Assembly (NCBI RefSeq): GCF_900112175.1 | Contig: NZ_FOYT01000002.1 | Coordinates: 372,001 to 436,000, forward strand | Direction: 5' to 3' | DNA length: 64,000 nt | DNA from: Halogeometricum rufum | GTDB taxonomy: Archaea; Halobacteriota; Halobacteria; Halobacteriales; Haloferacaceae | Shown: one piece after another, positions 1 to 64,000 of the stretch | Layout: the number at the start of each line of letters is the position of its first letter | Numbering within the stretch: position 1 is the first letter of the stretch | The notes under the pieces: generated by a model | Seen by the model: only the letters and a program-made list of their open reading frames with translations | Database searches by the model: none | What the model was told of the DNA's origin: nothing | Translations under genes and position numbers: made by a program

Positions 1-495
1 GACGACCAGGTGTTCGTCAACATCTCCACGGGGACGAACGTCGCCGCCGTCGGCGCGGCCATCGCCTGCATGACCACCGCCGCCCTCCCCTACAGCGTCG
101 AACCCGAGTCGTACGCGCACGACGTGGACGACGGCCCCCGTTCCAGCGGCGTCGCCAGCATCGACCGCGTCCCCGACTACCCCATCGAGGCGCCGACCCG
201 CGAACAGGTCCACATCATGGGCTACATCTACGAACAGACGGTCGAGAACCCCTACAGCCTCAACAAGCGGAGCCTCATCCAGCGCGCGAACGACTACGGC
301 CTGCCGTTCCTCGCCAACTACTCGACCGAGAGCAGACAGTCGGAGTACCGCCGCCTCGACGCGGCCATCGTCGACCCACTCGTCGAGAAGGGCTACCTCC
401 GCCTCGAACCCGCGGGCAAGCAGAAGAACGTCGCGCTGACCGAGACGGGCATCAGCGTCTACCGCGCGTTCCAGCACAAGGTCGGCGTCGAGTAG
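1..495 (+). CDS. HFX_2341-family (DUF6293) transcriptional regulator, 5' end missing
   Basis: This is the C-terminal part of a gene whose start lies before the window; the reading frame is open from base 1. The early part (VFVNISTGTNVAAVGAAI) resembles the Rossmann-like nucleotide-sensing half of the haloarchaeal HFX_2341/DUF6293 family. The last 90 residues form a winged-helix region ending in YLRLEPAGKQKNVALTETG, typical of the beta-wing of such regulators. The family is annotated as transcriptional regulators with unknown ligand. An internal ATG at base 10 is probably not the real start because homology appears to continue upstream. Confidence 0.8.
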   Translation, partial: DDQVFVNISTGTNVAAVGAAIACMTTAALPYSVEPESYAHDVDDGPRSSGVASIDRVPDYPIEAPTREQVHIMGYIYEQTVENPYSLNKRSLIQRANDYGLPFLANYSTESRQSEYRRLDAAIVDPLVEKGYLRLEPAGKQKNVALTETGISVYRAFQHKVGVE

Positions 496-614
496 GGTCG
501 ACCCGCCGGGCGTCGACTCCGCCTCGAAACGCGCGGTCGGTTCGCAAGCGTCATTCCCGTCGGTCCACTAGCCCGTGACACTCACGCTCGCCCGCCCGCG
601 GGCGAGGCGCTCAC

Positions 615-1691
615 ATGGCTCCGGACATCACTCGTCGCCGACTGCTCGGAACGCTCGGAACCGGCGCGCTCGTCGGGAGCGCCGGCTGTCTCGGCGCGCT
701 CGGATTCGAGGAGCAGTCGGCGTGGCGCGACCCGCCACTCGTCGAGGACCGCCCGAACGCCGTCTACGTCCCCGCCATCACCGAGGGGATGGGGATGTAC
801 GGCAAGACGACGGCCGGCCCGTACGGCGTCGCGCTGACGTACTCCTACCCCCACCGCTTCTGGACGCTGACGGGGTCGGACCTGTCGAAGACCGTCGTCG
901 AGTCCGACGACTCCGTCCACCTGATGGCGTCGCTGTGGGACGCCGAGACCGGGACCGCACTCCCGTTGGACTCCGGCGTCACCATCGAGGTGACGCGGGG
1001 CGACGAACTCGTCACCGAGGAGGTGGCCTACCCGATGCTCTCCCAGCAGATGGGACTGCACTACGGGTCGAACTACGCGCTGGACGGCGAGGGAGAGTAC
1101 GAGGTGCGCGTCCGCGTCGGCGGCGTCTCCCTGCGCCGAACGGGCGGCTTCGAGGGGCGCTTCGAGGCGGCCGAGACGGCGACGTTCGCCGTCGAGTTCG
1201 ACACCGACGAGTTGTACGACGTCCCCATCGAGCGACCGGAGAACCCCGGCGAACGCGGGGCGATTCCGCCGATGGAGATGGCGGGCGTCCCCGTCGGGCG
1301 CGCGTCCGAACCCGACGCCCTCCCCGGCCGCCACCTCGGACGGGCGACGAGCGGTGACGCCGTCTTCCACGCGTTCGCCGTCGACGAGGGGCGGTTCGGC
1401 GACGGCACGTACCTGTACGTCTCGCCGCGGACGCCGTACAACCGTATCGTCCTGCCGATGATGGGCCTCGACGCGACGCTGGCGCGCGGCGGCGACGCCG
1501 TCGCGGAGACGGGCCTGCGCAGGACGCTCGACCCGGAACTCGGCTACCACTACGGAGCGTCGGTGTCGTCGGTCGAACCGGGCGACGAACTGCGCGTCGC
1601 CGTCGCCGTCCCGCCGCAGGTGGCGCGCCACGACGGCTACGAGACGGCGTTCCTCGACATGGACCCGGTCACGTTCACCGTCCCCGAGTGA
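615..1691 (+). CDS. P19-like iron-binding Tat lipoprotein (DUF7350 type)
   Basis: The 358-residue protein starts with a twin-arginine signal (TRRRLLGTLGTGALVG) directly followed by a lipobox cysteine (SAGCLG), so it should be exported folded and lipid-anchored outside the membrane. The mature part has the Met- and His-containing segments (EGMGMYGKTTAGPY, MLSQQMGLHYG) expected of the P19/Tp34 family of periplasmic iron or copper-binding proteins; in haloarchaea this group is annotated as DUF7350. It is the first of three same-strand genes, followed after 64 bp by a zinc-finger membrane protein and a polytopic membrane protein. A role in metal uptake is inference from the fold; the ligand is unknown. 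Confidence 0.72.
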   Translation: MAPDITRRRLLGTLGTGALVGSAGCLGALGFEEQSAWRDPPLVEDRPNAVYVPAITEGMGMYGKTTAGPYGVALTYSYPHRFWTLTGSDLSKTVVESDDSVHLMASLWDAETGTALPLDSGVTIEVTRGDELVTEEVAYPMLSQQMGLHYGSNYALDGEGEYEVRVRVGGVSLRRTGGFEGRFEAAETATFAVEFDTDELYDVPIERPENPGERGAIPPMEMAGVPVGRASEPDALPGRHLGRATSGDAVFHAFAVDEGRFGDGTYLYVSPRTPYNRIVLPMMGLDATLARGGDAVAETGLRRTLDPELGYHYGASVSSVEPGDELRVAVAVPPQVARHDGYETAFLDMDPVTFTVPE

Positions 1692-1755
1692 GCGTCGACG
1701 CCGGCGCGAACGGAAAGTCTCACGCGGACGCGGCCCCAACCCGAAGTGAACTCAC

Positions 1756-2043
1756 ATGACGGAGACGACGCACGCGACGACAGACCGCGAGACGGGCGCG
1801 ACGGACGCGACGGACGCGCACACCTGCCGGGTCTGCGGCCGCGCGTTCCCCGAGTCGCACCTGCTCGTCCTCCACCGCGGCGTGCGCCACCCGAACCGCC
1901 TCACCGAGACGGAGCGGGACGAGTACCGCGAGGCCTACCGGACGGAGGAGCGCGAGATTCGCTCGTTCCGACTCCGGGCCCTCGCCGTCCTCGTCGTCCT
2001 CTACTTCGGCTTCCTGTTCCTCTACGTCGGGTTCGCGGGGTGA
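1756..2043 (+). CDS. C2H2 zinc-finger membrane protein (DUF7410-like)
   Basis: A 95-residue protein with a Thr/Asp-rich N-terminus, one C2H2-type zinc finger (CRVCGRAFPESHLLVLHRG followed by VRH, roughly residues 25-47) and a single C-terminal membrane helix (LRALAVLVVLYFGFLFLYV). It appears to be a haloarchaea-specific small family. Only 7 bp separate its stop from the next membrane-protein start, so the two are almost certainly cotranscribed and probably work together at the membrane. Nothing in the sequence shows DNA binding; the finger may mediate protein contacts or metal sensing. Confidence 0.75.
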   Translation: MTETTHATTDRETGATDATDAHTCRVCGRAFPESHLLVLHRGVRHPNRLTETERDEYREAYRTEEREIRSFRLRALAVLVVLYFGFLFLYVGFAG

Positions 2044-2050
2044 CACAGCG

Positions 2051-3514
2051 ATGAGACGCCACCGGTTCGCCGCCCGCGCCCTCTCGCTCTGTCTCGCCCT
2101 CGTCGGCGTCGCCCTCCTCGCCCGCGGCGTCGCCGCCAGCAACGCCGCCGTCGGCCTCGGCGAAGCCTCTCGCGACCCGCTCAGCGTACCGCGGTGGCTG
2201 TACGTCGCCACCGGCGGGGCGACCATCGGCGCCTCGGCGCTCCTCGCCAGTTTCGTCACCGACCGGCGCTTCGTCCTCCGCATCCACCGCTGGCGGCGGA
2301 CGCTCCCCGGCCGCGAGACGGCGGCCCGCGCCGGCGTGGGGCTGGCGAACGCGCTCGGACTGGGCCTCCTCGCACTCGTCGTCTACCGCGGGTTCGTCGG
2401 CCCGGCGGTGCCCACCGTGAACCTCGCCGTCGTCGTCGTCTTCGCGGGCTTCCGCGCCGGGGTCACGATGTTCAGTTACGCCGTCGGCAACGTCTGGCCC
2501 GCGCTGAACCCCTGGCGGACCGTCGCCGCGCGCCTACCGAACGGCTTCGTGGACTACCCCGAACGGCTGGCGCGGTGGCCCGCCGTCGCCGGCGTCCTCG
2601 CCCTCGTCTGGGTGGAGACGACCACCGGCGTGACGAACCAGCCGTCGCTGCTGGCGAGCGCGATACTCGTCTACTCCGTCCTCAGCGTCGGCGGCGCCGT
2701 CGTCGTCGGCGTCGACGCGTGGTTCCGGAACGTCGACCCCGTCTCCGTCTTCTTCCGATTCTACGGCCGCGTCGCCCCCCTCTCGTGGGAGGACGGCCGA
2801 CTCCGCGCCCACCTGCCGGGGATGCGACTCGTCGGCGGCGACGGCTACGAGGACGGCGCGAGTGACGGCGAGTCCGACGGGACGGGCGTCGACGAGTCGG
2901 CCCACCTCGTGACCGACGTGAGCGACGTGGCCTTCGCCATCGCGCTCGTCTGGGAGTTGACGTTCAGCGGGTTCGTCACGACGGTGCAGGGCGGGAGCGT
3001 CGTCCGCGCCCTCGTCGGCGTCGGTCTGCCGCCCCTCGTCGTCTACGCCGGCCTCTACCTCCTCGGCTTCGCGGCGTTCTTCGGCGCGTACGTCCTCGCC
3101 GCACGCGTCGCCGCGGCGCGACTGCAGACGTACCGCGGGGCGAGCGAACTCGCGGTCCGCTTCGCACCCCCGCTCCTCGCCATCGCGGCGGGCTACCACC
3201 TCGCGCACTACTTCGCGTTCTTCCTGTCGCTGTCGCCGTCGCTGGTCGCGGTCCTCGCCGCACCGCTGTCGACGCCCGCGAACCCGGTGGTCCTCACGCT
3301 CCCGGCGTGGGTGAGCGCGCTCAACATCGTCTTCGTCCTCGGCGGCCACCTGGTCGCCATCTGGGTGGCGCACTCGACGGCCTACCGCCTGTTCCCGAGT
3401 CGCCTGCAGGCCATCCGGAGCCAGTACCCGTTCGTGCTCGTGATGATGGTGTACACCGCGGCGAGTCTGTGGCTCGTCTCCCTGCCGACGGCGACGCCGC
3501 CGTTCCTCTCCTGA
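2051..3514 (+). CDS. Polytopic membrane protein, possible permease partner of the P19-like lipoprotein
   Basis: The 487-residue protein has about 11-12 hydrophobic helices from residue 8 to the C-terminus, with one hydrophilic acidic stretch (around residues 265-290, EDGASDGESDGTG) that looks like an exposed loop. I do not recognise a named transporter family in it. It sits 7 bp after the zinc-finger membrane gene and in the same run as the P19-like lipoprotein. In bacteria P19 proteins work beside dedicated inner-membrane iron permeases, so a transport role is plausible but inferred only from context. No FTR1-type REGxE motif is visible. Confidence 0.7.
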   Translation: MRRHRFAARALSLCLALVGVALLARGVAASNAAVGLGEASRDPLSVPRWLYVATGGATIGASALLASFVTDRRFVLRIHRWRRTLPGRETAARAGVGLANALGLGLLALVVYRGFVGPAVPTVNLAVVVVFAGFRAGVTMFSYAVGNVWPALNPWRTVAARLPNGFVDYPERLARWPAVAGVLALVWVETTTGVTNQPSLLASAILVYSVLSVGGAVVVGVDAWFRNVDPVSVFFRFYGRVAPLSWEDGRLRAHLPGMRLVGGDGYEDGASDGESDGTGVDESAHLVTDVSDVAFAIALVWELTFSGFVTTVQGGSVVRALVGVGLPPLVVYAGLYLLGFAAFFGAYVLAARVAAARLQTYRGASELAVRFAPPLLAIAAGYHLAHYFAFFLSLSPSLVAVLAAPLSTPANPVVLTLPAWVSALNIVFVLGGHLVAIWVAHSTAYRLFPSRLQAIRSQYPFVLVMMVYTAASLWLVSLPTATPPFLS

Positions 3515-3614
3515 ACTCCGTTCCCCTCCTGACGCCCGAGCGTCGCCGCCCGCGCGGACGGCGCCCCCGTTCCGCAACCGCTTTTACCGCGGACGCTCTC
3601 GAAGGTGAGGGAAC

Positions 3615-4922
3615 ATGCTCCTCGCTGGAACCGTCATCGCCGACTCCGCGACCGTCCTCGAAGACGGCGCCGTCGTCGTCGAGGGCGACCGCATCCGCGC
3701 CGTCGGCGACCGGGAGACGGTGGCCGACGCCCACCCCGACCACGAAGTCCGGGAGTTCGACCTGCTGATTCCGGGCCTCGTCGGCGGCCACGTCCACTCC
3801 GTCCAGAGCCTCGGGCGCGGTATCGCCGACGACGCCTCGCTGCTCGATTGGCTGTTCGACCACGTCCTCCCGATGGAGGCGTCGCTGGACGCCGCGGGGA
3901 TGCGGACGGCCGCGGAGTTGGGCTACCTCGAACTGCTGGAGAGCGGCACCACCACCGTCGTCGACCATCTCTCGGTCTCCCACGCCGCCGAGGCGTTCGA
4001 GGCGGCGGGCGAACTCGGCATCCGCGGCCGACTCGGGAAGGTGCTGATGGACCGGCGCGCGCCCGACGGCCTCAGAGAGGACACCGGCGAGGCCCTCGCG
4101 GAGACCGAACGCCTGCTGCAGACGTACCACGGGAGCCACGACGGCCGGATTCGCTACGCGGTGACGCCGCGGTTCGCCGTCAGTTGCACCGAGGAGTGCC
4201 TCCGCGGCGCGCGCGAGCTAGCCGACCGGTACGACGACGTGACCATCCACACCCACGCCAGCGAGAACCACGACGAAGTCGCCACCGTCGAGGAGGACAC
4301 CGGGATGCGCAACATCGAGTGGTTGCACGAAGTCGGCCTGACGGGGGAAGACGTCGTCCTCGCGCACTGCGTCCACACGACGGACAGAGAGCGCGAACTG
4401 CTCGCGGAGACGGGGACGAACGTCACGTACTGCCCCTCCTCGAACATGAAACTCGCCTCCGGCATCGCCCCCGTCGTCGACTACCTGGACCGCGGCGTCA
4501 CCGTCGCCCTCGGCAACGACGGCCCGCCGTGCAACAACACGCTCGACCCGTTCACCGAGATGCGACAGGCGAGCCTCCTCCAGAAGGTCGACCACCTCGA
4601 CCCGCAGGCGACGCCGGCGCAGGTCGTCTTCGAGATGGCGACGGTGAACGGCGCGCGGGCGGCCGGGTTCGAGGAGGTGGGCGCACTCCGGGAGGGGTGG
4701 AAGGCCGACGTGGTCGCCCTCGACACGGACGTGACGCGAGCGACGCCCCTCCACGACCCCCTCTCGCACCTCGTCTTCGCGGCCCACGGCGACGACGTGA
4801 CGTTCACGATGGTCGACGGCGACGTCGTCTACGACGAGGCGTTCGGCGGCCTCCAGACGGGCGACGCCGACGAGATTCGCCGCCGCGCCCGCGAGGTGGA
4901 GTTCGACGGCAAACCGGCCTGA
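3615..4922 (+). CDS. Amidohydrolase, nucleoside/5'-deoxyadenosine deaminase-like
   Basis: A 435-residue metal-dependent hydrolase of the ATZ/TRZ (MtaD/DadD) type. The first metal site is H59 and H61 in the segment GGHVHSVQSLGRG; further family motifs are visible in order: THASENHDE with the conserved His and Glu, VLAHCVH, and LGNDGPPCNN with the catalytic Asp. Enzymes of this family deaminate purine nucleosides such as 5'-deoxyadenosine, methylthioadenosine or S-adenosylhomocysteine, or guanine. The substrate cannot be settled from sequence alone. It starts just downstream of a CTTTTACCG TATA-like element and is transcribed alone. Confidence 0.82.
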   Translation: MLLAGTVIADSATVLEDGAVVVEGDRIRAVGDRETVADAHPDHEVREFDLLIPGLVGGHVHSVQSLGRGIADDASLLDWLFDHVLPMEASLDAAGMRTAAELGYLELLESGTTTVVDHLSVSHAAEAFEAAGELGIRGRLGKVLMDRRAPDGLREDTGEALAETERLLQTYHGSHDGRIRYAVTPRFAVSCTEECLRGARELADRYDDVTIHTHASENHDEVATVEEDTGMRNIEWLHEVGLTGEDVVLAHCVHTTDRERELLAETGTNVTYCPSSNMKLASGIAPVVDYLDRGVTVALGNDGPPCNNTLDPFTEMRQASLLQKVDHLDPQATPAQVVFEMATVNGARAAGFEEVGALREGWKADVVALDTDVTRATPLHDPLSHLVFAAHGDDVTFTMVDGDVVYDEAFGGLQTGDADEIRRRAREVEFDGKPA

Positions 4923-4973
4923 GCGTCCCGCTCCGGTCGCCGGACCGAACCCCCGGCCGGACCGGCGGACCGA

Positions 4974-6236
4974 CTACACCGTCTCGTGCGTGGCGACCCA
5001 CTCGTCGCCCTCGCGTCGGACCTCCGAGACGACGCGGAACAGGAGTTCCCGTTCCTGCTTCGTCACGACCGGGAAGTCGTAGTGTTCGGCGTCGTACCCG
5101 AGGGAGTCGCCCGACGCGCGGCGGTCCTCGACGAACGCGCGGTGGGCGTCCAGTCGCGCCTCGACCACCTCGCGCGAGAGCGTCGGCGCGCCCGCCGCGC
5201 GGGCGTCGAACGCCTCCACGAAGGCGTCTTCGAGTTCGTAGCCGACGGAGTCGCGCCCGGCGACCATCGCGGCCAGCGACGTGGTTCCGGTACCGAAGAA
5301 GGGGTCCAACACCGTGTCGCCGTACACCGAGTACATGTTCACCAGCCGGTACGGAATCTCGAACGGGAACGCCGCCGTCCGGTCGCGGAGTTCGTCCCGC
5401 CGGTCGGCGTCGATGGTCCCGACGACGGCGTCGTCGTTCCCGGTGCCGTTCGCGGCGTCGTCCGTGGTTTCGCCGCCCGTGGTGTCGTCCGTGACGCCGC
5501 CGTCCGGTGCGTCGGTGACGCGCGCGGCCCCGTCCTCGACCGGTTCCGCCGGCACACCGGACGACGCGCGCGTTTCCGCGTCGACGGCTTGCGCGGTGCC
5601 GGTCACCTCGGTCCACACGTCGGTGAACCACGCGTTTCGCTCCTCCCAGAAGTACGCCGACTCGTAGCGGCGCGCCTCGCCGGGCGCGAACGACCGCGAG
5701 TCGGTGCCGTTGCGGAACACCAGCACGTACTCGTGTTCGAGCGTCACGTAGGCGTTCGGCGGTATCATCCCGCTTCCCATGAACTTCGCGGCGCTGTTGG
5801 TCGGTTTGCGCCAGAGCACGTCCGGGAGGGGTTCGAAGCCGAGTTCGCAGAAGGCGTCGGTCACGCGGGCGTGGTTCGGGTAGACTCGGAAACTGTCACC
5901 GACGGAGCGCGTGGCGTCCCCGACGTTGATGCAGGCGATGCCGCCCGGCACGAGGACGCGTTCGACTTCGGCCCACACCTCGTCGAGGACGCCGTGCATC
6001 GCCTCGAACGCCGCGTCGCCGTCGCCGTCGCGGAGGGCGGGTTCGACGCCCGCCGCGAGGTCCGAGAACAGGTCGTCCCACATCTCCACCATCGGGTACG
6101 GGGGCGAGGTGACGACGAGTTCGACGGCGTCGTCGGCCACGGTGCTCATCTGCCGTGCGTCGCCGACGACGACGCGGTGTCGAGACTCCACGCTCTCGCG
6201 GTACGTTTCGAAATCTGATATATGCTTCCCCTCCAC
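4974..6236 (-). CDS. zim: Orphan DNA methyltransferase, CTAG-type (Zim-like)
   Basis: A 420-residue amino-methyltransferase with the catalytic motif TSPPYPMVEMW (residues 43-53) ahead of the AdoMet-binding motif DPFFGTGTT (311-319), the order of the beta class. TSPPY fits N4-cytosine or N6-adenine methylation of DNA. The sequence around the motif matches, from memory, the widespread haloarchaeal CTAG methylase called Zim (HVO_0794 type). No restriction enzyme gene is next to it. Residues about 217-275 are a low-complexity acidic/Thr/Gly insert between two conserved blocks, probably a surface loop. The chosen start is a GTG; CTAG is clearly scarce in this window. Confidence 0.8.
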   Translation of the reverse strand: MEGKHISDFETYRESVESRHRVVVGDARQMSTVADDAVELVVTSPPYPMVEMWDDLFSDLAAGVEPALRDGDGDAAFEAMHGVLDEVWAEVERVLVPGGIACINVGDATRSVGDSFRVYPNHARVTDAFCELGFEPLPDVLWRKPTNSAAKFMGSGMIPPNAYVTLEHEYVLVFRNGTDSRSFAPGEARRYESAYFWEERNAWFTDVWTEVTGTAQAVDAETRASSGVPAEPVEDGAARVTDAPDGGVTDDTTGGETTDDAANGTGNDDAVVGTIDADRRDELRDRTAAFPFEIPYRLVNMYSVYGDTVLDPFFGTGTTSLAAMVAGRDSVGYELEDAFVEAFDARAAGAPTLSREVVEARLDAHRAFVEDRRASGDSLGYDAEHYDFPVVTKQERELLFRVVSEVRREGDEWVATHETV

Positions 6237-6326
6237 ACGGGGGTCGGCGGCGGCCTCGCTACCGGCGGTCGGCCGCCGTCTCCGGTCCCCGGCCGGAGGG
6301 AGCGCCGAACAGAACCGCGAGTCGGG

Positions 6327-6506
6327 CTACTCCTCGTCCTTCATCTCGCCGAGTCGGTCGATGAGGGCGTCCGTCGAGACGTCGCTCTCGACGGTGACCG
6401 TCCCCTCGTGTTCGTGTTCGTGGGCGGCGACGCCCTCGGACTCGTCCTCGTCGTCGTTCGATTGCTGCCGTTCCTGCTCGGATTCGTCGTAGCTTCCGAA
6501 GCCCAT
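6327..6506 (-). CDS. DUF5786-type small acidic protein
   Basis: A 59-residue protein that starts MGFGSYDESEQERQQ, the signature beginning of the haloarchaeal DUF5786 family. It is very acidic, with a His/Glu run (HEHEHE) near residue 31 and a C-terminal amphipathic helix (TDALIDRLGEMKDEE). There are no cysteines or membrane segments. It is transcribed alone, upstream of and in the same direction as the DNA methyltransferase, from which about 90 bp separate it. The function of the family is unknown. Confidence 0.85.
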   Translation of the reverse strand: MGFGSYDESEQERQQSNDDEDESEGVAAHEHEHEGTVTVESDVSTDALIDRLGEMKDEE

Positions 6507-6667
6507 AGCTCCGATTCCGGGGTCGCACGGAAGAATCGCACGATGTGGCCGGGCGGCCGTTCGGCGACCCGCCGCGACCCCCCGACGCCCGCGCGGCGGC
6601 CGTTCCGTGGACTCGTCGCGGTCGACCCCCCGCCTCGCGGTCGGTCTGGCGAACCGACCCGTCGTCG

Positions 6668-6958
6668 CTACGCGTCGTCCGCGCCCACCGTCAGGTCCTC
6701 CTCCTCGGCCGCGAACGGACTGTCTTCCACCGGTTCCCGTCTCGCCTCGTACCGAACGACCAGGTCGGCGAACCGCGACTCGGTGATGGGGAGCAGGCGG
6801 CGTTCGCCCACCGCGTCGACGTACGTGTCGACCGTCAGTTGGCCGTACTCGTTCCGCGCGACGAGGTCCACGCGGTTACCCGTGTGGACGGCGACGCAGA
6901 ACTCCGCGGACCGGTCGACGATCGCTTGCGCCTCCTCGGAAGTCAACGACTCACTCAC
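6668..6958 (-). CDS. Conserved haloarchaeal small protein
   Basis: A 96-residue soluble protein that I cannot assign to a characterised family. The central part (FCVAVHTGNRVDLVARNEYG through LPITESRFADLVVRYEAR) predicts a compact alpha/beta fold with alternating strands, and the last 20 residues are acidic. The reading frame has normal haloarchaeal codon use (strong GC at third positions), which is the main reason to accept it. It is monocistronic, about 160 bp upstream of the DUF5786 gene on the same strand. Confidence 0.7.
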   Translation of the reverse strand: MSESLTSEEAQAIVDRSAEFCVAVHTGNRVDLVARNEYGQLTVDTYVDAVGERRLLPITESRFADLVVRYEARREPVEDSPFAAEEEDLTVGADDA

Positions 6959-7459
6959 GGGCCGCCTCCGTGTGTCCCCGCGCGGCGGCGGGCAGTCGTC
7001 GTCTCGTCGAGGTTGGTATCACGAGCGATAGATTCTCCTTCCGTCTCATAACTGTTCGGTCCGATTCTACCGTTCGATAACGAGGGCCGTGGGTGGCGTG
7101 CCGGTTACAGAGGCGCCTTCGCGGTCCGAACCGCGTCTAGAGGCACCGCGACCGCCCGGCGAAGAAGTGACTCGCAGCTCTGATACTCGGCGGCGGTCGA
7201 CGCGGGTCCGTCTGCCGACCCTCCGTCGTTCGTCGGGAGACGCCGTCGTCGACGCCGAAACGGACCCCTACGGTTTCGACCAACCGACGACGCCTCCAGA
7301 ACGACCCGACTGACGCGACGGGCGTAAGCCTCCCGGCCGTCGGGAACGTGACCGTGACCCGCAGTCCGCGCACCGTCGCGCCCGACGGACGACCGGGAGA
7401 ACGCAAAATCGCGGGTGAGGAATCGACGAATTACGCTGCCAGTTCCGTCCGAGAGCCGA
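6959..7459 (+). other. Gene-poor stretch between two minus-strand genes
   Basis: About 500 bases where open frames exist on both strands but none has convincing codon use, start region or recognisable protein. The first 90 bases must hold the promoter of the minus-strand gene that starts at 6958. I see no RNA gene, repeat or insertion-sequence end in it. Confidence 0.5.
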
Positions 7460-7630
7460 CTACCGCGAGGGTGGCAACAGCGTGTCGTTCTCCGCTCTGG
7501 TCGTCGGTCGATACTGACCGGTCGGCGAATCCGCACTCGTCGACGCTCGGCGTTCGGAGAGAGTCGTGACGGTGACCCCCACGACTGCGACTACCGCGGC
7601 CACGATCACTCCGTAGTTCGTGTCGTGCAT
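7460..7630 (-). CDS. 56-aa single-pass membrane microprotein
   Basis: A short open frame begins MHDTNYGVIVAAVVAVVGV and encodes one membrane helix (residues 7-23) followed by a hydrophilic Ser/Thr/Arg-rich tail of about 33 residues. It was accepted because a good TATA box (TTTATACC on the minus strand, 7676-7683) lies about 50 bp upstream, because the hydrophobic segment is cleanly placed after a charged N-terminus, and because no other frame here looks real. No family is recognised. It is alone in its transcription unit and lies in the accessory patch next to tRNA-Val. Confidence 0.45.
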   Translation of the reverse strand: MHDTNYGVIVAAVVAVVGVTVTTLSERRASTSADSPTGQYRPTTRAENDTLLPPSR

Positions 7631-7673
7631 GATCTACCCGGGGCCCACCCAGGCGTTTCAACTCACTGACCGG

Positions 7674-7701
7674 TCGGTATAAACTATTTACTCTATACCG
7701 A
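7674..7701 (-). promoter_or_regulatory. Palindromic AT-rich promoter region
   Basis: The arms GGTATA (7676-7681) and TATACC (7694-7699) face each other across a 12-base AT-rich spacer, so TATA-like elements exist on both strands. On the minus strand the box is correctly placed for the 56-aa membrane protein. On the plus strand no convincing gene follows within 900 bases. Confidence 0.5.
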
Positions 7702-8146
7702 GAGTAAGTCGGGGCTTTAGGTCGGCGGGCGCGTCGAAGCCGCCGGTAATCGAGCGGCTAACCGAGACGCGACTTCCCAGCGACGAATAAATAGGTTTTT
7801 CAGAACGAACTCGATACGTACTGGTACCCTGCATTCCCCCTTCCCATCCCCTTTCGCAGGGTGTGTCTGAGTCGTCGAGGGGTCTCACGACTCGGGCGCT
7901 CGCCGGTCGTACGGCCTGGTGGGGACCGGCCGTGCACCGGCTGCCTACCTCGAGTTCTTTCCGACTACCGTTGGGTGACCGCTCACGGTCACGTGCGATG
8001 CCAGCCCGATCGGTTGGTGGTACGTCATTTGTCCCTCCCGAGAGCTGTCGCGCTTCGATTCGCCTCCCCGTTCAGTTGTTCTCGACCGAAGTGGCCGTCT
8101 AGTGCCAGTCCGTGAAGGCCGATCGGTCTCTGCTGTCGGTCGGTCC
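7702..8146 (+). other. Stretch without a recognisable gene
   Basis: About 440 bases with no convincing coding frame on either strand. It has an AT-rich patch near 7785-7800 and a pyrimidine-rich run near 7830-7855. It sits between a microprotein gene and a decayed flavodoxin and is probably old degenerate sequence. Confidence 0.45.
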
Positions 8147-8640
8147 TCAGTCTGCTTCGACCGCCTCGCTCAGTCGTTCCTCGACGAACACGGCGAACTC
8201 ACCGGCGAACGACACGACCGATTCCCAGTCGGTGAGTTCGGCGTCCCCCAAGTCGTCCGTCTCGAATTCCTGATTCCTCACGATGAATTTCAGCAGCGCT
8301 CCTCGAGAAACCCGTACTCTGAGAAGCGTAGCGCGCCGCTGAAGAGGGCGATTCTGTCGGGTCGCCAGTTCGTGGCGTCGACGAACTCGTCTACATATCC
8401 CGCCGCCTCCGCGAGTCCCGCGTCGTTCTTCGCCCCGGACGCACCGGAGACTTGGAAGAACCCGTTCGGCTTTCTCTCCAGTACGTCGCGATTCGTTTCG
8501 ACCCACCTCCTAACCGGCTTCTGTTGTCTCCCACAGTGGACCGACGCGCCGACCAAGACGGCCCCGAACCCGGCGAACTCGACGGGGCGAGGGCACAGAG
8601 AGAAGGCAACGTCCTGCCAGCGGACAGAACGTACGGAGTA
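8147..8640 (-). pseudogene. Decayed flavodoxin-domain protein (protoporphyrinogen-oxidase HemG-like)
   Basis: Two minus-strand frames together spell a flavodoxin of the menaquinone-dependent protoporphyrinogen oxidase type. The first frame runs through FAGFGAVLVGASVHCGRQQ, a Trp-containing helix, FQVSGASGAK and RIALFSGALRFSEYGFLEER, then stops. The continuation, LLKFIVRNQEFETDDLGDAE to the terminal SEAVEAD, is in another frame, so there is a frameshift near 8295-8300. The N-terminal FMN-phosphate loop (normally about 35 residues with TxxGxT) is not recognisable. No functional protein is expected. Its upstream part overlaps the 5' flank of the divergent cupin gene. Confidence 0.75.
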
Positions 8641-8670
8641 GTTAGTACCGCTGGAGCACTACTGGATCGG

Positions 8671-9249
8671 ATGGACCGACTTTCGGACGAGTATCAGTCG
8701 ACGGTATCAGATGATTCTACGGACAACGATTTAGTTAGGTACCCGAACACTATCGAGGACCCGTCGACGGGGGCACGTATCACGTTCCTCGAACGGGGTA
8801 CCGACGAACAGGGGGTGTACCTGCTGATGGACGGTGCTCTCCCGCCGGGAACAGACAGCGGGCCCGCCCGTCTTCACCCGCGGGCGGAGACACGCTCGGA
8901 GGTCACGGCGGGCCGGGCCGACGTGACCGTTCGCGGTGAATCCCACACACTGCTCCCCGGCGAGTCGCTGACTATCGCACCCGGAGAGGCCCACAGCATC
9001 CGAAACGGCGGCACCGACACGCTCGTCGTTCGGACGACGCTCCGCCCGCCCGGCGAGTTCGAAGCCGCGATTCGAGCGCTCTACGAGGCCGGTGCGGGGG
9101 GACGCCCGGGCCTGTTTGCGGTGGCGGCGGTGCTCTCTCACCACCGAGCGGACGTGCGTCTCGCAGGGATCCCGTGGTGGCTCCAGCGCCCCCTCCTGAG
9201 TGCGCTCGCTGGGATTGCAACAGTACTCGGTCGAAACCCGCTCACGTAG
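8671..9249 (+). CDS. Cupin-domain protein
   Basis: A 192-residue protein with a central small-barrel cupin (about residues 50-115): the segments SGPARLHPRAETRSEVTAGR and LLPGESLTIAPGEAHSIRNG correspond to the two cupin motifs, with His and Glu positions that could bind a metal. The last 70 residues are hydrophobic and Arg-rich (VLSHHRADVRLAGIPWWLQR) and may pack against the membrane. The ATG at 8671 was preferred because the frame further upstream overlaps the decayed flavodoxin and has poor codon use. The substrate is unknown; such cupins are common in accessory haloarchaeal DNA. Confidence 0.78.
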   Translation: MDRLSDEYQSTVSDDSTDNDLVRYPNTIEDPSTGARITFLERGTDEQGVYLLMDGALPPGTDSGPARLHPRAETRSEVTAGRADVTVRGESHTLLPGESLTIAPGEAHSIRNGGTDTLVVRTTLRPPGEFEAAIRALYEAGAGGRPGLFAVAAVLSHHRADVRLAGIPWWLQRPLLSALAGIATVLGRNPLT

Positions 9250-9425
9250 TCCGCTGCCCAGTCGCGCCCCAGTCTACTGTGACTGTCCCCTTGCCGAGCG
9301 TCGAAGACGACGACGAACGCGTTCTGCACCGCTCGCACGGGAACGACGATAGTCCGACTGACGGATGGGAGCGGAGTCGACACGGTTATCTTCTCAGACA
9401 GCTATTGTAATATAAGTGATATAAA

Positions 9426-10154
9426 GTGGCATCGTCTACCAACCAAGCAGTCGAGAGTATTGAGCGGCCGGCCGGTGTGAGTCGGTGGAACTACCTGCGG
9501 GTCGGTGGTCTGGCAGCGCTAACCGAGGCGGCGATCTACGTGGCCGGCATCGCGTACTTCCTCGTCGTCCTTGACTTTGCGAACGTTACCGCGCCGCTCC
9601 AGCAGATCGAACTGTTCGTGGCGAACCAGACGAGTCTGTACGCGATGTACCTACTCATCTACGTGGTCTTCGGCGTCGTTCTGGTAGCGCTCGTCTTGTC
9701 ACTCCACGCGCGCCTCAAGACCGACGCACCGATGCTGATGGGGGCGACGACCGCGTTCGGGCTGATTTGGGCCGGGCTCGTCATCGCCAGTGGGATGGTC
9801 GCCAACATCGCCACGGGCGTCGTCGTAGATCTGTACGGCACGGACCCGACCCAAGCAACGACGGTCTGGCTAGCGGTCAGTCCGGTTATCGACGGGTTAG
9901 GCGGTGGAAACGAAATCGTCGGCGGCATCTGGACACTCCTCGTGAGCGTGGCCGCGCTCCGGACGCGGGCACTGCACCGGGTGCTGAACTACTTCGGTCT
10001 CGTGGTCGGCACGGCGGGCATCCTCTCGGCCATCCCGGCACTCGGCGAGGTCGGTGGTGGCATCTTCGGTCTCACGCAGATCGTCTGGTTCGTCGGCCTC
10101 GGCGTCCTCCTGCTACGCGCCAGTCGGCGTGAGACGGCACCCGGACCACGCTGA
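9426..10154 (+). CDS. DUF4386-like six-helix membrane protein
   Basis: A 242-residue membrane protein with six predicted helices. Short loops, a helix pair around residues 28-95, and the segments MYLLIYVVFGVVLVALVLSL and EVGGGIFGLTQIVWFVGLGV resemble the DUF4386 family, whose function is unknown. The start is a GTG at 9426 preceded by an AT-rich region (AATATAAGTGATATAAAG) that probably includes the promoter. It is the last gene before tRNA-Val and belongs to the accessory patch of 7.4-10.2 kb. DUF4386-like proteins often sit beside regulators, but none is adjacent here. Confidence 0.7.
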   Translation: MASSTNQAVESIERPAGVSRWNYLRVGGLAALTEAAIYVAGIAYFLVVLDFANVTAPLQQIELFVANQTSLYAMYLLIYVVFGVVLVALVLSLHARLKTDAPMLMGATTAFGLIWAGLVIASGMVANIATGVVVDLYGTDPTQATTVWLAVSPVIDGLGGGNEIVGGIWTLLVSVAALRTRALHRVLNYFGLVVGTAGILSAIPALGEVGGGIFGLTQIVWFVGLGVLLLRASRRETAPGPR

Positions 10155-10249
10155 TTCGTAGGCACGGGCGATTCCGAGATCAACTCTATTGAATCTGACA
10201 TAACGGGGGTGAGGCGGGGGAACCGCTCGGGACGTAATCGCGATAAGGG

Positions 10250-10275
10250 AGTGGGTTGGGGCGGATTCGAACCGC
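10250..10275 (-). repeat. Duplicate of the tRNA-Val 3' end (att-like)
   Basis: These 26 bases are identical to 10382-10407, which is the T-arm/acceptor end of the tRNA-Val gene plus two flanking bases, in the same orientation. Such a partial copy downstream of a tRNA is what a tyrosine-integrase event leaves behind. Only 106 bases separate the two copies and no integrase gene is visible. Confidence 0.75.
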
Positions 10276-10383
10276 GAGGACGTCGCTTCGCTCGTCCTCT
10301 GGGCTCGAATCCCCGGCCACCACACACCCTCGCACGAGTGCGAGAGACACAGCGGTCTCTCGCGGTGGAGTGCTCGGTAGAAG

Positions 10384-10458
10384 TGGGTTGGGGCGGATTC
10401 GAACCGCCGGCCTGCTCCGTGTGAAGGAGCCGTCATAACCTGGCTAGACCACCAACCC
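10384..10458 (-). tRNA. tRNA-Val (anticodon CAC)
   Basis: The minus strand folds into a standard cloverleaf: acceptor strands GGGTTGG and CCAACCC with discriminator A, a D-arm containing GGTCTAGCCAGG, an anticodon arm GCTCC-TTCACAC-GGAGC giving anticodon CAC, and a T-arm with GGTTCGAATCC. It decodes GUG (valine). CCA is not encoded. It has no intron. Its 3' end is duplicated at 10250-10275, marking it as a former integration site. Confidence 0.95.
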
Positions 10459-10507
10459 AGGCAAAAATCACTTTCCGCGGGTGAGACTTAAGCGTTCTTC
10501 TTCGGTC

Positions 10508-10777
10508 TCACTCGCTCGCGCCGCCGCGGTAGCGCTGGATGCGCCCCTGGGCCTTCCGAATCGCCTTCTTCCCGCCGCGTCCGGCGCGACGCGGGACGGT
10601 CCGAAGTTCGGACTCGATGCGCTCGCGGCCGGTCGGTTCCGGTTCCGCTTCGCGTTCGCGTCCGAGCGCCTTTCGAACGCGTCGTTCGACCGGTTCGGCC
10701 TCCTCTCGCAGTCCGACCGCGAGGTGTTCTCCCGCCCGTCGGAGGTAGTACCACGCGTCTTCGAAGTGTCTGTTCAT
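10508..10777 (-). CDS. DUF7553-type small protein under a metal-box-like promoter
   Basis: An 89-residue protein beginning MNRHFEDAWYYLRRAGEHL, typical of a conserved haloarchaeal family I know as DUF7553. It is predicted to be helical and highly charged, with a basic C-terminal half (RRAGRGGKKAIRKAQGR) that could contact nucleic acid or membrane. No enzymatic motif is present. A TATA box (CCTTTTAT on the minus strand, 10801-10808) ends 23 bases before the ATG, which suggests a leaderless or nearly leaderless mRNA, and two palindromes of the DtxR/iron-box type lie immediately upstream of it. Confidence 0.75.
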   Translation of the reverse strand: MNRHFEDAWYYLRRAGEHLAVGLREEAEPVERRVRKALGREREAEPEPTGRERIESELRTVPRRAGRGGKKAIRKAQGRIQRYRGGASE

Positions 10778-10800
10778 ATCTGTCCCTACACGAGCAACGA

Positions 10801-10808
10801 ATAAAAGG
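10801..10808 (-). promoter_or_regulatory. TATA box of the DUF7553 gene
   Basis: CCTTTTAT on the minus strand lies 23-30 bases upstream of the ATG at 10777, the spacing expected for a haloarchaeal TATA box that drives a leaderless transcript. Confidence 0.6.
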
Positions 10809-10832
10809 ATTGTGCGACCCCGTCACGCACCC

Positions 10833-10852
10833 GTTTTAGCCGAGCCTAAAAC
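10833..10852 (-). promoter_or_regulatory. Operator-like palindrome 1 (DtxR/iron-box type)
   Basis: A 20-base imperfect inverted repeat with outer arms GTTTTAG and CTAAAAC (8 of 10 positions symmetric). It lies 25 bases upstream of the TATA box of the minus-strand gene. The sequence resembles the TTAGGC-type boxes bound by DtxR/SirR/Idr iron-dependent regulators. Confidence 0.5.
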
Positions 10853-10871
10853 CGAAGCGTTTTAGTATTTG

Positions 10872-10885
10872 TTAGGCGTGCCTAA
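10872..10885 (-). promoter_or_regulatory. Operator-like palindrome 2, TTAGGC-n2-GCCTAA
   Basis: A perfect 6-base inverted repeat with a two-base spacer, extended by A/T on one side. It matches the core of the DtxR/IdeR box. It lies about 20 bases from palindrome 1, so two dimers could bind on the same region. The minus-strand gene starting at 10777 is the only plausible target. Confidence 0.55.
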
Positions 10886-11044
10886 AACTGGTGCGACGCC
10901 GGTCGTGACGGCGTCCATCGAGCGTCTATCCCTCGTGGCCGACCGTGGGCATCACACACAGTCGGTCCACACAATTCTCGTTCCGAACCCTCGAGAAGCG
11001 TCTCGCCGGTCGTCCGTCCGCCGAATCCACAGACGGCAGTGGGG

Positions 11045-11578
11045 TCAGTACGTCGGCGACTCCTCGGGGACGCCGTCGCGTTTGTTCACCAGTCGCGCGA
11101 ACACGAACAGGGCGTCCGAGAGGCGGTTGAGGTACCGAATCGCCTGCTCGTTCACCGGTTGGTCGGCCGCGAGTGCGACGGCGCGGCGTTCGGCGCGGCG
11201 CGACACCGCCCGCGCGTGGTGGAGTTTCGCCCCCGCGTCCCCGCCACCGGGGAGGACGAACGACGTGAGCGGGTCGAGTTCCTCCTCGGCCTCGTCGATG
11301 AACGACTCCAGTTCCGCGACGTGTTCGCCCGTGACGACCGGGTCGTCGCCGTCGGGGTCCGGGTTCGCGAAGTCCGCCTGCACGACGTGGAGGTGGTTCT
11401 GGATGCGTTCGAGTTTCTCGTCCACGTCGTCGTACCCGGTCGGTCGGACGCTCCCCACGAGGGCGTTCGCCTCGTCGACAGTCCCGTACGCTTCGATGCG
11501 GGGACTCGTCTTCGACACCCGCGACATGTCCTGCAGGTCGGTCATCCCCTCGTCGCCGCGCCCGGTGTATATCTTCAT
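11045..11578 (-). CDS. Cob(I)yrinic acid a,c-diamide adenosyltransferase (PduO type)
   Basis: A 177-residue PduO-type ATP:cob(I)alamin adenosyltransferase, which transfers the 5'-deoxyadenosyl group of ATP to cobalt and makes adenosylcobalamin. Diagnostic segments are the N-terminal MKIYTGRGDEGMT (ATP-binding loop, normally YTKxGDxGxT), RIEAYGTVDEANALVG, FVLPGG and the helix with VSRRAERRAVALA, followed by YLNRLSDALFVFARLVN. Length is normal for the family. The ATG overlaps the stop of the upstream glutaredoxin gene by four bases (ATGA), so the two are translated from one mRNA. Confidence 0.93.
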   Translation of the reverse strand: MKIYTGRGDEGMTDLQDMSRVSKTSPRIEAYGTVDEANALVGSVRPTGYDDVDEKLERIQNHLHVVQADFANPDPDGDDPVVTGEHVAELESFIDEAEEELDPLTSFVLPGGGDAGAKLHHARAVSRRAERRAVALAADQPVNEQAIRYLNRLSDALFVFARLVNKRDGVPEESPTY

Positions 11579-11814
11579 GCGAGGGTCCGCTCGACGTACC
11601 GGACGATGTTCTCCGACTCGCCCATCGTCACGCCGCGGTCCTCGTCCACGAGGACCGGGACGGCGCGCTGACCGCTCACGCGCTTGACTTCGTCCCGCTG
11701 GGAGTGGAGCGCCTCGACCCACTCGGTCTCGTACTCGACGCCCGCGTCCGCCAGCGCGTCGTGGACCGTCTCGCAGTACGGACAGCCGTCCAGAGCGTAC
11801 AGCGTGATGCTCAT
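11575..11814 (-). CDS. Glutaredoxin-like protein
   Basis: A 79-residue thioredoxin-fold protein with the redox motif CPYC (in LDGCPYCETVHDAL), the cis-proline loop AVPVLVDEDRG and the C-terminal helix ending in RYVERTLA. It should reduce disulfides or mixed disulfides with low-molecular-weight thiols; haloarchaea use gamma-glutamylcysteine rather than glutathione. It is the first gene of a two-gene unit with the cobalamin adenosyltransferase. A link between the two, for example keeping cobalt or thiols reduced, is only suggested by the overlap. Confidence 0.88.
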   Translation of the reverse strand: MSITLYALDGCPYCETVHDALADAGVEYETEWVEALHSQRDEVKRVSGQRAVPVLVDEDRGVTMGESENIVRYVERTLA

Positions 11815-11962
11815 GGACTCCCTTCGGACTCCGCGCGCAAAGAGATTTGGCCGGCGGCAGTCGGCGTGGGCGGCAGTCGGCGGCCGCCGGGCGGACGCCC
11901 GCGGGCGGTGAGTCGCTGGCGGCCGCCGCCGGCCGCGGACCGGTCGACCCGCCTCCCGGCCG

Positions 11963-14900
11963 CTACGACCGCCGGCGCGCGAGCATCCCGACGACGAGGA
12001 GGCTCACGACGGCCGCGACGGGGTCGAACCCGGGGACGCCGGTTCCCGTCTCGGTCCGAGTCGCGGTGGCCGTCGGCGTCGCGGTTGGCGTCGCAGTCCG
12101 GGTCGCCGTGGCAGTCGGCGTCGGCGTCGGTTCCACCACCTCGACGGTGCCCGCCGTCACGTTGTCGACGCGGAGTTCGTACGTCCCGCGCGCGTCGAAC
12201 TGGACCGCGAACGCCTCCGTCGCCCGGTCTCCCGCGCCGAGCGTCACCCGCCGCGTCTCCACCGTCACGTTCCCCCGACGGAGGGTGACGTACCCCGTCG
12301 CCGCCCGGGTGCCGTCGTTGGCCACCTCGGCGGACACCGTGGCCGTCTCGTCGGTCCGGAGGCGCGCCCGGTCGACGCTCGCGCCCGTCACCGCGACGCG
12401 GCCGCCCGACGCGGGGGCGACGGCGAACGTCGAGAGTCCGGGCGTGTCCGCGTTGTAGACGTACCGGTCGCCGCGTTCGTCCACGAGGATGGCGTTCAGT
12501 TCCGTCCACGCGCCGTCGTGGTAGCGGTAGAGGGCCACCTCGTCCGGCGAGACGTTCCGCTCGCGGAGTCGGCTCTCGCTCACCGTGAACCGGAACACCG
12601 CGTAGTCGATGTCGTGGTCCGAGACGGTGTGGGAGACGTCGAGGTAGCCGACCGTCCGGTCGTTCGGCGGCGTCACGTTCGCCGTCGTCGCCTTCGTCGT
12701 CGCGTTCGCCGCCGTGGCTTCGTCGCCCGCGGCGCTCTCGTTCGGCGCGTCGCGGACGGTCACGCCCACCGAGTACGTCCCGTTACGCGCGGCGAGCGAG
12801 AGGGTGTCGAGGCCGACGTTCGTCGACTCGCTCGTCGCGTTCACCGGGAGGTCCACCAGCGACGAGGGCCGCGCCGAGTCCACGCTGACCGAGACGCGTC
12901 CCCCGTCGGCCGCTTCGACGGAGACGTTCGCCGTCGGTTCGGAGTCGTTCGTCTCCGCCGCCGGTTCGGGGTCGGGGTCCGGTGCGGGGACGACGACGAC
13001 GCGACGCCCGCCACCGCCGCCGCCGTCGTCGCTCTCACCGGTCGCGTTCACGGAGACGGTCGCCGCCTGCCCGGACGCGCCGTCGTTCCCGTTCGCGTCC
13101 GCGAGTCGGTCGAGCGTCACCGTCACGGTGCCGTTCGCGCCGACCGTCCGCGACGTCTCGTACGTCGTCCCCGTCACCGAGAAGTCCGTCTCGTCCAGCG
13201 TCGCGTTCGCGGCACCGGTCAGCGAGACGTTCACGTCGGTCAGCGTCTCCGAGGCGTCGAAGGAGACGTCCAGCGACGAGTCGGACCCGACCGTCACGGA
13301 GAAGTTCGAGACGGTCGGCGGCGTGTCCAGCGTCAGCGTCCCCGTCTGGACGGTTCGCTCGTTCGCGACGGCGTCCGTCGCCGTGACCGGCACCGACCGG
13401 TCGCCGTCGTCGGCCGCCGCGTCGAAGTCCACCGTCAGCGTGGCCGTGTACGTGCCGTCGGAGTCGCCGTCCGCCAGCGAGACGGCCGTTCCCGCGCCGA
13501 ACGCGCTCCCGTCGACGCTGACGGAATCCACGCCCGCGGGGTCGCTCACCGTCGCCGCCACGTCTATCTGGTCGCCCGGCGCGACGACGCCGTCGCCGTC
13601 GGTGGCGTCGGTGAACGTCACGCCCGAGACGGACGGCCCGGCCGTGTCCAGCGTCAGCGACCCCGTCGTCGCACTGCCGGTCGTCCCCCGGTCGTCGGCC
13701 GCCTCCACCGTCGCCGCGACGCCGCCGTCCGACCCCGCGTTCGACGCGTCCACCTCGGCCGTCGCGTTCCAGACGCCGCCGCCGCGGTCGGTCAGCGTCA
13801 CCGTGCCCGCGCCGACGGCCGAGAGGTCCGCCGTCACCGCGGCCACGCCGTTGGCGTCCGTCGCCGTCGCCTCGACGGTGACGTTCTCGCCGTCCGTGAG
13901 GACGCCGTCGCCCGTCGCGTCGGTCAGCGTCGCCCCCGAGACGGCCGGCCCGGTCGTATCCAGCGTCAGCGACGACGACGTGTCGCTGCCGACGTTGTCT
14001 GCGTCGTCCGTCGCGTCGACGGTGACCGCGTAGTCGCCGTCCGCGCCCGCGTTCGATTCGTCCACCGTCACCGTCTTCGACCAGTCGCCGCCGTCGTCGG
14101 CGAGGGCGACGGTCCCCGCGCCGAACGCCGAGAGGTCCGCCGTCACCGCGGTCACGCCGGCCGTCGCGTCCGTCGCGGTCACGGACACCGTCACGGCCTC
14201 CCCGTCGGCGACGACGCCGTCGCCGTCAGCGTCGTCGGTGACGGCGAGGTTCGAGAGCGACGGGTTCGCCGTGTCGAGCGTCAGCGCTCCCGTCGCCGTC
14301 GTGTTCGTCTGGCCCGCCTCGTCGGCGACGGTGACGGACCCGCCGTGCGCGCCGTCGGCGTCGGCGTTCGCCGCGTCCACGGTCACCGTCGCGTCCCACG
14401 TGCCGTCGGCGTCGACGTCCGCGAGGGCGACGCTGCCCGCGCCGAACGCCGAGAGGTCGGCGTCCACGCTCCGAACGTCGCTGCCGGTGCCGTCGGGGGA
14501 GACGGCGACGGTGAGCGAGTCCCCGTCGGCGAGGAAGCCGTCGCCGTCGTCGTCGGTGACGGCGAGGCCCGCGGCGGTCGGCGCGACGGTGTCCAGCGTG
14601 AGCGTGCCGACCGTCGTCTCGGCCGCCTTCCCCTGACTGTCCGTCGCCCGCACGTCGACGGCGTGGACGCCGTCGGCGACGCCCGCCGCGTCGACGGCGA
14701 ACGTCCCGTCGTACGCGTCCGTCCCGCCGACCCGCGAGAGGTCGACGGCCGACCCGCCGCCGAGTGCCGTCGCGTTCGCGGTGACCGAGTCGACCGTCGT
14801 CGCGTCGGTCACGGTGAGTTCGACGGTCACCGTCTCCCCGTCGGCGACGACGCCGTCGCCGTCCGCGCCGGTGAGACTCCCGCCGGAGAGCGTCGGCGGG

Positions 14901-16807
14901 TTCACGTCCTGCGTCAACTCGTTGGTCGTCGCCGCGTTCGCGTTCCCGAGGTCGTCGGTCGTCTCGACGGTGAGGCTGTAGTTGCCGTCGCCGGCGGCGG
15001 TGGTGCCGTTCACCTCGAACGACGCCGTGTACGTGTCGCCGCCGTCGAGCGTGAGCGTCTCCGTGCCGACGCCGAACGCGGAGGCGTCCGCCGTCACCGA
15101 GGCGACGCCCGTCGCGTCCGTCACCGTCGCGGAGACGACGACGGTGTCGCCGTCCCGGACGACGCTCACGCCGCCGCTTCCGTTCCGGAGCGTCGGCGAG
15201 GAGACGGCTGGTCCGCTGGTGTCGACGGCGAGCGTCCCCGTGTCCGCCGACACCTCGTTCCCCTCGTCGTCGGTCGCCGTCAGGGACGCCAGTCGGTCGC
15301 CCTCCGTCGGCGACGCGCCGACGGTGGTCGTCGCGTTCCACGTCGTCCCGTCGGTCGTCGAGAGCGAGACGCTGCCGGCGTCGAACGCCGAGAGGTCGGC
15401 CGTCACCGACTGCACGGCCGTCGTCGCGTCCGTCACGTCGGCCTCGACGGTTATCGAGTCGCCGTCGGTCACGTCGCCGTCGCCGTCGCCGTCCGTCAGC
15501 GAGACGGGGCCGAGGCTCGGGGCCGTCGTGTCCACGACCACCGTCTCGGACTCGCCGCCCGCGCCGTTCTTGTCGGTCGAGTCGTTCGCCGTCGTGAGCG
15601 CGAACGTGTACGTGCCGTCCGTCGGCGCGTCGTACGTCCCGGCGTACGAGTACGGGCCGCTCCCGGACTCGGTGAAGTTCGCCTCCGTCACCGACGCCGA
15701 CTGCGCGCCCGAGACGCTCACGACGATGTCGCCGAGCGATTCGTCGCTGTCGAAGGAGAGTCCGACGGACCGCCCCGAGGAGTTGTCGGCGTCGAACGCC
15801 GTCACGTTCGGGTCGGTGTTGAGCGTCAGCGTCCCCACGCCCGTCTGGTTCTCGTTCGCCGCGCCGTCGCGCGCGGTGACGGTGACGGGGTAGTCGCCGT
15901 CCGTCGTCCCGCCCTCGGCGACGGTGACCGTGGCGTCGTAGACGCTCGACCCGGACGCGTTCGTCAGCGGTTCCGAACCGCCCGCCCCGAACGCCGAGAG
16001 GTCGGCCGTCACCGACTGCACGGCCGTCGTCGCGTCCGTCACGTCCACCTCGACCGTGACCTGTTCGCCGGCGTCGACGGTGCCGTCGCCGCCGGCGTCG
16101 AGCGTCGTCGTCGCGTACACCGGGGCCGTCGTGTCGAGGCGGAGCGTCGGCGTGGCCGTGACGTTGGTGTTGCTCTGGTTGTCCGACGCGGCGACGGTGA
16201 CGCTCTGCGGGCCGTCGGCCGGGACGGTGGCGTCGACATCGAACGTCCCCGTGTACGTGTCGCCGCCGCCGGGCGAGAGCGACACGTTGGGGCCGACGCC
16301 GAACGCCGAGGCGTCGACTTCGACGCCGTCCACCTGCGTCGTCGCGTCGGTCACGTCCGCGCTGACGCGGACGGTGTCGCCCGACGCCACGATGCCGTCG
16401 CCGTCGGTGTCGTCGCTCACCTGCACGTTCGTCACGGACGGTTCGGTGACGTCGACGAACGCGTCGTCCTGGAGTGACTCGCCCACGAGTTCGGCGCGGT
16501 ACCGCCCCTCGTCCTGCGTCGTGTACGTGTACTGGTAGCGGTAGCCGCCCGAGATGCTCGTCTCCGTGAATGCGCTCCGGTCGAGGACGGTTTCCGAGGA
16601 GTCGCCCCGGTAGACGACGACGTCGAAGGAACTCAACTGGTCCGTCGACTCGAACGAGACGTTCAGGTCTTGCCCCGTCGGGTTCGTGACCGAGAAGTTC
16701 GACTGCGTGCCGGTTGCCGCCGCCGCGAGACCCGGTCCCGCCGCCCCCGCGACCGCCGAAACTACGAGTGCGGCGGCGACGAACGACGCCGATGCGCGCC
16801 GCGTCAC
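11963..16807 (-). CDS. Giant repeat surface protein with PGF-pre-PGF and PGF-CTERM domains
   Basis: A 1,614-residue exported protein. It has an N-terminal Sec signal (ASFVAAALVVSAVAGAAG), then three divergent Ig-like domains interleaved with nine copies of a roughly 105-residue Ig/cadherin-like repeat. Each repeat carries a DxDGDG acidic loop (possible calcium site), the phrase VTADLSAFGAG or a variant, and ends LTLDT. A Gly/Arg/Pro-rich linker leads to a PGF-pre-PGF domain (YRYHDGAWTELN) and a CARDB-like domain. A Thr/Pro stalk follows, then the C-terminal sorting signal PGF, a membrane helix and RRR. Archaeosortase A would cleave it and attach it to lipid. GTG at 16807 is the likely start; it lies 210 bp from a divergent thioesterase. 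Confidence 0.85.
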   Translation of the reverse strand: MTRRASASFVAAALVVSAVAGAAGPGLAAAATGTQSNFSVTNPTGQDLNVSFESTDQLSSFDVVVYRGDSSETVLDRSAFTETSISGGYRYQYTYTTQDEGRYRAELVGESLQDDAFVDVTEPSVTNVQVSDDTDGDGIVASGDTVRVSADVTDATTQVDGVEVDASAFGVGPNVSLSPGGGDTYTGTFDVDATVPADGPQSVTVAASDNQSNTNVTATPTLRLDTTAPVYATTTLDAGGDGTVDAGEQVTVEVDVTDATTAVQSVTADLSAFGAGGSEPLTNASGSSVYDATVTVAEGGTTDGDYPVTVTARDGAANENQTGVGTLTLNTDPNVTAFDADNSSGRSVGLSFDSDESLGDIVVSVSGAQSASVTEANFTESGSGPYSYAGTYDAPTDGTYTFALTTANDSTDKNGAGGESETVVVDTTAPSLGPVSLTDGDGDGDVTDGDSITVEADVTDATTAVQSVTADLSAFDAGSVSLSTTDGTTWNATTTVGASPTEGDRLASLTATDDEGNEVSADTGTLAVDTSGPAVSSPTLRNGSGGVSVVRDGDTVVVSATVTDATGVASVTADASAFGVGTETLTLDGGDTYTASFEVNGTTAAGDGNYSLTVETTDDLGNANAATTNELTQDVNPPTLSGGSLTGADGDGVVADGETVTVELTVTDATTVDSVTANATALGGGSAVDLSRVGGTDAYDGTFAVDAAGVADGVHAVDVRATDSQGKAAETTVGTLTLDTVAPTAAGLAVTDDDGDGFLADGDSLTVAVSPDGTGSDVRSVDADLSAFGAGSVALADVDADGTWDATVTVDAANADADGAHGGSVTVADEAGQTNTTATGALTLDTANPSLSNLAVTDDADGDGVVADGEAVTVSVTATDATAGVTAVTADLSAFGAGTVALADDGGDWSKTVTVDESNAGADGDYAVTVDATDDADNVGSDTSSSLTLDTTGPAVSGATLTDATGDGVLTDGENVTVEATATDANGVAAVTADLSAVGAGTVTLTDRGGGVWNATAEVDASNAGSDGGVAATVEAADDRGTTGSATTGSLTLDTAGPSVSGVTFTDATDGDGVVAPGDQIDVAATVSDPAGVDSVSVDGSAFGAGTAVSLADGDSDGTYTATLTVDFDAAADDGDRSVPVTATDAVANERTVQTGTLTLDTPPTVSNFSVTVGSDSSLDVSFDASETLTDVNVSLTGAANATLDETDFSVTGTTYETSRTVGANGTVTVTLDRLADANGNDGASGQAATVSVNATGESDDGGGGGGRRVVVVPAPDPDPEPAAETNDSEPTANVSVEAADGGRVSVSVDSARPSSLVDLPVNATSESTNVGLDTLSLAARNGTYSVGVTVRDAPNESAAGDEATAANATTKATTANVTPPNDRTVGYLDVSHTVSDHDIDYAVFRFTVSESRLRERNVSPDEVALYRYHDGAWTELNAILVDERGDRYVYNADTPGLSTFAVAPASGGRVAVTGASVDRARLRTDETATVSAEVANDGTRAATGYVTLRRGNVTVETRRVTLGAGDRATEAFAVQFDARGTYELRVDNVTAGTVEVVEPTPTPTATATRTATPTATPTATATRTETGTGVPGFDPVAAVVSLLVVGMLARRRS

Positions 16808-17017
16808 GGCCTCCCCCACCCCTGCGACGACCGCCGACCCGCCCTGCTCGCGTTCATACCGGGTCCAGACGACGCCCCACCTAAGTGATTCCTCTCCTAG
16901 TATCAGAATTGATTCTCGAAGCGCGGTTCGAACGCCGTTCGAGACTGTCACGAACGACTCGCACGGACGCGGCCGGACGACAGAAGCGTTAATTCCGGGG
17001 TCCGAGTACGCCCGAGC

Positions 17018-17473
17018 ATGATAGACATCGAGGAGACGTACATCGAGAACCGCACCCTCGTCAACCCGAACGACACGAACAACTACGACATGGCCCACGG
17101 GGGCAACGTGATGAAGTGGATGGACGAGGTGGGCGCGATGTCGGCGATGCGGTTCGCCGGGCAGACGTGCGTCACCGCCCGGATGGAGAGCGTGAACTTC
17201 CACCAGCCGATTCCGCGCGGCGACGCCGCCCTCATCGAGTCGTACGTCTACGCCGCCGGCCGGACCAGCGTGAAGGTCCGTCTCCGCGTCTTCCGCGAGG
17301 ACCCCCTCACGGGTGACACGGAACTCACCACCGAGTCGTACTTCGTCTACGTCGCCGTGGACGAGGACGGCGACCCGACGCCGGTGCCCGAACTGGAGAC
17401 GAACACCGAGTACGGCCGGGAACTCCTCGAGGCCGCCGTCGAGGGCGAGAAGCAGACCAACGACCACGATTGA
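17018..17473 (+). CDS. Acyl-CoA thioesterase, hot-dog fold (YciA/BACH type)
   Basis: A 151-residue single hot-dog domain. The conserved opening VNPNDTNNYDMAHGGNVMKW contains the HGG turn (H27) and, shortly after, D36, the usual catalytic Asp; the next block, TARMESVNFHQPIPRGD, is also family-typical. These enzymes hydrolyse acyl-CoA to free acid and CoA. The acidic C-terminal tail is normal for a halophile. It is transcribed divergently from the giant surface protein, with a TATA-like GCGTTAATT about 30 bases upstream of its ATG. Confidence 0.9.
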   Translation: MIDIEETYIENRTLVNPNDTNNYDMAHGGNVMKWMDEVGAMSAMRFAGQTCVTARMESVNFHQPIPRGDAALIESYVYAAGRTSVKVRLRVFREDPLTGDTELTTESYFVYVAVDEDGDPTPVPELETNTEYGRELLEAAVEGEKQTNDHD

Positions 17474-17571
17474 ACCGCTCGGGCCCGCGACGGTGCGAAT
17501 ATCAATAGCTGTATTCGGAAGGCAGACTTATTTTACCAGCATCCTACCAGTCTGAAAGAGGGAAATACTGC

Positions 17572-18324
17572 GTGACCGACACACTCGAAACTCTCGTCGG
17601 GAGGGTTGAAGCGACGACTCAGACGTTCTCGATTGTAAACTACGACGGACCGCCCGAGAAACGAGCCCGCATCGCCTCCTACTTCGAACCGCAGAGCGTC
17701 GAGGTGCGGGAGGGCGTCACCGACGCGTCGCTCCCGCGGAACTTCGCCGTCCTCCACGACGGCGAGGAGTTCGTCGCCGCCGCGAGCGTCGAGGACGTCC
17801 ACCGACACGTCGCCGGGGAGGGCATGTTCGAGGACGACTTCGGGGCCGTCGAGCGTCCCGCGATTCTCGAACACGTCGACGACCGGACGTTCACGAGTTA
17901 CGACATCGGACAGATGCTGCTCGCGTCCCACGAAATCGAGCGCTACGCCCACCGCGTGGGCGAGGGCGAACTCTACGCCGGGTTCCAGCGCCTCTCGACG
18001 CTCGAATCGCAGACGCACATCTACGAGAAACTCCGCGACGCGGACGTGGAAGTCCACGTCTACGGCGCGGGCGACACCGACGCTCCCGCGGGACTGGTCG
18101 AACACACCTCCGACGCCGATGAGATTCTGGAGTCGTGGTTCGTCGTCTTCGACTCGGACCGCTCGCCGGTCGACGCGCGCGCACTCGTCGCCGTCGAGAC
18201 GGGCGACCGGGAGTTCACGGGGTTTTGGACCTACGAGAACGACACCGTCGACGACGTACTCGCCCGCCTCCGCGACCGGTATCCGGCGACGCGCGAGACG
18301 GAGACGCTTCGGGCCGACGACTAG
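17572..18324 (+). CDS. Stand-alone DICT sensory-domain protein
   Basis: A 250-residue soluble protein that matches the DICT (diguanylate cyclases and two-component systems) sensory domain over most of its length: ETTQTFSIVNYDGPPEKR-like N-terminus, LPRNFAVLHDGEEFVAAAS, a central helix bundle (MLLASHEIERYAHRVGEGE), HIYEKLRDADVEVHVYGAGD and a final FWTYENDTVDDVLARLRDRY. No kinase, cyclase or HTH module is fused, so it would have to signal through a partner. The start is a GTG with GAGGGAAA six bases or so upstream, which decides it. TATA-like TTATTTTA lies about 45 bp upstream. Confidence 0.8.
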   Translation: MTDTLETLVGRVEATTQTFSIVNYDGPPEKRARIASYFEPQSVEVREGVTDASLPRNFAVLHDGEEFVAAASVEDVHRHVAGEGMFEDDFGAVERPAILEHVDDRTFTSYDIGQMLLASHEIERYAHRVGEGELYAGFQRLSTLESQTHIYEKLRDADVEVHVYGAGDTDAPAGLVEHTSDADEILESWFVVFDSDRSPVDARALVAVETGDREFTGFWTYENDTVDDVLARLRDRYPATRETETLRADD

Positions 18325-18392
18325 GCGCGCGGCCGGTGCGGCGGATTGCCACCTCACCAATCGCTTTTGCCTCCGAGGAGCGACCGGTCGGT

Positions 18393-19325
18393 ATGACGAT
18401 ACGACTCGGTATCCACCCCTCGGTAGAGCGGTTGTTCCCGCCGTCGGTACTCCGGTCGTCGCTCGAAGCGGCCGACGCGACGGTCACGGACGCGGACGAG
18501 ACGCTGACTTCGGACGCCGCCCTCGACGGTCTGGTCACCTTCGACTACGACCCCTCGTTCCTCGACGCCGGCGTCGACTGGATTCACGTGATTCGGGCCG
18601 GCTACGACGAGTTCCCCCTCGACGCCCTCCGCGAACGGGGTATCTCGCTGAGCAACAGCACCGGCCTGCACGGCGACTCCGTCGGCGAGATGGTCGTCGG
18701 CTACATGCTCGGGTTCGCCCGCGGCCTCCACCGCTACCGACTGGACCAACCCGACCGGGCGTGGAACCCGCCCGCGTGGGACGAGACGTTCACGCTCGCC
18801 GGCGAGTCCGTCTGCGTCGTCGGCCTCGGAACGCTCGGCCGGGGCGTCGCCCGCCGCGCGGACGCCCTGGGCATGTCCGTCGCCGGCGTCCGCCGCACGC
18901 CGACGCCCGTCGAACACGTCGACCGGCGCTACGGCCCCGAGGACCTGCGCGAAGCCGTCGCCGACGCCCGGTTCGTCGTCCTCGCCGTCCCCCTCACCGA
19001 CCGGACCGAGGGGCTGTTCGGGGCGGCCGAACTGGCGGCGATGCGCGAGGACGCCTACCTCGTCAACGTCGCTCGCGGCCCCGTCGCCGACCAGTCGGCA
19101 CTCGTGGACGCCCTCCAGTCGGGGTCTATCGCCGGCGCGGCACTCGACGTGTTCGAGACGGAACCGCTCCCCGAGGAGTCGCCGCTCTGGGGGATGGAGA
19201 ACGTCGTCGTCACGCCGCACGCGGCGGCCGCGACGGACGAGTACCCGAGCCGTATCGCCGCGCTGGTCCGCGAGAACTGCCGCCGCCTCGCCGCCGGCGA
19301 GTCGGTGGCCAACCGCGTCGTCTGA
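18393..19325 (+). CDS. D-2-hydroxyacid dehydrogenase, NAD(P)-dependent
   Basis: A 310-residue member of the D-isomer 2-hydroxyacid dehydrogenase family. The Rossmann motif is VVGLGTLGRGVARRADALG (about residues 147-165), the substrate-binding Arg lies in LVNVARGPVADQSAL, the catalytic Glu in FETEPLPEESPLW and the catalytic His in VVVTPHAAAATDEY. It reduces 2-keto acids to D-2-hydroxyacids or the reverse. A related haloarchaeal enzyme from Haloferax mediterranei has been characterised with broad keto-acid specificity. The ATG at 18393 fits the family length; the open frame further upstream is out-of-frame overlap with the DICT gene. Confidence 0.9.
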   Translation: MTIRLGIHPSVERLFPPSVLRSSLEAADATVTDADETLTSDAALDGLVTFDYDPSFLDAGVDWIHVIRAGYDEFPLDALRERGISLSNSTGLHGDSVGEMVVGYMLGFARGLHRYRLDQPDRAWNPPAWDETFTLAGESVCVVGLGTLGRGVARRADALGMSVAGVRRTPTPVEHVDRRYGPEDLREAVADARFVVLAVPLTDRTEGLFGAAELAAMREDAYLVNVARGPVADQSALVDALQSGSIAGAALDVFETEPLPEESPLWGMENVVVTPHAAAATDEYPSRIAALVRENCRRLAAGESVANRVV

Positions 19326-19443
19326 GTCGCGGGACGCTCGGCGGCCGCCTCGCCGCCCCCGGACGGCGAGCCCGAGAGAATCCGGAAAGACGCACGCCCA
19401 CCGGTGGATGCAAGAGGTGCGGCGGTGACACGATATCCGATAG

Positions 19444-20643
19444 ATGCTCGAACATTTGTTCACCGAGACGGTGCAGAAGACGATGGGCGAGGAGGGATAC
19501 GGCGCGTGGCGGTCGATTTCGGCACCCGACGCCGTGTCGCTGAGCTTCGGGTTCCCGTACCCCGACTCGTTCCCGAACGAGGAACTGCTGACGGCCGCCC
19601 GGGACCTGTTCGCGGAGGAGGGCGACGTCGCCCTCCAGTACACCGGCGGCGAGAACGCCCAGTCGCTCGCGGGCATCGTCGCCGAACAGGCTGCGCGGCG
19701 CGGCGTCGACTGCGACCCCGAACAGGTCGTGCTGACGAACGGCGCGACGCACGCCATCGACGTGGTCTGCCGGACGTTCCTCGAACCGGACGACGGCGTC
19801 TTCGTGGAGGCGCCGACGTTCATGGGGGCGCTCCGGTTGTTCGAGGGGTACGGCGCGGACGTGACCGGTCTCCCGATGGACGCCGACGGATTGGACGTGT
19901 CGGCGATGGCCGACGAACTCGCCGCCCGGCGCGACGAGGGGCGGCCGCTCCCGAAACTGTGCTACACGATTCCGACGTTCCACAACCCGAGGGGCGTGAC
20001 GCTCCCCCTCGACCGGCGGGAGCGACTCCTCGAACTCGCCGCGGAGTACGACTTCGTCGTCCTCGAAGACGACGCCTACGGCGAACTCCGGTACGACGGC
20101 GACCCCCTGCCGCCGCTCAAGGCGCTCGACGAGACGGGCCGCGTCGTCCGCGTCGGGACGTACTCGAAGACCATCGCGCCCGGCGTCCGCACCGGGTGGG
20201 TCGTCGCCGACGGCGACGTCGCAGAACAGATAGACCGGATGAACGCCGGCGGAACCAACCGGTTCACGCAGGGCGTCGTCGCCCGCTACTGCCGCGACGG
20301 CCACTACGACCGGACCGTCGCGGCGGTCCGCGAGGCGTACGAACGGCGGCGCGACGTGATGCTCGACCGACTGGAGTCCTACATGCCGCCGGAGGCCGAG
20401 TGGAGCGACCCCGACGGCGGCTTCTTCGTCTGGGTGACGCTCCCGGAGGGCGTCGACACGTCGGCGATGCTCACCCGCGCGGGCGAGGAGGGCGTCGTCT
20501 ACCTCCCCGGCGAACACTTCTACGCCGACGGCCGCGGGGAGCGAAGCCTGCGGCTCTCGTTCAGTCACGCGTCTCCCGAGGAGATAGACGACGGAATCGC
20601 GGCGCTGGCGCGCGCCGCGGAAGCGGCCATCGAATCGCGGTGA
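19444..20643 (+). CDS. PLP-dependent aminotransferase, class I/II (LysN/AAT-II type)
   Basis: A 399-residue fold-type-I aminotransferase. The Schiff-base lysine is K242 in GTYSKTIAPGVRTGW; other cofactor contacts are TNGATHAIDV, YTIPTFHNPRG and LEDDAYGELRY, and the C-terminal Arg that binds the substrate carboxylate is in RSLRLSFSHAS. The pattern is that of the 2-aminoadipate/aromatic/valine-pyruvate group, where the amino donor cannot be deduced. It lies 118 bp after the hydroxyacid dehydrogenase on the same strand. A keto acid shared between the two is conceivable but not shown. Confidence 0.88.
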   Translation: MLEHLFTETVQKTMGEEGYGAWRSISAPDAVSLSFGFPYPDSFPNEELLTAARDLFAEEGDVALQYTGGENAQSLAGIVAEQAARRGVDCDPEQVVLTNGATHAIDVVCRTFLEPDDGVFVEAPTFMGALRLFEGYGADVTGLPMDADGLDVSAMADELAARRDEGRPLPKLCYTIPTFHNPRGVTLPLDRRERLLELAAEYDFVVLEDDAYGELRYDGDPLPPLKALDETGRVVRVGTYSKTIAPGVRTGWVVADGDVAEQIDRMNAGGTNRFTQGVVARYCRDGHYDRTVAAVREAYERRRDVMLDRLESYMPPEAEWSDPDGGFFVWVTLPEGVDTSAMLTRAGEEGVVYLPGEHFYADGRGERSLRLSFSHASPEEIDDGIAALARAAEAAIESR

Positions 20644-20656
20644 GTCGCCGGCCACG

Positions 20657-20722
20657 ACGCGACGAACAACCGGTCAGGACGCGACGAACAGCCGGTCAGG
20701 ACGCGACGAACAGCCGGTCAGG
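20657..20722 (+). repeat. Tandem repeat, 3 x 22 bp
   Basis: Three head-to-tail 22-base units with core GACGAACAGCCGGTCAGG (one substitution in the first unit) follow the aminotransferase stop and reach to within 19 bases of the stop of the convergent TIGR00341 gene. It lies between converging genes and could form part of a termination region. Confidence 0.8.
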
Positions 20723-20740
20723 ACGCCGTGAGACCGCAGT

Positions 20741-22033
20741 TCAGGGCGCCGTCGCGTTCGACGTTCGCGACTCCGTGAACGCCACCGTCGTCTCCACGTT
20801 CCGACCGGTCGCCCCCTCTATCTGCCGCTCTAACCGCCCCGCGAGGTCCGGATACTCGCGGTTCGATGGCCGACTCACGCCGACGGTGACCGTCGAGGGC
20901 GTCTCGCCGACGACGGGGCCGCGATACTCCACCTGCACGGTCGACAGCGAGAGGTTCGCGTACCCCGGGTCGTCGAGCGTCGCCTGCACCTCCTGGTTGA
21001 CCGACTGCGTGAACAGGACGTTCGCACCCGTCAGGTAGCCGGTGGCGACGACGGTGACGAAGAGGACGGCGAGCGTCACGTACACAGCCGTCTTCCGGCT
21101 CTCGGAGATGGAGTCGCGGAACGAACTGTCGCCCTCGCGCCAGTCGGGGTCGTAGCCCATCGCCAACAGCGTGAGGAACGCCCCCCCGTTGATGGCGACG
21201 AGGTTGACGAGGAGCAACAGGAGTGCGCCGACGACGAGGAGGGGGAGTCCCCACGCGACGGCGAGGCCGGCCGTCGCCGCGGACGGAATCAGCGCCGCGG
21301 CGATCATGACGCCGATGAGCGCCGTCGACTGCTCGGTCGTGTACCCGAACGCGCCGACGACGCCGGCGATGACGGCGCCCACCGTCGAGAGGAACGACGG
21401 CGCGAGGCGGACGCCGACGAGTTCGACCTGCAGGAGCGAGAGCAACGGCGGCACGAACCCCGTCCAGCGGACGAACCAGCCGAACATCGCCGCGCCGACG
21501 ACGGCGACGCCCAGTCCCAGCACCTGCTCTTTGAGACTGCCGACGAACAGGCTCCAGTCGCTCAACAGTGCGCCGGCGGGAGCGGCGAGGGCGGAACTCG
21601 CCTGCGGCGCGATTATCATCGCCCCGATTATCAGCGCCGGCTGGTCGAGGAGGAGGCCGGCGGCCGCCGCGAGGACGCTCAGGACCGTCCCGAGGTAGTA
21701 TATCTGGAACGGCCACTGAAGCTCGCTTATCTTGGCGTGCAGTTCCTCCTTCGAGAGCTTGCCGACGGCGTTCGCGTAGCGCTCTCGGAGTTCGTCGTAG
21801 CCCGCCGTCTCGACCGCCTCGGCCTTCGTCACGACGGTGTAGGACTCCTCGTCGATACCCGCCTCGCGCAGGGCTTCGAGGATGGGCGCGACGGCGGCCG
21901 TCGGGAGGGCGAAGAAGAAGAGCGTCGAGCCGTCGTCCTGCGACGCCGTGACGAACTCGACGTCGTGTTCTCGGAGCGCCGACTCGACGTCGTCACATCG
22001 ACCCGCCGGGGCCTCGACGTGAAGTTCTCGCAT
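20741..22033 (-). CDS. TIGR00341/DUF389 family membrane protein
   Basis: A 430-residue protein with a soluble N-terminal ACT-like domain (about 1-95, MRELHVEAPAGRCDDVESAL), then seven or eight membrane helices and a soluble C-terminal domain of about 100 residues. The helix starting ALIIGAMIIAPQASSALAAP is the family signature (GAMIISPLMxP in most members), as is TALIGVMIAAALIPSAATAG. The function is unknown; a transport or stress role has been guessed for the family. It ends facing the aminotransferase gene and starts 107 bp from the divergent DUF4177 gene. Confidence 0.9.
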   Translation of the reverse strand: MRELHVEAPAGRCDDVESALREHDVEFVTASQDDGSTLFFFALPTAAVAPILEALREAGIDEESYTVVTKAEAVETAGYDELRERYANAVGKLSKEELHAKISELQWPFQIYYLGTVLSVLAAAAGLLLDQPALIIGAMIIAPQASSALAAPAGALLSDWSLFVGSLKEQVLGLGVAVVGAAMFGWFVRWTGFVPPLLSLLQVELVGVRLAPSFLSTVGAVIAGVVGAFGYTTEQSTALIGVMIAAALIPSAATAGLAVAWGLPLLVVGALLLLLVNLVAINGGAFLTLLAMGYDPDWREGDSSFRDSISESRKTAVYVTLAVLFVTVVATGYLTGANVLFTQSVNQEVQATLDDPGYANLSLSTVQVEYRGPVVGETPSTVTVGVSRPSNREYPDLAGRLERQIEGATGRNVETTVAFTESRTSNATAP

Positions 22034-22140
22034 CCGTCCCGTGCCTCACCGGGTGCGGTGCTGTATCTTGTGGCCGCTCGCCGAATTTCCGAGCGTAGAC
22101 GGCCCAAACACGCTTACACCCGGCGCGAACAACGAGGCCT

Positions 22141-22356
22141 GTGACCGCAGACGACGGCACCGAGTGGGAGTATCGAGCGGTGCGGCCGCCGCGCGAGGAG
22201 ACAAAGAAAGAGGTGACCGACCCGACGGCCGAACTCAACGAACTCGGCCGCGACGGCTGGGAACTCGCCGACACCCTCGACTACGTCGGCGGCGGCACGA
22301 AGTACATCCTCCTGAAGCGACCCCGAACCGACGAGACGGCGAGCCGAGATGAGTGA
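22141..22356 (+). CDS. DUF4177-type small protein
   Basis: A 71-residue soluble protein with the DUF4177 pattern: WEYRAVRPPREETKKE at the start, ELNELGRDGWELADTL in the middle and a final strand YILLKRP. The family is widespread and uncharacterised; the Asp-Gly-Trp-Glu core is its hallmark. It starts with GTG. Its last eight coding bases overlap the ATG of the following membrane-protein gene, so the two are likely translated together and could act together. Confidence 0.85.
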   Translation: MTADDGTEWEYRAVRPPREETKKEVTDPTAELNELGRDGWELADTLDYVGGGTKYILLKRPRTDETASRDE

Positions 22357-23371
22357 CGACTCCGGAGAGGACATCGGCACCGAGAACACGATGCGCCGAC
22401 GGGCCGACGAGAGCCGTCTCAAGATACGGCTGTTGCTGCGCACGAACCGCGCCGTCGTGACCGCGGCGTTCGCGGCGTTCATCTTCGTCGTCTTCATGCT
22501 GTACAGCGTCCTCCTCTCGCCGTCGTTGATGGCCGAATCGCAGACCGGCGACACCGTCGAGACCATCTTCTCGACGATGATAAGCGTCCTCGTCACCGGG
22601 ACGACGCTCGTCGTCACCATCAACCAACTCGTCCTCTCGCAGGAGAACGGCCCGCTGGGCGACCAGCGCCAGCGGATGAGCGACGCGCTGGACTTCCGGA
22701 CGTACACGCAGGACCTCCTCGGCGCCGTCGTCCCCGCCGACCCCTCGACGTTCCTCAAGGAACTGGTCAGAGAGACCGAACGTCGGTCGGAGGTCCTCGA
22801 CAGAATCGTCGCCGGGAACGACGACGAACTGGAGGCGCAGGTGACGGAGTTCGTCGACAGCATCCACGGCAACGCACAGGAGGTCGAAGACGAACTGTCG
22901 GGCGCGTCGTTCGGGACGTTCGAGGTGCTCCTCGCGGCGTTGAACTTCAACTACTCGTGGAAGATATACCAGCTCGACCGGATGACTTCGGAGTTCGACG
23001 ACGTGCTCACCGACGACCAGCGACGGGCGATGGACGACCTGAACACGGCGCTGGCGATGTTCGGCCCCGCCCGCGAGCACATCAAGACGCTGTACTTCCA
23101 GTGGGCGCTCGTGGACCTCTCGCAGTACATCCTCTACGTCGCCGTCCCCGCACTCGCCGTCGCGGGCGGGATGCTCGGGTTCGTCGGCAGCGAGACGTTC
23201 GGCGGCGCGATGTTCCTCGGCGTGCCCGTGCTGACGTGGGTCGTCGGCGCGGCGTTCACCGTCACGCTCCTCCCGTTCCTGCTCTTCACGTCGTACATCC
23301 TCCGCATCGCCACCGTCGCCAAGCGGACGCTCGCCATCGGACCGCTCATCCTGCGCGAGTCGCAGCGGTGA
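22349..23371 (+). CDS. Four-helix membrane protein with coiled cytoplasmic domain
   Basis: A 340-residue haloarchaeal membrane protein. Two helices (about residues 35-57 and 77-97) are followed by a hydrophilic helical domain of about 150 residues (LVRETERRSEVLDRIV, QVTEFVDSIHGNAQEVEDEL) and two more helices near the C-terminus (LYVAVPALAVAGGMLGFVG and VLTWVVGAAFTVTLLPFLLF). I do not recognise a characterised family. The translational overlap with the DUF4177 gene suggests that they are functionally linked. Confidence 0.8.
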   Translation: MSDDSGEDIGTENTMRRRADESRLKIRLLLRTNRAVVTAAFAAFIFVVFMLYSVLLSPSLMAESQTGDTVETIFSTMISVLVTGTTLVVTINQLVLSQENGPLGDQRQRMSDALDFRTYTQDLLGAVVPADPSTFLKELVRETERRSEVLDRIVAGNDDELEAQVTEFVDSIHGNAQEVEDELSGASFGTFEVLLAALNFNYSWKIYQLDRMTSEFDDVLTDDQRRAMDDLNTALAMFGPAREHIKTLYFQWALVDLSQYILYVAVPALAVAGGMLGFVGSETFGGAMFLGVPVLTWVVGAAFTVTLLPFLLFTSYILRIATVAKRTLAIGPLILRESQR

Positions 23372-23440
23372 GGCGGTTCGGCTCCGGCGGCGGCGTACCG
23401 TCGGGCCCGCCCCGTTCGCGCGTCGCCGCGACCCGTTCGG

Positions 23441-24595
23441 CTACGGACTCGCCGAGCGCGTCTCCGCGGGACAGACGATGACCTCCCCGCCCCCGCTCAC
23501 CTCGTGGACCTGCGGCGCGGCCGTCCGCTGGATGAAGAAGGAGACCAGGACGACGGCGTCCTGGTAGTCCGCCGTCTCGTGGGTGGGGCCCTGTCGGTTG
23601 AAGTCGAACAGGTAGATGGCCTGATTGTCGTCCAGCGAAATCGTCCCGTTCTCGACGAACGACTCCGCGTAGGTGGCGACGTCCTGTTGGCCCGAGTCGG
23701 CGTCGAAGTTCGGCACCGAGTCGCCGTCCCGAAGCACGACCAGATACTCGTCGTTCTCGTCGGCGCTCGTCGTCCGCCACTCGTGCTCGGTGACGTCGAC
23801 GTAGTAGGTGCTGCCGTACTGCTCGAAGCTGTAGTCGTAGTCGTCCGACGGGCCGACGTACCGAGCGTCCTCGACCGTCCCGCCCCGCGCCTCGACCGAG
23901 ATGGACGTGCCCGCGGACTGCCGCGAGACGCCGTACGCCCCGATGGTCGTGTTCGAGTCCCCGACCATCTCCCACGCCTTCACCTCGCTCCCGTTCACGC
24001 CGACGGAGGTGTTCACCGGCGCGTCGTAGCGCGTGCTCGACCAGCCCGTCCCGAGGAACTTCACGTTCGCGGTGAAGTCGGCGGTGGTCTCGACGGTGTC
24101 GCCGCGGATGACGAACTGGCCGCGTTCGACGGAGACGCGGCGCTCCGAGAGGGTGTACGAGGAGTCCTCGCGCTCGTAGGTGAGGGTCACCTCGGCGGTG
24201 TCCGTCCCGGCGCGACAGACGGCGGACTCGTCGAGTTCGAGGTCGAGTCGCTCGCCGGCGGACCACTCGCCGTCCGCGAGGGAGGCCGCACTCGTGCTGT
24301 CGAGGTCGATAGTCCGTGTCGTCCCGCCGGCACCGAGTCTCACGGAGAGCGGACCGGCCGGCACGGCCTGTCCGCCCCGGTGGACGAACTCCAGGGTGTG
24401 TTCGGTGTCGTTGCCCTGGAGGTCGACCTCGATGGTCTCGTCGGCGACGAAGACGGGGGCGGGGTCCTTCAACTGCGTCTGAAAGCCCAGCAGCATCCCG
24501 CCGGTGAGCACGCCGAGGGCGACCACGATGACGACCATCAGGGCGACGCCGACCACGGGCGAGAGCGCTCGCTCGTCTCTCCCACGACTGTCCAT
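23441..24595 (-). CDS. Pilin-like exported protein (archaeal type IV pilin N-terminus)
   Basis: A 384-residue protein with the haloarchaeal type IV pilin N-terminal domain: RALSPVVGVALMVVIVVALG at residues 9-28, where a PibD-type peptidase would cleave before or within the SPVVG region. The body is acidic, beta-rich and has several N-glycosylation sequons (NVS/NTS/NGT), as expected for an external protein. It has single cysteines near residue 149 and at the C-terminus (VIVCPAETRSASP). At 384 residues it is much longer than major pilins, so a minor pilin or a pilin-anchored surface protein is likelier. A TATA box lies about 30 bp upstream. Confidence 0.82.
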   Translation of the reverse strand: MDSRGRDERALSPVVGVALMVVIVVALGVLTGGMLLGFQTQLKDPAPVFVADETIEVDLQGNDTEHTLEFVHRGGQAVPAGPLSVRLGAGGTTRTIDLDSTSAASLADGEWSAGERLDLELDESAVCRAGTDTAEVTLTYEREDSSYTLSERRVSVERGQFVIRGDTVETTADFTANVKFLGTGWSSTRYDAPVNTSVGVNGSEVKAWEMVGDSNTTIGAYGVSRQSAGTSISVEARGGTVEDARYVGPSDDYDYSFEQYGSTYYVDVTEHEWRTTSADENDEYLVVLRDGDSVPNFDADSGQQDVATYAESFVENGTISLDDNQAIYLFDFNRQGPTHETADYQDAVVLVSFFIQRTAAPQVHEVSGGGEVIVCPAETRSASP

Positions 24596-24611
24596 CTATC
24601 TGATACTCTCT

Positions 24612-24632
24612 GTACGGTGAAATATAGTTTTG
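24612..24632 (-). promoter_or_regulatory. TATA promoter of the pilin-like gene
   Basis: The minus strand reads AAACTATATTTCACC about 25-32 bases before the ATG at 24595. That spacing predicts a leaderless transcript or one with a leader of only a few bases. Confidence 0.6.
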
Positions 24633-24995
24633 CTCGGGCGTGCGGCGCGTCCGGAGAGAGTCGTTCGCTCGGCGACGCCCATTCCGTATCGCGACATGGG
24701 ATATATCGACACGTGTGCCGGAGCGAGCACCCGCCCGTCGCTCGGTTCCCTCGGAACGCTACGCCGACCGCTCCCGACTCCCTCGGCGGCCGAACGGTCG
24801 GCGCTTCGCGGTCGGGTCCGACGCTCGTCGCGCGCCGACGCGACGAGTTCGACCACCGCCGTGCTCGCCGGTCCGTCGGTGACGACTCGGGAACGGGTTC
24901 CGGGGGCATCCACACCTCCCGTCCCGGGTCGAGCGGTACGTTCCCGACCGGGCGGAACCAGTATCTTCAACTGCGGCCCACGCAGAGGCACCAGT
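24633..24995 (+). other. Divergent intergenic region
   Basis: About 360 bases between the divergent pilin-like and zinc-ribbon genes. Open frames exist on both strands but have unconvincing codon use. A second TATA-like element (GGGATATATCGAC near 24700) has no evident gene behind it. Confidence 0.5.
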
Positions 24996-25160
24996 ATGAG
25001 CCTGGAGATGGAGTACGACTGCCCCGAGTGCGATAGCTCGCAGTTCTGGAAGACGGCGTACATGGAGATACACCTCGGCAAGAAGACGAAGTGGCGGTGT
25101 AGCGACTGCGGCTACGGCTTCATCCGGATAAACGGCGACATCAGCACCGCAGACGCGTAA
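24996..25160 (+). CDS. Small zinc beta-ribbon protein (DUF7838-like)
   Basis: A 54-residue protein with two CxxC knuckles, YDCPECDSSQFW and WRCSDCGYGF, about 20 residues apart, which is a complete zinc ribbon. The linker has EIHLGKKTKWRC. Such minimal haloarchaeal ribbons are often annotated DUF7838 and have no assigned function; a role in nucleic-acid or protein binding is usual for the fold. The start is the ATG at 24996, because the frame upstream overlaps promoter-like DNA. It converges on the end of the glycine cleavage operon. Confidence 0.85.
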   Translation: MSLEMEYDCPECDSSQFWKTAYMEIHLGKKTKWRCSDCGYGFIRINGDISTADA

Positions 25161-25199
25161 ATACCGCCGGAACCAGTTCTGCGACGAGAGCGCGACGCG

Positions 25200-26624
25200 T
25201 TACGACTCGTCTTCGAGCGCCCGCCACGACAGTCGCGGTTCGCGCGCGGCGCTCACCTGGTCGATGCGCCGGGCGGTGGTCCGCGAGGGCGCGTTCGCCA
25301 ACTCCTCGTCGGAGTCGGCCATCGCGGCGTTGAACGCGTGCGCCAGGTCGTCCAGCGAGTCCAGATTCTCTATCTCCGTCGGTTCGGTGAGCATCGCCTC
25401 GGGGACGAACTCGGGCCACTTCGTCGTCGGCGGGTGGACGCCGTAGTCGAGCATCCGCTTGGCCACGTCCGCGGCGTCTCTCTCGCCCGCCGTCGCGGCG
25501 AACTCGTGGTGGAACGGCTCGTACGGCACCTCGTACTCCATCTGGGAGGCGAGGTAGTTGGCGTTCAGCACCGCCTTCGCGGAGGCGTCCGCGAGGCCCT
25601 CGTCGCCGAGGCGGGCGATGTAGGCGTACGCCTTCACGAGGACGAACCAGTTGCCCCGGTAGCCGTGGACCTTGCCGATGGACTCCTCGGGGTCGAACAG
25701 TTCGTAGTTGCCGCCCCGTTGACGGACGCGCGGACTCGGGAGGAACGGGGCGAGTTCCTCGACGACGCCCACTGGACCCGCGCCGGGGCCGCCGCCGCCG
25801 TGCGGCGTGGCGAACGTCTTGTGCACGTTGTAGTGCATGATGTCGAAGCCCATGTCGCCCGGCCGGCCGCGGCCGAGGAGGGCGTTGAGGTTCGCGCCGT
25901 CGTAGTAGAGCAGGCCGCCGGCGTCGTGGACCATCTCGGCGATGTCGACGATGTCGCGTTCGAAGAGGCCGACGGTGTTCGGGTTCGTCAGCATCAGCGC
26001 GGCCGTGTCCTCGGAGATGGCGGCGTCCAGCGCCTCCATGTCGACGCGGCCGTCGTCACCGCTGGGGAGTTCGACCACGTCGTAGCCGGCCATCGCGGCC
26101 GACGCGAAGTTCGTCCCGTGCGCGGAGGCGGGGACGACGACTTCGCTCCGGTCGTCGCCGCGAGACTCGTGGTAGGCCTTCGCCACGAGGATGCCCGTGA
26201 ACTCGCCGGCGGCGCCGGCGGGCGGTTGCAGCGTCACGGCGTCCATCCCGCCGATACGACCGAGGTAGTCCTGCAGGTCGTACAGGAGTTCGAGCGTCCC
26301 CTGCACGCTCTCGGGCGACCGGTCGGGGTGGACCGCCGCGTTCGGGTCGGCGGCCGCGTCCTCGGTGAACGAGGGGTTGTACTTCATCGTACACGACCCC
26401 AGCGGGTACGGCCCGCTCTCGACGCTCCAGTTCATCTGCGAGAGGCGCGTGTAGTGGCGGGCGAGTTCGGGTTCGGACAGTCCGGGCAGTTCCACCGAGT
26501 CGCGCGTCAGGTCGTCGGGGAGCGGCGAGTCCTCCTCGTCGACGGCCACGCGCGTCGAGTTCTTCTCCGCGAGGAGCGGTTCGTACACGTCCTCGCGGGC
26601 GTAGCGTGCTTGGTCGTAGTCCAT
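25200..26624 (-). CDS. gcvPB: Glycine dehydrogenase (decarboxylating) subunit 2
   Basis: A 474-residue P-protein subunit 2 of the glycine cleavage system. With subunit 1 it decarboxylates glycine on PLP and passes the aminomethyl group to lipoyl-GcvH. The PLP lysine is K269 in MHYNVHKTFATPHGGGGPG; the Gly-rich loop after it and LQPPAGAAGEFTG are family signatures. Length and N-terminus (YDQARY, YPLGSCTMKYNP) are normal for the split archaeal enzyme. Three bases separate it from gcvPA; it is the last gene of gcvT-gcvH-gcvPA-gcvPB. Confidence 0.97.
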   Translation of the reverse strand: MDYDQARYAREDVYEPLLAEKNSTRVAVDEEDSPLPDDLTRDSVELPGLSEPELARHYTRLSQMNWSVESGPYPLGSCTMKYNPSFTEDAAADPNAAVHPDRSPESVQGTLELLYDLQDYLGRIGGMDAVTLQPPAGAAGEFTGILVAKAYHESRGDDRSEVVVPASAHGTNFASAAMAGYDVVELPSGDDGRVDMEALDAAISEDTAALMLTNPNTVGLFERDIVDIAEMVHDAGGLLYYDGANLNALLGRGRPGDMGFDIMHYNVHKTFATPHGGGGPGAGPVGVVEELAPFLPSPRVRQRGGNYELFDPEESIGKVHGYRGNWFVLVKAYAYIARLGDEGLADASAKAVLNANYLASQMEYEVPYEPFHHEFAATAGERDAADVAKRMLDYGVHPPTTKWPEFVPEAMLTEPTEIENLDSLDDLAHAFNAAMADSDEELANAPSRTTARRIDQVSAAREPRLSWRALEDES

Positions 26625-26627
26625 GGT

Positions 26628-27950
26628 TCAGAGCACCTCCTCGAACGCCGCGACCAGCGCGTCGGCCTTCCCGGCGTTCAGGTCGGTGATACACACCTGC
26701 AGTTCGTGTTCGCCGACGACGTGGACGGCGAACCCCTCGCTCTCGAGGTCCGAGGCGATGGGCTTCGCCGGTTGGTCGGTGCGGGCGACGAACTCGCGGA
26801 AGTGGTGTCTGTCGTGGACGGGCGCGCGCACGCCGCGCAGGTCCGAGAGGTCCGCGGCCAGCGACTCGGCGTCGGTGACGCACCGCTTGGCCAACTCGAC
26901 CAGTCCGTCGGGGCCGAGGTACGCGACGTGCATCGCCGTCCGGAGGGCGACCCACGCCTGATTCGTACAGATGTTCGACGTGGCGCGCTCCTTTCGGATG
27001 TGCTGTTCGCGGGTCTGCAGCGTCAGGGTGTAGGCTCGCTTGCCGCCGGCGTCCTCGCTCGCGCCGACGAGGCGGCCCGGCACCTGCCGGAGGAACTCCT
27101 CGCGGGTGGCGAACAGGCCGAGACCCATGCCGTAGGCCGTCGGCATCCCGAGGGCGTCCGCCTCGCCGACGACCACGTCGGCGCCGACGCTCGCGGGTTC
27201 TTCCAGCAGTGCGAGGGCGACGGTGTCCGTCCCGAGACAGAACAGCGCGCCCGCGTCGTCGGCGACGTCGCCGACCGCGGCGAGGTTCTCCTCGACGGCG
27301 CCGCGAACCGTCGGGTTCTCGGCGTACACCATCGCCACGTCGTCGTCGGCCAGTTCCGCGAGGGCCTCGGTGTCGACGTTGCCGTCGTCCATCGGGTACG
27401 TCTCGACGGTGAGGTCGGTCCCGGCGACGTAGTTGTCGAGGACGCTCCGCTTGCCCGCGTGGAGTATCTCGGGGACGAGCACCCGCGTGCCGGAGACGCG
27501 GCGGACGCGGCCGGCCAGTCGGGCCGCCTCGGCCAGCGCCGTCGCGGCGTCGTACATCGAGCAGTTCGCCACCGGGAGGCCGGTGAGTTCGACCAGCATC
27601 GACTGGTACTCGAACAGGACCTGCAGGAAGCCCTGCGTTATCTCGGGCTGATACTGCGTGTAGGAGGTGAGAAACTCCGACCGGCGCGAGAGGTCGTCCA
27701 CCAGCGACGGGACGTAGTGACTGTGGTGCCCGCGGCCGAGGAACTCGGTGAGGCGCTCGTTCTTCGCGAACGTGGCGCGCAGTTCGGTTCGCACGTCGCG
27801 TTCCGAACGCGCTTCGATGCCGAAGTCGCCGTCGAACTGGACGTCTGCGGGGATGTCGAACAGCGACTCCTCGTCGGCGACGCCGACGGCGTCCAGCATC
27901 TCGGCCGTCTCTGCCTCGGTGTGGGGGGCGTAGGGGCTTCCGCGTGTCAT
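26628..27950 (-). CDS. gcvPA: Glycine dehydrogenase (decarboxylating) subunit 1
   Basis: A 440-residue P-protein subunit 1, the partner of gcvPB in the heterotetrameric archaeal/Gram-positive type. Recognisable blocks are [73 protein letters not shown] and [15 protein letters not shown]. The active-site lysine is on the other subunit, as normal for split enzymes. Its start overlaps the gcvH stop by four bases, which implies coupled translation. Confidence 0.97.
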
Positions 27951-28327
27951 TCGGTCTGGTCGCGGTACTCCTCCGGCGAGAGCAGTTCGTCGAACGCTCC
28001 CTCGTCGGCGACTTCGACTTCGAGCATCCAGCCCTCGCCGTACGGGTCCTCGTTGACGAGTTCGGGGCGGTCGAACAGTTCCTCGTTCACCGCGACGACG
28101 GTGCCCGTGACGGGCGAGTAGAGGTCCGAGACGGCCTTGATGGACTCGACGACGCCGAACTCCTCGCCCTGCGTCACCTCGTCGCCCTCGGCGGGGAGTT
28201 CGACGAAGACGACGTCGCCCAGTTCGTCCTGTGCGAAGTCGGTGACGCCGACGGTTGCCGTGTCTCCCTCGGTGGTTGCGTACTCGTGCGATTCCAGATA
28301 CTTGCGGTCTTCGGGTACTTCGAACAT
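27947..28327 (-). CDS. gcvH: Glycine cleavage system H protein
   Basis: A 126-residue H protein that carries the lipoyl arm between P-, T- and L-proteins. The lipoylated lysine is K64 in [15 protein letters not shown], and the preceding EFGVV and following [14 protein letters not shown] are classic. The C-terminal helix [15 protein letters not shown] is complete. It begins two bases after the gcvT stop codon and overlaps gcvPA by four bases, so the order and spacing indicate one polycistronic mRNA. Confidence 0.97.
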
Positions 28328-28329
28328 GG

Positions 28330-29427
28330 TTACTCTAGGAAGGGTGTGCTGACGACTTTCGCGCGTTTCTCCTGGCCGCGGACGGCGACGCGGAGGCGGG
28401 TTCCGGGCTCTGCGTGTTCGACGGGAACGTAGCCGAGCGCGATGGGTTCGTTCAGCGTCGGACTCATCGTTCCGCTGGTCACGTGACCGACGACGTGCCC
28501 GTCGTCGTCCACGACGTCGTAGCCGTGGCGCGGCACGCCTCGGTCGAGCAGTTTCAGGCCGACGAACCGTTCGGAAACGCCCTCCTCGCGGACGGCTTCG
28601 AGGGCGTCGCGGCCGACGAACTCGGTGTCGAGTTTGACGGCGAAGCCGACGCCCGCCTCGTAGGGGGTCCGGGGTTCCGACTCGGGGTCGAAGTCCTGCC
28701 CGGAGAGCAGAAAGCCCATCTCCATCCGGAGGGTGTCCCGCGCGCCGAGCCCGCACGGCTGGCAGTCGTGGTCGTCGACGAAGGCGGTCCAGAGCGTCTC
28801 GGCGTCGGCCGCGGGGCAGAGAATCTCGAACCCGTCCTCGCCGGTGTAACCGGTTCGGGCGACCCACGACCGGACGCCGACGACGTCGGCGTACGCCGCC
28901 TCGAACTTCGAGAGCGACCCGACGCCGTCGGCCGTCGCGGCGACGGCGTCGGGAGCGTCGGGACCCTGCACGGCGAACATCGCCCACTCCTCGGTGGTGT
29001 TCGCCACGCGCGCGTCCAACGCCCACTCGTCGCGGTGGTCGGTCCACCGGGCGTGCATCTCTTCGTCGTGACCCGCGTTCGGGACGAACAGATACCGTCT
29101 GTCCTCCTCGTCCGGGAGGCGGTAGACGACGGTGTCGTCCAGAATCGTCCCCTCGGCGTCGGTGATCATCGCGTACTGCGAGTCGCCCGGGTCGAGGAGC
29201 GTCACGTCGTTCGTGGTGAGCCGTTGCATCAGGGTCGTCGCGTCCGGACCGGACACCTCCACCTCTCCCATGTGGGAGACGTCGAAGATACCGGCGGATT
29301 CGCGGACGGCCGTGTGCTCTGTCCGAATCGAGTCGAACTCGACCGGCATGTCCCACCCGCCGAACTCGGTGAACTTGGCGTCACGTGCGGCGTGAGCCTC
29401 GCGCAACGGCGGTTTGCGAAGGGCCAT
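28330..29427 (-). CDS. gcvT: Glycine cleavage system aminomethyltransferase T
   Basis: A 365-residue T protein that releases ammonia from aminomethyl-lipoyl-GcvH and transfers the one-carbon unit to the pterin carrier (a tetrahydrofolate in halophiles). Characteristic segments are [52 protein letters not shown] and the C-terminal [21 protein letters not shown]. The ATG at 29427 gives the normal N-terminus; the open frame upstream has no homology. It is the first gene of the operon. No riboswitch-like fold was recognised in the 250 bases upstream. Confidence 0.97.
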
Positions 29428-29680
29428 GACTGGAGGTTGGGTCGCGGCAAGTAATGCTTTGGTATGTCGGTCCGTGCGGCCGCAGGTTCGTATCTCCACC
29501 GCCATACACGACATGACGCGATAGCAAATCGGGAACGTCCCGAACTCGACACTGTCTCGGGAGTCGAACCGGGTTCCGGCGCAGTCGCTCACGGACGACG
29601 GGGGTCGCATCTCTCTCGGGAGAACGAGTCGCGGGCGCACGCGAAGAACGAGACAGACCGGGTCCACGTCCGCGGGCGGC

Positions 29681-29992
29681 CTAACCGCGCGAGTGGAGCG
29701 AGTAGGCGATGAGCGTGACGCCGAGGAACTGGAACAGTCGCGTGAGGAGCGTGAGCGACTGCTGATACTGCAGTCCGAGGTAGCCCTCGCGGAGGAGCAA
29801 CGACCCGACGAAGGCGATGCCGAACGCGACGGTGGTGAGGAGGAACAGGCCCGCGGAGAGCGCCCGCATCGCTCGACTGTCGTGGCGGCGGTAGCCGCGG
29901 TACGCCTGATAGCCCACGTAGCTTCCGACGAGGGTCGACCCGAAGGCGAGTCCGACGATGACCCAGTCGGCGACGACGGTCACGGGCGCCAT
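29681..29992 (-). CDS. DUF7521-type three-helix membrane protein
   Basis: A 103-residue membrane protein with three helices: VVADWVIVGLAFGSTLVGSY, a second around LSAGLFLLTTVAFGIAFVGS and a third near the C-terminus (FQFLGVTLIAYSL). Haloarchaea pair proteins of this kind (DUF7521) with a small winged-helix regulator, as here: the ATG at 29992 overlaps the regulator's TGA (TGATG). The membrane protein may sense a membrane-borne signal or modulate the regulator, but no function is established. Confidence 0.82.
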   Translation of the reverse strand: MAPVTVVADWVIVGLAFGSTLVGSYVGYQAYRGYRRHDSRAMRALSAGLFLLTTVAFGIAFVGSLLLREGYLGLQYQQSLTLLTRLFQFLGVTLIAYSLHSRG

Positions 29993-30363
29993 CAGAGGTC
30001 CTCCCACATCCTCGTGAACCGGTCGGCGGTATCGCTCTCGTCTTCGCCGGCGAACGACTCGTCGTCCGTGCGCGTCAGGGACGCCTCGAACGACCCGGCG
30101 TCCAGTTCGATGGACACCTCCGAGAGCGTGGCGGTGTAGACGCTGTAGTGGTTGTTGCTGGTCCGAATCTCGGTCCGTTCGTCGAGGAGGCCGTACGCTC
30201 GTAATCGTTCCACCCGGCGGTAGACCGTCGGTTTCGACATCTCACATTCGTCGGCAAGCTGTTGTGCGGACATTGGTCTGATACTCGTCGCTGTGAGGAT
30301 GTCGCGCGCGTACTCGTCGCTGAGGATGTCGAGAACATCGCCCAGCTCTGGGTCCTCACTCAC
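29990..30363 (-). CDS. Winged-helix transcriptional regulator (ArsR/HTH_20-like)
   Basis: A 123-residue DNA-binding protein. The HTH is ILTATSIRPMSAQQLADECE followed by the recognition helix MSKPTVYRRVERLRAYGLL (about residues 40-60), then the wing EIRTSNNHYSVYTATLSE. The acidic C-terminal tail is typical of the haloarchaeal family that partners with small membrane proteins. It is cotranscribed and translationally coupled with the downstream DUF7521 gene. Ligand and targets are unknown. The codon end is at about 29992. Confidence 0.85.
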
Positions 30364-30663
30364 GTGTCGGTCGAACGACCGCCTGTTAGACTATTAGGCC
30401 CACGGGTTTCGGCCACGGGCCCGTGGCGGTCGGTCCGGGACGAAGGCTCCGTGGTGGGTCGGAGCGGTACGGTGGTGCTGTGGAGGGGATGCTGCGTCAG
30501 CGGTGACTGCAACGGGGCCGCGGTGTGCTGTCAGAGGGCACGTCACGGTGCTACCGGCGGGGCAGCGCGTGGTCGACTCGGTGGGCCCCATTGCGATTCG
30601 ACCGAGGAACCGTCGCACAATATAAAAGGGGGGCGAGTTTCTGACCCGGAAACTCGCGCGATT
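30364..30663 (-). other. Upstream region of the regulator with a distant TATA box
   Basis: The 300 bases between the regulator and the secreted protein hold no convincing gene. A strong minus-strand TATA-like element (CTTTTATATT, about 30624-30633) lies near the upstream edge, some 260 bases before the regulator start, which would give a long GC-rich leader or mark a separate small transcript. A 65-codon frame inside it (from about 30591) has weak support. Confidence 0.4.
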
Positions 30664-31848
30664 TCAGGCTGGACAGCCCACCGACCGGCCGACTTCGATC
30701 AGCCGGTCCGTCTCGACGCCGGTTCCCCGGACGGTGTAGCCGTACCCCTCGCAGTTCCACGAGAGCGAGGTGGTCGGCCCGTCGTCGATGGTCGCGGGCT
30801 GGCCGCCGACGCTCACGTCGCGTTCGTCGGGGTCGATGTCGAGCGCGTAGTTGAACGTCGCGACCGTGAGTTCGCGTCCGCCGTCGGCGTAGCGGAGTCC
30901 GACGCCGTCGATGCGCCCGGTCGTTCGCGTGGCGTAGACCAGTTCGAACGACGGCGGCACGGTCGGCGCCGGCACCGAGAGGGAACTCCGCGCCACCAGG
31001 TCGGCCCGGCTTCGGTACCACTCCGTGCGAGGCGTGTCCGGACGCTCGACCGTCGTGTCGGCGTCTACCTCGGGGCGGAACGTGCCCGTCGGCACCGGCG
31101 CGTCGAACGTCACGTTCGCGTACGTCGTCGTCACCGACCGCCGGGTGCCGTCGGCGGACCACTCGGTCTGCGTGCGCAGGGGGTAGAACCGCTCCGTGTC
31201 GAGCCACAACCGCTGTCGGTAGCGTGCCTCGCTCCCGTCCGCCTCGGGAGCGACTTCGAGCACGTACGCCTCGCGCCCGCCGACGGTGTCTGTCTCGACG
31301 AACTCGACGGCGTAACTGGCGTTCGCGTCGGCTCCCGGAGCGACGCCGGTGTGTCGCGGCAGGACGGGCAGTGGCGACACGCCGACCGACCGGGGCCGGC
31401 CCGCGTCGTCGGTCAGCCCCGCGGCCGCGACGAGTGCCTGCAGTCGGAGACCGGTCCGGGACTCGGTCGGGGGCCCCGTCAGGTTGATGGCGGTCACGAC
31501 GTTTCGGCCGGTCTCGTGGAGCCAGAGCGTCGACCCGTTCGAGACCTGCAGTCCGTACCGTCGGTCCGAGGCGTCGACGAAGCGGACCCGTCTCCGGTCG
31601 GTCCCCGGGGCGAGCGTGACGCTGGCGACGTGCCGAGACGTGACGGTACCGTCGGCCCGCATCGTGACCGTCCGCGTTCCGGTCAGCGAGTCGACGGCGC
31701 GGTAGCGCTCGGTCACGTTCGCGTCGACCGAGGGACTCGCGTCCCCTATCGCGCCCCCCGAGGTCCAGAGGAGGGCAGGGACCGCGAGGCAGAGGAGCGA
31801 GAGCGCGACGAGCGTGCGTCGGGTGAGTCCGAGTGGAAGGCTGTTCAT
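30664..31848 (-). CDS. Secreted LolA/RseB-like protein
   Basis: A 394-residue exported protein with an N-terminal hydrophobic signal/anchor (RRTLVALSLLCLAVPALLW). The rest is a chain of beta-strands with the LolA/LppX-like pattern seen in haloarchaeal outer-membrane-lipoprotein-sorting homologues: RYRAVDSLTGTRTVTMRADG, RQRLWLDTERFYPLRTQTEW, and TYANVTFDAPVPTGTFRPEV. Two such half-domains seem to be present in tandem (about 45-275 and 275-394). There is a Cys pair near the C-terminus (NCEGYGY and VGCPA). In archaea without outer membranes the fold probably binds lipid or carries envelope-stress signals; this is inference. Confidence 0.65.
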   Translation of the reverse strand: MNSLPLGLTRRTLVALSLLCLAVPALLWTSGGAIGDASPSVDANVTERYRAVDSLTGTRTVTMRADGTVTSRHVASVTLAPGTDRRRVRFVDASDRRYGLQVSNGSTLWLHETGRNVVTAINLTGPPTESRTGLRLQALVAAAGLTDDAGRPRSVGVSPLPVLPRHTGVAPGADANASYAVEFVETDTVGGREAYVLEVAPEADGSEARYRQRLWLDTERFYPLRTQTEWSADGTRRSVTTTYANVTFDAPVPTGTFRPEVDADTTVERPDTPRTEWYRSRADLVARSSLSVPAPTVPPSFELVYATRTTGRIDGVGLRYADGGRELTVATFNYALDIDPDERDVSVGGQPATIDDGPTTSLSWNCEGYGYTVRGTGVETDRLIEVGRSVGCPA

Positions 31849-31918
31849 ACAGGGGGCACGGTGACTCGTGGTTCAACTACCTCTGGTATAGCTGATGGCT
31901 AAATACTTCTGGATACGC

Positions 31919-31977
31919 GGCTCTATTGAAATCCGTATCTGATGACAGACGATGCGTGCTGAATACAGAGAACGGGT
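31919..31977 (+). repeat. Island repeat copy 1
   Basis: A full-length copy of the roughly 60-base island repeat: left part GGCTCTATTGAAATCC, middle CTGATGACAG, right core GTGCTGAATACAGAG (31956-31970). It lies immediately upstream of the zinc-ribbon regulator gene. Confidence 0.65.
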
Positions 31978-32039
31978 CCATCATTTCAATTGTAGAACAC
32001 AACGCCGATTTTACGTCACCGTCTGTAGTATGTTAACAT

Positions 32040-32999
32040 ATGAATTTCGACCGTGGCGATGATCCTCGGACGCTTCCGCCCGACGAGGCATTCGTGGCAC
32101 TCGGCAACGAGACCCGGATCGAGATCCTTCGGGCCCTCCAGAACGCCGACAGGCCACTCGCGTTTTCGGAACTACGCAACCGGGTCGGTGTGGACGACCC
32201 AGGTCGGTTCAACTACCACCTGGGCAAGTTAACAGGCCACTTCGTCCGAAAGAGTGACGACGGCTACGCGCCGCGCACGGCGGGTACTCGGATCATCGAA
32301 GCCGTCCTCTCGGGAGCGGTCACTGACGCCCCGGTCTTGGAACCGACACGACTCGATGCCCCCTGTCCCTACTGCGGCGCCGACGTCGAGGTTAGCTATC
32401 GAGAGGAACGGCTGCTCACGAGGTGCACCGGGTGTCCGGGCTCGTTTGCCGGAAGCGACACTAGCTTGGCTCCTTTCGGGACTATTGCGCTGTTCGATCT
32501 GCCTCCCGTCGGCCTCGAGGACCGATCTCCGAGGGACATCCTCGACACCGCTTTCCGGTGGACGCACCTCGAATACCTGACGTTAGCCGCCGGTATCTGT
32601 CCGCGGTGTTCCGGTACCGTCGAGCACTCCGTCACCGTCTGTGAGAACCACGAGGCCTCGGAAACCCACCTTTGTGAGTACTGCAACGGACGCTTCGCCG
32701 TAGACGCGACCGCTAACTGCACCACTTGTCCGCGGTACCTCCGGGGAATCCCCTCCGTTTTCCTCATCTCGAAAACCGAGGTCTCACGGTTCCTCACGGA
32801 CCACGGGATCAACCCTGCTAATCCGTCTTGGGACCGCGCACCACCTGCCGTGATGAACTACGACGAAGACGTCTCGAAGACGGACCCGTTCGAGGTGCGA
32901 CTCACGTTCGAGATTGACCGCGACGAACTCACCGTAGCCGCCGACGACACGCTATCGATCGTCGCCGTCGAGCGGAGGGATGCGACGCCGGAAATCTAA
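32040..32999 (+). CDS. Winged-helix regulator with two zinc-ribbon modules (DUF7351 type)
   Basis: A 319-residue protein. Residues 15-75 form an ArsR-like winged helix (FVALGNETRIEILRALQNAD, then FNYHLGKLTGHFV). Two cysteine clusters follow: CPYCGADV...CTGCPG (about 109-138) and ICPRCSG...CENH...CEYCNG...CTTC (about 187-235), both able to bind zinc. The C-terminal strand-rich part is of unknown role. Haloarchaea have many such DUF7351 regulators, ligand unknown. A TATA-like GATTTTACG lies about 27 bases before the ATG, so the mRNA is probably leaderless. It is bounded by island repeat copies 1 and 2. Confidence 0.82.
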   Translation: MNFDRGDDPRTLPPDEAFVALGNETRIEILRALQNADRPLAFSELRNRVGVDDPGRFNYHLGKLTGHFVRKSDDGYAPRTAGTRIIEAVLSGAVTDAPVLEPTRLDAPCPYCGADVEVSYREERLLTRCTGCPGSFAGSDTSLAPFGTIALFDLPPVGLEDRSPRDILDTAFRWTHLEYLTLAAGICPRCSGTVEHSVTVCENHEASETHLCEYCNGRFAVDATANCTTCPRYLRGIPSVFLISKTEVSRFLTDHGINPANPSWDRAPPAVMNYDEDVSKTDPFEVRLTFEIDRDELTVAADDTLSIVAVERRDATPEI

Positions 33000-33025
33000 T
33001 TGAGCCGATAGAAACATCTTTTTCG

Positions 33026-33092
33026 GGCTCTGTTGAAACCCTCAGCTGCTGACACTTTGTTAGGGCAGTGCTGAATACACAGCGCGAGTCGG
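33026..33092 (+). repeat. Island repeat copy 2
   Basis: The best-preserved copy: left part GGCTCTGTTGAAACCC, middle GCTGCTGACACTTTG, right core GTGCTGAATACACAGCGCGA (starting 33068) followed by GTCGG. It begins 26 bases after the stop of the zinc-ribbon regulator. Confidence 0.7.
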
Positions 33093-33110
33093 CCACTAGC
33101 TGATGGATAG

Positions 33111-33803
33111 TCAGGGTTCGCTTGCCTGTCCTGTGGGGTTGTCGTTGAGCCAACGCTCAAGCTCCTGGTGATGCGCTTGCCAGTCGTCGAGCAACCGTTG
33201 ATACTCTTCGCGGGCAGCCTCAGCACCCCTGTAACTCGCGATAGATTTCAATCGATTCTTCATCGCCCTCTGGCAGACTTCGGTTTCATCGTACCAGTTG
33301 TATCCACATTGTACCATCAGATTGTGGAAGGCCGACCAGAAACCGAGACCGAGTGGATTCTCGTCACTCTTCTCGCCAACCGGCGGGAGCGTGTTCTCGA
33401 ACTCACGGTAGTACGCGAGGGCAAACCGTGAGAGGAGTGGTTTCATCCGATACTCCCACTCGCCACCGAGTTCACCTCTCGTGTCTGTTTGTTGGTCAAA
33501 GAGGCTTTCATACTCCTCATCCTCGTACCGGAGGAGACGCCACGACGCCAAGCCGCTATGTTTGTCCCACCGGTCTGCTTCCTGTTCGACGAGTTCGTCC
33601 GCATCGCCATCGAACACCAGCCTCACTAACCCCCCGTCCGGCCCAGATTCATACTCTGCGAACTGTCGATATCGCCAGAACCACCCCGTCTCCCAGTATT
33701 CGTTCGTCTCGAAGCGGTTCCATGCTTCCGTGAGATAGTCCCGGATGAACTGCTCCTCATCTGCGGGCGAATCAAACTCAAATACGAGTGTCGCACCACT
33801 CAT
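33111..33803 (-). CDS. Uncharacterised accessory protein
   Basis: A 230-residue soluble protein that I cannot assign. It begins MSGATLVFEFDSPADEEQFI, has an aromatic-rich block (YWETGWFWRYRQFAEYESG) and a charged helical C-terminal third (EEYQRLLDDWQAHHQELERW). An alternative ATG 12 bases upstream adds MGQF. GC content is lower than that of core genes and codon use less biased, consistent with transfer. It is the only gene between island repeat copies 2 and 3 and points against the repeats' direction. Confidence 0.65.
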   Translation of the reverse strand: MSGATLVFEFDSPADEEQFIRDYLTEAWNRFETNEYWETGWFWRYRQFAEYESGPDGGLVRLVFDGDADELVEQEADRWDKHSGLASWRLLRYEDEEYESLFDQQTDTRGELGGEWEYRMKPLLSRFALAYYREFENTLPPVGEKSDENPLGLGFWSAFHNLMVQCGYNWYDETEVCQRAMKNRLKSIASYRGAEAAREEYQRLLDDWQAHHQELERWLNDNPTGQASEP

Positions 33804-34208
33804 GAACTGACCCATTAGTGTCAAACACATATACTTTCTCCCGACGGGTGGTCCTACGAGACTGGTCTGTGTCTGCTGAGAGTAGCGACCAGTAACGGGT
33901 TTCAACTCTTTGTTGCATACTCTCTCTGTATCGGTCACACCGGTACTGACAGGAATCGAGTAATCCGCGAAGACGCTGCTGAATAGAAGGCGCGGATTCG
34001 GCACCGGCGATCTTCTCCGACTACAACTGCTCGGACGGCAACACCGAACTCCCCTGTGGGTCACGCTACAGGGACAGACTCCCCATCACGTGACTGCGGG
34101 CCAGTGAATGTGCTACCATTTCTGAAGACAAATCCGACACATATATTTCAAAAATTTGAACGTAATTCGCGTATAGTGAACAGTCTGTATGTCAACGAAA
34201 ACACATAA
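33804..34208 (+). other. Intergenic accessory DNA
   Basis: About 400 bases of lower GC between two accessory genes. They contain island repeat copy 3 and, near 34141-34180, AT-rich promoter-like sequence (ATATATTTC, GTATAGTG) for the plus-strand genes that follow. No coding frame is convincing. Confidence 0.5.
33945..34001 (+). repeat. Island repeat copy 3 (diverged)
   Basis: The middle TACTGACAGG and right core GCTGCTGAATAGAAGGCGCG are recognisable; the left part is lost or too diverged. Same orientation as the other copies. Confidence 0.55.
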
Positions 34209-34601
34209 GTGAAACGGTTTACAAACTTACACTTGATGTCGGGATGCTCTAAAGAAGACAAAAAGGACGGTGCGATGCGAGCACTGTATGAGCACCTTGA
34301 TGGTGTGGACCCCGTCGATCTCCTTCCGGAGCAGTTCAGGGAGTCACGGCGGTTGGTTCAAGTGACCTTGGAGGGGTCGGGAGACCTATCTGAGGAAGAA
34401 CGAAGGAGAAGTGAGGGCTACTGGCAGCAGGCTAGCATATACGGCCTCGTTGACAGTTGTATCCGGCCTCCAGAGGGTGATACGATCATGATACTTTCAG
34501 TCACCGATGAAGATGAGGCCCAACAATTGGTGCGGAGTGATCCGACGGTCAGCGATGGAGATGTTGAACTTGGTCGAACGAAGTTGTTGTTCGAGGAATA
34601 G
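34209..34601 (+). CDS. Uncharacterised small protein, YCII-like
   Basis: A 130-residue protein with low-GC, weakly biased codon use. The second half (GYWQQASIYGLVDSC, DTIMILSVTDEDEAQQLVRS, DPTVSDGDVELGRTKLLFEE) follows the pattern of the YCII/dimeric alpha-beta barrel fold: a strand, a helix containing DEAQQL and a DPxxxxG turn. That is inference from pattern, not a firm family match. The start is the GTG at 34209 or the ATG at 34236. It lies 30 bp before a 21-codon ORF and the ATP-grasp pair, so it may belong to the same transcript. Confidence 0.6.
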   Translation: MKRFTNLHLMSGCSKEDKKDGAMRALYEHLDGVDPVDLLPEQFRESRRLVQVTLEGSGDLSEEERRRSEGYWQQASIYGLVDSCIRPPEGDTIMILSVTDEDEAQQLVRSDPTVSDGDVELGRTKLLFEE

Positions 34602-34631
34602 GCGATTTCAAATTTGTTTTAGAAATATAAA

Positions 34632-34697
34632 ATGGAAATACACCGCGTAAGCGTGAACGACACCCATACGATCCAGCGAGGTGCTGTTTTTATATGA
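34632..34697 (+). CDS. 21-codon ORF coupled to the ATP-grasp pair (possible leader or precursor peptide)
   Basis: A short frame MEIHRVSVNDTHTIQRGAVF plus one Ile ends in a TGA that overlaps the ATG of the next gene (ATGA). The same four-base overlap joins the next two genes, so three frames are chained. It could be a leader peptide, a substrate peptide for the ATP-grasp enzyme, or chance. The AT-rich DNA directly before its ATG (TAGAAATATAAAA) could instead be the TATA box of the following gene, in which case this ORF would not be transcribed. Confidence 0.3.
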   Translation: MEIHRVSVNDTHTIQRGAVFI

Positions 34698-35548
34698 ACT
34701 CCTCGAAATTCGTACTTCTAATCAACGCACGAGAAGCGATTGAAGAGATATTGAGCCCAATCATTAAAGAGCGCGGGTTGACACCTTTAGCTGTCTCTGC
34801 ACACGATTTTCTCGCTGCCGAGTATAAGTTCGAGTGTGGTGACGTTCCAACCACCGGATGGATCAACTTCCCCGAACACGGCAAGCGTATAAAGTTACAG
34901 TCTATCGCGGGCAGCTTTGCAGGGTGGTTAAACTTGGACATCGACAGTGATTCTATGTCTCAATTCGAGTTCCAAGAAATATTGGCGTTTATCGCGTTCG
35001 TCCGGCAAAATGCAGGACGCGCGGTCAACCCACCGAACGAAAACATGATTTCGACAAATTGTGGGTCCCTCCCCGAACAGTGGGAAACACTACGGTCAAC
35101 GGATGCAAGCGTACGCATTCCCTCTTGGCGCCTTGACGGCCCAGCCAACCCTCCGATTAGAAACGATGAGATAGCCGTACGTGATATCATGAATCCGCGC
35201 TTACGTAAGAAAAATGATGTATATGAGAATGATAAAAATAGCTTGTTAGTTGAAGAGCCTCGCGGCGTTCTCTCCAGCTGTGCATTTGTAGGTCAAAACC
35301 AACATCATGTACGCGTATCGGAAAATGGGGTGGAACCCGTGGACGTGCTCTCGGACACCCATGATCGATTTACCGAAGTAATCCAAGCCTTACGTCGTAT
35401 ATACTCTCTGGACTATGGAGAGATTTCCTACGCTTATCTCGGAGATGTCCTATTCTGGTCCGTCGCGCCACACCTCCCTGTAGAACATGCCGGTAAAGAT
35501 TCATTTCAGCCATTAATCGAACGTCTGGTTGAGGAATTCACAATATGA
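34694..35548 (+). CDS. Degenerate ATP-grasp-like partner protein
   Basis: A 284-residue protein that follows the layout of a RimK/MvdC-type ATP-grasp protein but lacks the catalytic residues. An N-terminal alpha/beta domain (KFVLLINAREAIEEILSPII) is followed by AVNPPNENMISTNCGSLPEQ and SVRIPSWRL, the positions where active enzymes have NpxxxxxNK and vPxT. The C-terminal part, SSCAFVGQNQHHVRVSENG and LDYGEISYAYLGDVLFWSVA, mirrors the nucleotide-binding half, with WSVAPHLP replacing the usual ExNPxP. No lysine or Glu/Asn metal pair is in place. It overlaps the next gene, a complete ATP-grasp, by four bases; a heteromeric complex is likely. Low GC suggests transfer. Confidence 0.6.
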   Translation: MNSSKFVLLINAREAIEEILSPIIKERGLTPLAVSAHDFLAAEYKFECGDVPTTGWINFPEHGKRIKLQSIAGSFAGWLNLDIDSDSMSQFEFQEILAFIAFVRQNAGRAVNPPNENMISTNCGSLPEQWETLRSTDASVRIPSWRLDGPANPPIRNDEIAVRDIMNPRLRKKNDVYENDKNSLLVEEPRGVLSSCAFVGQNQHHVRVSENGVEPVDVLSDTHDRFTEVIQALRRIYSLDYGEISYAYLGDVLFWSVAPHLPVEHAGKDSFQPLIERLVEEFTI

Positions 35549-36477
35549 AACATCCTCTGCATGAGGGGGTGATTGACCGAAAAGAAGGCCGGATTAGCAT
35601 CACCGATGGCACTTCCGATTCGGCACCTGACCAGTCCATTCGTCATCGCTATCTCGGAACGGGTTGTCCGGTCGTCGTAGCAGCACTGTCGGACGACACT
35701 GCCACTCACTTTTTCAAGATATGCCGCCAAGAGGATTACCCTATTATATGGCTTAGTTATGAAGATTTGTACAACAACTCGATAGCGTTTGATGCCTTCA
35801 GAAGTGCCATCGACAATGCCCCTGGAATTTACTTCCGTGAATCCGGAGATCAAAGGAAATCTGATACCGCTGTAGACGCAGCGATCCGGGCCGTAGTGCG
35901 GCGGAACGAGAACCTGTTGGGCCCTCCACGCTCTGCCACGAACTCGAACAAGCCCGTCCATCTTGATAATCTTCGTACTTCTACGGAGTCATCAGTTACC
36001 GTGCCGCGAACGCAAATTGTATCACGAATACAGAACGGCCGGAGTAAGGTTATGAAAGCAATCAGTGGCTTTCCAGCCTTTACTATAGACGCTGGCCCTC
36101 ATGAGGGCTGCGACGGTGTGGGACCGCTTCTACTGCAGGAGTACTTAACCGGAGATGAGTTGAGGATTCACGCTGTGGATTCGGACTTCGTCAGTCACTT
36201 ACTCAAAAAAAATGATGGTATAGACTATCGCGTCACGGGCTTGGCTGGATTGGAACGAGTGTCCATATCCTCCGGTGAACAAGACGCACTCCGTGATATG
36301 ATGGAGGCCGAAGGCGTACGCTTCGGCGGCATTGACCTCATTCGCAGCAAGAACCGTCTCATAGTCCTCGAACTCAACCCGATGCCGGGATACCATCCCT
36401 ACGAAGCGCGTGACGATGACAATCCAATCACCGAGATGATATATAAAAGTCTTATCAATAATGAGTGTGCGGACTAA
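35545..36477 (+). CDS. ATP-grasp ligase, RimK/MvdC-like
   Basis: A 310-residue protein with the main ATP-grasp features: NSNKPVHLDNL with K136, VPRTQIVS, a second lysine near K169/K171 in SKVMKAISG, LLLQEYLTGDELRIHAVDSD with E199 and R207, and the metal site D264 in FGGIDLI plus E276 and N278 in LELNPMPGYHPYE. The N-terminal third is a divergent pre-ATP-grasp domain (GIYFRESG). Such enzymes join a carboxylate to an amine, alcohol or thiol with ATP, often on peptides. The substrate is unknown. It is the downstream half of a coupled pair with a degenerate homologue, in low-GC accessory DNA. Confidence 0.75.
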   Translation: MKHPLHEGVIDRKEGRISITDGTSDSAPDQSIRHRYLGTGCPVVVAALSDDTATHFFKICRQEDYPIIWLSYEDLYNNSIAFDAFRSAIDNAPGIYFRESGDQRKSDTAVDAAIRAVVRRNENLLGPPRSATNSNKPVHLDNLRTSTESSVTVPRTQIVSRIQNGRSKVMKAISGFPAFTIDAGPHEGCDGVGPLLLQEYLTGDELRIHAVDSDFVSHLLKKNDGIDYRVTGLAGLERVSISSGEQDALRDMMEAEGVRFGGIDLIRSKNRLIVLELNPMPGYHPYEARDDDNPITEMIYKSLINNECAD

Positions 36478-37098
36478 GTTTGGGTCTATTGGTGGCTATC
36501 TATACGGGGTAACGCTTATTTGTGAATTCTGGAGTAGTTTGAGATAGAACAGCTACTTTTATGAATTAAATTGTTTGAAATGGCAATTCGCGTTCTCAAC
36601 AAAAGATTGATGCAATTAATTTCCTTTTGACATCGAAATCATAATACTGAACACATCCTCTGTATCTCGCATGCGCCTTCTAACAGTACCTGAGCAAATT
36701 CCAGTGGACGTGATGCATACAGGGCGCGAGTCGGTCACGAGCGATGGTCGCTTTCGCGCTGATCGGGCCGGTCGATACAGAGGACGTAATCAATAAACGA
36801 CTTCGTCAACTTTCGCAACGACAACAACGCCGACCGAGAGGTCGGCGTCGACGGTGATTGGCAGGGCCACGCTGAGTGACTGAGCGACGGCTACTGAAGC
36901 CGCCGGAGATGTACTCCTTGGGGAGAGATGTTCGTGATCGAATCGGAGCGGTCGAATCACGGCCCCGGACACTCCGCCAGCTGTCACCGCACAGCCGAGT
37001 CACGCGCCGGACCTCCTGCCCGGGGCGCCGACGGACCGTTGAGGTTCTCGGACCTGTTCGACCGCGTGACTGATACGTACGTACGGTCTGGATCCTCT
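36478..37098 (+). other. Gene-free accessory stretch
   Basis: About 620 bases. The first 180 are AT-rich and non-coding in appearance. The middle holds island repeat copy 4. From 36784 to 36987 the minus strand has a 65-codon frame with a hydrophobic, Val-rich end (LSVGVVVVAKVDEVV) that may be the tail of a decayed gene. The last 100 bases precede the membrane-protein gene. Confidence 0.5.
36710..36734 (+). repeat. Island repeat copy 4 (core only)
   Basis: Core GTGATGCATACAGGGCGCGA followed by GTCGG, the same tail as copy 2. It lies between the ATP-grasp operon and the membrane-protein gene, in the same orientation as the rest. Confidence 0.6.
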
Positions 37099-37707
37099 AT
37101 GCAACTGCTGGATGCACTCTTTGGCCCTGTCGAACGATATTCGGATGCGATCCCCGCGAGAATCCACGGTATTGTCGCCGTTGTCTCGTTTTGCACCTTT
37201 GTCGGGGTGATTGCTCTGGGATTCGTTCCGGTGACCCGCCGGATCGAGACGTCTGGCTATTCCACCGCAGATTTGCAGGCCGCAACGAGCCGGGCGGAAG
37301 TGGACACGATACTGCAGGCCTTCGAACCGGTCATGGAATCCGTGATGCTTCTCTCAGTTCTCGATTACATCTTCATCGTCGCAGGGTTCTTCCTGTTTTT
37401 CTCACTCCATTCGCTCTCTCTGAAGACGCTAGCAGTCCACAACCGGCTAGTCCTGATACCGAAGGTTGGGATGGTGTTGACTGTCGTCTCTCGACTCCTC
37501 GATTCGCTGGAGAACCTCTGGGTCATCCTCATCTACACGAATCCCGACGACTACGCGACCATCCTGATTGATCTCATGAACACCTCCGAATCGTTGAAGT
37601 GGATGATCGTCAGCATCGGATATCCGACACTCGGCATCGCCATCGTGCTTGCACTGCTGACCCGGTTTACCTCACTGTTCGACGGTCGCTCAGAGAGTCC
37701 ACAGTAA
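37099..37707 (+). CDS. Four-helix accessory membrane protein
   Basis: A 202-residue membrane protein with four helices: IVAVVSFCTFVGVIALGFVP, LSVLDYIFIVAGFFLFFSLH, a third around PKVGMVLTVVSRLLDSLENL and a C-terminal one (IGYPTLGIAIVLALLTRF). Between helices 1 and 2 is a 45-residue external or internal loop. The ATG at 37099 was preferred over the open frame beginning at 36928, whose N-terminal residues have poor codon use. No family is recognised. It is bounded by island repeat copies 4 and 5. Confidence 0.7.
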   Translation: MQLLDALFGPVERYSDAIPARIHGIVAVVSFCTFVGVIALGFVPVTRRIETSGYSTADLQAATSRAEVDTILQAFEPVMESVMLLSVLDYIFIVAGFFLFFSLHSLSLKTLAVHNRLVLIPKVGMVLTVVSRLLDSLENLWVILIYTNPDDYATILIDLMNTSESLKWMIVSIGYPTLGIAIVLALLTRFTSLFDGRSESPQ

Positions 37708-37748
37708 GCAGCATCGGAAATTTCAATCGGTGAGCTGTTTCGGTAGCA

Positions 37749-37773
37749 GTGCTGAATATCGAGGATGCGGATT
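37749..37773 (+). repeat. Island repeat copy 5
   Basis: Core GTGCTGAATATCGAGGATGC followed by GGATT; it begins 42 bases after the membrane-protein stop. Upstream bases (GAGCTGTTTCGGTAGCA) are also similar to the middle of copy 2. Confidence 0.6.
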
Positions 37774-38096
37774 CACATCCACTGTCCAACCCCGGTCAAG
37801 CGCCAACACGTACATCACGCCGCCTCCACGAGTCGCTCGGCCAACGTTTCGAGTGTGGTCGGCATGCTGAACTCACCCTCTGAGTGTTGCACACCGCTCC
37901 TGACAGAACTTGGTGAGGTTTCTGGGGTCGTGCGGAATACAGAGCGCGAGTGTCGCAGACATGCTTCTCGAATCCACGAGACATGTCTCTGTATTTTAAG
38001 CTTCGTCAGGTCAGTCACAGGAACTCGAAACGAGCGTATTTTCATGGCTTTCACTAGCTACACTCTTATCGTTGGAGACTCTACCTTCAACCAACG
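37774..38096 (+). other. Gene remnants between repeat copies 5 and 6 and promoter of the TA module
   Basis: No intact gene. On the minus strand near 37812-37865 a short frame reads MPTTLETLAERLVEAA, stops, and is followed by ATG with YVLALDRGWTVD, which could be what is left of a small antitoxin/toxin-like pair. Copy 6 of the repeat follows, then about 140 bases before the HTH gene. Confidence 0.35.
37930..37954 (+). repeat. Island repeat copy 6
   Basis: Core GTGCGGAATACAGAGCGCGA followed by GTGTC, one of the closest matches to the consensus. CTGACAG about 35 bases upstream matches the repeat's middle part. It precedes the toxin-antitoxin genes. Confidence 0.65.
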
Positions 38097-38468
38097 ATGT
38101 CGATAGACAGGGAAACATTCGAGAACACAAGCGAGGAAGAACTTACGGGGCTGTCCGTCCCTGACCAAGTCCTCGGATTCCTTGCCGCTCACGACGATAG
38201 GGCATTTGAGGCTCGTGAGATTGCAGCACAAACAGACCTTGACGAGGGTGCGGTGAGTACTGCACTGACGCGCTTGAAGCAACGCGAACTCGTTGAACAC
38301 AAGGCGACGTACTGGGCCGCGACGACCGACGAGGAACGGCTTCAATCGTATAGTGGATACGAGCGAGCGACAGCACTCTTCAACGAACGACTGGGAACCG
38401 AGAACAAGCATGAGTGGCGGGAGCACGCACCGAAAGAAGACCATCCAAGTCTGAGGGACGAGGAGTGA
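38097..38468 (+). CDS. HTH antitoxin-like protein, partner of PemK/MazF
   Basis: A 123-residue winged-helix protein: VLGFLAAHDDRAFEAREIAA, then the recognition helix region LDEGAVSTALTRLKQRELVE, then a wing and a charged C-terminal tail rich in Glu, Lys and His. MarR-like HTH proteins of this size are common antitoxins of haloarchaeal PemK-type toxins; they would repress the operon and neutralise the toxin through the tail. Its stop overlaps the GTG of the toxin gene by four bases (GTGA). Confidence 0.8.
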   Translation: MSIDRETFENTSEEELTGLSVPDQVLGFLAAHDDRAFEAREIAAQTDLDEGAVSTALTRLKQRELVEHKATYWAATTDEERLQSYSGYERATALFNERLGTENKHEWREHAPKEDHPSLRDEE

Positions 38469-38818
38469 CGGACGAAGAGAAACCGCCAACGTACGAACCC
38501 GGAGATGTTGTCTACGGTGACGACCCGTTCAAAGGTGACGAGAACGCGCGTCCGTGGCTCGTCATCTCGAATCACGAAGGACAACCATTCCATGGCGACC
38601 AGTACATTTCGGTAACGTTGACGACGAAGACGTGGCACGAGGAGTTTATCGAGATTCCTGACACGGGTTGGGTTCGTGGTGGAACTCCCGACGAGAGCTG
38701 TATCGTCCCGTGGGGCGTCCAGTCACTCGGAAGCGGAGACATCGACTACTGGCAAGGGACGCTCAACGACGCACTTGTCGAGGACGCAATTCAGTCGTTG
38801 ATTGACTATCTCAAATAG
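38465..38818 (+). CDS. PemK/MazF-family toxin
   Basis: A 117-residue PemK/MazF-like protein: YEPGDVVYGDDPFKG at the N-terminus (normally GdvvxvdfpptxG), ARPWLVISNHEGQPFHGDQY, VTLTTKTW and the end SLGSGDIDYWQGTLNDAL. Members are sequence-specific mRNA endoribonucleases. The start is a GTG that overlaps the antitoxin stop, a standard arrangement for such modules. It is bounded by island repeat copies 6 and 7. Confidence 0.85.
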   Translation: MTDEEKPPTYEPGDVVYGDDPFKGDENARPWLVISNHEGQPFHGDQYISVTLTTKTWHEEFIEIPDTGWVRGGTPDESCIVPWGVQSLGSGDIDYWQGTLNDALVEDAIQSLIDYLK

Positions 38819-38844
38819 CACTCATCCGATAACGGCGACACGGT

Positions 38845-38866
38845 GTGCTGAATAGAGAGCGGATAT
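38845..38866 (+). repeat. Island repeat copy 7
   Basis: Core GTGCTGAATAGAGAGCGGAT, beginning 26 bases after the toxin stop, the same distance at which copy 2 follows the zinc-ribbon regulator. Confidence 0.6.
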
Positions 38867-38902
38867 CTTTCAGACTCGCCCGGCTCATGATGTGTTGGTC
38901 AG

Positions 38903-38912
38903 AAAATATATT
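38903..38912 (+). promoter_or_regulatory. TATA box of the Tat lipoprotein gene
   Basis: AAAATATATT lies 24-33 bases before the ATG at 38936, the position expected for a leaderless haloarchaeal transcript. Confidence 0.6.
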
Positions 38913-38935
38913 GTTGGGATTATCCACTACACTCT

Positions 38936-39292
38936 ATGGCAGTCTCCGGCCAACAATGTGCGACACAGAAAATCAACTCAATTTCCCGACGAACCATGAT
39001 TTCACTAATTTCGGGAATGGTGCCACTATTGTCTGGGTGCGTGCAGACAACGACGGGTCACCTCAACGGCATGGAAGTGACCACGCTCCCCCCAGACGCG
39101 ACAGTTGTCACAGCATCTGATGACCGGATTGCGGACGTGGAGGCGATACAATCCGTGGTACGGCAGGCGACTGAGCGAGATGGAGAGATTGCGACCGTTG
39201 AAATAAGCGGGAGAGAAGCGGACAGGACAATCGACCAACTCGAAAAACTCTCGTATTACGACAGTAACTCTTCGAACTACCGTTCTGGCTGA
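38936..39292 (+). CDS. Small Tat lipoprotein, uncharacterised
   Basis: A 118-residue protein with a twin-arginine signal (SRRTMISLISGMVPLLSGC) ending in a lipobox cysteine at about residue 35. The mature part is about 83 residues: VTTLPPDATVVTASDDRIAD, a helix VEAIQSVVRQATERDGEIAT, and a tail that includes LEKLSYYDS. It is predicted to be membrane-anchored outside the cell. No family is recognised beyond similar short haloarchaeal lipoproteins. A TATA box 24-33 bases upstream fixes the start. Confidence 0.7.
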   Translation: MAVSGQQCATQKINSISRRTMISLISGMVPLLSGCVQTTTGHLNGMEVTTLPPDATVVTASDDRIADVEAIQSVVRQATERDGEIATVEISGREADRTIDQLEKLSYYDSNSSNYRSG

Positions 39293-39318
39293 TACATCGA
39301 GTATCAAAACCAGGTAGT

Positions 39319-39342
39319 GGTTGTTGAATATGCGGTGCAAGA
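39319..39342 (+). repeat. Island repeat copy 8 (weak)
   Basis: GGTTGTTGAATATGCGGTGC matches only the central TTGAATA and the GCG part of the core; listed because of its position 26 bases after the lipoprotein stop, as for copies 2 and 7. Confidence 0.3.
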
Positions 39343-39347
39343 CTAAC

Positions 39348-39401
39348 CCTCTATATTCAGCGCGAAACTCCTGTCAGTATCTGAGTATTTCAACAGATCC
39401 C
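39348..39401 (-). repeat. Island repeat, inverted copy at the right edge
   Basis: Read on the minus strand this is a nearly full-length copy: GGATCTGTTGAAATAC, then CAGATACTGACAGG, then GCGCTGAATATAGAG. It is the only copy in the opposite orientation and marks the end of the low-GC region; high-GC genes begin just beyond it. The left part looks like terminal sequence of haloarchaeal IS5-type elements. Confidence 0.6.
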
Positions 39402-39521
39402 TTTCTCGATATTCGCTTACAGAAACATCATTCTAAAAACATCTTTTGGCCACGAAGTCGTGACTGCAGACGTAGCCGGAGGAAGACGGCTTCCGCTCCG
39501 GTTCGGAAGAGATCCCCGGAG

Positions 39522-41246
39522 ATGACCATGGCCGAAACAACGACTCGCGTCGACCTCGATCCGCGCATCGACACCTACCACTTCTACGAGCGGGAGTGGG
39601 AGGGATACGAACAGCTTATCGACGCCTTCGAGCACGACGTCCCCGACCAGTTCGACCTCGCCACCTACCTCTGTGACCGGTGGGCCGACGCTGACCCGAA
39701 TCGGGTGGCGGTCCACGCCCTCGGCGCGGACGGAACAGAGACCAGATATACGTACGGCGACCTTCGCCGTGACGCAAACCGGCTCGCGAATCATCTGGCC
39801 GATGCCGGCATCGATGCCGGAGACCGGATCGCCGTCCATGGGGGTCAGAAGGTCGAATACCTCCTCGCCCACCTCGCCGCCTGGAAGCTCGGAGCGATCT
39901 CCGTGCCGCTCTCGCTGTTGTTCGGCCCCGACGGGTTGGAATATCGCCTCGCTGATAGCGGCGCTTCCGCCTTCGTCGTCGACGAGGCAGCCCTCCCGAC
40001 TCTCCGGGCGGTCGAACCGGACCTCGACGAATTGGAGACGAAGGTCGTGGTCGGTGACGGCCCGACCGAGGGCAACGAGGCCGCCTTCCACGATGCGATT
40101 GCAGACCGCTCGACCGACGTCGAGACCGCCACGACAGACGCCGACGACCCCGCCGTCGTCATGTACACGAGCGGGACGACCGGCCCGCCGAAGGGGGTCG
40201 TCCACGCTCATCGGAGTGTGCTCGGGGTGCTCCCGGGCCAGATCCTGACCAGGTACAACATGGACGTCAGAGCCGGCGACACGCTCTACACTCCCGGCGA
40301 GTGGTCCTGGAGTGGACCACTTTTCGACGTTATCGTGTCCGGGCTCTACCTCGGCGTCCCAATCGTGGGGGACGCAGACCCGGGGTTCGACCCGGAGGAG
40401 ATGCTCGCGCTGATCGACCGTTTCGACGTCTCTATCGTCGGTGCCCCGGCGACCGTCTGGCGGGCGCTGATGCAGGTACCGGAGGCGAGCGAACGCTACG
40501 ACCTCGGGAGCCTCCGCGTCGTCTTCAACGGTGGGGAGGCGCTCGGCGGGTCGATCGTCGACTGGTTTCACGAGACGATCGGCGGCGTGGCCGTTCACGA
40601 GGTCTACGGACAGACCGAGACCGCCGCGGCGGGTGCAGGCGACTGTGAGGCGCTCGGCATCGACCACCGCGATGGGCACATGGGCAAACCCGTCCCCGGT
40701 CTGGAGATCGAGGTACTAGACGTCGACGACGCCGATCCGCTCGGGACCGGGGAGGTCGGCGAACTCGCCGTTCGCTACGAGGGTAATCCGGTTTGCTTCC
40801 TCGAGTTCTGGAACGCTCCCGAGAAGACTGCTCGGCGTCTCGACGATGGCTGGCTACGGACCGAGGACCTCGGTTCGAAGACCGACGACGGTTACGTGTC
40901 GTTTCACAGCAGGAAGGACGACGTCATCAACTCCTCCGGCTATCGGATCGGTCCCGCCGAGATCGAGGAGTGCCTCGCCGGACACGACGCCGTCGCCGAC
41001 GCGGGGGTGATCGGAGTTCCAGACGAGATGCGCGGCGAAGTCCCGAAGGCGTTCGTCGTGCTCGCGGAGGGGAACGAGGCCACCGACGAACTGTCGGAAA
41101 CGCTCCGGGGCCACGTCGAGTCGCGGCTGGCGAAGTACGAGCGCCCCCGCGAACTCGAGTTCGTCTCGGAGCTCCCGACGACGACGACCGGGAAGGTGCG
41201 CAGACACGACCTCCGGGTGCGCGAGGGACTGGTCGAAGTGGAGTGA
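39522..41246 (+). CDS. Acyl-CoA synthetase (AMP-forming)
   Basis: A 574-residue member of the ANL superfamily that activates a carboxylic acid to acyl-AMP and then acyl-CoA. The P-loop is YTSGTTGPPKG (residues 215-225); FNGGEALGG, VYGQTETAAAGAGD, WLRTEDLGSKTDDGYVSF (conserved Asp) and the C-terminal lysine motif TTTGKVRRHDL are all present. It most resembles medium-chain/acetyl-CoA synthetase-like enzymes. The ATG at 39522 (or 39528) gives the usual length; the open frame upstream runs into the island repeats. It overlaps or nearly touches the FAD-oxidase gene downstream. Confidence 0.9.
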   Translation: MTMAETTTRVDLDPRIDTYHFYEREWEGYEQLIDAFEHDVPDQFDLATYLCDRWADADPNRVAVHALGADGTETRYTYGDLRRDANRLANHLADAGIDAGDRIAVHGGQKVEYLLAHLAAWKLGAISVPLSLLFGPDGLEYRLADSGASAFVVDEAALPTLRAVEPDLDELETKVVVGDGPTEGNEAAFHDAIADRSTDVETATTDADDPAVVMYTSGTTGPPKGVVHAHRSVLGVLPGQILTRYNMDVRAGDTLYTPGEWSWSGPLFDVIVSGLYLGVPIVGDADPGFDPEEMLALIDRFDVSIVGAPATVWRALMQVPEASERYDLGSLRVVFNGGEALGGSIVDWFHETIGGVAVHEVYGQTETAAAGAGDCEALGIDHRDGHMGKPVPGLEIEVLDVDDADPLGTGEVGELAVRYEGNPVCFLEFWNAPEKTARRLDDGWLRTEDLGSKTDDGYVSFHSRKDDVINSSGYRIGPAEIEECLAGHDAVADAGVIGVPDEMRGEVPKAFVVLAEGNEATDELSETLRGHVESRLAKYERPRELEFVSELPTTTTGKVRRHDLRVREGLVEVE

Positions 41247-41254
41247 CCCAACCG

Positions 41255-42652
41255 ATGTCGGATCCCTCATCCGTCGACGAGCCGACGCTCCGAACTCTGG
41301 ACGGACGCGTGCTGGGCGAGGTTCTCCGCTCGGGAGACGACGGCTACGACGATGCCCGGACGGTCTGGAATGCGGCTATCGACCGGTACCCACGAGCAAT
41401 CGTCCGACCGCAGGGGGCGGCAGACGTGATCGCCGCCGTCGACGTCGCCCGGGAGCAGGACCTCCTCCTCTCGGTCAAGGGCGGCGGACACAACGTCGCC
41501 GGTCACGCGGTCTGCGACGACGGACTGACGATCGACTGCTCGCCGATGGACTGGGTCCGCGTCGACCCCGACGCGAGGAAGGCCCGTGCCGGCCCCGGGG
41601 CGACGTGGGGCGACTTCGACCACGAGACGCAGGCGTTCGGCCTCGCCACGACCGGCGGTGGCGTCTCGACGACTGGGGTCGCGGGGCTCACGCTAGGTGG
41701 TGGGAACGGCTTTCTGGCCCGCAAGCACGGCCTGACGGTGGACAACCTCCGGGCGGTCGATGTCGTCACCGCCGAGGGGGAACTCGTCCACGCCAGCGCC
41801 GAGGAGAACCCCGATCTGTTCTGGGCCGTCCGGGGCGGCGGCGGGAACTTCGGCGTCGTCACCGCCTTCGAATACGATCTCCACCCGATCGGTCCCGACG
41901 TACTGGCAGGGCGACTCATCTACCCGTTCGAAGACGCCGCGGCGGTGCTCCGACGCTACCGTGACTTCGTGACTGGCGCACCGGACGAGGTCAACTGTCT
42001 GGCTGGAATCGCCTCCGCCTCGGAGGAGTCCTCTGGACTCAGCCTCGAACCGGGGACACCATTCGTCCAGTTGCTCGTCGTATATGCGGGAGATCCTCAG
42101 GACGGCGAGGAGGCGCTCCGACCGTTACGGACGTTCGGCGACCCGATAGCCGACGAAGTGTGTCTGCGGCCCTACACCGAGTTACAACGGCTCCTTACCG
42201 AATCAGCCGCGCCGGGCTATCGGAACTACTGGAAGTCGGACTACCTCGTCGGACTGCCGGACGAGGCGATCGACGCCGTCGTCGAACACTGCGACCCGTT
42301 TCCCTCGGATCGGAGCTCGGTGTTCTTCGAGACGATGGGTGGGGCCATCAACCGCGTCGAGCCCGATGCAACGGCGTTCCCCCACCGCGACGCTGCCTTC
42401 TCGGTCACGGCGTGGGCCAGGTGGACCGACCCCGCGGTAGACGACGACCACCGGACGTGGGCGCGGGGACTCTCCGCCGCGTTGGAATCACACACTACCG
42501 ATGGGGTCTACGTGAATTTCCTCTCGCGCGAGGGGGACGAGCGAGTCGAGGCGGCCTATGGTGACAACGGCGACCGTCTCGCGGCGGTGAAAGCCGACTA
42601 CGACCCCGACAACGTGTTCCGCATGAACCAGAACGTCGAACCCGTCGACTGA
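41255..42652 (+). CDS. FAD-linked oxidase, berberine-bridge type
   Basis: A 465-residue flavoprotein with the PCMH-type FAD domain and a C-terminal BBE segment. The His that binds the flavin 8-alpha position is H79 in VKGGGHNVAGHAV; GVAGLTLGGGNGFLARKHGL and WAVRGGGGNFGVVTAFEY are cofactor motifs; the C-terminal YDPDNVFRMNQNV is the BBE signature. The usual second covalent Cys is absent, so attachment is probably single. Such enzymes oxidise alcohols, sugars or ring systems with oxygen. A GTG at 41243 overlapping the upstream stop is an alternative start. Confidence 0.9.
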   Translation: MSDPSSVDEPTLRTLDGRVLGEVLRSGDDGYDDARTVWNAAIDRYPRAIVRPQGAADVIAAVDVAREQDLLLSVKGGGHNVAGHAVCDDGLTIDCSPMDWVRVDPDARKARAGPGATWGDFDHETQAFGLATTGGGVSTTGVAGLTLGGGNGFLARKHGLTVDNLRAVDVVTAEGELVHASAEENPDLFWAVRGGGGNFGVVTAFEYDLHPIGPDVLAGRLIYPFEDAAAVLRRYRDFVTGAPDEVNCLAGIASASEESSGLSLEPGTPFVQLLVVYAGDPQDGEEALRPLRTFGDPIADEVCLRPYTELQRLLTESAAPGYRNYWKSDYLVGLPDEAIDAVVEHCDPFPSDRSSVFFETMGGAINRVEPDATAFPHRDAAFSVTAWARWTDPAVDDDHRTWARGLSAALESHTTDGVYVNFLSREGDERVEAAYGDNGDRLAAVKADYDPDNVFRMNQNVEPVD

Positions 42653-42696
42653 ACGGCTGCTAGCCGTAGCTATCAACTATTTAGCCGTCCACTCGC

Positions 42697-43506
42697 TCAC
42701 GTTCCCGGCAGTCTCTCCGGGTCGAGCGGCTCGGACTCCATACGGTAATCGTCGTAGAGCGATTCGGCCCATTCACAGACGGCCGTGTTTTCGGTTTCCA
42801 GCAGCCCGGGCCCTACCCATTGATTCTCGTCGATGTGGCCCAACCAGAGCACGACCGAGTGATCGATGATGTGCATGCTGAGCGGAATGGTCCCCGGGTA
42901 GGTCCATATCGAATCGGCGAACGAATGCCACGGATTTGCTCGTTCTGCATCTTCGACCAGTTCGTCGATGAATTCGGCTTCGATGATTGCCTCGAACTCC
43001 AGTTGCCCCTTCTCGACCAGTTCCGCGAGCGTCCGGACGAATATATCCGGAGCGTTCTGTGTGAGTCCCCGGTACGTGTTCCCGGCCCGATACAGTTCCA
43101 GCGCACGATTTAGGTGAGCCTCCGGCCAGTTTTCGGTCGGAATCGTGACTCGGGCGTCGCGTAGATGCCGGATGTCTAGTTCGTGAGCCGGCTCTGGAAG
43201 GTGATTCAACACCTCCCCGAGTTGTTGAATTCCTTCGACGGTCTGCTGGTAGGCGCGAAACTCCTCGATCATGACTTCACCCACGTACGTGAGTTCGTAC
43301 CGACTGCCCGCTGAGTCGATCCACCCACGCGACTCACCTTCGTCGAGTACACGTGCGACTGTCGACCGCGACGCTCCGGTTCGCTCGGCGAGGTCACTGC
43401 TGGTGGTCGGTCCGTCGGAAAGCGCCTCGAATATCCGTACGCTGTTCGCCGAGTTAGCGAACACTCGAATCGCGTCCAGAGCAGCTCCCGTGTCACTTGA
43501 TGTCAT
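42697..43506 (-). CDS. Transcriptional regulator, winged helix plus FilR1 domain
   Basis: A 269-residue regulator. An N-terminal winged helix (SVRIFEALSDGPTTSSDLAE, then ASRSTVARVLDEGESRGWI) is followed by a C-terminal FilR1-like (DUF1724-type) domain that begins near HELDIRHLRDARVTIPTEN and includes TIPLSMHIIDHSVVLWLGH. The same architecture is repeated in the gene at 45062. It is convergent with the FAD oxidase gene and divergent from the SnoaL-like gene, so it may control either flank. Confidence 0.85.
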   Translation of the reverse strand: MTSSDTGAALDAIRVFANSANSVRIFEALSDGPTTSSDLAERTGASRSTVARVLDEGESRGWIDSAGSRYELTYVGEVMIEEFRAYQQTVEGIQQLGEVLNHLPEPAHELDIRHLRDARVTIPTENWPEAHLNRALELYRAGNTYRGLTQNAPDIFVRTLAELVEKGQLEFEAIIEAEFIDELVEDAERANPWHSFADSIWTYPGTIPLSMHIIDHSVVLWLGHIDENQWVGPGLLETENTAVCEWAESLYDDYRMESEPLDPERLPGT

Positions 43507-43693
43507 ATGACAAACTACGGGGAACCCTCACTAAGAGCTGTCCCGAGCACCGGTTCGCCTTGACGACGGTAGAGCAGTACGAGTCGTCTGTTGTTTGTCT
43601 CACGTGCTACGAGCGTTTTCAGGGTCTGGGAACGTTGTCACGGAGTAAGAATAACTCTCTGACCGACAGAGACGAAGACGGGAGGATCGAACC

Positions 43694-44125
43694 ATGTCGG
43701 AGACCAGCACCACCGAGCGCGAACAGCTCTTGAACACCTATCAGGAGTACGAGGATCTATGGAACGGAGACTTTTCGAAGTTGGACGTGGTTAGCGAAGG
43801 GATCACGTTCTACAACCCCGGCGTGCCCGATGGGAAGATTCACGGGCGCGAGGCTTTCGAGGCGTACCTCCGCGGTGTTCGGTCAGCGTTCCCTGATTGG
43901 TACGTCGACGCCGACGACCTACTCGCGGAGGGGAAGATCGTCATGAAAGAGTGGACAGTGACGGCGACACACGAAGGGGAATACAGGGGTATCCCCCCGA
44001 CCCACCGCGAGATCGAGATCAAGGGTATGGCGAAGGATGTCGTCAGGAACGGGGAAGTGGAGGCCGCTCGACTCTACTACGACCCGCAGGAGTTGAGCGA
44101 GCAACTGGGTCTTACTGAAGAGTAA
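43694..44125 (+). CDS. SnoaL-like/ester cyclase-family protein
   Basis: A 143-residue alpha+beta barrel protein of the SnoaL/NTF2-like type: LLNTYQEYEDLWNGDFSKLD, HGREAFEAYLRGVRSAFPDW, KEWTVTATHEGEYRGIPPTH and the strand EVEAARLYYDPQELSEQLGL. SnoaL relatives close polyketide rings or bind small hydrophobic ligands; many are of unknown function. It starts 187 bp from the divergent FilR1-type regulator. Confidence 0.85.
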   Translation: MSETSTTEREQLLNTYQEYEDLWNGDFSKLDVVSEGITFYNPGVPDGKIHGREAFEAYLRGVRSAFPDWYVDADDLLAEGKIVMKEWTVTATHEGEYRGIPPTHREIEIKGMAKDVVRNGEVEAARLYYDPQELSEQLGLTEE

Positions 44126-45061
44126 CGACGTCGTCAGTATCTCGGCTCGGCTGACAGACACGTGCTCTCCATTCGGGACCTCCATTTTAGACTTTCACGA
44201 GAGTCGTCAGGAGATGCGCCCTGACTACGATTCGTCTCAAGAGAAACCGACCCGATTCGTACTCTACGAGGGACATCATCGCTTGGACCCTTCTGGAACG
44301 GTGAAACCGCATACCGAACAGAAGAGCCGTTCAGCCGTCCATGCGGCGTGCATCGCCTCTATCCATCGATCGCTCCGAACACTAGGCAGGACACACTCCA
44401 CCAGCACGGGTTCAACACTGGATCGGAGATCGACCATTTTCTCTCGGCCTATCGGGACCTCCAGTAGATGCTGAGGAGAACATGCATCGCGGTTATGGTA
44501 TCTCTCATGCTCTCGCTACGAGATGTGCGGTTCCCACTCGCTACTCGGAATCGCTCCCATTTCGGTACCGAACAGTAGTTGCTTGGGCACAACTGTCGAC
44601 GAGGAAACGCAGTAACCGACTCGCGCCCTGCATCCTGCAGGACCGCCGAAAGATATCACCGATTGAGAGTTTCAACAACGCCGGATACGCGGTGCCCGGA
44701 CGAGCCGAGAACAGCGACGGGGTGCCTCCGTCGACGCGGGGGCGGGAGCGGTGACGAGCGTTCGCGAGTCCCGCACGACGCCATCCCACGTCGCGTCGGA
44801 ACCGTCGTCAGATGCCCGGTCCGTGTGACTCGTCCCCTGCCCGCCCCACACGTTCTCTGTGCTCTCTCGCCCCTAATTCGCTCTCACTCGATAGCGAGTG
44901 TCGGACGAACGGAGCGGCTATACAACTAGTGGGCGGTGGACGCGGGGACCGACTCGCCGACCGGACGGCGAGAGCGGCTAGAAGCACCGAGTCGCGGCGT
45001 CGGGAGCGCCGACGAAGCGTGTGAGGGACCGACAGGTGGTCGGGAGCCGTCCCGTCGCTCG
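44126..45061 (+). other. About 0.9 kb of degenerate DNA
   Basis: No intact gene is visible. Around 44390-44467 one frame spells LHQHGFNTGSEIDHFLSAYRD before a stop, which resembles the C-terminus of a class-V aminotransferase/cysteine desulfurase. The part from 44480 to 45060 has short open frames without convincing codon use. The stretch separates the accessory genes from the core block beginning at 45062. Confidence 0.5.
44390..44467 (+). pseudogene. Possible remnant of a class-V aminotransferase C-terminus
   Basis: The frame ending at the TAG at 44465-44467 reads HQHGFNTGSEIDHFLSAYRD, the kind of sequence found at the end of cysteine-desulfurase-like enzymes (YNTxxEIDxFL). No further homologous sequence was recognised upstream, so this would be a short decayed fragment. 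The match rests on pattern only. Confidence 0.25.
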
Positions 45062-45853
45062 TTACTCCAGGTCGTCGACGTCCAACGGCGACGCCGCCCG
45101 CCAGTAGCGTTCGTGTGCCTCGCGCGCCCACGACAGGACGGCGTCGTCGTCGGTGTCGAGTGCCGCGCGGAGTAGCCCCTCGTCGTCGCGCAGGAGGAGG
45201 TGGACCACGTCGTCGGTGATGGTCACCGCGAGCGGAATCGGCCCCTCGTGGAGGCGAATCTCGGCCGCCTCGGAGTCGAGCAACGCTTCGAGGCGTTGCC
45301 GCAGCGTCGAGTCGTGCGCGATGGCGTCGAGCGCGTCCGGCGAGAAGACGCCCTCGAACGTCTGAACGCCCTCCACGGTTCGTTCGGTCACCACTTCGAG
45401 GCTCTGTTCGTTGAACGCGTGCGAGAAGATGCGGACGTGCGAGGACTCTTCGAGCAGTTCGAGGACGCGTTGCACGGGCGCGCCGGGTCTCGTCCGCGTC
45501 GGCACGGTGATGGTCGCGTCGCCGAGTCGCCCGAGGTCGAACCCCAGCGACTCCGTCGGCAACCACTCGGCGACGTCGCGCAGTTTCAGTTCCGTCTCCA
45601 TCGTCTCCCAGAGGTCGGTGAACGCCTCGGCGACGAGGCGACCGGTGGCCGTCGCCACGTACCGGGCCCCGTCGTGCGTTATCCACCCGCGGTCGGTGAA
45701 GTCGCCGAGGATGCGACCGAGCGTCGGTTGCGAGGCGCCCGTCTCCGCCTCGAGTTCGCGGCGCGTCGCGGCCCCCTCGGTCAGGGCGTCGAGCACCTCG
45801 ACCCGGTTCGCCGAGAGCGCGAGGAACTCGATCTCTTCGAGTGCCGAGTCCAT
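45062..45853 (-). CDS. Transcriptional regulator, winged helix plus FilR1-like domain
   Basis: A 263-residue regulator with the same architecture as the one at 42697: winged helix (NRVEVLDALTEGAATRRELE, then ASQPTLGRILGDFTDRGWI) and C-terminal ligand-binding domain (SLGFDLGRLGDATITVPTRT, then GPIPLAVTITDDVVHLLLRD). Its codon use is that of core genes. It is divergent from the EamA transporter gene, with 227 bp between starts that include AT-rich promoter sequence (AAGTATAAACC), so control of the transporter or of itself is possible. Confidence 0.87.
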   Translation of the reverse strand: MDSALEEIEFLALSANRVEVLDALTEGAATRRELEAETGASQPTLGRILGDFTDRGWITHDGARYVATATGRLVAEAFTDLWETMETELKLRDVAEWLPTESLGFDLGRLGDATITVPTRTRPGAPVQRVLELLEESSHVRIFSHAFNEQSLEVVTERTVEGVQTFEGVFSPDALDAIAHDSTLRQRLEALLDSEAAEIRLHEGPIPLAVTITDDVVHLLLRDDEGLLRAALDTDDDAVLSWAREAHERYWRAASPLDVDDLE

Positions 45854-46080
45854 GGTCGCCGTTGCACCCGGTCGTTCAAAGCTGTTTTCACGCTCTGAAA
45901 CTCTATCGGGCCGTGAAACCGCGTCGGGGTGTGAAGTAATTTCAGTTTTGGAATTCTTTTCTGGACAAGTATAAACCGATACTGCGATTAAGTTCGTGTA
46001 GTGATTACCGAAGTAGTCGGACGGTGCGAGCGGGCGAGTCTCTCTGGGAGCCGGTTCTCCGGGCGGAGGGGGCGGTAGCG

Positions 46081-47094
46081 ATGTCGCGATACCGGTCGCT
46101 GGCGGCGTTTCTCGCCGCGAGCGCGTTCTTCGGCGGGACGTTCGTCGCCGCGAAGGCGGGGTTGGAGTTCATCCCGCCCCTGCTGTTCGTCGCGTTGCGG
46201 TTCGACGTCGGGGCGGCGTTGCTGCTCGCGTACGTGGCGGTCAGCCTCCCGCGGGAGCGGTGGCTCCCCCGCACGCGCGGTGACGTCTCCGCCATCCTCG
46301 CCGCGGGCGTGTTCGCCATCGGGGCGACGAACGCGCTCATCTTCCTCGGCCAGCAGTACGTCACGAGCGGCGTCGGGTCGATACTCTACAGTCTCAACCC
46401 CATTCTGACGCCGGTGCTCGCGGCGTTCCTGCTGTCGGACGAACGCCTCTCGCGTACCGACGCCGTGGGGATGCTCCTCGGACTCGTCGGCGTCGCACTC
46501 GTCGTGGACGTCGACCCGACGAACCTGCTCGGCGGCGCCGTCGTCGGCAAGGCACTCGTCGTCGCCGCCGCCGGGAGCGGTGCGCTGGGGAGCGTCCTCA
46601 TCCGCCGGGCGGACTCGTCGATGGCGGCCACCGCGCGCACCGCGTGGGCGCTCCCCGTCGCCGCCCTGCTGAGTCACCTGTGGAGTCTGGCGGCGGGCGA
46701 GCAGGTGGCGTCCGTCGCGTGGACGCCGACGGCACTCGTCGCTCTCGGCTACGTCGGCGTGTTCTCGGGCGCGCTCGCCTTCGTCGCCTACTTCAGCCTG
46801 CTGGACGACGTTGGCGCCATCCGGGGTAACCTCGTGTTCTACGTCGTCCCCATCGTCGCCACGCTCGGCGGGTCGGTGCTCCTCGGCGAGGCGATTTCGG
46901 CGCTGTCGATGCTGGGCTTCGCCGTCATCTGTCTCGGCTTCGTCCTCATCGGCCACGAGCCAATCGCGACGGAACTGGCGCGGGCGCGACGCGCCGTCGC
47001 CCGCCGGACGGGTTCCGACTCGGGGAGGAACGTCGACTCGGAGGCGGGCGGCGCCGTCGTGAGCGACGTCCCGCGCTGGAGCGACGGCGACTGA
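46081..47094 (+). CDS. EamA/DMT-family transporter
   Basis: A 337-residue protein with ten membrane helices in two EamA halves. FFGGTFVAAKAGLEFIPPLL and ALRFDVGAALLLAYVAVSL are typical of the first half, and LYSLNPILTPVLAAFLLSDE and VVPIVATLGGSVLLGEAISA (the conserved PxxxxxxxxxxxGE) close each half. The family exports metabolites or amino acids; the substrate is not deducible. A hydrophilic tail of about 40 residues follows the last helix. The ATG at 46081 removes an unlikely 19-residue extension. Divergent from the FilR1-type regulator. Confidence 0.88.
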   Translation: MSRYRSLAAFLAASAFFGGTFVAAKAGLEFIPPLLFVALRFDVGAALLLAYVAVSLPRERWLPRTRGDVSAILAAGVFAIGATNALIFLGQQYVTSGVGSILYSLNPILTPVLAAFLLSDERLSRTDAVGMLLGLVGVALVVDVDPTNLLGGAVVGKALVVAAAGSGALGSVLIRRADSSMAATARTAWALPVAALLSHLWSLAAGEQVASVAWTPTALVALGYVGVFSGALAFVAYFSLLDDVGAIRGNLVFYVVPIVATLGGSVLLGEAISALSMLGFAVICLGFVLIGHEPIATELARARRAVARRTGSDSGRNVDSEAGGAVVSDVPRWSDGD

Positions 47095-47294
47095 CTACCC
47101 GTCCCTGCGAACGGCTGTCACGCAGCCGACAGTTTCTTCCGACGCCCGCGCACAGTCGGTGTACGGCCATGAAGACCTCCACCTCGTGCTGATTCGTCCG
47201 CGTCGCCCCCGTGCGACGGGACGCTCACCGCCCGCCGAGACGCTCGCGTCTCGGCCGCGCACCGCGCCGGAGACGACCAGCCAGACAGCACACG

Positions 47295-48653
47295 ATGTCA
47301 CGACAACGCGACCAGCAATCAGCACGGACGACGGAGGAGACGACAGACGAACGAGGCGGGCCGACGAACGGCGGGAAACCGGCCGTCGTCGCCAAGCGGA
47401 GCGACGACGCGCCCGTCGAGACGGGGGAGATTCGCGGCCTCGCGTCGGCGGCGGGGTACCGCGTCGTCGACGCGGTGACGCAGGTCCGCGGCGAAGACGC
47501 GGGCACCTACCTCGGGTCGGGCAAGGTCGGGACGCTCGCAGACCGCGTCGCCGAGACGGGGGCGACTGCCGTCGTCGTGGACGACGGCCTGACGCCCGGA
47601 CAGACGACGACCCTCCGCGAACGCCTCCCCGACGGGACCGCTGTGTACGACCGCTACCGACTCGTCCTCGCCATCTTCGCCGATCAGGCGGGCACCCGGC
47701 GCGCGCAGTTGCAGGTGAGACTCGCCCGCCTGAGGTACGCGCTCCCGCGCGTCGAGAAGGAGTCGGACCCGCAGGCGATGAACGTCGCCCTGGAGAAGGG
47801 GACGCGCGCGAAGGGCGTCCGCGACCGAATCGCCGAGTTGGAGTCGAAGCTGGCGACCCTGCCGGACCCGGCCGAGCGGTTCCGCGCCGAGCGACGCGAA
47901 CAGGGGTTCGACCTCGTCACGTTCGCGGGCTACACGAACGCCGGGAAGTCCAGCCTGTTGCACCGACTCGCGGACGACCTCTCGCTGGACTCGAACGACG
48001 GCCATCCCGACGAGACGGAGTCCGTCTCGGCCGTCGAGGACCGCCTGTTCAAGACGCTGCAGACGACGACGCGCCGGGCGACGCTGGCGGGTCGACCGGT
48101 CCTCGCCACCGACACCGTCGGCTTCGTCGACGACCTGCCGCACTGGCTGGTCGAGTCGTTCAGCACGACGCTGTCGGAGGCGGCGGCGGCGGACGCCGTC
48201 GTCCTCGTCGCCGACGCCGCGGACGACGCGGAGACGCTTCGAGAGAAACTCCGCCTCTCGCTGTCCGTGTTCGACGCGCAGGGCGTCGCGCGGGAGAACG
48301 TCGTCACCGCGCTGAACAAGACGGACCTGCTCTCGGCGGCAGAACGCGAGGAACGCGTCGCCGCGGCGGCCGACGTCGCGCCGTGCGTCGTCCCCGTGAG
48401 CGTCACCGAGGGCCGAAATCTCGACGCCCTCGTCGCGGCCGTCCGCGACCGACTGCCCACCGCGACGGCGACGCTGTCGATGCCGACGGGCGACGACGCG
48501 ATGAGCGTCGTCTCGTGGGCGTACGACCACGCGACGGTCGACGCCGTCGAGTACGGTCCCGAGGCGGTCACGCTGACCCTCCGCGGCCGTCCGGACGTGG
48601 TCGAACGCGCGCGTGGACGCGCGGAGGCGGTCGAATCGGTCGGGTCGTCGTAG
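47295..48653 (+). CDS. hflX: GTPase HflX
   Basis: A 452-residue HflX-family GTPase, a ribosome-associated factor that splits or rescues stalled ribosomes. The N-terminal HflX domain includes TYLGSGKVGTLADRV and DDGLTPGQTTTLRERL; the helical linker (ARLRYALPRVEKESD) precedes the G domain with Walker A GYTNAGKS (212-219), DTVGF (273-277) and NKTD (341-344). The G2 Thr is in LQTTTRRATL. A disordered 40-residue N-terminus and an extra C-terminal domain of 60 residues are normal for haloarchaeal members. Confidence 0.95.
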   Translation: MSRQRDQQSARTTEETTDERGGPTNGGKPAVVAKRSDDAPVETGEIRGLASAAGYRVVDAVTQVRGEDAGTYLGSGKVGTLADRVAETGATAVVVDDGLTPGQTTTLRERLPDGTAVYDRYRLVLAIFADQAGTRRAQLQVRLARLRYALPRVEKESDPQAMNVALEKGTRAKGVRDRIAELESKLATLPDPAERFRAERREQGFDLVTFAGYTNAGKSSLLHRLADDLSLDSNDGHPDETESVSAVEDRLFKTLQTTTRRATLAGRPVLATDTVGFVDDLPHWLVESFSTTLSEAAAADAVVLVADAADDAETLREKLRLSLSVFDAQGVARENVVTALNKTDLLSAAEREERVAAAADVAPCVVPVSVTEGRNLDALVAAVRDRLPTATATLSMPTGDDAMSVVSWAYDHATVDAVEYGPEAVTLTLRGRPDVVERARGRAEAVESVGSS

Positions 48654-48660
48654 CGAGAAC

Positions 48661-48720
48661 CGAATCGTCGTCGCGGGGGCCGAGTCGTCGTCGCGGGGGC
48701 CGAGTCGCCGTCGTGGGCGA
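48661..48720 (+). repeat. Tandem repeat, 3 x 20 bp
   Basis: Three consecutive 20-base units with consensus CGAGTCGTCGTCGCGGGGGC; the third has four or five changes. It begins 7 bases after the hflX stop and lies in the gap before the Nudix gene. It could continue hflX as extra codons after a lost stop or be a slipped-strand expansion of GTC-rich sequence. Confidence 0.75.
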
Positions 48721-48836
48721 CGCTCCCCCGAACACGCCCCACGCCTCCCGACCCCTCCCGAACGCCCGCATCCGTCCCGAACGTTCGTTCGCTTCGAACA
48801 GGTGAGTATATACCCGTCCCTCCGATACCGGCGACC

Positions 48837-49526
48837 GTGAACCGGGGACGGGAACGAGGGGACGACAGCGACGTCGAGAGCATCGCCGCCGCCGAGGGCG
48901 CACGCGCCGACGAGACGGCGGACGCCGAGGGCGTCGAGGTACTGGAACTGCTGGACGAACTCAGGACCATCGCGCAGAACGGGGTCACCTACGCGGAGGA
49001 CCCGTACGACCGGGAGCGCTACGAGCGAATCCTCGACCTGACGAGCGAGTACTACGGGCGGACGCTCGACGCGCCGGCCGAGGAGATGCGCGGCCGACTC
49101 CGCGGGGAGACGGGGTACGTGTCGGCGAAGGTCGGCGCGTCGGTGGCCGTCTTCGACGACGCCGACCGGATTCTCCTGATGCGCCGCGCCGACGGCGGCG
49201 GGTGGGCGCTCCCGGGCGGGTACGTCGACCCGAACGAGTCGTCGTCGGAGGCGGCGGTGCGCGAGGCCCGCGAGGAGACGGGACTCGACGTCGAACCGGT
49301 CGAGTTGGTCGGGACGTTCGACCTGCCGGCCGGCGCGGGGGGGAACCCCCACTCCGTCGTCACCGTCCTCTACCGGTGTCGCGTCACGGGCGGCGACCTG
49401 CGCCTCTCCCACGAGGGCACGGACCTCGCGTACCGCGACCCGAGCGAAATCCCCGCGGACGACTGGTACGTCGGCAACCGCGCGTACGCACTCCACGCCC
49501 GGGAGTCGGTGCGCGAGACCCGGTGA
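48837..49526 (+). CDS. Nudix hydrolase with NUDIX_N domain
   Basis: A 229-residue protein. Residues about 35-90 (LLDELRTIAQNGVTYAEDPY, YERILDLTSEYYG) match the helical N-terminal domain of ADP-ribose pyrophosphatase-like Nudix enzymes. The Nudix box GGYVDPNESSSEAAVREARE plus ETGL satisfies GX5EX7REUXEEXGU. It should hydrolyse a nucleoside diphosphate linked to another moiety, possibly ADP-ribose. The start is a GTG at 48837, shortly after TATA-like GTATATACCC; the N-terminal 30 residues are acidic and disordered. Confidence 0.9.
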   Translation: MNRGRERGDDSDVESIAAAEGARADETADAEGVEVLELLDELRTIAQNGVTYAEDPYDRERYERILDLTSEYYGRTLDAPAEEMRGRLRGETGYVSAKVGASVAVFDDADRILLMRRADGGGWALPGGYVDPNESSSEAAVREAREETGLDVEPVELVGTFDLPAGAGGNPHSVVTVLYRCRVTGGDLRLSHEGTDLAYRDPSEIPADDWYVGNRAYALHARESVRETR

Positions 49527-49621
49527 CCTGAACGACGCGCACGACCGACGGAGACGAGACGGCACGGGCGGACGGCCGCCGCAACTTCTCTCGCAGTGAC
49601 TTGTCGCCTCTCGCGGAGATA

Positions 49622-49632
49622 GATTTATATTC
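49622..49632 (+). promoter_or_regulatory. TATA box before a 34-aa leaderless ORF
   Basis: GATTTATATTC lies 22-32 bases before the ATG at 49654, the textbook position for a leaderless haloarchaeal promoter. It is the strongest TATA-like sequence in the interval between the Nudix and EF-1 alpha genes. Confidence 0.65.
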
Positions 49633-49653
49633 CATCCGATAGAATAAGTTACT

Positions 49654-49758
49654 ATGATTGTAGCAAATTCTCACGAAGACGCCGCGCCCACCGCCGACCA
49701 CCAGGACCGCCGGACGGCGACGTTCGCCGACATGGACCGCCTCATGCGGTCCGTCTAA
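49654..49758 (+). CDS. 34-aa leaderless microprotein
   Basis: MIVANSHEDAAPTADHQDRR continues to a C-terminal FADMDRLMRSV helix and a TAA stop. It is supported by the well-placed TATA box, GC-rich third positions within an otherwise AT-rich intergenic region, and the absence of another explanation for that promoter. It ends 123 bases before the EF-1 alpha start, so it might act as an upstream reading frame of that mRNA or be an independent small protein. No homologue is known to me. Confidence 0.5.
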   Translation: MIVANSHEDAAPTADHQDRRTATFADMDRLMRSV

Positions 49759-49881
49759 ATCGCCCGAATTTCTGCGTTCTCGACGTTATCAGCTGGGAAA
49801 CCGTTTTGCTCGTGGGTGTTCATCTAGACACGTTAGGCGTTACCGCGTCCCGCGCGGACGCGGACGGACGCCGCACCACTC

Positions 49882-51147
49882 ATGAGTGACAAACCACACC
49901 AGAACCTCGCCATCATCGGACACGTCGACCACGGCAAGTCCACGCTCGTCGGTCGTCTCCTGTTCGAGACTGGGAGCGTGCCGGAACACATCATCGAACA
50001 GCACCGCGAAGAGGCCGCCGAGAAGGGCAAGTCGGGCTTCGAGTTCGCCTACGTGATGGACAACCTCGCGGAGGAACGCGAACGCGGCGTGACCATCGAC
50101 ATCGCCCACCAGCGGTTCGACACGGACAAGTACTACTTCACCATCGTGGACACGCCCGGCCACCGCGACTTCGTGAAGAACATGATCACGGGCGCCTCGC
50201 AGGCCGACCACGCCGTCCTCGTCGTCGCCGCCGACGACGGCGTCGCGCCGCAGACGCGCGAACACGTCTTCCTCGCCCGCACGCTGGGCATCGAGACGCT
50301 CATCATCGCGGTCAACAAGATGGACGTCGTCGACTACTCGGAGGACACGTACGAGCAGGTCAAGACGGAGGTACAGGAACTGCTGAAGCAGGTCCGGTTC
50401 GACTCCGACGACGCCCGCTTCATCCCCATCTCGGCGTTCGAGGGGGACAACATCGCCGAGCACTCCGACAACATGGACTGGTTCGACGGGCCGACCGTGT
50501 TGGAGTCGCTGAACAACCTCCCCGAACCGTCGCCGCCGACGGACGCGCCGCTTCGACTCCCGATTCAGGACGTGTACACCATCTCCGGCATCGGGACGGT
50601 GCCCGTCGGCCGCGTCGAGACGGGGACGCTCAACGTGGGCGACAACGTCTCGTTCCAGCCGTCGGACGTCGCCGGCGAGGTGAAGACCATCGAGATGCAC
50701 CACGAGGAGGTGCCGAAGGCGGGCCCCGGCGACAACGTCGGGTTCAACGTCCGCGGCATCGGCAAGGACGACATCCGCCGCGGCGACGTCTGCGGCCCGG
50801 CCGACGACCCGCCGTCCGTCGCCGAGACGTTCCAGGCGCAGATCGTCGTCATGCAGCACCCGTCGGTCATCACCGCCGGCTACACGCCGGTCATCCACGC
50901 GCACACCGCGCAGGTGGCCTGCACGTTCGAGTCCATCGACCAGAAACTCGACCCGTCGTCGGGCGAAGTCGCCGAGGAGAACCCCGACTTCATCCAGGCC
51001 GGCGACGCCGCCGTCGTGACGCTCAGACCGCAGAAGCCGCTCAGCATCGAGCCGTCCTCGGAGATAGCGGAACTCGGCTCCTTCGCCATCCGCGACATGG
51101 GGCAGACCATCGCGGCCGGGAAGGTGCTGAGCGTCGACGAGCGGTGA
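49882..51147 (+). CDS. tuf: Translation elongation factor EF-1 subunit alpha
   Basis: A full-length (421 aa) archaeal EF-1A/EF-Tu that delivers aminoacyl-tRNA to the ribosome. G1 is GHVDHGKST (13-21), the switch region is [16 protein letters not shown]3 is DTPGH (90-94) and G4 is NKMD (145-148). Domains 2 and 3 are complete ([58 protein letters not shown]). In many haloarchaea the gene lies in the str operon just before rps10; here neither rps10 nor other ribosomal genes are adjacent. Confidence 0.95.
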
Positions 51148-51251
51148 ATCGGCCCCCGCGGACGACGACTTCTTTCGGCGTTCGGCGCGGCGACTGAGCG
51201 GCGAGCGACGCCGCCACTGTGAGGAGCGCCGCTGCCGGGTCGCGAGGACGG

Positions 51252-52034
51252 TCACGCAGCGTTCGTCGGGGCCGTCTCGCCCGAGAGCGTCGCGTTGACG
51301 ACGAAGCCGACCATGAGCACGACGGCTGCGAGATACAGGCTCGTGAGTACGAGCAAGACGACGCTGAGGACGCCGAAAATCGCGTAAGTGGCCGCGTTCG
51401 AGACGTAGAATCGGACGCCGGCCAAGAGGACCGTCCAGCCGAGAGCAGCGGTGACGGCGCCGGGGAGCGCCGCCGCCGGCGAGGGCAGTTCGCTCGTCGG
51501 GACGTAGTACAGGGGGAGGAGCACGACGGAGAGCGCGACGAACAGGAAGCCCAGACCGGCCGCGGCGAGCGCGGTGTTCGGCAGGAGGACGAACAGCGTG
51601 CTCGCGGCGACGACGGACCCGACGCTCAGCCCGAACGACGCGAGGACGCCGGCCGCGTCGCGGAGCCTGCGGGGGGCCGACTCGGCGGCGGCGTCCTCCA
51701 CTCGGTCGACCATCGTCTCGAAGCCGGCGGTGACGTTCGCCGCGCTCCAGGCGAGGACGGCGGCGGCGAACGCCGTCGCTCCGGCCTTCCCGGTGGAGTT
51801 CGCCAGCGCGTCGGACACCAGCCCTTGCGCTTCGGGGGTGAGAAACCGGAACGTCGCGCTCCGGACCGGTTCGACCATCGGTCTGCCGACGACGACCAGC
51901 AGCAACACCAACAGCGGGAGCAGCGAGACGAATCCGTAGTACGCCAGCGCCGCGGCCGGGTACTGGATATCGTGTTTGAGGGACGAGCGAGCGACGGTCC
52001 GCACCGTCTCGACGGCGGCGTTCCGACGCGACAT
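51252..52034 (-). CDS. YihY/BrkB-family membrane protein
   Basis: A 260-residue protein with six membrane helices. The opening YPAAALAYYGFVSLLPLLVLL is the family hallmark (normally aaalaYyallSlfPlll), and the end VLLVLTSLYLAAVVLMVGFV matches the last helix. The family is widespread and its transport function is unproven. It is shorter than most bacterial members, which is normal for haloarchaea. Its start is only about 90 bp from the end of the minus-strand DsbA/CxxC operon. Confidence 0.88.
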   Translation of the reverse strand: MSRRNAAVETVRTVARSSLKHDIQYPAAALAYYGFVSLLPLLVLLLVVVGRPMVEPVRSATFRFLTPEAQGLVSDALANSTGKAGATAFAAAVLAWSAANVTAGFETMVDRVEDAAAESAPRRLRDAAGVLASFGLSVGSVVAASTLFVLLPNTALAAAGLGFLFVALSVVLLPLYYVPTSELPSPAAALPGAVTAALGWTVLLAGVRFYVSNAATYAIFGVLSVVLLVLTSLYLAAVVLMVGFVVNATLSGETAPTNAA

Positions 52035-52120
52035 GTCGGTGCTAACGGCAGGGGACTGAAAACCCTGTGCGCCGCCGTCGACGCGGGCTAGCCGCCGAAA
52101 GTTTCGCGAGCGGTGTCGAC

Positions 52121-52720
52121 TCAGTCTATCGGACAGCCGTTTATCTCCCCGCCGCGCATGCCGTCGGCGAGCCAGAACATCGACAGCAGGAGCGACAGCG
52201 CCGCGAGGACGCCCAACTCCAGCCCCTCGAACGGGAGCAAGAGCGTCGCGCCGCCGACGCCGACGAGCGACAGGAGACCCGCGAGGACGGCCGTCCCGCA
52301 GGCGGCACAGCCGGCTCCGAGGGTGCCGAGGACGACGCCCGCGAGACTCCCGCCGCCGCTTCGCGCGGAGACGCCGTGCTCGCGCAGGTGGTAGACGACC
52401 ATCGCCACGTCCACGCCGACGAGGGCGGCGACGGCGACGACGACGACACTCTGCGCCGGCGAGTAGAGCGCCCCGACGACGGGGAACAGTTCCAGAAGGA
52501 CCGACAGGCGAGTTCCGACGGGGAGCGACCCGCCGACGACCACGTCGGTGACGAGCGTCAGGTTCTGCGCGACGGCGAACGCGGTGAGGGCGGCCAGCGT
52601 CGTGAGGAGAGCGACGAGGGCGTACGCCGGCAGCGACAGGACGAGTCGGGCGGTCCGGCCCACGAGTCGCACGTCGTCGCGGCCGGACGGGACCGGTGGG
52701 AGCAGACGGCGGACGTTCAT
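52121..52720 (-). CDS. Membrane protein with CxxC motif, partner of the DsbA-like lipoprotein
   Basis: A 199-residue protein with about five membrane helices. Between the third and fourth lies GTLGAGCAACGTAVLAGLL, where C138 and C141 form a CxxC at the membrane edge; a further Cys (C196) stands three residues from the C-terminus (GCPID). The start overlaps the stop of the DsbA-like gene (ATGA). By arrangement it resembles a DsbB/VKOR-like oxidase that would reoxidise the lipoprotein, but it does not show the VKOR fold signature I know. I know of no characterised family for it. Confidence 0.72.
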   Translation of the reverse strand: MNVRRLLPPVPSGRDDVRLVGRTARLVLSLPAYALVALLTTLAALTAFAVAQNLTLVTDVVVGGSLPVGTRLSVLLELFPVVGALYSPAQSVVVVAVAALVGVDVAMVVYHLREHGVSARSGGGSLAGVVLGTLGAGCAACGTAVLAGLLSLVGVGGATLLLPFEGLELGVLAALSLLLSMFWLADGMRGGEINGCPID

Positions 52721-53445
52721 AGCCCCAGCGCGCTCCGAATCAGGTCGAAGCTGACGCTGCCCGTCGCGCGCGTGACGTACGACCCGTCCCGGAAGAGGAA
52801 CACCGTCGGCGTCCCGGTGACGTTCGCCGCCTCGGCGGCGTCGACGTCCGCGGCGACGGCGGCGGCCGCCTCGTCGCCGTCGGCCGCTTCGACCACGCCC
52901 TCGCCGTCGAGTTCCGTGTTGGCCGACAGCCACGACGCCGTCTTCGACCGGACGTTGTCGGCGTCGAACGACGACTGCGCCTCGAAGTAGTGGCCGAGGA
53001 GGCCCCAGAACGCGTCGGCGTCCCGGGCGTACGTCGCCTCCAGCGCGTAGATTGCCGGCTCGCCCCACGGGTACACGAGCGGCGCGGTGCGGACGACGAA
53101 CGACCCGACGCCCGTCTCGACCAGTTCCGACCGAATCTCGGGGACGGTGTTCCGCTCGAACGCTCGGCACCGCGGGCACGACGGGTCCTCGAAGGCGACT
53201 ATCTGCACGTCGGCGTCCGCGCTCCCCAGTCGTGGCTGGGCGGCGACGTCAGCCGTGGCCGGGTGCGCGTCGAACGTCGCCGTCGTCGGGCCGTCGGTGG
53301 CGGCGTCCGTCGCGTCGGCGGCCGTCGAACCCGGCGACGGCGTGTCCGACCCCCCGGCACCTCCGCCGGAGTCGCCGAGACACCCGCCGAGGCCGCCCAG
53401 TCCGACAGCGCCGGCCAGTAGCAGGTCCCGCCGAGAGAGCGTCAT
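52717..53445 (-). CDS. DsbA-like thioredoxin-fold Tat lipoprotein
   Basis: A 242-residue protein with a Tat signal (SRRDLLLAGAVGLGGLGG) and lipobox C22, a Gly/Ser/Thr linker, then a DsbA-type thioredoxin fold. The active site is C90-P-R-C93 in FEDPSCPRCRAF, the cis-proline is P213 in TGTPTVFLF, and a helical insertion (EATYARDADAFWGLLGHYFE) separates the two halves. It should catalyse disulfide formation or exchange on exported proteins. It is followed by a translationally coupled CxxC membrane protein. Confidence 0.9.
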   Translation of the reverse strand: MTLSRRDLLLAGAVGLGGLGGCLGDSGGGAGGSDTPSPGSTAADATDAATDGPTTATFDAHPATADVAAQPRLGSADADVQIVAFEDPSCPRCRAFERNTVPEIRSELVETGVGSFVVRTAPLVYPWGEPAIYALEATYARDADAFWGLLGHYFEAQSSFDADNVRSKTASWLSANTELDGEGVVEAADGDEAAAAVAADVDAAEAANVTGTPTVFLFRDGSYVTRATGSVSFDLIRSALGL

Positions 53446-53870
53446 CGATACCCGAATCGTGGACGCGGAACCGTTTGGCGCTACTGCGCTCGTGCGCGGC
53501 CGTCGCCCAACTGGCCGAACTCGCGTCGGGGGCATCGCTGTCGGGGGACTGGGAGACGCAGAAACGGAATCGCGGACGCCGCGGCAGGCGTGACGCGGGC
53601 GTCCGCGGGACGGTGGCGCCTGCAACTGTCTGTGCGTCCGACCGCACGGCGGGATGCGACCGGACGCGGGGACGGGAGACGCCGCGTGACGTGTTGGGAG
53701 GGGCGATACAGACTCTCGTCGCGCGTGCGACCGTTTCGCGTCGGCCGCACGGCGGGGTGCGGTCGAGTGCGGCACGGCGCACGCGCGACGTGACGTGGAA
53801 CGTCGGCGGACGTTCCGGTGGCGGTACGGCGGGGACCGGCCGTGGTCGTCTCGGATGCTCCTCGCGTGCG
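53446..53870 (+). other. Gene-free region with an imperfect direct repeat
   Basis: No convincing gene on either strand. Two roughly 26-base blocks share the core GCACGGCGGGATGCG/GCACGGCGGGGTGCG (about 53636-53662 and 53740-53765) and are about 104 bases apart. Composition is GC-rich like the core genome. Confidence 0.45.
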
Positions 53871-54140
53871 CTACCCCCCCGCGGCCGCGTCTTCGGCCGA
53901 CTCACTACGAAGATACACGCCGTCGGCGCGCCACCCGTTCCCCCGGCTACCGGCCCGGGTGAGTTCCATCTTCACCGGCGCGCCGGCCGAGAGCGTCTCG
54001 AGTCGCTCACGAAGACGTTCGTGCGCGTACTCGACGACGTGGTAGGTCGCGTTCGTCTCGTGGGTCCTGAGGGTCAACGCACCGTGGGCGTTCATCTCAC
54101 CGACTACGGTGTACGTTTCACCACTCTTTTCTCGTTTCAT
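53871..54140 (-). CDS. DUF7999-like small protein
   Basis: An 89-residue soluble protein, KREKSGETYTVVGEMNAHGA at the start, LTLRTHETNATYHVVEYAHE, then LRERLETLSAGAPVKMELTR, with a short Ser/Ala-rich tail. It predicts a small beta-rich fold with one helix. I associate it with a conserved haloarchaeal family of unknown function (DUF7999). The minus-strand promoter region has TATA-like CTTTATCTA about 35 bases upstream. Divergent from the NYN-domain gene. Confidence 0.7.
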   Translation of the reverse strand: MKREKSGETYTVVGEMNAHGALTLRTHETNATYHVVEYAHERLRERLETLSAGAPVKMELTRAGSRGNGWRADGVYLRSESAEDAAAGG

Positions 54141-54326
54141 TCTTTCTTCGTCACTCTATATCTCGAAGAAGTAGATAAAGCTAGTCAATAAGGAGTATAA
54201 GGTGTCCATATGGGCTGGTACGGATTCCGACGAGCGGTGCGAGACGGCGACCGACGGACCTCCGTTCGGGCGGCCGCGGCGCGTCGAATCAGTAGGGCTA
54301 TCCACCTCGGTCCGAAACGACCGGTC

Positions 54327-54851
54327 ATGGACCGCGCGCGCCGAACCGACGCGTCCGACGACGAATCCGCCGCAGACGACACTCCCGCCGAGGACGCCGC
54401 CGACGAACTGCGCGTCGCCCTGTTCGTGGACGGACCGAACGTCCTCCGCGACGAGTTCGACGTGGACCTGGACGACGTGCGCGAGGCGGCCGCCGCGGTG
54501 GGACGCCCCACGGCGACGCGCCTATACCTCGACGAGCACGCGACGCCCGGCCTGATTCAGGCCGCCGAGGCGCGCGGGTTCGAAGTCGTCGTCACCAGCG
54601 GCGACGTGGACGTGCGCCTCGCGGTGGACGTCACCCGATTCGCCGTCGAGGGCCGCGCCGACGTGGTCGCCATCGCCTCCCGCGACACCGACTTCAAGCC
54701 CGCCATCGAGACGGCGAACGCCTACGGCATCCGGACGCTGGCCATCGCCCCCGGCGAGTTCGGCCGGTCCGACGCCCTGCGGAACGCCGCGTCGGACAGC
54801 GTCACCCTCGGCGACGACGAGGGGCCGACGATGGTCGGCTACGACGAGTAG
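54327..54851 (+). CDS. NYN-domain (PIN-like) nuclease, LabA/DUF88 type
   Basis: A 174-residue protein. After a disordered acidic N-terminus, LRVALFVDGPNVLRDEFDVD carries the first catalytic Asp of the NYN fold; SGDVDVRLAVDVTRFA and VVAIASRDTDFKPAIETANA supply the other conserved acidic residues, and IRTLAIAPGEFG closes the domain. NYN proteins are predicted metal-dependent ribonucleases or RNA-processing factors. The ATG at 54327 was chosen because the codons upstream are poor; an ATG at 54210, close to a TATA-like element, is an alternative that would add 39 basic residues. Confidence 0.87.
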   Translation: MDRARRTDASDDESAADDTPAEDAADELRVALFVDGPNVLRDEFDVDLDDVREAAAAVGRPTATRLYLDEHATPGLIQAAEARGFEVVVTSGDVDVRLAVDVTRFAVEGRADVVAIASRDTDFKPAIETANAYGIRTLAIAPGEFGRSDALRNAASDSVTLGDDEGPTMVGYDE

Positions 54852-55003
54852 GCGTCGGGGGCGACGGCGAGTCGGCGGAGAGACGGGACCGGGGCGACGG
54901 CGAACGGGACGACGAGGACCGAAGCGGAGGCAGAACCGGAGGCGAAGAAGAGCGTCGACCGGGAGCGAGCAGCCTTTTTACGCGGACCGACCAACCGCCG
55001 GGC

Positions 55004-55852
55004 ATGGAACAGTTGGGTACGCCGGTTCTCGACAACCACCTCCACCTCGACCCGACGCACGGCCGCGGACTGGACGCCGTCCGCGACTTCTCCCGCCTCG
55101 GCGGGACGCACCTGCTCGTGGTGAACAAGCCGTCGTGGCACCTCGGCGTCGACGCCAACGAGGGCGCGGACTTCCGCCCCGTCTTCGAGGAGACGGTCGA
55201 CGTCGTCGCCGACGCCACCGCGGAACTGCCGGGCCGCGCGTGGCCCGTCCTCGGCGTCCACCCGGGACTCGTCTCGCATCTGGTCGACGAACGCGGGCTC
55301 TCGCCCGCCGAGGCGCGCGACGTGATGCAGTCGGGGTTGGACGTCGCCGCGGAGTACGTCCGCGCGGGCGACGCCCTCGCCCTCAAGTCGGGGCGACCGC
55401 ACTACGACGTCTCCGAGGCGGTCTGGGAGGCGTCGAACGACGTGATGCGTCACGCCTTCGCCCTCGGGGCGGACCTCGACTGCGCGGTGCAGTTGCACAC
55501 CGAGGCGTCCGACGACCTGACGGAGGTAGCCGAGTGGGCAGAGGACGCCGGGATGGCCCGAGAGCGAGTGGTCAAACACTACGCGGGCGGCCGCCTCGCG
55601 GGCCCGACGCCCAGCGTGATGAGCGAGAAAGACCGGCTCGAAGTCGCCGCCGAACGCGGGGCGCCGTTCCTGATGGAGACGGACTTCGTGGACGACGCCG
55701 ACCGACCGGGCGCGGTCCTCGGGCCGAAGACGGTGCCCCGGCGCGTGCGGTGGATGCTGGAGGAGGGGTGGGACGACGCCGTCGCGACGGCGCACGTCGA
55801 GACGCCGCGGGACGTGTACGGCATCGACACGCGAGAGACGCTGACTCGCTGA
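55004..55852 (+). CDS. TatD-like metal-dependent hydrolase
   Basis: A 282-residue TIM-barrel hydrolase of the archaeal TatD-related group. The metal motif is DNHLHLDP (H12, H14), with further ligands in VLGVHPGL (around 85-90), QLHTEAS and the C-terminal LMETDFVDD. Enzymes of this superfamily are deoxyribonucleases or amide/ester hydrolases; the archaeal branch is poorly characterised. A TATA-like CTTTTTACG lies 28 bases before the ATG. It is transcribed in the same direction as the NYN gene, but 152 bp apart. Confidence 0.88.
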   Translation: MEQLGTPVLDNHLHLDPTHGRGLDAVRDFSRLGGTHLLVVNKPSWHLGVDANEGADFRPVFEETVDVVADATAELPGRAWPVLGVHPGLVSHLVDERGLSPAEARDVMQSGLDVAAEYVRAGDALALKSGRPHYDVSEAVWEASNDVMRHAFALGADLDCAVQLHTEASDDLTEVAEWAEDAGMARERVVKHYAGGRLAGPTPSVMSEKDRLEVAAERGAPFLMETDFVDDADRPGAVLGPKTVPRRVRWMLEEGWDDAVATAHVETPRDVYGIDTRETLTR

Positions 55853-55956
55853 CCCGGACGCTGACGCGCGGTACGCCGGGTTCGTCACGGATTCACAGTC
55901 GACAGGGCGCGCGAGCATAGGAAAGGCATTTGAGTGCTGCCGGGGATGATTGGAAC

Positions 55957-56547
55957 ATGACCGAGGCCGAGGAGACCTACTACACGGAAGAACGCTGGCA
56001 GAACTGGCTCACGCGCGTCGAGGACGAGGAGCTCGACCCCGAGAACGAGGACTCCGCGCGACTCCTGTTGAACCTGCAGGACGACGCCGCCATCGCGGTG
56101 GCCAAGATAGTCTCCGCGCACGAGGAGGAGACGCTCTCGGAGGAGGAGGCCCTCGAAGAACTCGAAGGCGTCCGCGAAATCGTCCTCTCGGAGCCGACGT
56201 TCGAGGGCGACGACGTCGAGGAGAAGGTGATGCTCATCGACGGCGTCCAGACGAGTCTGGTCTGCGTCTTCTACGCCGCCGAGGAGTACATCGTCGGCGG
56301 GCCCGCCGAACCCGCACCGCTCGAAGAGTACGTCGAGGCCGCCGCCGAGGCCGAGACGCAGGAGGACCTCGACGCCGCACTCGGCTACCTCGTGCAGGCG
56401 GGGACGCGCATCATCGAGGGTGACGAACTCGACATGTCTATCGCCGAGGAGCTGGAGTACGGACTCGTCTCCGAGTGGCTCAACGGCCTCGACAGCCTCC
56501 AGAGCGCCATGAGCGACCCCGAAGTCGTCGAAGAAGAGGACGCGTAA
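55957..56547 (+). CDS. DUF2150 family protein
   Basis: A 196-residue very acidic soluble protein. TYYTEERWQNWLTRVEDEEL at the start and LLLNLQDDAAIAVAKIVSAH are family signatures; the rest is helical and rich in Glu (EEETLSEEEALEELEGVREI). The family is restricted to euryarchaea and has no known function. Start is the ATG at 55957, 104 bases after the TatD-like gene. Confidence 0.9.
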   Translation: MTEAEETYYTEERWQNWLTRVEDEELDPENEDSARLLLNLQDDAAIAVAKIVSAHEEETLSEEEALEELEGVREIVLSEPTFEGDDVEEKVMLIDGVQTSLVCVFYAAEEYIVGGPAEPAPLEEYVEAAAEAETQEDLDAALGYLVQAGTRIIEGDELDMSIAEELEYGLVSEWLNGLDSLQSAMSDPEVVEEEDA

Positions 56548-56591
56548 CGTTTCGACGCGCGGCGCGCGTTCGTCGGTCTCCCGGCGGCATA

Positions 56592-56598
56592 CTTTTAT
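56592..56598 (+). promoter_or_regulatory. TATA box of the pilin-like gene
   Basis: TTTTATC within GGCATACTTTTATCAGAC lies 24-30 bases before the ATG at 56622, the expected leaderless spacing. Confidence 0.6.
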
Positions 56599-56621
56599 CA
56601 GACAGTCACACAATCCGAGGT

Positions 56622-58379
56622 ATGGAGTTTCGGGGGGACGACCGAGCAGTCGCCGTCCAGATAGGTGCGGTGCTGTTACTCGGGTTCGTCGTCGTCTCGC
56701 TGTCGATGTATCAGGCGGCCGTCGTTCCTCAGGAGAACGAACAGGTCGAGTACCGCCACAACCAGCGCGTCGTCGGCGACATGCACGAGGTACGGAACGC
56801 CGTCCTCCAGACCGCCGCGACGGGGTCGTCGGCGCCGACGGCGGTCGAACTCGGGACGGAGTACCCCGCACGTTCCGTCTTCGTCAACCCGTCGCCGCCG
56901 GGGGGAACGCTCGCCACTTCGTCGCTCGGCGACGTGTCGATCCGGAACGCCGTCGCCGACGACCCCGAGACGGCCGAACCGGACTACCCCGAGACGGACG
57001 ACTTCTGGAACGGCAGCACGCGGACGTATCCGACGCGCGCGCTCGCCTACCAGCCATCGTACAACCGCTACGGGAACGCGCCGACGACCGTCTACGAGAA
57101 CGGCGTCCTCTACAACCGGTTCGGCGAGGGCGCGTCGGCCAACACCGTCACCGTCTCCGACCAGACGCTGGTCTCGGGGCGGCAGATATCGCTCGTGACG
57201 CTGTCCGGCGACCTCTCTCGCGGCGGGTCGGGGACGCTGTCGGTGGACCCGCGGGCGGTGAGCCAGTCGACCCGGACGGTGTCCGTCTCGCAGGACGCCT
57301 CGCGGCCCGGAAACGTCTCCATCGTCGTCCCGACGCGGTTGGACGCCTCGACGTGGCGGCGACTCCTCGAGGAGACGAACCAGTACGACGGGACGGGCGA
57401 CCCCACCAACGAGCGGTACGTCCACGCGGTGACCGACGCCGGGCCGGACGCCGTCGAAATCGCGTTCGAGGCGGGGACGACGTACGAACTCCGCATGGCG
57501 AACGTCGGCGTCGGGTCGGCCGACGGGGACGCGGAACCGGCGTACCTGACCAGCGCGGAGGGAATCGACTTCCCCTACACCGACCGGAAGGACTCGTTCG
57601 TCGTCGAGGTCCGCGACCGGTACAACAACCCCGTCGGGACGCGGGTGAACGCCTCGGCGGCCCGGGGGACGGTGCCGAACGGAACCGTCGAGGAACCCGG
57701 GCGCTACCGCTACGTCTACGAGGCGCCGGCCACCGACGGGCCGGACACCGTCAACGTGAGCTACCGGGACGAGTCGCGGGCGGGGTTCGACCCGAACGCC
57801 ACCGCGGACCTGCAGTACGACGTCGAGGTGCAGGCGTCGGGCGGAAGCGGGAGTGGGAGCGGGGACGGCGGGACGGGCGGCGGGTCCGGCCCCCTCTCGC
57901 TCGTCGACGGGAGCGGACAGGGGAAGGCCAACCGCGGCGCGACCAGCGGCGTCCAGTTCGAACTGTCGAACGACGGGTCGGACGAACTCGAACTGACCGG
58001 CGTCTCTGTGGACGCCACGACGAAGTCCAGCGTGCAGCAACTCCACGAGACGAACGGAGGACAGGGCGACGGGCAGTACGAGGCGTACTTCGACGTCGGC
58101 TCCGACAGTCAGAACAGTCCGCAGTCGAACGACGGCTGGTACGAGGCCGGCGACGGCAACGGCGACGAGTACGTCGTCGGGTCCGGGACCGTTCCGCTCA
58201 CCTCGGACGCCACCCTCGCCGCCGGCGAGGGCGCGACGGTCTACCTCTACCAGTTCCAGAACAACGGCGGGAGCGGGCAGAACATGGCCGACGAGGAGGT
58301 GACGGTGACAGTCGAGTACGAGAGCGGCGGCACGTCGTACGCGGAGACGTTCAACGTCACGGCCACCGACCCGTACTGA
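56622..58379 (+). CDS. Pilin-anchored exported protein, 585 aa
   Basis: The N-terminus DDRAVAVQIGAVLLLGFVVV is of the haloarchaeal pilin/archaellin-like type, with a single membrane helix directly after a short charged leader. The body is about 550 residues of beta-rich, Thr/Asn-rich sequence with many N-glycosylation sequons, an Ig-like section (KDSFVVEVRDRYNNPVGTRV), a Gly/Ser linker near residue 408-428 and a final immunoglobulin-like domain. It is followed 69 bp downstream by another gene of the same class, so both probably belong to one surface structure. Confidence 0.8.
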   Translation: MEFRGDDRAVAVQIGAVLLLGFVVVSLSMYQAAVVPQENEQVEYRHNQRVVGDMHEVRNAVLQTAATGSSAPTAVELGTEYPARSVFVNPSPPGGTLATSSLGDVSIRNAVADDPETAEPDYPETDDFWNGSTRTYPTRALAYQPSYNRYGNAPTTVYENGVLYNRFGEGASANTVTVSDQTLVSGRQISLVTLSGDLSRGGSGTLSVDPRAVSQSTRTVSVSQDASRPGNVSIVVPTRLDASTWRRLLEETNQYDGTGDPTNERYVHAVTDAGPDAVEIAFEAGTTYELRMANVGVGSADGDAEPAYLTSAEGIDFPYTDRKDSFVVEVRDRYNNPVGTRVNASAARGTVPNGTVEEPGRYRYVYEAPATDGPDTVNVSYRDESRAGFDPNATADLQYDVEVQASGGSGSGSGDGGTGGGSGPLSLVDGSGQGKANRGATSGVQFELSNDGSDELELTGVSVDATTKSSVQQLHETNGGQGDGQYEAYFDVGSDSQNSPQSNDGWYEAGDGNGDEYVVGSGTVPLTSDATLAAGEGATVYLYQFQNNGGSGQNMADEEVTVTVEYESGGTSYAETFNVTATDPY

Positions 58380-58448
58380 CCGGAGACCGATCTCACATCT
58401 GATACTGGCACGGAAAGATTCAGAACGGTTCGTGCGAAGGACAGACCA

Positions 58449-59852
58449 ATGACCGAACAGACGCCGTCGGCTTCGACGCGAGGACAGGCGGAGTCGATAG
58501 GCGTCGTCCTCCTCCTCGGCGTCGTCGTCGTGAGCGTGAGTGCGTTCGGGGTGTTCTACCTCTCGGACGGGTTCGACGGCGCGAACGCCGGCGGGGCCGG
58601 CGGCGCGTCCGGCACGTCGGTGAACCTCGTCGGCGACGTCTCCCGCGAGACGCTGGAACTCTCGCACGCCGGGGGTCGGCCGCTACCGACGGCGCACCTC
58701 CGCGTCCTCGTGCAGAACGACTCCGGGGGAGCCGAGTACGCGTTCGACCCCGGACTGATGGTCGACGGCGACGGCGACGACGCGTTCGAGGCGGGCGAGA
58801 CGTGGCGACTGGACTGGCGTCGGACCGTCGGCGAGGAACTGACCGTCCGCGTGGTGGACGCGGAGCGAAACGCCGTGCTGTTCACCGAGTCGGTGACCGT
58901 CTCGGGGACGCCGACGCCGGGGGCCGACAACCCCGCCCGCGGCGAGACGCCGACGGCGACGGAGACGGGGACGCCGGTCGGGACGGCGACGCGGACGCCC
59001 GACGACGACGGCCCGCCCTCGGCCGTCGCCCGCGGCGGGTCCGTCGAGGGGCGGGCGGGCGAGTCGCTGACGCTCGACGGCTCGGACACGACCGACCCCG
59101 ACGGCGACGACCTGACGTACGAGTGGCGGATAACCGACGGCGACGGACTCTCGCCGGACGCCGCGCGAATCGTGGACGACTCGCCGGCCACGCCGAACGC
59201 GACGTTCGAGGTTCGCGAGAACGTGACCGACCGGACGTACGAACTCCGCGTGCGCCTCGTCGTCTCCGACGGGAGCGACACGGTACGCGACGGCGCGACG
59301 GTCACCGTCGAGAAGTACAACCGACCGCCGAACGCCGACGCGGGCGACGACAGCGAGATGGGTCTCGGGGACGGCGAGCGAGAGTCGCTCGACGCGGCGG
59401 CGACGCGGGCGAGCGAACTCGACTTCGGTCCCACCGCCGGCCGCGACGGGACGCTCGGAGCCGGTGCCGACGCCGAGACGCGGCGGTTCGACCGGCGTCA
59501 CGCTCTCGCCGGCGGCGTCGTCGGGTCGCTGACGCTCGACGGGTCGGGGAGCTCCGACCCCGACGGCGACGACCTGACGTACGAGTGGGAAGTCGTCGAC
59601 GACGACGGACTCGGCGGCGGCCTCGAACTGACCGACGCCGACAGCGTCCGGCCGACGCTCAGGCTCACCGACGTCGTCACCGACCGCGACCGGGAGGTGA
59701 CCGTCCGACTCACCGTCACCGACGACGACGGGGCCACCGACACCGACGCGGTGAACGTGAGCGTCGCGCCCGTCGACCCGAACGACGCGCCCGCCGGCGG
59801 GTGGCCGGGGTGGCTGGAGTGGTTGCTCCGCCTGCTGTTCGGGTGGCTCTGA
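58449..59852 (+). CDS. Pilin-anchored exported protein with two PKD-like domains
   Basis: A 467-residue protein starting with a pilin-type N-terminus (RGQAESIGVVLLLGVVVVSV), a beta-rich domain (VNLVGDVSRETLELSHAGGR) and a Pro/Thr linker, then two PKD domains (about residues 195-298 and 345-440): each has DGDDLTYEW, and the second ends VTVRLTVTDDDGATDTDAVN. The C-terminus PAGGWPGWLEWLLRLLFGWL is a short Trp-rich amphipathic helix, not a usual sorting signal. It lies 69 bp downstream of the other pilin-like gene in the same direction. Confidence 0.8.
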   Translation: MTEQTPSASTRGQAESIGVVLLLGVVVVSVSAFGVFYLSDGFDGANAGGAGGASGTSVNLVGDVSRETLELSHAGGRPLPTAHLRVLVQNDSGGAEYAFDPGLMVDGDGDDAFEAGETWRLDWRRTVGEELTVRVVDAERNAVLFTESVTVSGTPTPGADNPARGETPTATETGTPVGTATRTPDDDGPPSAVARGGSVEGRAGESLTLDGSDTTDPDGDDLTYEWRITDGDGLSPDAARIVDDSPATPNATFEVRENVTDRTYELRVRLVVSDGSDTVRDGATVTVEKYNRPPNADAGDDSEMGLGDGERESLDAAATRASELDFGPTAGRDGTLGAGADAETRRFDRRHALAGGVVGSLTLDGSGSSDPDGDDLTYEWEVVDDDGLGGGLELTDADSVRPTLRLTDVVTDRDREVTVRLTVTDDDGATDTDAVNVSVAPVDPNDAPAGGWPGWLEWLLRLLFGWL

Positions 59853-59962
59853 GTCGGTGACGCTGCGGCGGGGGTCGCGCGTCGCCCGCCCGCGTTCGTT
59901 TCGACACCTGACGTAACACCTCATCGACAAACCCATATGGCCGGGCTTCGGAGAGGGGACGT

Positions 59963-61300
59963 ATGACAGCCGTCGGCATCGACGCCATCGAGATTTGGAC
60001 GGGGAAACTCAGACTCGACCTGCCGAACACCTTCGCGCCGGAGAAGGGCGAGGACCCCGAGAAGTACACGAAGGGGCTGGGTCTGGCATCGTCGTCGTTC
60101 CCGGACGTCTACGAGGACATCGTCACGATGGGAGCGAACGCGGCGAAGCGTCTGATGGACCGCGAGGGCCTCGCGCCCGACGACATCGGCCGCATCGACG
60201 TGGCGACGGAGTCCGCGTTCGACAACTCCAAACCCGTCTCGACGTACATCGCGGGGTGTCTCGAACAGGTGTACGACGGCGACTTCCACCACGCGAACAA
60301 GGGCGAACGCAAGTTCGCCTGCCTGTCGGGGACGCAGAGCATCGACGACGCGTACAACTGGATCAAGGCGGGCCGGCACCGCGGCCGCGCCGCACTCGTC
60401 ATCGCCACGGACACCGCCCTGTACGAACGCGGTGACCCCGGCGAGGCGACGCAGGGCGCGGGCGCCGTCGCCATGCTCATCACGGAGAACCCGTCCATCG
60501 TCGAACTCTCGACCGAACAGGGCTACGGGAGCGCCGACGAGACGGACTTCCTGAAGCCGAACCAGCAGTTCCCCAGCGTGGACGGCAAGCGGTCGGTGCA
60601 GGTGTACCTCGCGCGGATGCGCGAGGCCCTCGAGGACTACGAGTCCGTCGCGGGCGACACCCACCCCGACGACTTCGAGTACATCCCGTTCCACACGCCG
60701 TTCCCCGGCATGGTCCGGAAGGCGGCCGTCCTCGGCTTCCGACACATGACGCGCGACACCGACGTCGAGGACGAACTCGCCGACGAAATCGGGATGCAAC
60801 CCCGCGAGAGCGAGTACGACACGTGGGACGACTACGAGGAGGCCATCCGCGCCTACATGGACGACCTGAAGGAGACCGAGCAGTACCGCGAGTGGTACGC
60901 CACCACCATCGAACCGACGCTCTCCATCTCGCGGAACGTCGGCAACTGGTACACCGGGTCGGTCCACATCGCTCGCCTGTCCGCCCTGCGTGACGCCCTC
61001 GAACGCGGCGACGAGTTGGCGGGCAAGCGGATGCTCGTCGGGTCGTACGGTTCCGGCGCGCAGGCCGAGATTCACGCCGAGACCATCGTCGACGGGTGGG
61101 CCGAACACGTCGAGGCCATCGACGTGGACGGGCAACTCGACCGGCGGCAGGACATCACGTACGACGAGTACGAACTCATCCACGACGTCCACAACCACGC
61201 CAAAGAGGTGGACGTCGAGGAGTTCACCGCTCCCGAATCGGAGTTCGTCTTCACGGGCTGGGGTCGGATGAACGAACGCCGGTACGACTACGTCGAGTAG
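59963..61300 (+). CDS. hmgB: Hydroxymethylglutaryl-CoA synthase
   Basis: A 445-residue HMG-CoA synthase that condenses acetyl-CoA with acetoacetyl-CoA in the mevalonate route to archaeal lipids and carotenoids. Catalytic residues are visible: E83 in VATESAFDNSK, the nucleophile C120 in KFACLSGTQSIDDAY, and H244 in PFHTPFPGMVRKA. The length and the C-terminus FTGWGRMNERRY match the haloarchaeal enzymes, which are longer than most bacterial ones. It is monocistronic, 110 bp after the pilin-like genes. Confidence 0.95.
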   Translation: MTAVGIDAIEIWTGKLRLDLPNTFAPEKGEDPEKYTKGLGLASSSFPDVYEDIVTMGANAAKRLMDREGLAPDDIGRIDVATESAFDNSKPVSTYIAGCLEQVYDGDFHHANKGERKFACLSGTQSIDDAYNWIKAGRHRGRAALVIATDTALYERGDPGEATQGAGAVAMLITENPSIVELSTEQGYGSADETDFLKPNQQFPSVDGKRSVQVYLARMREALEDYESVAGDTHPDDFEYIPFHTPFPGMVRKAAVLGFRHMTRDTDVEDELADEIGMQPRESEYDTWDDYEEAIRAYMDDLKETEQYREWYATTIEPTLSISRNVGNWYTGSVHIARLSALRDALERGDELAGKRMLVGSYGSGAQAEIHAETIVDGWAEHVEAIDVDGQLDRRQDITYDEYELIHDVHNHAKEVDVEEFTAPESEFVFTGWGRMNERRYDYVE

Positions 61301-61433
61301 CGGACTCCGTCCGCCCGAACGCCGTCGCCGACGGGCGAAGCGAGTCGATGCAGGACGGCCAGCGACCACGTGGGCGCGGCGACGGAGCGGCCGCCAACCA
61401 TAAATTCATCACGATTCTTAATCCGGGTGGCAC

Positions 61434-61733
61434 GTGACCGGTGACACTCGTGTCGACGCGTCCGCCACGGAGGCAACGGCGGACGACGGGCAGTCGGACG
61501 AATCGCGCGTCAAGAGTGCCGTCCGCGACGTCGCGCGGCACTGGCAGGCGGCAGCGTTCGGACTCGGCAGCCTCGCGGTGGCGTACTGGGCCGCGTTCGT
61601 GAACCCAGCGATGTCGCCGAAGTGGTACGTCCCCATCATGCTGGTGTACCTCGGCATCGCCGTCGGGTACATCTACGTCGTCGAGGAGACGAAGCTGAGT
61701 TTCGGGACGTCCGCAGGGACGGAGTCCACGTAG
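61434..61733 (+). CDS. Two-helix membrane protein, uncharacterised
   Basis: A 99-residue protein with an acidic N-terminus of about 35 residues, two membrane helices (QAAAFGLGSLAVAYWAAFVN and YVPIMLVYLGIAVGYIYVVE) and a short hydrophilic tail. It starts with GTG at 61434 (or 61440). A TATA-like CCATAAATTC lies about 35 bases upstream. It is convergent with the small winged-helix regulator. No family is recognised. Confidence 0.72.
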   Translation: MTGDTRVDASATEATADDGQSDESRVKSAVRDVARHWQAAAFGLGSLAVAYWAAFVNPAMSPKWYVPIMLVYLGIAVGYIYVVEETKLSFGTSAGTEST

Positions 61734-61748
61734 GGACGGCCGTCCCCG

Positions 61749-62066
61749 TCACCCGTCGTCGGCGACGGGCGAACAGCGGTCGAGTTCGACCGTGACGCCG
61801 TCGCCGTCGACGCCGAACGTCATCTCTTCGACCCGGCAGGCGTACGCCGCGTAGTGGTTGCCGTCGGCGTCGTAACAGGCCTCCTTCTCGACCAACTCGT
61901 GCCGTTCGAGTTCCTCCAACCGCCGGTAGACGGTCGGCTTCGACACGTCGCACCGGCCCGCGAGTTCGCTGGCCGAACGCGAGTCGTCGCTCGTGTGGAC
62001 GAGTATCTCGCGCGCGAGTTCGTTTCCGAGCAGTTCGAACAGTTCGTCGGCGCCCCGGCGTGACAC
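61749..62066 (-). CDS. Small winged-helix regulator (ArsR-like)
   Basis: A 105-residue DNA-binding protein. LFELLGNELAREILVHTSDD begins the winged helix, the recognition helix is in CDVSKPTVYRRLEELERHEL, and the wing is CYDADGNHYAAYACRVEEMT. It is similar in design to the regulator at 29990 but lacks a membrane-protein partner. The GTG at 62066 gives a typical N-terminus (SRRGADELFELL); a TTG at 62093 would add nine residues. It lies just downstream of the HTH/sensor gene on the same strand. Confidence 0.85.
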   Translation of the reverse strand: MSRRGADELFELLGNELAREILVHTSDDSRSASELAGRCDVSKPTVYRRLEELERHELVEKEACYDADGNHYAAYACRVEEMTFGVDGDGVTVELDRCSPVADDG

Positions 62067-62109
62067 GGAGCCACACACGGCGGTCGGGGACAAGAATCCG
62101 GTGGCCGTC

Positions 62110-62817
62110 TCAGGGAAGCGCGCGCAGGTCGTCGAGCATCTCGTCCAAGTCGCGGTTCGAGATGGCGAGCGAGAAGCCGTCGATGCTGGCGAGGGCGGGG
62201 GCGTGTTCCCACAGGTCGTCCTCCGTCAGGCCGTGGAGGACGACGGCGTTCGGCGTCGGGTTGACGACGCGCATCGCCACGAGGGGGGACTCGCCGCGAC
62301 TGACGCCCGTGAAGACGAGCGCGCGACTCGTGGACTGCCCGTAGAGGCGGTAGAACTCCTCGGACGACAGGCGCGTGATGGCCTGGATGCTGTTGATGAC
62401 GGTGTGCCCGCTCACGTGGTCGTGGTCGCCGCGGACGAGTTCCGTCGCGTCCATCGCCTCGTACAGGCGTTCGAGGGGGACCGATGTGGCGTACTCCCGC
62501 AGGTCCTGGACGATGTCGCTCTCGAACCCCGCGGAGATGACGCGAGCGTACTGCCGGATGCGACTGCCGCCGCGCGACTGGTCGATGTCGAGGAGGGCCT
62601 CGACCATCCGGCGGACGACGCCGATGCCGGGGCTCTCGCGCCGTCCGCTCTCGTAGTCGGAGATGACCGACGACGACACGTCCAACTCCTCGGCCAGCGC
62701 CGTCTGCGAGATGTCGAAGTCCGTCCGCCACTTGCGGAGGGTCGCGCCCGCGTCGTCGCTCAGCGTTATCTCACCGGCGATACGTCGTGCGAGTTCGTCG
62801 CGCGGAACCTCGCTCAT
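62110..62817 (-). CDS. XRE-type HTH transcriptional regulator with C-terminal sensor domain
   Basis: A 235-residue regulator. The Cro/C1-type HTH spans about residues 26-70: LRKWRTDFDISQTALAEELD, VSSSVISDYESGRRESPGIG. The rest is an alpha/beta domain (AITRLSSEEFYRLYGQSTSR, VFTGVSRGESPLVAMRVVNP) found in a conserved euryarchaeal regulator group (COG1709-like). It is the upstream gene of a same-strand pair with the small winged-helix regulator (43 bp gap). The regulated genes are unknown. Confidence 0.9.
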   Translation of the reverse strand: MSEVPRDELARRIAGEITLSDDAGATLRKWRTDFDISQTALAEELDVSSSVISDYESGRRESPGIGVVRRMVEALLDIDQSRGGSRIRQYARVISAGFESDIVQDLREYATSVPLERLYEAMDATELVRGDHDHVSGHTVINSIQAITRLSSEEFYRLYGQSTSRALVFTGVSRGESPLVAMRVVNPTPNAVVLHGLTEDDLWEHAPALASIDGFSLAISNRDLDEMLDDLRALP

Positions 62818-62986
62818 CGAGCGTCACCCGCGCCCCGTCCGTCCCGGTGCATACGGTGCGACGTGTGCGACTCGGGCGCAAAAGGGTATCGAAAATCGGG
62901 TTCGACGAACGACGATGTGTCGGCGACGGTCCGAAGTCGGTCACCCGAGGCGAACGTTCAAGAGGGAGAGCGCGTCACTCTCCCCC

Positions 62987-63652
62987 ATGCCGTCGACCGT
63001 CGTCCACCTCGCACTCGGTGGACTCATCGGTGCCGCCCTCCTCGGCGCGGAGTTCGACCGGCGGAGCCTCCTCGTCGTGTTCGCGTTCACCGCGCTTCCG
63101 GACCTCGACGTGCTGGCGGAACCCCTCCTGCCGGGTGCGCACCGGTCGCTGGGGCACACGTTCGTCCTGCCGGCCGTCCTGTTCGCTCTCCTCCTCTGGG
63201 ACGCGCGTCGCGGCGCGGCGTCGGCCCTCCGGCGGCGGTTCGGCGTGCGCGGCGTGAAACTGGCGTGGGTGGGGGCGTTCTGCCTCCTCGCCGCGGGCAT
63301 CGTCCCGGACCTCCTCGTCGGCGGCGTGAACGCCTTCTACCCCCTCCACGACCGGTTCTACACGGTCGACGGCCGACTGCTCTACTCGACGGACCGGGGC
63401 TGGGTCCAGACGCTCGTGGACCTCTCGCCGCCGGAGCCGAAACCGGCCCGGACGACGGACAACTTCCAGTTCCGGACGGTGCTGGACGCCGCGCCGACGC
63501 GGGGCGTCGAACCGGCCCCCGAGGAGGCGCGCGTCGAACGCGTCTTCCCCGTCGCCATGACCGGCTTCCGGTTCGGTATCGTCCTCCTCTCCGCCGTCGT
63601 GGTGAGCGTGCGACTGGCCGGCGACCGGTTCGCGGGTCTGTTCGAGGCGTGA
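62987..63652 (+). CDS. Membrane-bound metal-dependent hydrolase, DUF457/YdjM type
   Basis: A 221-residue membrane protein with the DUF457 opening MPSTVVHLALGGLIGAALLG, where the His binds metal, followed by ALPDLDVLAEPLLPGAHRSL with the conserved PDxD and HR, and GHTFVLPAVLFALLLW. Four or five helices are predicted. Members (YdjM/LexA-regulated hydrolase type, phospholipase-C-like metal site) are annotated as metal-dependent hydrolases without known substrate. ATG at 62987 fits the family start. Confidence 0.88.
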   Translation: MPSTVVHLALGGLIGAALLGAEFDRRSLLVVFAFTALPDLDVLAEPLLPGAHRSLGHTFVLPAVLFALLLWDARRGAASALRRRFGVRGVKLAWVGAFCLLAAGIVPDLLVGGVNAFYPLHDRFYTVDGRLLYSTDRGWVQTLVDLSPPEPKPARTTDNFQFRTVLDAAPTRGVEPAPEEARVERVFPVAMTGFRFGIVLLSAVVVSVRLAGDRFAGLFEA

Positions 63653-63721
63653 GTCGGTCCGAACGAGACGGGCCGCCCTCGCACCGGGGCGTTCATGGCC
63701 GACGGCGTCGACGGACGAACG

Positions 63722-64000
63722 ATGACCGACGCGACGATACGACCGTACGAACCGGAGGACGCCGACGACCTGTGGGCCCTGAAGCGCGGCTTCGAACTCG
63801 GCATCGGGGCGAACACCGGCGGCGAGGACAAGGGCGAGACGTACGAGGAGAAACTCGACGACGACTACCGGACCCGGTGGCTGGCGTGGGTCGACCGCTG
63901 CGTCGACGAGGACGAGACGTGCGTCGCCGTCGCGGCGACGGCCGACGGACTCGTCGGCTACGCGTTCGTCCTGCCCGAGTCGCTGGCGTTCGTCTGGGAC
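63722..64000 (+). CDS. GNAT-family N-acetyltransferase, 3' end cut by the window
   Basis: The first 93 residues of a Gcn5-related acetyltransferase: TDATIRPYEPEDADDLWALK is the usual strand 1-helix 1 start, and [20 protein letters not shown] is strand 2-strand 3-4 before the acetyl-CoA loop, which lies outside the window. An insertion (GANTGGEDKGETYEEKLDDD) separates helices 1 and 2. An in-frame ATG at 63695 would add nine residues. The substrate is unknown. Confidence 0.85.
   Translation, partial: MTDATIRPYEPEDADDLWALKRGFELGIGANTGGEDKGETYEEKLDDDYRTRWLAWVDRCVDEDETCVAVAATADGLVGYAFVLPESLAFVWD

Follow-up and report, generated by a model that had tools for sequence, protein, structure and literature searches.

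The window, a 64,000-nucleotide stretch of Halogeometricum rufum DNA, contains what is probably a haloarchaeal cassette transposon (31919–44682) that has been hit by a second, low-GC one (33026–39400). Both nested elements have IS5-type 30-bp tips; the outer element lies between copies of the target duplication GGATACGC, which match at 8/8 positions, and the inner element has a duplication matching at 7/8 (CTTTTTCG on the left, CTTTCTCG on the right). The inner element contains three J of equal spacing, J being a conserved junction of about 103 bp that consists of core37 reversed, 37 nt and core42. The features, in window coordinates, are:

31911–31918: left target-site duplication GGATACGC of the outer element, 8/8 against 44683–44690
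31919–31990, plus strand: 37-type end of the outer element, tip 31919–31948, core from 31956
32040–32999, plus: HTH regulator (DUF7347/DUF7351, Pfam), cargo of the outer element
33018–33025: left target-site duplication CTTTTTCG of the inner element, 7/8
33026–33100, plus: 42-type end of the inner element, tip 33026–33055, core42 from 33068
33111–33803, minus: cassette 1, orphan protein without Pfam or NCBIfam match
33906–34008, plus: J1 (core37 reversed, 37 nt, core42)
34209–36477, plus: cassette 2, three ORFs (34209–34601, 34694–35548, 35545–36477)
35545–36477, plus: third ORF of cassette 2, with a RimK-like ATP-grasp domain
36640–36742, plus: J2
36928–37707, plus: cassette 3, membrane protein (by eye), no Pfam match
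37707–37768, plus: decayed 42-type end at the stop codon of cassette 3, core42 from 37749 (by eye)
37860–37962, plus: J3
38097–38818, plus: cassette with a MarR-type HTH (38097–38468) and a PemK/MazF-like toxin (38414–38818), the toxin match being weak and below cut-off
38845–38877, plus: core42 (score 24.7) of a decayed 42-type end whose tip is not recognisable
38936–39292, plus: cassette with a small lipoprotein-like ORF (by eye), no Pfam match
39319–39400, minus: 37-type end of the inner element, core37 palindrome broken by about 15 nt, tip 39371–39400
39401–39408: right target-site duplication CTTTCTCG of the inner element
39321–41246, plus: AMP-forming ligase ORF (by eye; real start downstream), cargo of the outer element
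40793–42652, plus: FAD-linked oxidase ORF (by eye; real start downstream), cargo of the outer element
42697–44125: HTH ORF (42697–43506, minus) and SnoaL-like ORF (43694–44125, plus), both by eye, cargo of the outer element
44608–44682, minus: 42-type end of the outer element, core42 44608–44642, tip 44653–44682
44683–44690: right target-site duplication GGATACGC of the outer element

The first-pass annotation had described a repeat with intergenic copies on the plus strand, and these are present at 31956, 33068, 33976, 36710, 37749, 37930, 38845 and, weakly, 39319. With up to 3 mismatches allowed, the 20-mer pattern matches 4 times in the window (0.01 expected from shuffles) and 16 times in the own genome, where the reversed pattern, used as control, gave 0. 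The repeat is real, yet the 20-mer covers only part of a larger feature. Each copy belongs either to a transposon end, where it forms the subterminal core 37 or 42 nt in from the outer edge of a 30-bp tip (GGCTCTGTTGAAAYCCTCAG...CTGAYAG), or to a junction J, of which it makes up one side. The junction halves on the minus strand at 33940, 36674 and 37894 and the right-end copy at 39365 had been missed, and the statement that no copy lies outside the low-GC region fails at 44608–44682 on the minus strand, where core42 and a tip close the outer element. The weak copy at 39319 belongs to the right-hand core37, as the inner arm of its interrupted palindrome (by eye), and is not an independent copy. 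A start about 26 bases past a stop codon holds for copies 7 and 8, but for copy 2 only the tip (33026), not the core, lies there. Searches for an empty site gave no clean case, either for the window element (two species of the genus) or for L003 (four species of the genus plus another place in the own genome), because the right flank has no synteny.

Elsewhere, the same IS5-type tips frame one-gene units without transposase, the multi-cassette units L145 and L149 (duplications 8/8), a 36-kb array in another genus (G057) and, in four examples, transposase-free elements of 125 bp. Among 39 tip-framed units, target-site duplications match at 7/8 or better in 28, 20 of those at 8/8, which is a biased rate since the units were picked by their tips and partly by duplication similarity; asymmetric ends, with one 37-offset and one 40/42/44-offset core, are found in 28/39. 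No duplication was found at several of the tip pairs that flank J, among them that of the 36-kb array. The transposase associated with these tips scores above the cut-off for NCBIfam NF033579 (transpos_IS5_2) and has relatives in 127/167 genomes of the family, with the same tips and an 8/8 duplication at 15/30 transposase loci. The units of the window share terminal inverted repeats with an IS5-family element and have 8-bp target duplications, and the claim that the window is free of integrase and transposase genes stands for tblastn queries with the IS5-type transposase (L081 protein) and two integrases (best E 0.58). The own genome has one transposase match at E ≤ 1e-30, in a 183-aa frame.

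Transposase was seen in just two of the 39 units, L081 and L088, both without cores (L007 has a remnant-like end of one), and no intact transposase gene was seen in the 33 core-bearing units; the copies of the repeat are accordingly not mostly the ends of intact IS elements, a condition under which the cassette idea was to be abandoned. Some transposase units do have cores: core42 is present in 3 of 15 tip-framed transposase loci, no core or J being seen in the other 12 or in L088, and unit L149 has a 42-type end, one J and a transposase (78% aa identity to L081) between its tips, with a duplication of 8/8. The alternative of leftover IS ends is partly right, as the outermost ends are IS5-type tips that made 8-bp duplications. 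IS6/IS26, with its 8-bp duplication and similar tip, was rejected as the source of the ends, as there is no PF13610 in the own genome and 0/30 IS6-type loci have a transposase framed by these tips.

Inside arrays, J of fixed length stands between neighbouring cassettes in place of tips. Divergent core pairs are exactly 34 apart in 39/47 and 35 apart in 2 (nine loci selected for having cores, some fetched with a pattern permitting gaps of 25–55). In 20 further arrays, 90 J were found with scores of 14 to 127, while the reversed sequence reached at most -33. J occurs in 332/392 genomes of the order, with up to 10 candidates scored per genome, and its consensus was built over 143 copies from 34 genome labels, some of which may stand for the same genome. 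One array (L107 and L108) has at least 25 junctions. Phage records gave no match to a single J taken as query.

The cassettes are framed by inverted cores (core42 and core37), and in other genomes they are likewise bounded by cores, with either J or a tip on each side; cassettes common to different loci change between tip and J within the cores. A RidA-like cassette, for instance, is 93.8% identical between copies that have tip and J on opposite sides, two Halorubrum genomes (L208/L209) are 98.5% identical as far as J and have different cassettes beyond it, and the same insertion in two species of the window's genus holds three cassettes in one (G002) and one in the other (G004). All four ends lie within 60 nt of a core in 7/23 shared blocks against 0.016 expected, and in the other 16 not all four ends are at cores; this set omits listed same-genome pairs, pairs of L214 (identical to L149), L100/L101 and L208/L209, and counts one stretch of DNA in duplicate (as L002 and as L112), with two of the blocks inside the own genome. 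In the window, block 37068–37763 (cassette 3) has 85% identity to 11563–12258 of L112 in the own genome, the homology stopping 15 nt into the core42 of 37749, and the PemK/MarR-type cassette has a homologous block in locus L111. The cassette-like array proposed in the first-pass annotation is borne out to this extent: in several cases, including the 7/23 blocks, cassettes are common as discrete site-bounded blocks, and the unit boundaries of other genomes fall on the repeat.

The region is probably to be understood as nested cassette transposons, in which units are moved by an IS5-family transposase and cassettes are exchanged at J. An IS5-family (NF033579) transposase, recognising the tips and acting mostly in trans, would move whole units with any number of cassettes, and cassettes would be gained, lost and swapped through recombination at J or the cores, probably site-specific. 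Recombination at J would be the task of a further, putative enzyme, and the cassettes presumably have their own promoters, because their genes face both ways (52 in the same orientation and 50 in the opposite). Since IS5-type transposase relatives are present in 5/26 array loci (L133, L136, L141, L149 and L150; mostly distant, 36–48% aa), J could also be a substrate of the transposase itself.

Locus L001 of the own genome holds an integrase gene and an array whose cores are the same as elsewhere but whose junction is different. In three cassette junctions of the own genome, CTTCCGAGAA-7 nt-CTCCCGGA or a sequence much like it is present, and the array terminates at a related site adjoining the integrase gene, which reads away from the array; an integrase, an adjacent insertion site and stacked cassettes, as in an integron-like platform, are thus found together at this one locus. 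The L001 tyrosine recombinase gives profile matches to XerC-like and XerA PDB sequences and, weakly, to IntI4. Relatives of it were examined in four plasmids, and in that of Haloferax mediterranei, where the site was looked for, an L001-type site is conserved upstream of the orthologous integrase, without cassettes. L001 suggests that tyrosine recombinases can gain, lose or swap cassettes. A broader reading, towards which we lean with some reserve, is a general, integron-independent haloarchaeal system of cassette capture and exchange, in which a recombinase would act on J in trans, the IS5-type tips would serve to export finished arrays as whole transposons, and the cores would form a common adaptor that also fits a tyrosine-integrase platform.

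It is possible, though rather unlikely, that tyrosine recombinases run the whole system, J and the longer L001 junction being att types of two integrase lineages, in the manner of an integron platform, and the tips only transposing the finished array. The junctions and integrase-adjacent end site of L001, the cassette-free site in Haloferax mediterranei, the profile matches and the R, K, HxLR, W and Y kept in 5/5 aligned homologues all speak for it. However, a motif regex found no tyrosine recombinase in the 38 loci that have two J or more, the J spacer has no consistent inverted arms in the alignment (by eye), and the 37-nt type of J is absent from L001 (0 found). Nor is a tyrosine recombinase represented in the 25 most frequent Pfam families of 101 cassette ORFs (72 further families exist); this set is 101 of 102 ORFs, one on the wrong strand having been removed, and includes the IS5-type transposase L149:10222–11040.

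The arrays could also have arisen solely from repeated side-by-side transposition of tip-framed units, J being decayed or deleted touching tips at which no recombination takes place. The J spacer looks like the inward portion of a tip, and J could thus be in part a degraded end; the 37 nt of the spacer equal the 37-type tip region in length, CTGACAG/CTGTCAG is common to both, and the window itself demonstrates nested insertion and has decayed ends within its array (37707–37768 and near 38845, by eye). Decay is nevertheless difficult to reconcile with the exact spacing in 39/47 core pairs and with J having a consensus of its own across 143 copies, no remnant of a 42-type tip is seen inside J (by eye), cassettes swap J for a tip at the core, and the two Halorubrum genomes are alike up to the core42 of J and differ beyond, which makes this origin improbable. 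Less probable still is that homologous recombination or gene conversion between cores shuffles the cassettes, with J kept for, e.g., insulation, transcription or DNA packing, since the conserved cores are just about 15–20 bp, cassettes common to different genera end at cores in several cases, and the genes face both ways, so that J has no fixed place relative to promoters.

An alignment of 37 J (of the 39 with spacing 34, omitting L107 15905/15939 and L108 12100/12134) has 0 consensus pairs, and the fold z-scores of six copies are 0.56, 0.92, 0.23, -3.39, -1.57 and -0.33, four being no better than shuffles and one (z -3.39) clearly better. An attC-like fold for J is rejected on these two results, and an archaeal integron or CALIN (attC array) of the canonical kind, which the tandem, mostly one-gene cassettes, the one main site orientation, the mobile blocks and the one well-folding J might recall, is hardly conceivable given the lack of a common fold, the inconsistent gene orientation, the absence of an integrase beside J arrays by regex, and a J consensus in which the GTT/AAC boxes of attC are not seen by eye. 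Integron membership is not supported by these tests.

Integrons are the textbook store of gene cassettes, and no haloarchaeal store of this kind is described in the literature searched; a full-text search gave no description of such arrays, although its coverage of subscription papers and preprints is incomplete and absence is not proof. The presence of J in 332/392 genomes of the order and an array of at least 25 junctions point to a route for haloarchaeal gene exchange. J also offers a handle on many unannotated cargo genes and a clear target toward a new recombinase, and because the joint, cores and tips are short and defined, the idea is directly testable.

Compared with known systems, IS5-family elements (NF033579) share the 30-bp tips and 8-bp duplications, whereas most cassette units show no transposase. 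Haloarchaeal MITEs/SMRs, among which the consulted part of one account names the ISH2 type in Haloquadratum as the one MITE with a likely protein-coding ORF (PMC3119063), are likewise transposase-free and have inverted repeats and duplication length in common with an IS; unlike them, the units described here commonly carry cargo and are stacked in arrays. Integron arrays and CALINs are bacterial and, after Ghaly et al. (2022, PMC9668308), also archaeal; a text search of that paper gave no word starting with "halo". The likeness lies in tandem short cassettes, a conserved joint site in one main orientation, blocks common between genomes, sites more alike within a genome and an integrase often absent from the arrays; as CALINs also lack the integrase, its absence beside J arrays excludes by itself only complete integrons. 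In contrast to both, J is conserved as double-strand sequence, nearly constant in length and without a common fold, the genes of J arrays face both ways, and the arrays are framed by IS5-type tips, in many cases with 8-bp duplications. A mobile insertion cassette (MIC) is a passenger gene between IS ends, without transposase. Such units, together with tIS carrying passenger genes (PMC7986276), resemble the present ones in having IS ends and target duplications around a passenger gene. IS ends with a passenger gene and no transposase are indeed found here and fit the single-cassette units, not the J arrays, and the cassette units, like MICs, are presumably moved in trans. Unlike a MIC, one unit here can carry many J-joined cassettes, and cassettes change units at the cores.

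The repeat reported in 31919–39401 by the first-pass annotation is real, since its 20-nt core (the 20-mer) has four matches at up to three mismatches in the window against 0.01 expected, and 16 matches in the own genome of H. rufum, where the reversed control gives 0. Alignment of the copies with their flanks shows that the 20-mer is the inner portion of a longer end, which consists of a 30-bp tip (GGCTCTGTTGAAAYCCTCAGnnnCTGAYAG), 7 or 12 nt, and the core. The two ends of complete units are unlike each other: in core42, the core begins 42 nt from the tip and typically runs on as ..GCGCGAATCGGTCAC, and in core37 it begins 37 nt from the tip and is typically palindromic (TGCTGAATACA-GAGGG-TGTATTCAGCA). 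In a set of 39 units framed by tips, 28 combine a 37-offset core with a 40-, 42- or 44-offset one, and in 5 a single core is recognisable. The remaining 6 have no cores; two of them are transposase units, and four are MITE-like elements of 125 bp. The latter, at L013 103–227, L086 3687–3811, L097 301–425 and L098 301–425 (L-numbers denote fetched loci), have the same tips and perfect 8-bp duplications. A second end sub-type with the same tips occurs in L075, L084, L099, L100 and L101, with a 42-side ..GTGGTCAATACAG or similar and a 37-side ..CTGAAACAGC..; the duplications at L075, L084 and L099 are 8/8.

The repeat-bearing ends are transposon ends. The flanking 8-mers match at 7 or 8 positions in 28 of the 39 units and at all 8 in 20, in a set picked by tips and partly by target-site duplication (TSD). 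Two members of the set, L081 and L088, carry the gene for a DDE_Tnp_1-domain protein of 273 aa, which NCBIfam NF033579 assigns, above the cut-off, to the IS5 family. Used as a query, that protein has relatives in 127 of 167 family genomes. Of the 30 transposase loci returned (L163–L192), 15 have the gene between a pair of the same tips with an 8/8 duplication; these units measure 1195 to 1765 bp against ~820 bp for the gene, which leaves space for a variable passenger. In 29 of the 30 loci, there is a tip 52 bp outside the transposase start; 12 of the 15 tip-framed transposase units have no core, and core42 is present in L176, L177 and L191. A 17-mer of the tip (at most one mismatch) is found in 131 of 148 family genomes, the reversed control giving 0. 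An origin of the ends in the IS6 family was rejected: the own genome has no hit to PF13610, the IS6-type transposase family, and these tips frame the transposase in none of 30 IS6-type loci.

A profile scan of the window located four tips. The 8-mers outside the pair 31919/44682 are identical (GGATACGC), and those outside the pair 33026/39400 (CTTTTTCG/CTTTCTCG) are 7/8 alike; the window therefore holds two nested elements, the inner one inserted into the outer.

Tips and elements in the window
31919, plus strand: left tip of the outer element
33026, plus strand: left tip of the inner element
39400, minus strand: right tip of the inner element
44682, minus strand: right tip of the outer element
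31919–44682: outer element, 12,764 bp; cargo of an HTH regulator; also, as read by eye, genes for an AMP-forming ligase and an FAD-linked oxidase, an HTH gene and a SnoaL-like gene
33026–39400: inner element, 6,375 bp; lower in GC, inserted just past the HTH regulator

The tip at 44682 lies outside the region to which the repeat had been thought to be confined, and that confinement does not hold. No clean empty site for the window element was found in the genus; its left flank is kept in two species, and its right flank is not. The inner element includes a three-ORF cassette (34209–36477), in which ORFs 34694–35548 and 35545–36477 overlap and the latter is an ATP-grasp protein weakly like MvdC peptide maturases; the cassette is possibly a small peptide-modifying system. 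At 38097–38818, a MarR-type HTH overlaps a PemK/MazF-like ORF, a possible toxin-antitoxin cassette, and a block 72% identical to this region is present at L111 16384–17077.

The inner element has three paired sites, each with a minus-strand core37 and a plus-strand core42, which form the ~103-bp junctions between cassettes (J); in all three, the cores are 34 apart in profile coordinates, equal to 37 nt between facing cores. When a strict pattern with a permitted gap of 25 to 55 was used, 3 of 170 family genomes gave matches, with an identical gap in all. Nine loci contain 47 divergent core pairs at most 150 apart, of which 39 have exactly the J spacing, the rest being one longer (2) or at 81 to 110 (6). 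Another 20 array loci contain 90 J, which score between 14 and 127, reversed sequence never scoring above −33, and 86 of the 90 share the main orientation of their locus. The consensus of 143 J from 34 genome labels is TGctgaAtacA.cCTCTGTATct.GCACgccg.T.CTGACAG....tg.G.AGtTcgct.ag....TGCTGaATAcAg.GCGCgtaTc.g.CA. A model based on sequence alone and made from 37 of 39 J, with at most 10 candidates scored per genome, matches 332 of 392 genomes of the order (E 0.001 or better), which belong to 80 of 95 genera. In a named collection with one genome for each of 84,980 species, the exact J pattern matched 15 stretches, all haloarchaeal; 26 and 22 of 72,556 plasmid records matched two J queries, again all haloarchaeal, and a single J used as query had no match in phage records.

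Cassettes move as blocks bounded by cores, and several comparisons demonstrate this modularity. G004 and G002, two species of the window's genus, share an insertion with the same flanks and outer ends; it has a single cassette in G004 and three different ones in G002, and the two J spacers of the three-cassette insertion are identical. A cassette that is RidA-like by eye is 93.8% identical in genomes G045 and G057; one copy is flanked by a tip (left) and J (right), the other by the same two in reverse, and the homology ends within the cores. Halorubrum sp. Atlit-26R and Halorubrum distributum share 2.7 kb at 98.5% identity as far as core42 of a J, beyond which their cassettes differ; a cassette that ends in a tip in genome G039 runs on into J in H. 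distributum, the switch lying within core37. The membrane-protein cassette of the window has a second copy in the own genome, 85% identical, whose homology stops 15 nt into the core. All four ends lie within 60 nt of a core in 7 of 23 shared blocks, where random shifts give 0.016; the other 16 do not have all four ends near cores, for example where only a gene is conserved.

Arrays can be long. In G057, from another genus of the same family, a 35.9-kb stretch between intact 37-type and 42-type tips has mostly one-gene cassettes and at least 25 J in a single site orientation, with no target duplication at its flanks. Perfect duplications surround the multi-cassette units of L145 (two J, GGCGAGTG) and L149 (one J, ACTACTTA), which says that a finished array can travel as a single transposon; duplication is absent at other tip pairs around J (L132, L138, L111). 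In the L149 unit (9082–11092), tips with an 8/8 TSD enclose a 42-type end, two ORFs with a J between them, and a full-length transposase of IS5 type with 78% aa identity to that of L081; the unit is a possible autonomous cassette transposon. Over 8 kb, L149 and the Halovenus aranensis record L214 are identical. The 113 inter-site intervals have a median of 862 bp (quartiles 560 and 1535) and, by our rule, one main ORF in 100, none in 12 and two in 1, with 52 ORFs reading in the direction of J and 50 in the opposite one. A scan of 101 cassette proteins gave matches to 97 Pfam families, the commonest in four proteins, and no integrase or transposase is among the 25 families shown; of 26 array loci, 5 contain transposase relatives.

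For the movement of whole units, the obvious candidate is the IS5-family transposase, since it shares their tips and duplication length and sits with J in L149; on other units it would act in trans. The own genome has a single match to it at E 1e-30 or better, a 183-aa frame, so the window elements are probably not moving at present. Cassette exchange at J would be a further enzymatic step, at which the same transposase may also act. The comparisons show how the elements are built and nested and that the cassettes are modular, and both enzymatic steps are inferred. At L001 (own genome, C1:421000–430000), a longer junction links cassettes with the same cores over 1547–7598; it has three copies, in which CTTCCGAGAA-7 nt-CTCCCGGA or a close variant occurs. 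The last cassette ends at GTTTCCGAGAA-TGGTCCA-TTCTCGTAA, and a 207-aa ORF directed away from the array follows ~100 bp further on. This ORF alone has a weak Pfam match (PF00589, E 0.022); aligned with four relatives, it keeps R, K, HxLR, W and Y, the catalytic set of tyrosine recombinases, and the alignment matches PDB sequences of XerC-like, XerA and, weakly, IntI4 proteins. Haloferax mediterranei has a gene 85% identical to this ORF, with the same site upstream and no cassettes there, and a tip-framed unit starts ~1 kb from the site. L001 looks like an integron-like integrase platform whose att-like site would take up the same cassettes. A motif search, not exhaustive, recognised no comparable integrase in 38 loci with two or more J. 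A second ORF of 202 aa with a tyrosine-recombinase-like motif (regular expression only) lies at L007 336–944, on the minus strand of C1.

In the literature searched, no description of this cassette-array system was found. One report on Haloquadratum names one MITE type with a likely coding ORF (PMC3119063), and Ghaly et al. describe integrons in 75 archaeal genomes of nine phyla (PMC9668308), in a text in which a search gave no word beginning with 'halo'. The single-cassette units match mobile insertion cassettes as these are described, whereas the J arrays do not. The integron-like array proposed at first holds in that the system works like a cassette array; unlike integrons, however, J has no common fold (one of six folds well), the J arrays have no fixed gene orientation, and no integrase was recognised at them. 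On the features tested, the system falls outside the families that it resembles, while the idea of a cassette array has its precedent in integrons.

Follow-up and report, generated by a model that had tools for sequence, protein, structure and literature searches.

A putative graspetide-like cassette with a catalytically degenerate ATP-grasp partner in the haloarchaeon Halogeometricum rufum

The stretch of Halogeometricum rufum DNA analysed here (64,000 nucleotides of contig NZ_FOYT01000002.1, positions 372,001 to 436,000; referred to as the window) contains a cassette encoding three proteins, P0004, P0002 and P0003. The following features are located at the cassette, with coordinates given in the window:

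34236–34601, + strand: P0004, a YCII-like protein of 121 aa and putative substrate/precursor, with the N-terminal tail MSGCSKEDKKDG and a conserved C-terminal domain.
34236–34271, + strand: N-terminal Lys/Asp/Glu motif of P0004 (MSGCSKEDKKDG), the proposed cross-linking site.
34632–34697, + strand: 21-codon ORF overlapping the P0002 start, probably no functional part.
34678–34683, + strand: GAGGTG, Shine-Dalgarno-like for P0002 by direct reading, 10 nt 5' of the ATG at 34694.
34694–35548, + strand: P0002, catalytically degenerate ATP-grasp-like partner, 284 aa.
35545–36477, + strand: P0003, graspetide-type ATP-grasp ligase, 310 aa, catalytic residues intact.

The reading frames of P0004, P0002 and P0003 are all intact, with a GTG at 34209 representing a possible alternative upstream start for P0004. 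ATGA overlaps chain the 21-codon ORF to P0002 (34694–34697) and P0002 to P0003 (35545–35548), the translational chaining of the ATP-grasp-like pair thus being as first described from the ORFs. The G+C content is ~0.48–0.56 across 34–39 kb, compared to 0.66–0.70 in the flanks. No P0002 homologue was detected in the sampled relatives (391 genomes from the class, 393 from the phylum and 170 from the family); two matches at E 0.0036 were discarded, being located in 1029-aa frames. The low G+C and the absence of P0002 from sampled relatives are consistent with the island being foreign DNA, in line with the sequence-only reading, which had placed the pair in transferred DNA. Neither a peptidase nor a transporter was seen among the genes flanking the cassette, and there is no oxygenase gene near it in the window.

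Short repeats resembling GTGCTGAATACAGAGCGCGAGT are found between the island genes (window positions 33068, 33976, 36710, 37749, 37930 and 38845), with 15 sites in the genome at ≤3 mismatches and 0 for the reversed control. These are possibly mobile-element remnants. The same island contains a winged-helix gene overlapping a PemK/MazF-like gene (below cut-off) ~2 kb downstream of the cassette (38097–38818), perhaps a toxin-antitoxin pair.

On sequence grounds, P0003 is an intact ATP-grasp ligase of graspetide-synthetase type and retains all catalytic residues. The ATP-grasp residues named in the sequence-only reading were confirmed, and K136, K171, R207, D264, E276 and N278 do not vary across the 11 homologues aligned. 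A DFR-like motif is also present, DYR at residues 227–229, and takes the form [DN]Y[RQ] in 11/11 homologues. Pfam RimK (PF08443) is the sole family for which P0003 scores above cut-off (23.7 bits, cut-off 21). It falls far under every NCBIfam cut-off (26 bits vs 425 for TIGR04185 and 15 vs 475 for TIGR04184), including that of the RimK family TIGR00768 (20.3 bits, curated cut-off 143.4), and does not match TIGR04187. Among PDB sequences, P0003 is best matched by PsnB (7drm, E 1.3e-6), the graspetide synthetase of plesiocin, with the microviridin ligase MdnC (5ig9) following weakly; a RimK structure is a weaker match than PsnB.

Single-sequence scans of genome and viral contigs with P0003 gave no match. 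A genome-wide scan succeeded when P0003 was aligned with haloarchaeal ATP-grasps and the alignment used as query, and yielded a Rhizobiales locus (L032). The P0003 homologue at this locus (31% identity, E 8e-32) has a P0002 homologue directly 5' (28% identity over 262 aa), here too with an ATGA overlap, preceded by a YCII-like gene (L032:4671–5054) that is 38% identical to P0004 over 116 aa. Given that P0004, P0002 and P0003 are all syntenic in L032, the conserved unit is P0004-P0002-P0003. The conserved third gene for which a neighbourhood survey had been proposed is therefore the upstream YCII-like gene. We note P0004 scores 15.8 bits against YCII (PF03795), under the gathering cut-off of 24. 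The 21-codon ORF has no counterpart in L032, where just 8 bp part the stop of the YCII-like gene from the start of the partner gene. With no room for a counterpart, the ORF is placed outside the system and was ruled out as the precursor, and the suggestion that it forms a system component was dropped.

Searches of Pfam, NCBIfam and PADLOC gave no model match for P0002. As neither P0002 nor P0004 has any NCBIfam match, both also fail to match TIGR04500, the MirC-type, PpiC-like partner. At the position of the Mg-binding E/N motif the P0002 strand reads VLFWSVAPHLPV, and that of the L032 partner, the sole close homologue of P0002, reads PVFWSVVPQL; both acid and Asn are absent in each case. With the Mg-binding residues missing from P0002 and from this homologue, the cassette does not have the two catalytically competent ATP-grasps of a microviridin-type double synthetase.

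The partner proteins as a whole split into three sequence groups that are mutually undetectable by sequence. The largest group (seven sequences) aligns end to end with the active-enzyme profile (hhalign probability 96.5, E 7e-10, 275 columns), while the partner from Candidatus Megaera polyxenophila matches the first active-enzyme profile over its full length with 20.5 bits (E 0.0014 for a database size of 100,000). A P0002 model derived from P0002 and one close homologue has a pLDDT of 33, and its first PDB match is MdnC with a non-significant E of 0.38. A second model, derived from an eleven-partner alignment that excludes active enzymes but includes partners already known as ATP-grasp-like, has a pLDDT of 56 and a pTM of 0.42 (the plasmid-derived L069 partner was left out of this alignment). 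The best 29 PDB matches of the second model are all graspetide synthetases (E from 3.6e-7), namely PruB, MdnC, PsnB, AMdnB, MdnB and a Chryseobacterium enzyme. TM-scores are low, about 0.4, and therefore the local fold alone is supported. A predicted structure unrelated to ATP-grasp had been set beforehand as a possible refutation; the best available model matches graspetide-type ATP-grasps. The description of P0002 as a degenerate ATP-grasp thus stands with respect to the missing catalytic set and the PDB matches of the best model, but not with respect to its own profile, as the P0002/L032 partner group alone reaches an hhalign E of 0.06 against the ATP-grasp profile. We conclude that an ATP-grasp fold for P0002 is supported indirectly, by modelling and by the profile match of the partner family, and is not carried by its own sequence score.

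In a tree of 53 active-type enzymes, the 11 paired enzymes lie on one side of a branch with support 95/93, and the paired/unpaired label changes once, compared to 10.2 times in shuffles. P0003 and the L032 enzyme are sisters (100/99), each on a long branch. The paired clade is nested within graspetide-synthetase-like enzymes, and its sister group includes MvdC/D-annotated enzymes. Solitary P0003 homologues in most genomes had been named in the sequence-only reading as the outcome against a two-subunit ligase; a degenerate partner in fact adjoins 11/11 clade enzymes, and 0 among the other relatives examined.

Other ATP-grasp loci were encountered outside the paired clade. Overlapping tandem ATP-grasps occur in Thermoplasmata (L036:5473–7283 and L042:2193–4012) and form sister pairs in the tree; these were rejected as instances of the same system, both copies being motif-bearing and outside the clade. 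Haloarchaeal RimK-like ATP-grasps (L021, L023, L024, L025, L026, L027, L029 and L045) form a separate clade, with each adjoining or overlapping a gene with a GFTWGxT...DYKR-type start. Some of these neighbours carry a HEAGH motif, which suggests an M50-like peptidase, and the loci look like a distinct ATP-grasp and peptidase system. In Halarchaeum nitratireducens (L020:6049–8650), an ATP-grasp gene follows methyltransferase-like and membrane-protein genes and has no degenerate partner.

The small gene adjoining the enzyme pair was found to have a recurrent composition. Scanning the fetched loci for Lys-acid triplets led to genes adjoining the ATP-grasp pair in a gammaproteobacterial MAG (represented by two near-identical contigs), two Frankia and a Sphingomonas. 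On a plasmid of Candidatus Megaera polyxenophila (Rickettsiales), MKGCSKDKKDGKDCSKDGKD is followed by the active ATP-grasp, the degenerate ATP-grasp and two 2OG-Fe(II) oxygenases. This layout recurs in Microbispora, two Streptomyces and a planctomycete MAG, where the motifs are less regular (e.g. KEASD, KETSD, KEACD). In total, the enzyme pair adjoins a K/D/E-rich small protein in ten further loci, nine without the near-duplicate. By sequence, the set of active enzyme, degenerate partner and small protein is scattered over several very different bacterial phyla; it carries no name in the literature searched. The small neighbours outside the haloarchaeon and the Rhizobiales are K/D/E-rich and do not contain the P0004-type C-terminal domain, with a long K[DE]x repeat forming the core of some bacterial versions. 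No Pfam model reaches cut-off for the eight small proteins tested. Genes for 2OG-Fe(II)-type oxygenases are present in four bacterial loci (two Frankia, Sphingomonas and Megaera).

The Lys-to-acid spacing in eleven small proteins is enriched at +1 (81 vs 20 expected) and +4 (72 vs 19), although triplet repeats dominate these counts. A KDxKDxKD-type DNA pattern, corresponding to three consecutive Lys-acid triplets, was searched in seven whole genomes or records. It is almost exclusive to the gene beside the pair, with 19/19, 7/7, 2/2, 1/1 and 15/19 matches there in five of the seven. L032 contains no run of three such triplets. A KDxKDxKD-like stretch elsewhere in the H. rufum genome (C4:4585) was rejected: its surroundings contain no cassette homologue, and the listed ORFs do not include a K[DE]-repeat protein. 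The precursors of L050, L054, L064 and L068 share a leader-like motif (IDDAI, IEDAI or LDEAI) upstream of the K/D/E segment, and the actinobacterial members among these end in RPIM or RPMM. Plasmid searches with P0002, P0003 and the Rhizobiales proteins gave no match, and the system was not found in viral contigs or the phage collection.

The P0004 tail is the counterpart of the K[DE]-rich segments located by the same enzyme pair in the ten other loci. The pattern of donor (S/T/K) and acceptor (D/E) residues that marks a graspetide precursor is clear at the other loci; the P0004 tail is short, with three lysines, and contains no Lys-acid pair at +4 (the nearest being K6-D11, at +5). The tail MSGCSKEDKKDG aligns with the Megaera plasmid peptide MKGCSKDKKDGKD in 10/11 residues with one gap, the matched Rickettsiales segment reading MKGCSKDKKDG, and this match was equalled in 2/2000 shuffles. 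The L032 counterpart of P0004 begins MSVFSSEGKEGGSDGKEGKDD. Taken together, sequence comparison suggests P0004 is probably the substrate of the enzyme pair via the Lys/Asp/Glu motif in its N-terminal tail.

Our favoured reading, which we consider reasonably probable, is that the cassette encodes a graspetide-like system: with assistance from the dead P0002, P0003 would link Lys and Asp/Glu residues in the P0004 tail. In graspetide synthetases, an Asp/Glu side chain is phosphorylated and then attacked by a Ser, Thr or Lys side chain (PMC13097080). By the proposed mechanism, ATP-dependent phosphorylation by P0003 would activate Asp/Glu side chains of the P0004 N-terminal tail, and P0003 would join these to Lys side chains through isopeptide links. 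As Lys and Asp/Glu recur in the small proteins, Lys isopeptides are the natural expectation. P0002, devoid of Mg-ATP-binding residues, would be the non-catalytic half of an asymmetric complex with P0003, either holding the folded domain of the substrate or stabilising P0003. At those bacterial loci with 2OG-Fe(II)-type oxygenases, the linked lysines may additionally be hydroxylated, by analogy with corallotide. The modified protein may function where it is made instead of being exported, because no peptidase or transporter is seen among the adjoining genes. Of the possibilities raised in the sequence-only reading, a peptide-modifying system is the one supported. More tentatively, and with rather less confidence than an even chance, we propose a widespread graspetide lineage across bacteria and archaea with an obligate pair of live and dead ATP-grasps, in which the archaeal and Rhizobiales versions would yield a folded YCII-like protein bearing a stapled Lys-Asp/Glu tail and not a released peptide.

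Other explanations must be weighed against this model. It is conceivable, if unlikely, that P0004 is an accessory YCII-like enzyme or binding protein, with the substrate of the ligase pair encoded elsewhere. The C-terminal region of P0004 is conserved and folded-looking, its 38% identity between phyla being unlike a typical precursor, and both the weak YCII match and the shortness of the tail in the window point the same way. However, other bacterial lineages possess a K/D/E-rich small neighbour without that domain, and the P0004 tail matches that of Megaera. We regard it as less likely still that P0003 is a RimK-like enzyme that attaches free amino acids to the end of a protein or to a small molecule, without any internal cross-link. 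Although no family other than Pfam RimK exceeds its cut-off, the solved structure nearest in sequence is PsnB, the tree places the clade with MvdC/D-like enzymes, and the neighbours carry K/D/E motifs.

The low G+C of the island, the lack of homologues in sampled relatives, the short tail and the fact that export or protease genes were not seen could alternatively reflect a decaying import, with the cassette non-functional in this host. This appears improbable, considering the three intact frames, the overlapping starts and the retention of all catalytic residues. Least credible, to the point of being a marginal option, is a defence or conflict system. Foreign DNA and the PemK-like gene ~2 kb downstream could be taken to favour such a role, but there is no PADLOC match and the system was not found in viral contigs or the phage collection. 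The conflict role entertained in the sequence-only reading is accordingly unsupported.

If the proposed cross-linking reading is true, graspetide-like chemistry would extend to a haloarchaeon. The easily recognised K[DE] motif and small cassettes make the system directly testable. The literature searched yielded neither a dead ATP-grasp partner nor a haloarchaeal graspetide case, and articles dealing with graspetide diversity (PMC8939145, PMC13097080) report either two live synthetases or other types of partner. The nearest published parallels are rosaritide and corallotide, both of which need partners, of other folds than P0002. In the corallotide system (cor, graspetide group 15), KxxxD motifs are made into isopeptides and then hydroxylated by a 2OG oxygenase (PMC13097080). 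It resembles the present set in its TIGR04187-type synthetase, in a repeated Lys...Asp motif (PMC13097080), in the 2OG-Fe(II) oxygenase found at four bacterial loci and in a dependence on a partner such as is proposed here for P0003. It differs in that the partner is the oxygenase itself, with no dead ATP-grasp, in its restriction to Corallococcus and in its precursor; the window moreover has no oxygenase. In the rosaritide system (mir, group 21), the synthetase MirB is inactive without its co-purifying partner MirC (PMC13097080), providing a precedent for a partner-dependent graspetide synthetase. The MirC partner is PpiC/SurA-like (TIGR04500), with Ser/Thr-Asp lactones formed and a PCAT transporter present (PMC13097080). 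Graspetide groups 34/35 of PMC13097080 similarly have long precursors with repeated motifs, with the extra protein of group 34 being a DUF or without HMM match. It is possible that the repeat-bearing bacterial members belong to these groups. Microviridin clusters resemble the present cassette in having two ATP-grasps, MdnB/MdnC (MvdD/MvdC), but both of those ligases are catalytic (PMC8939145), whereas one is degenerate here. The graspetide synthetases described in the literature searched work singly, as a pair of live enzymes or with partners of different fold; a lineage always accompanied by a dead ATP-grasp twin would, if true, clearly exemplify a pseudoenzyme incorporated into peptide-crosslinking machinery.
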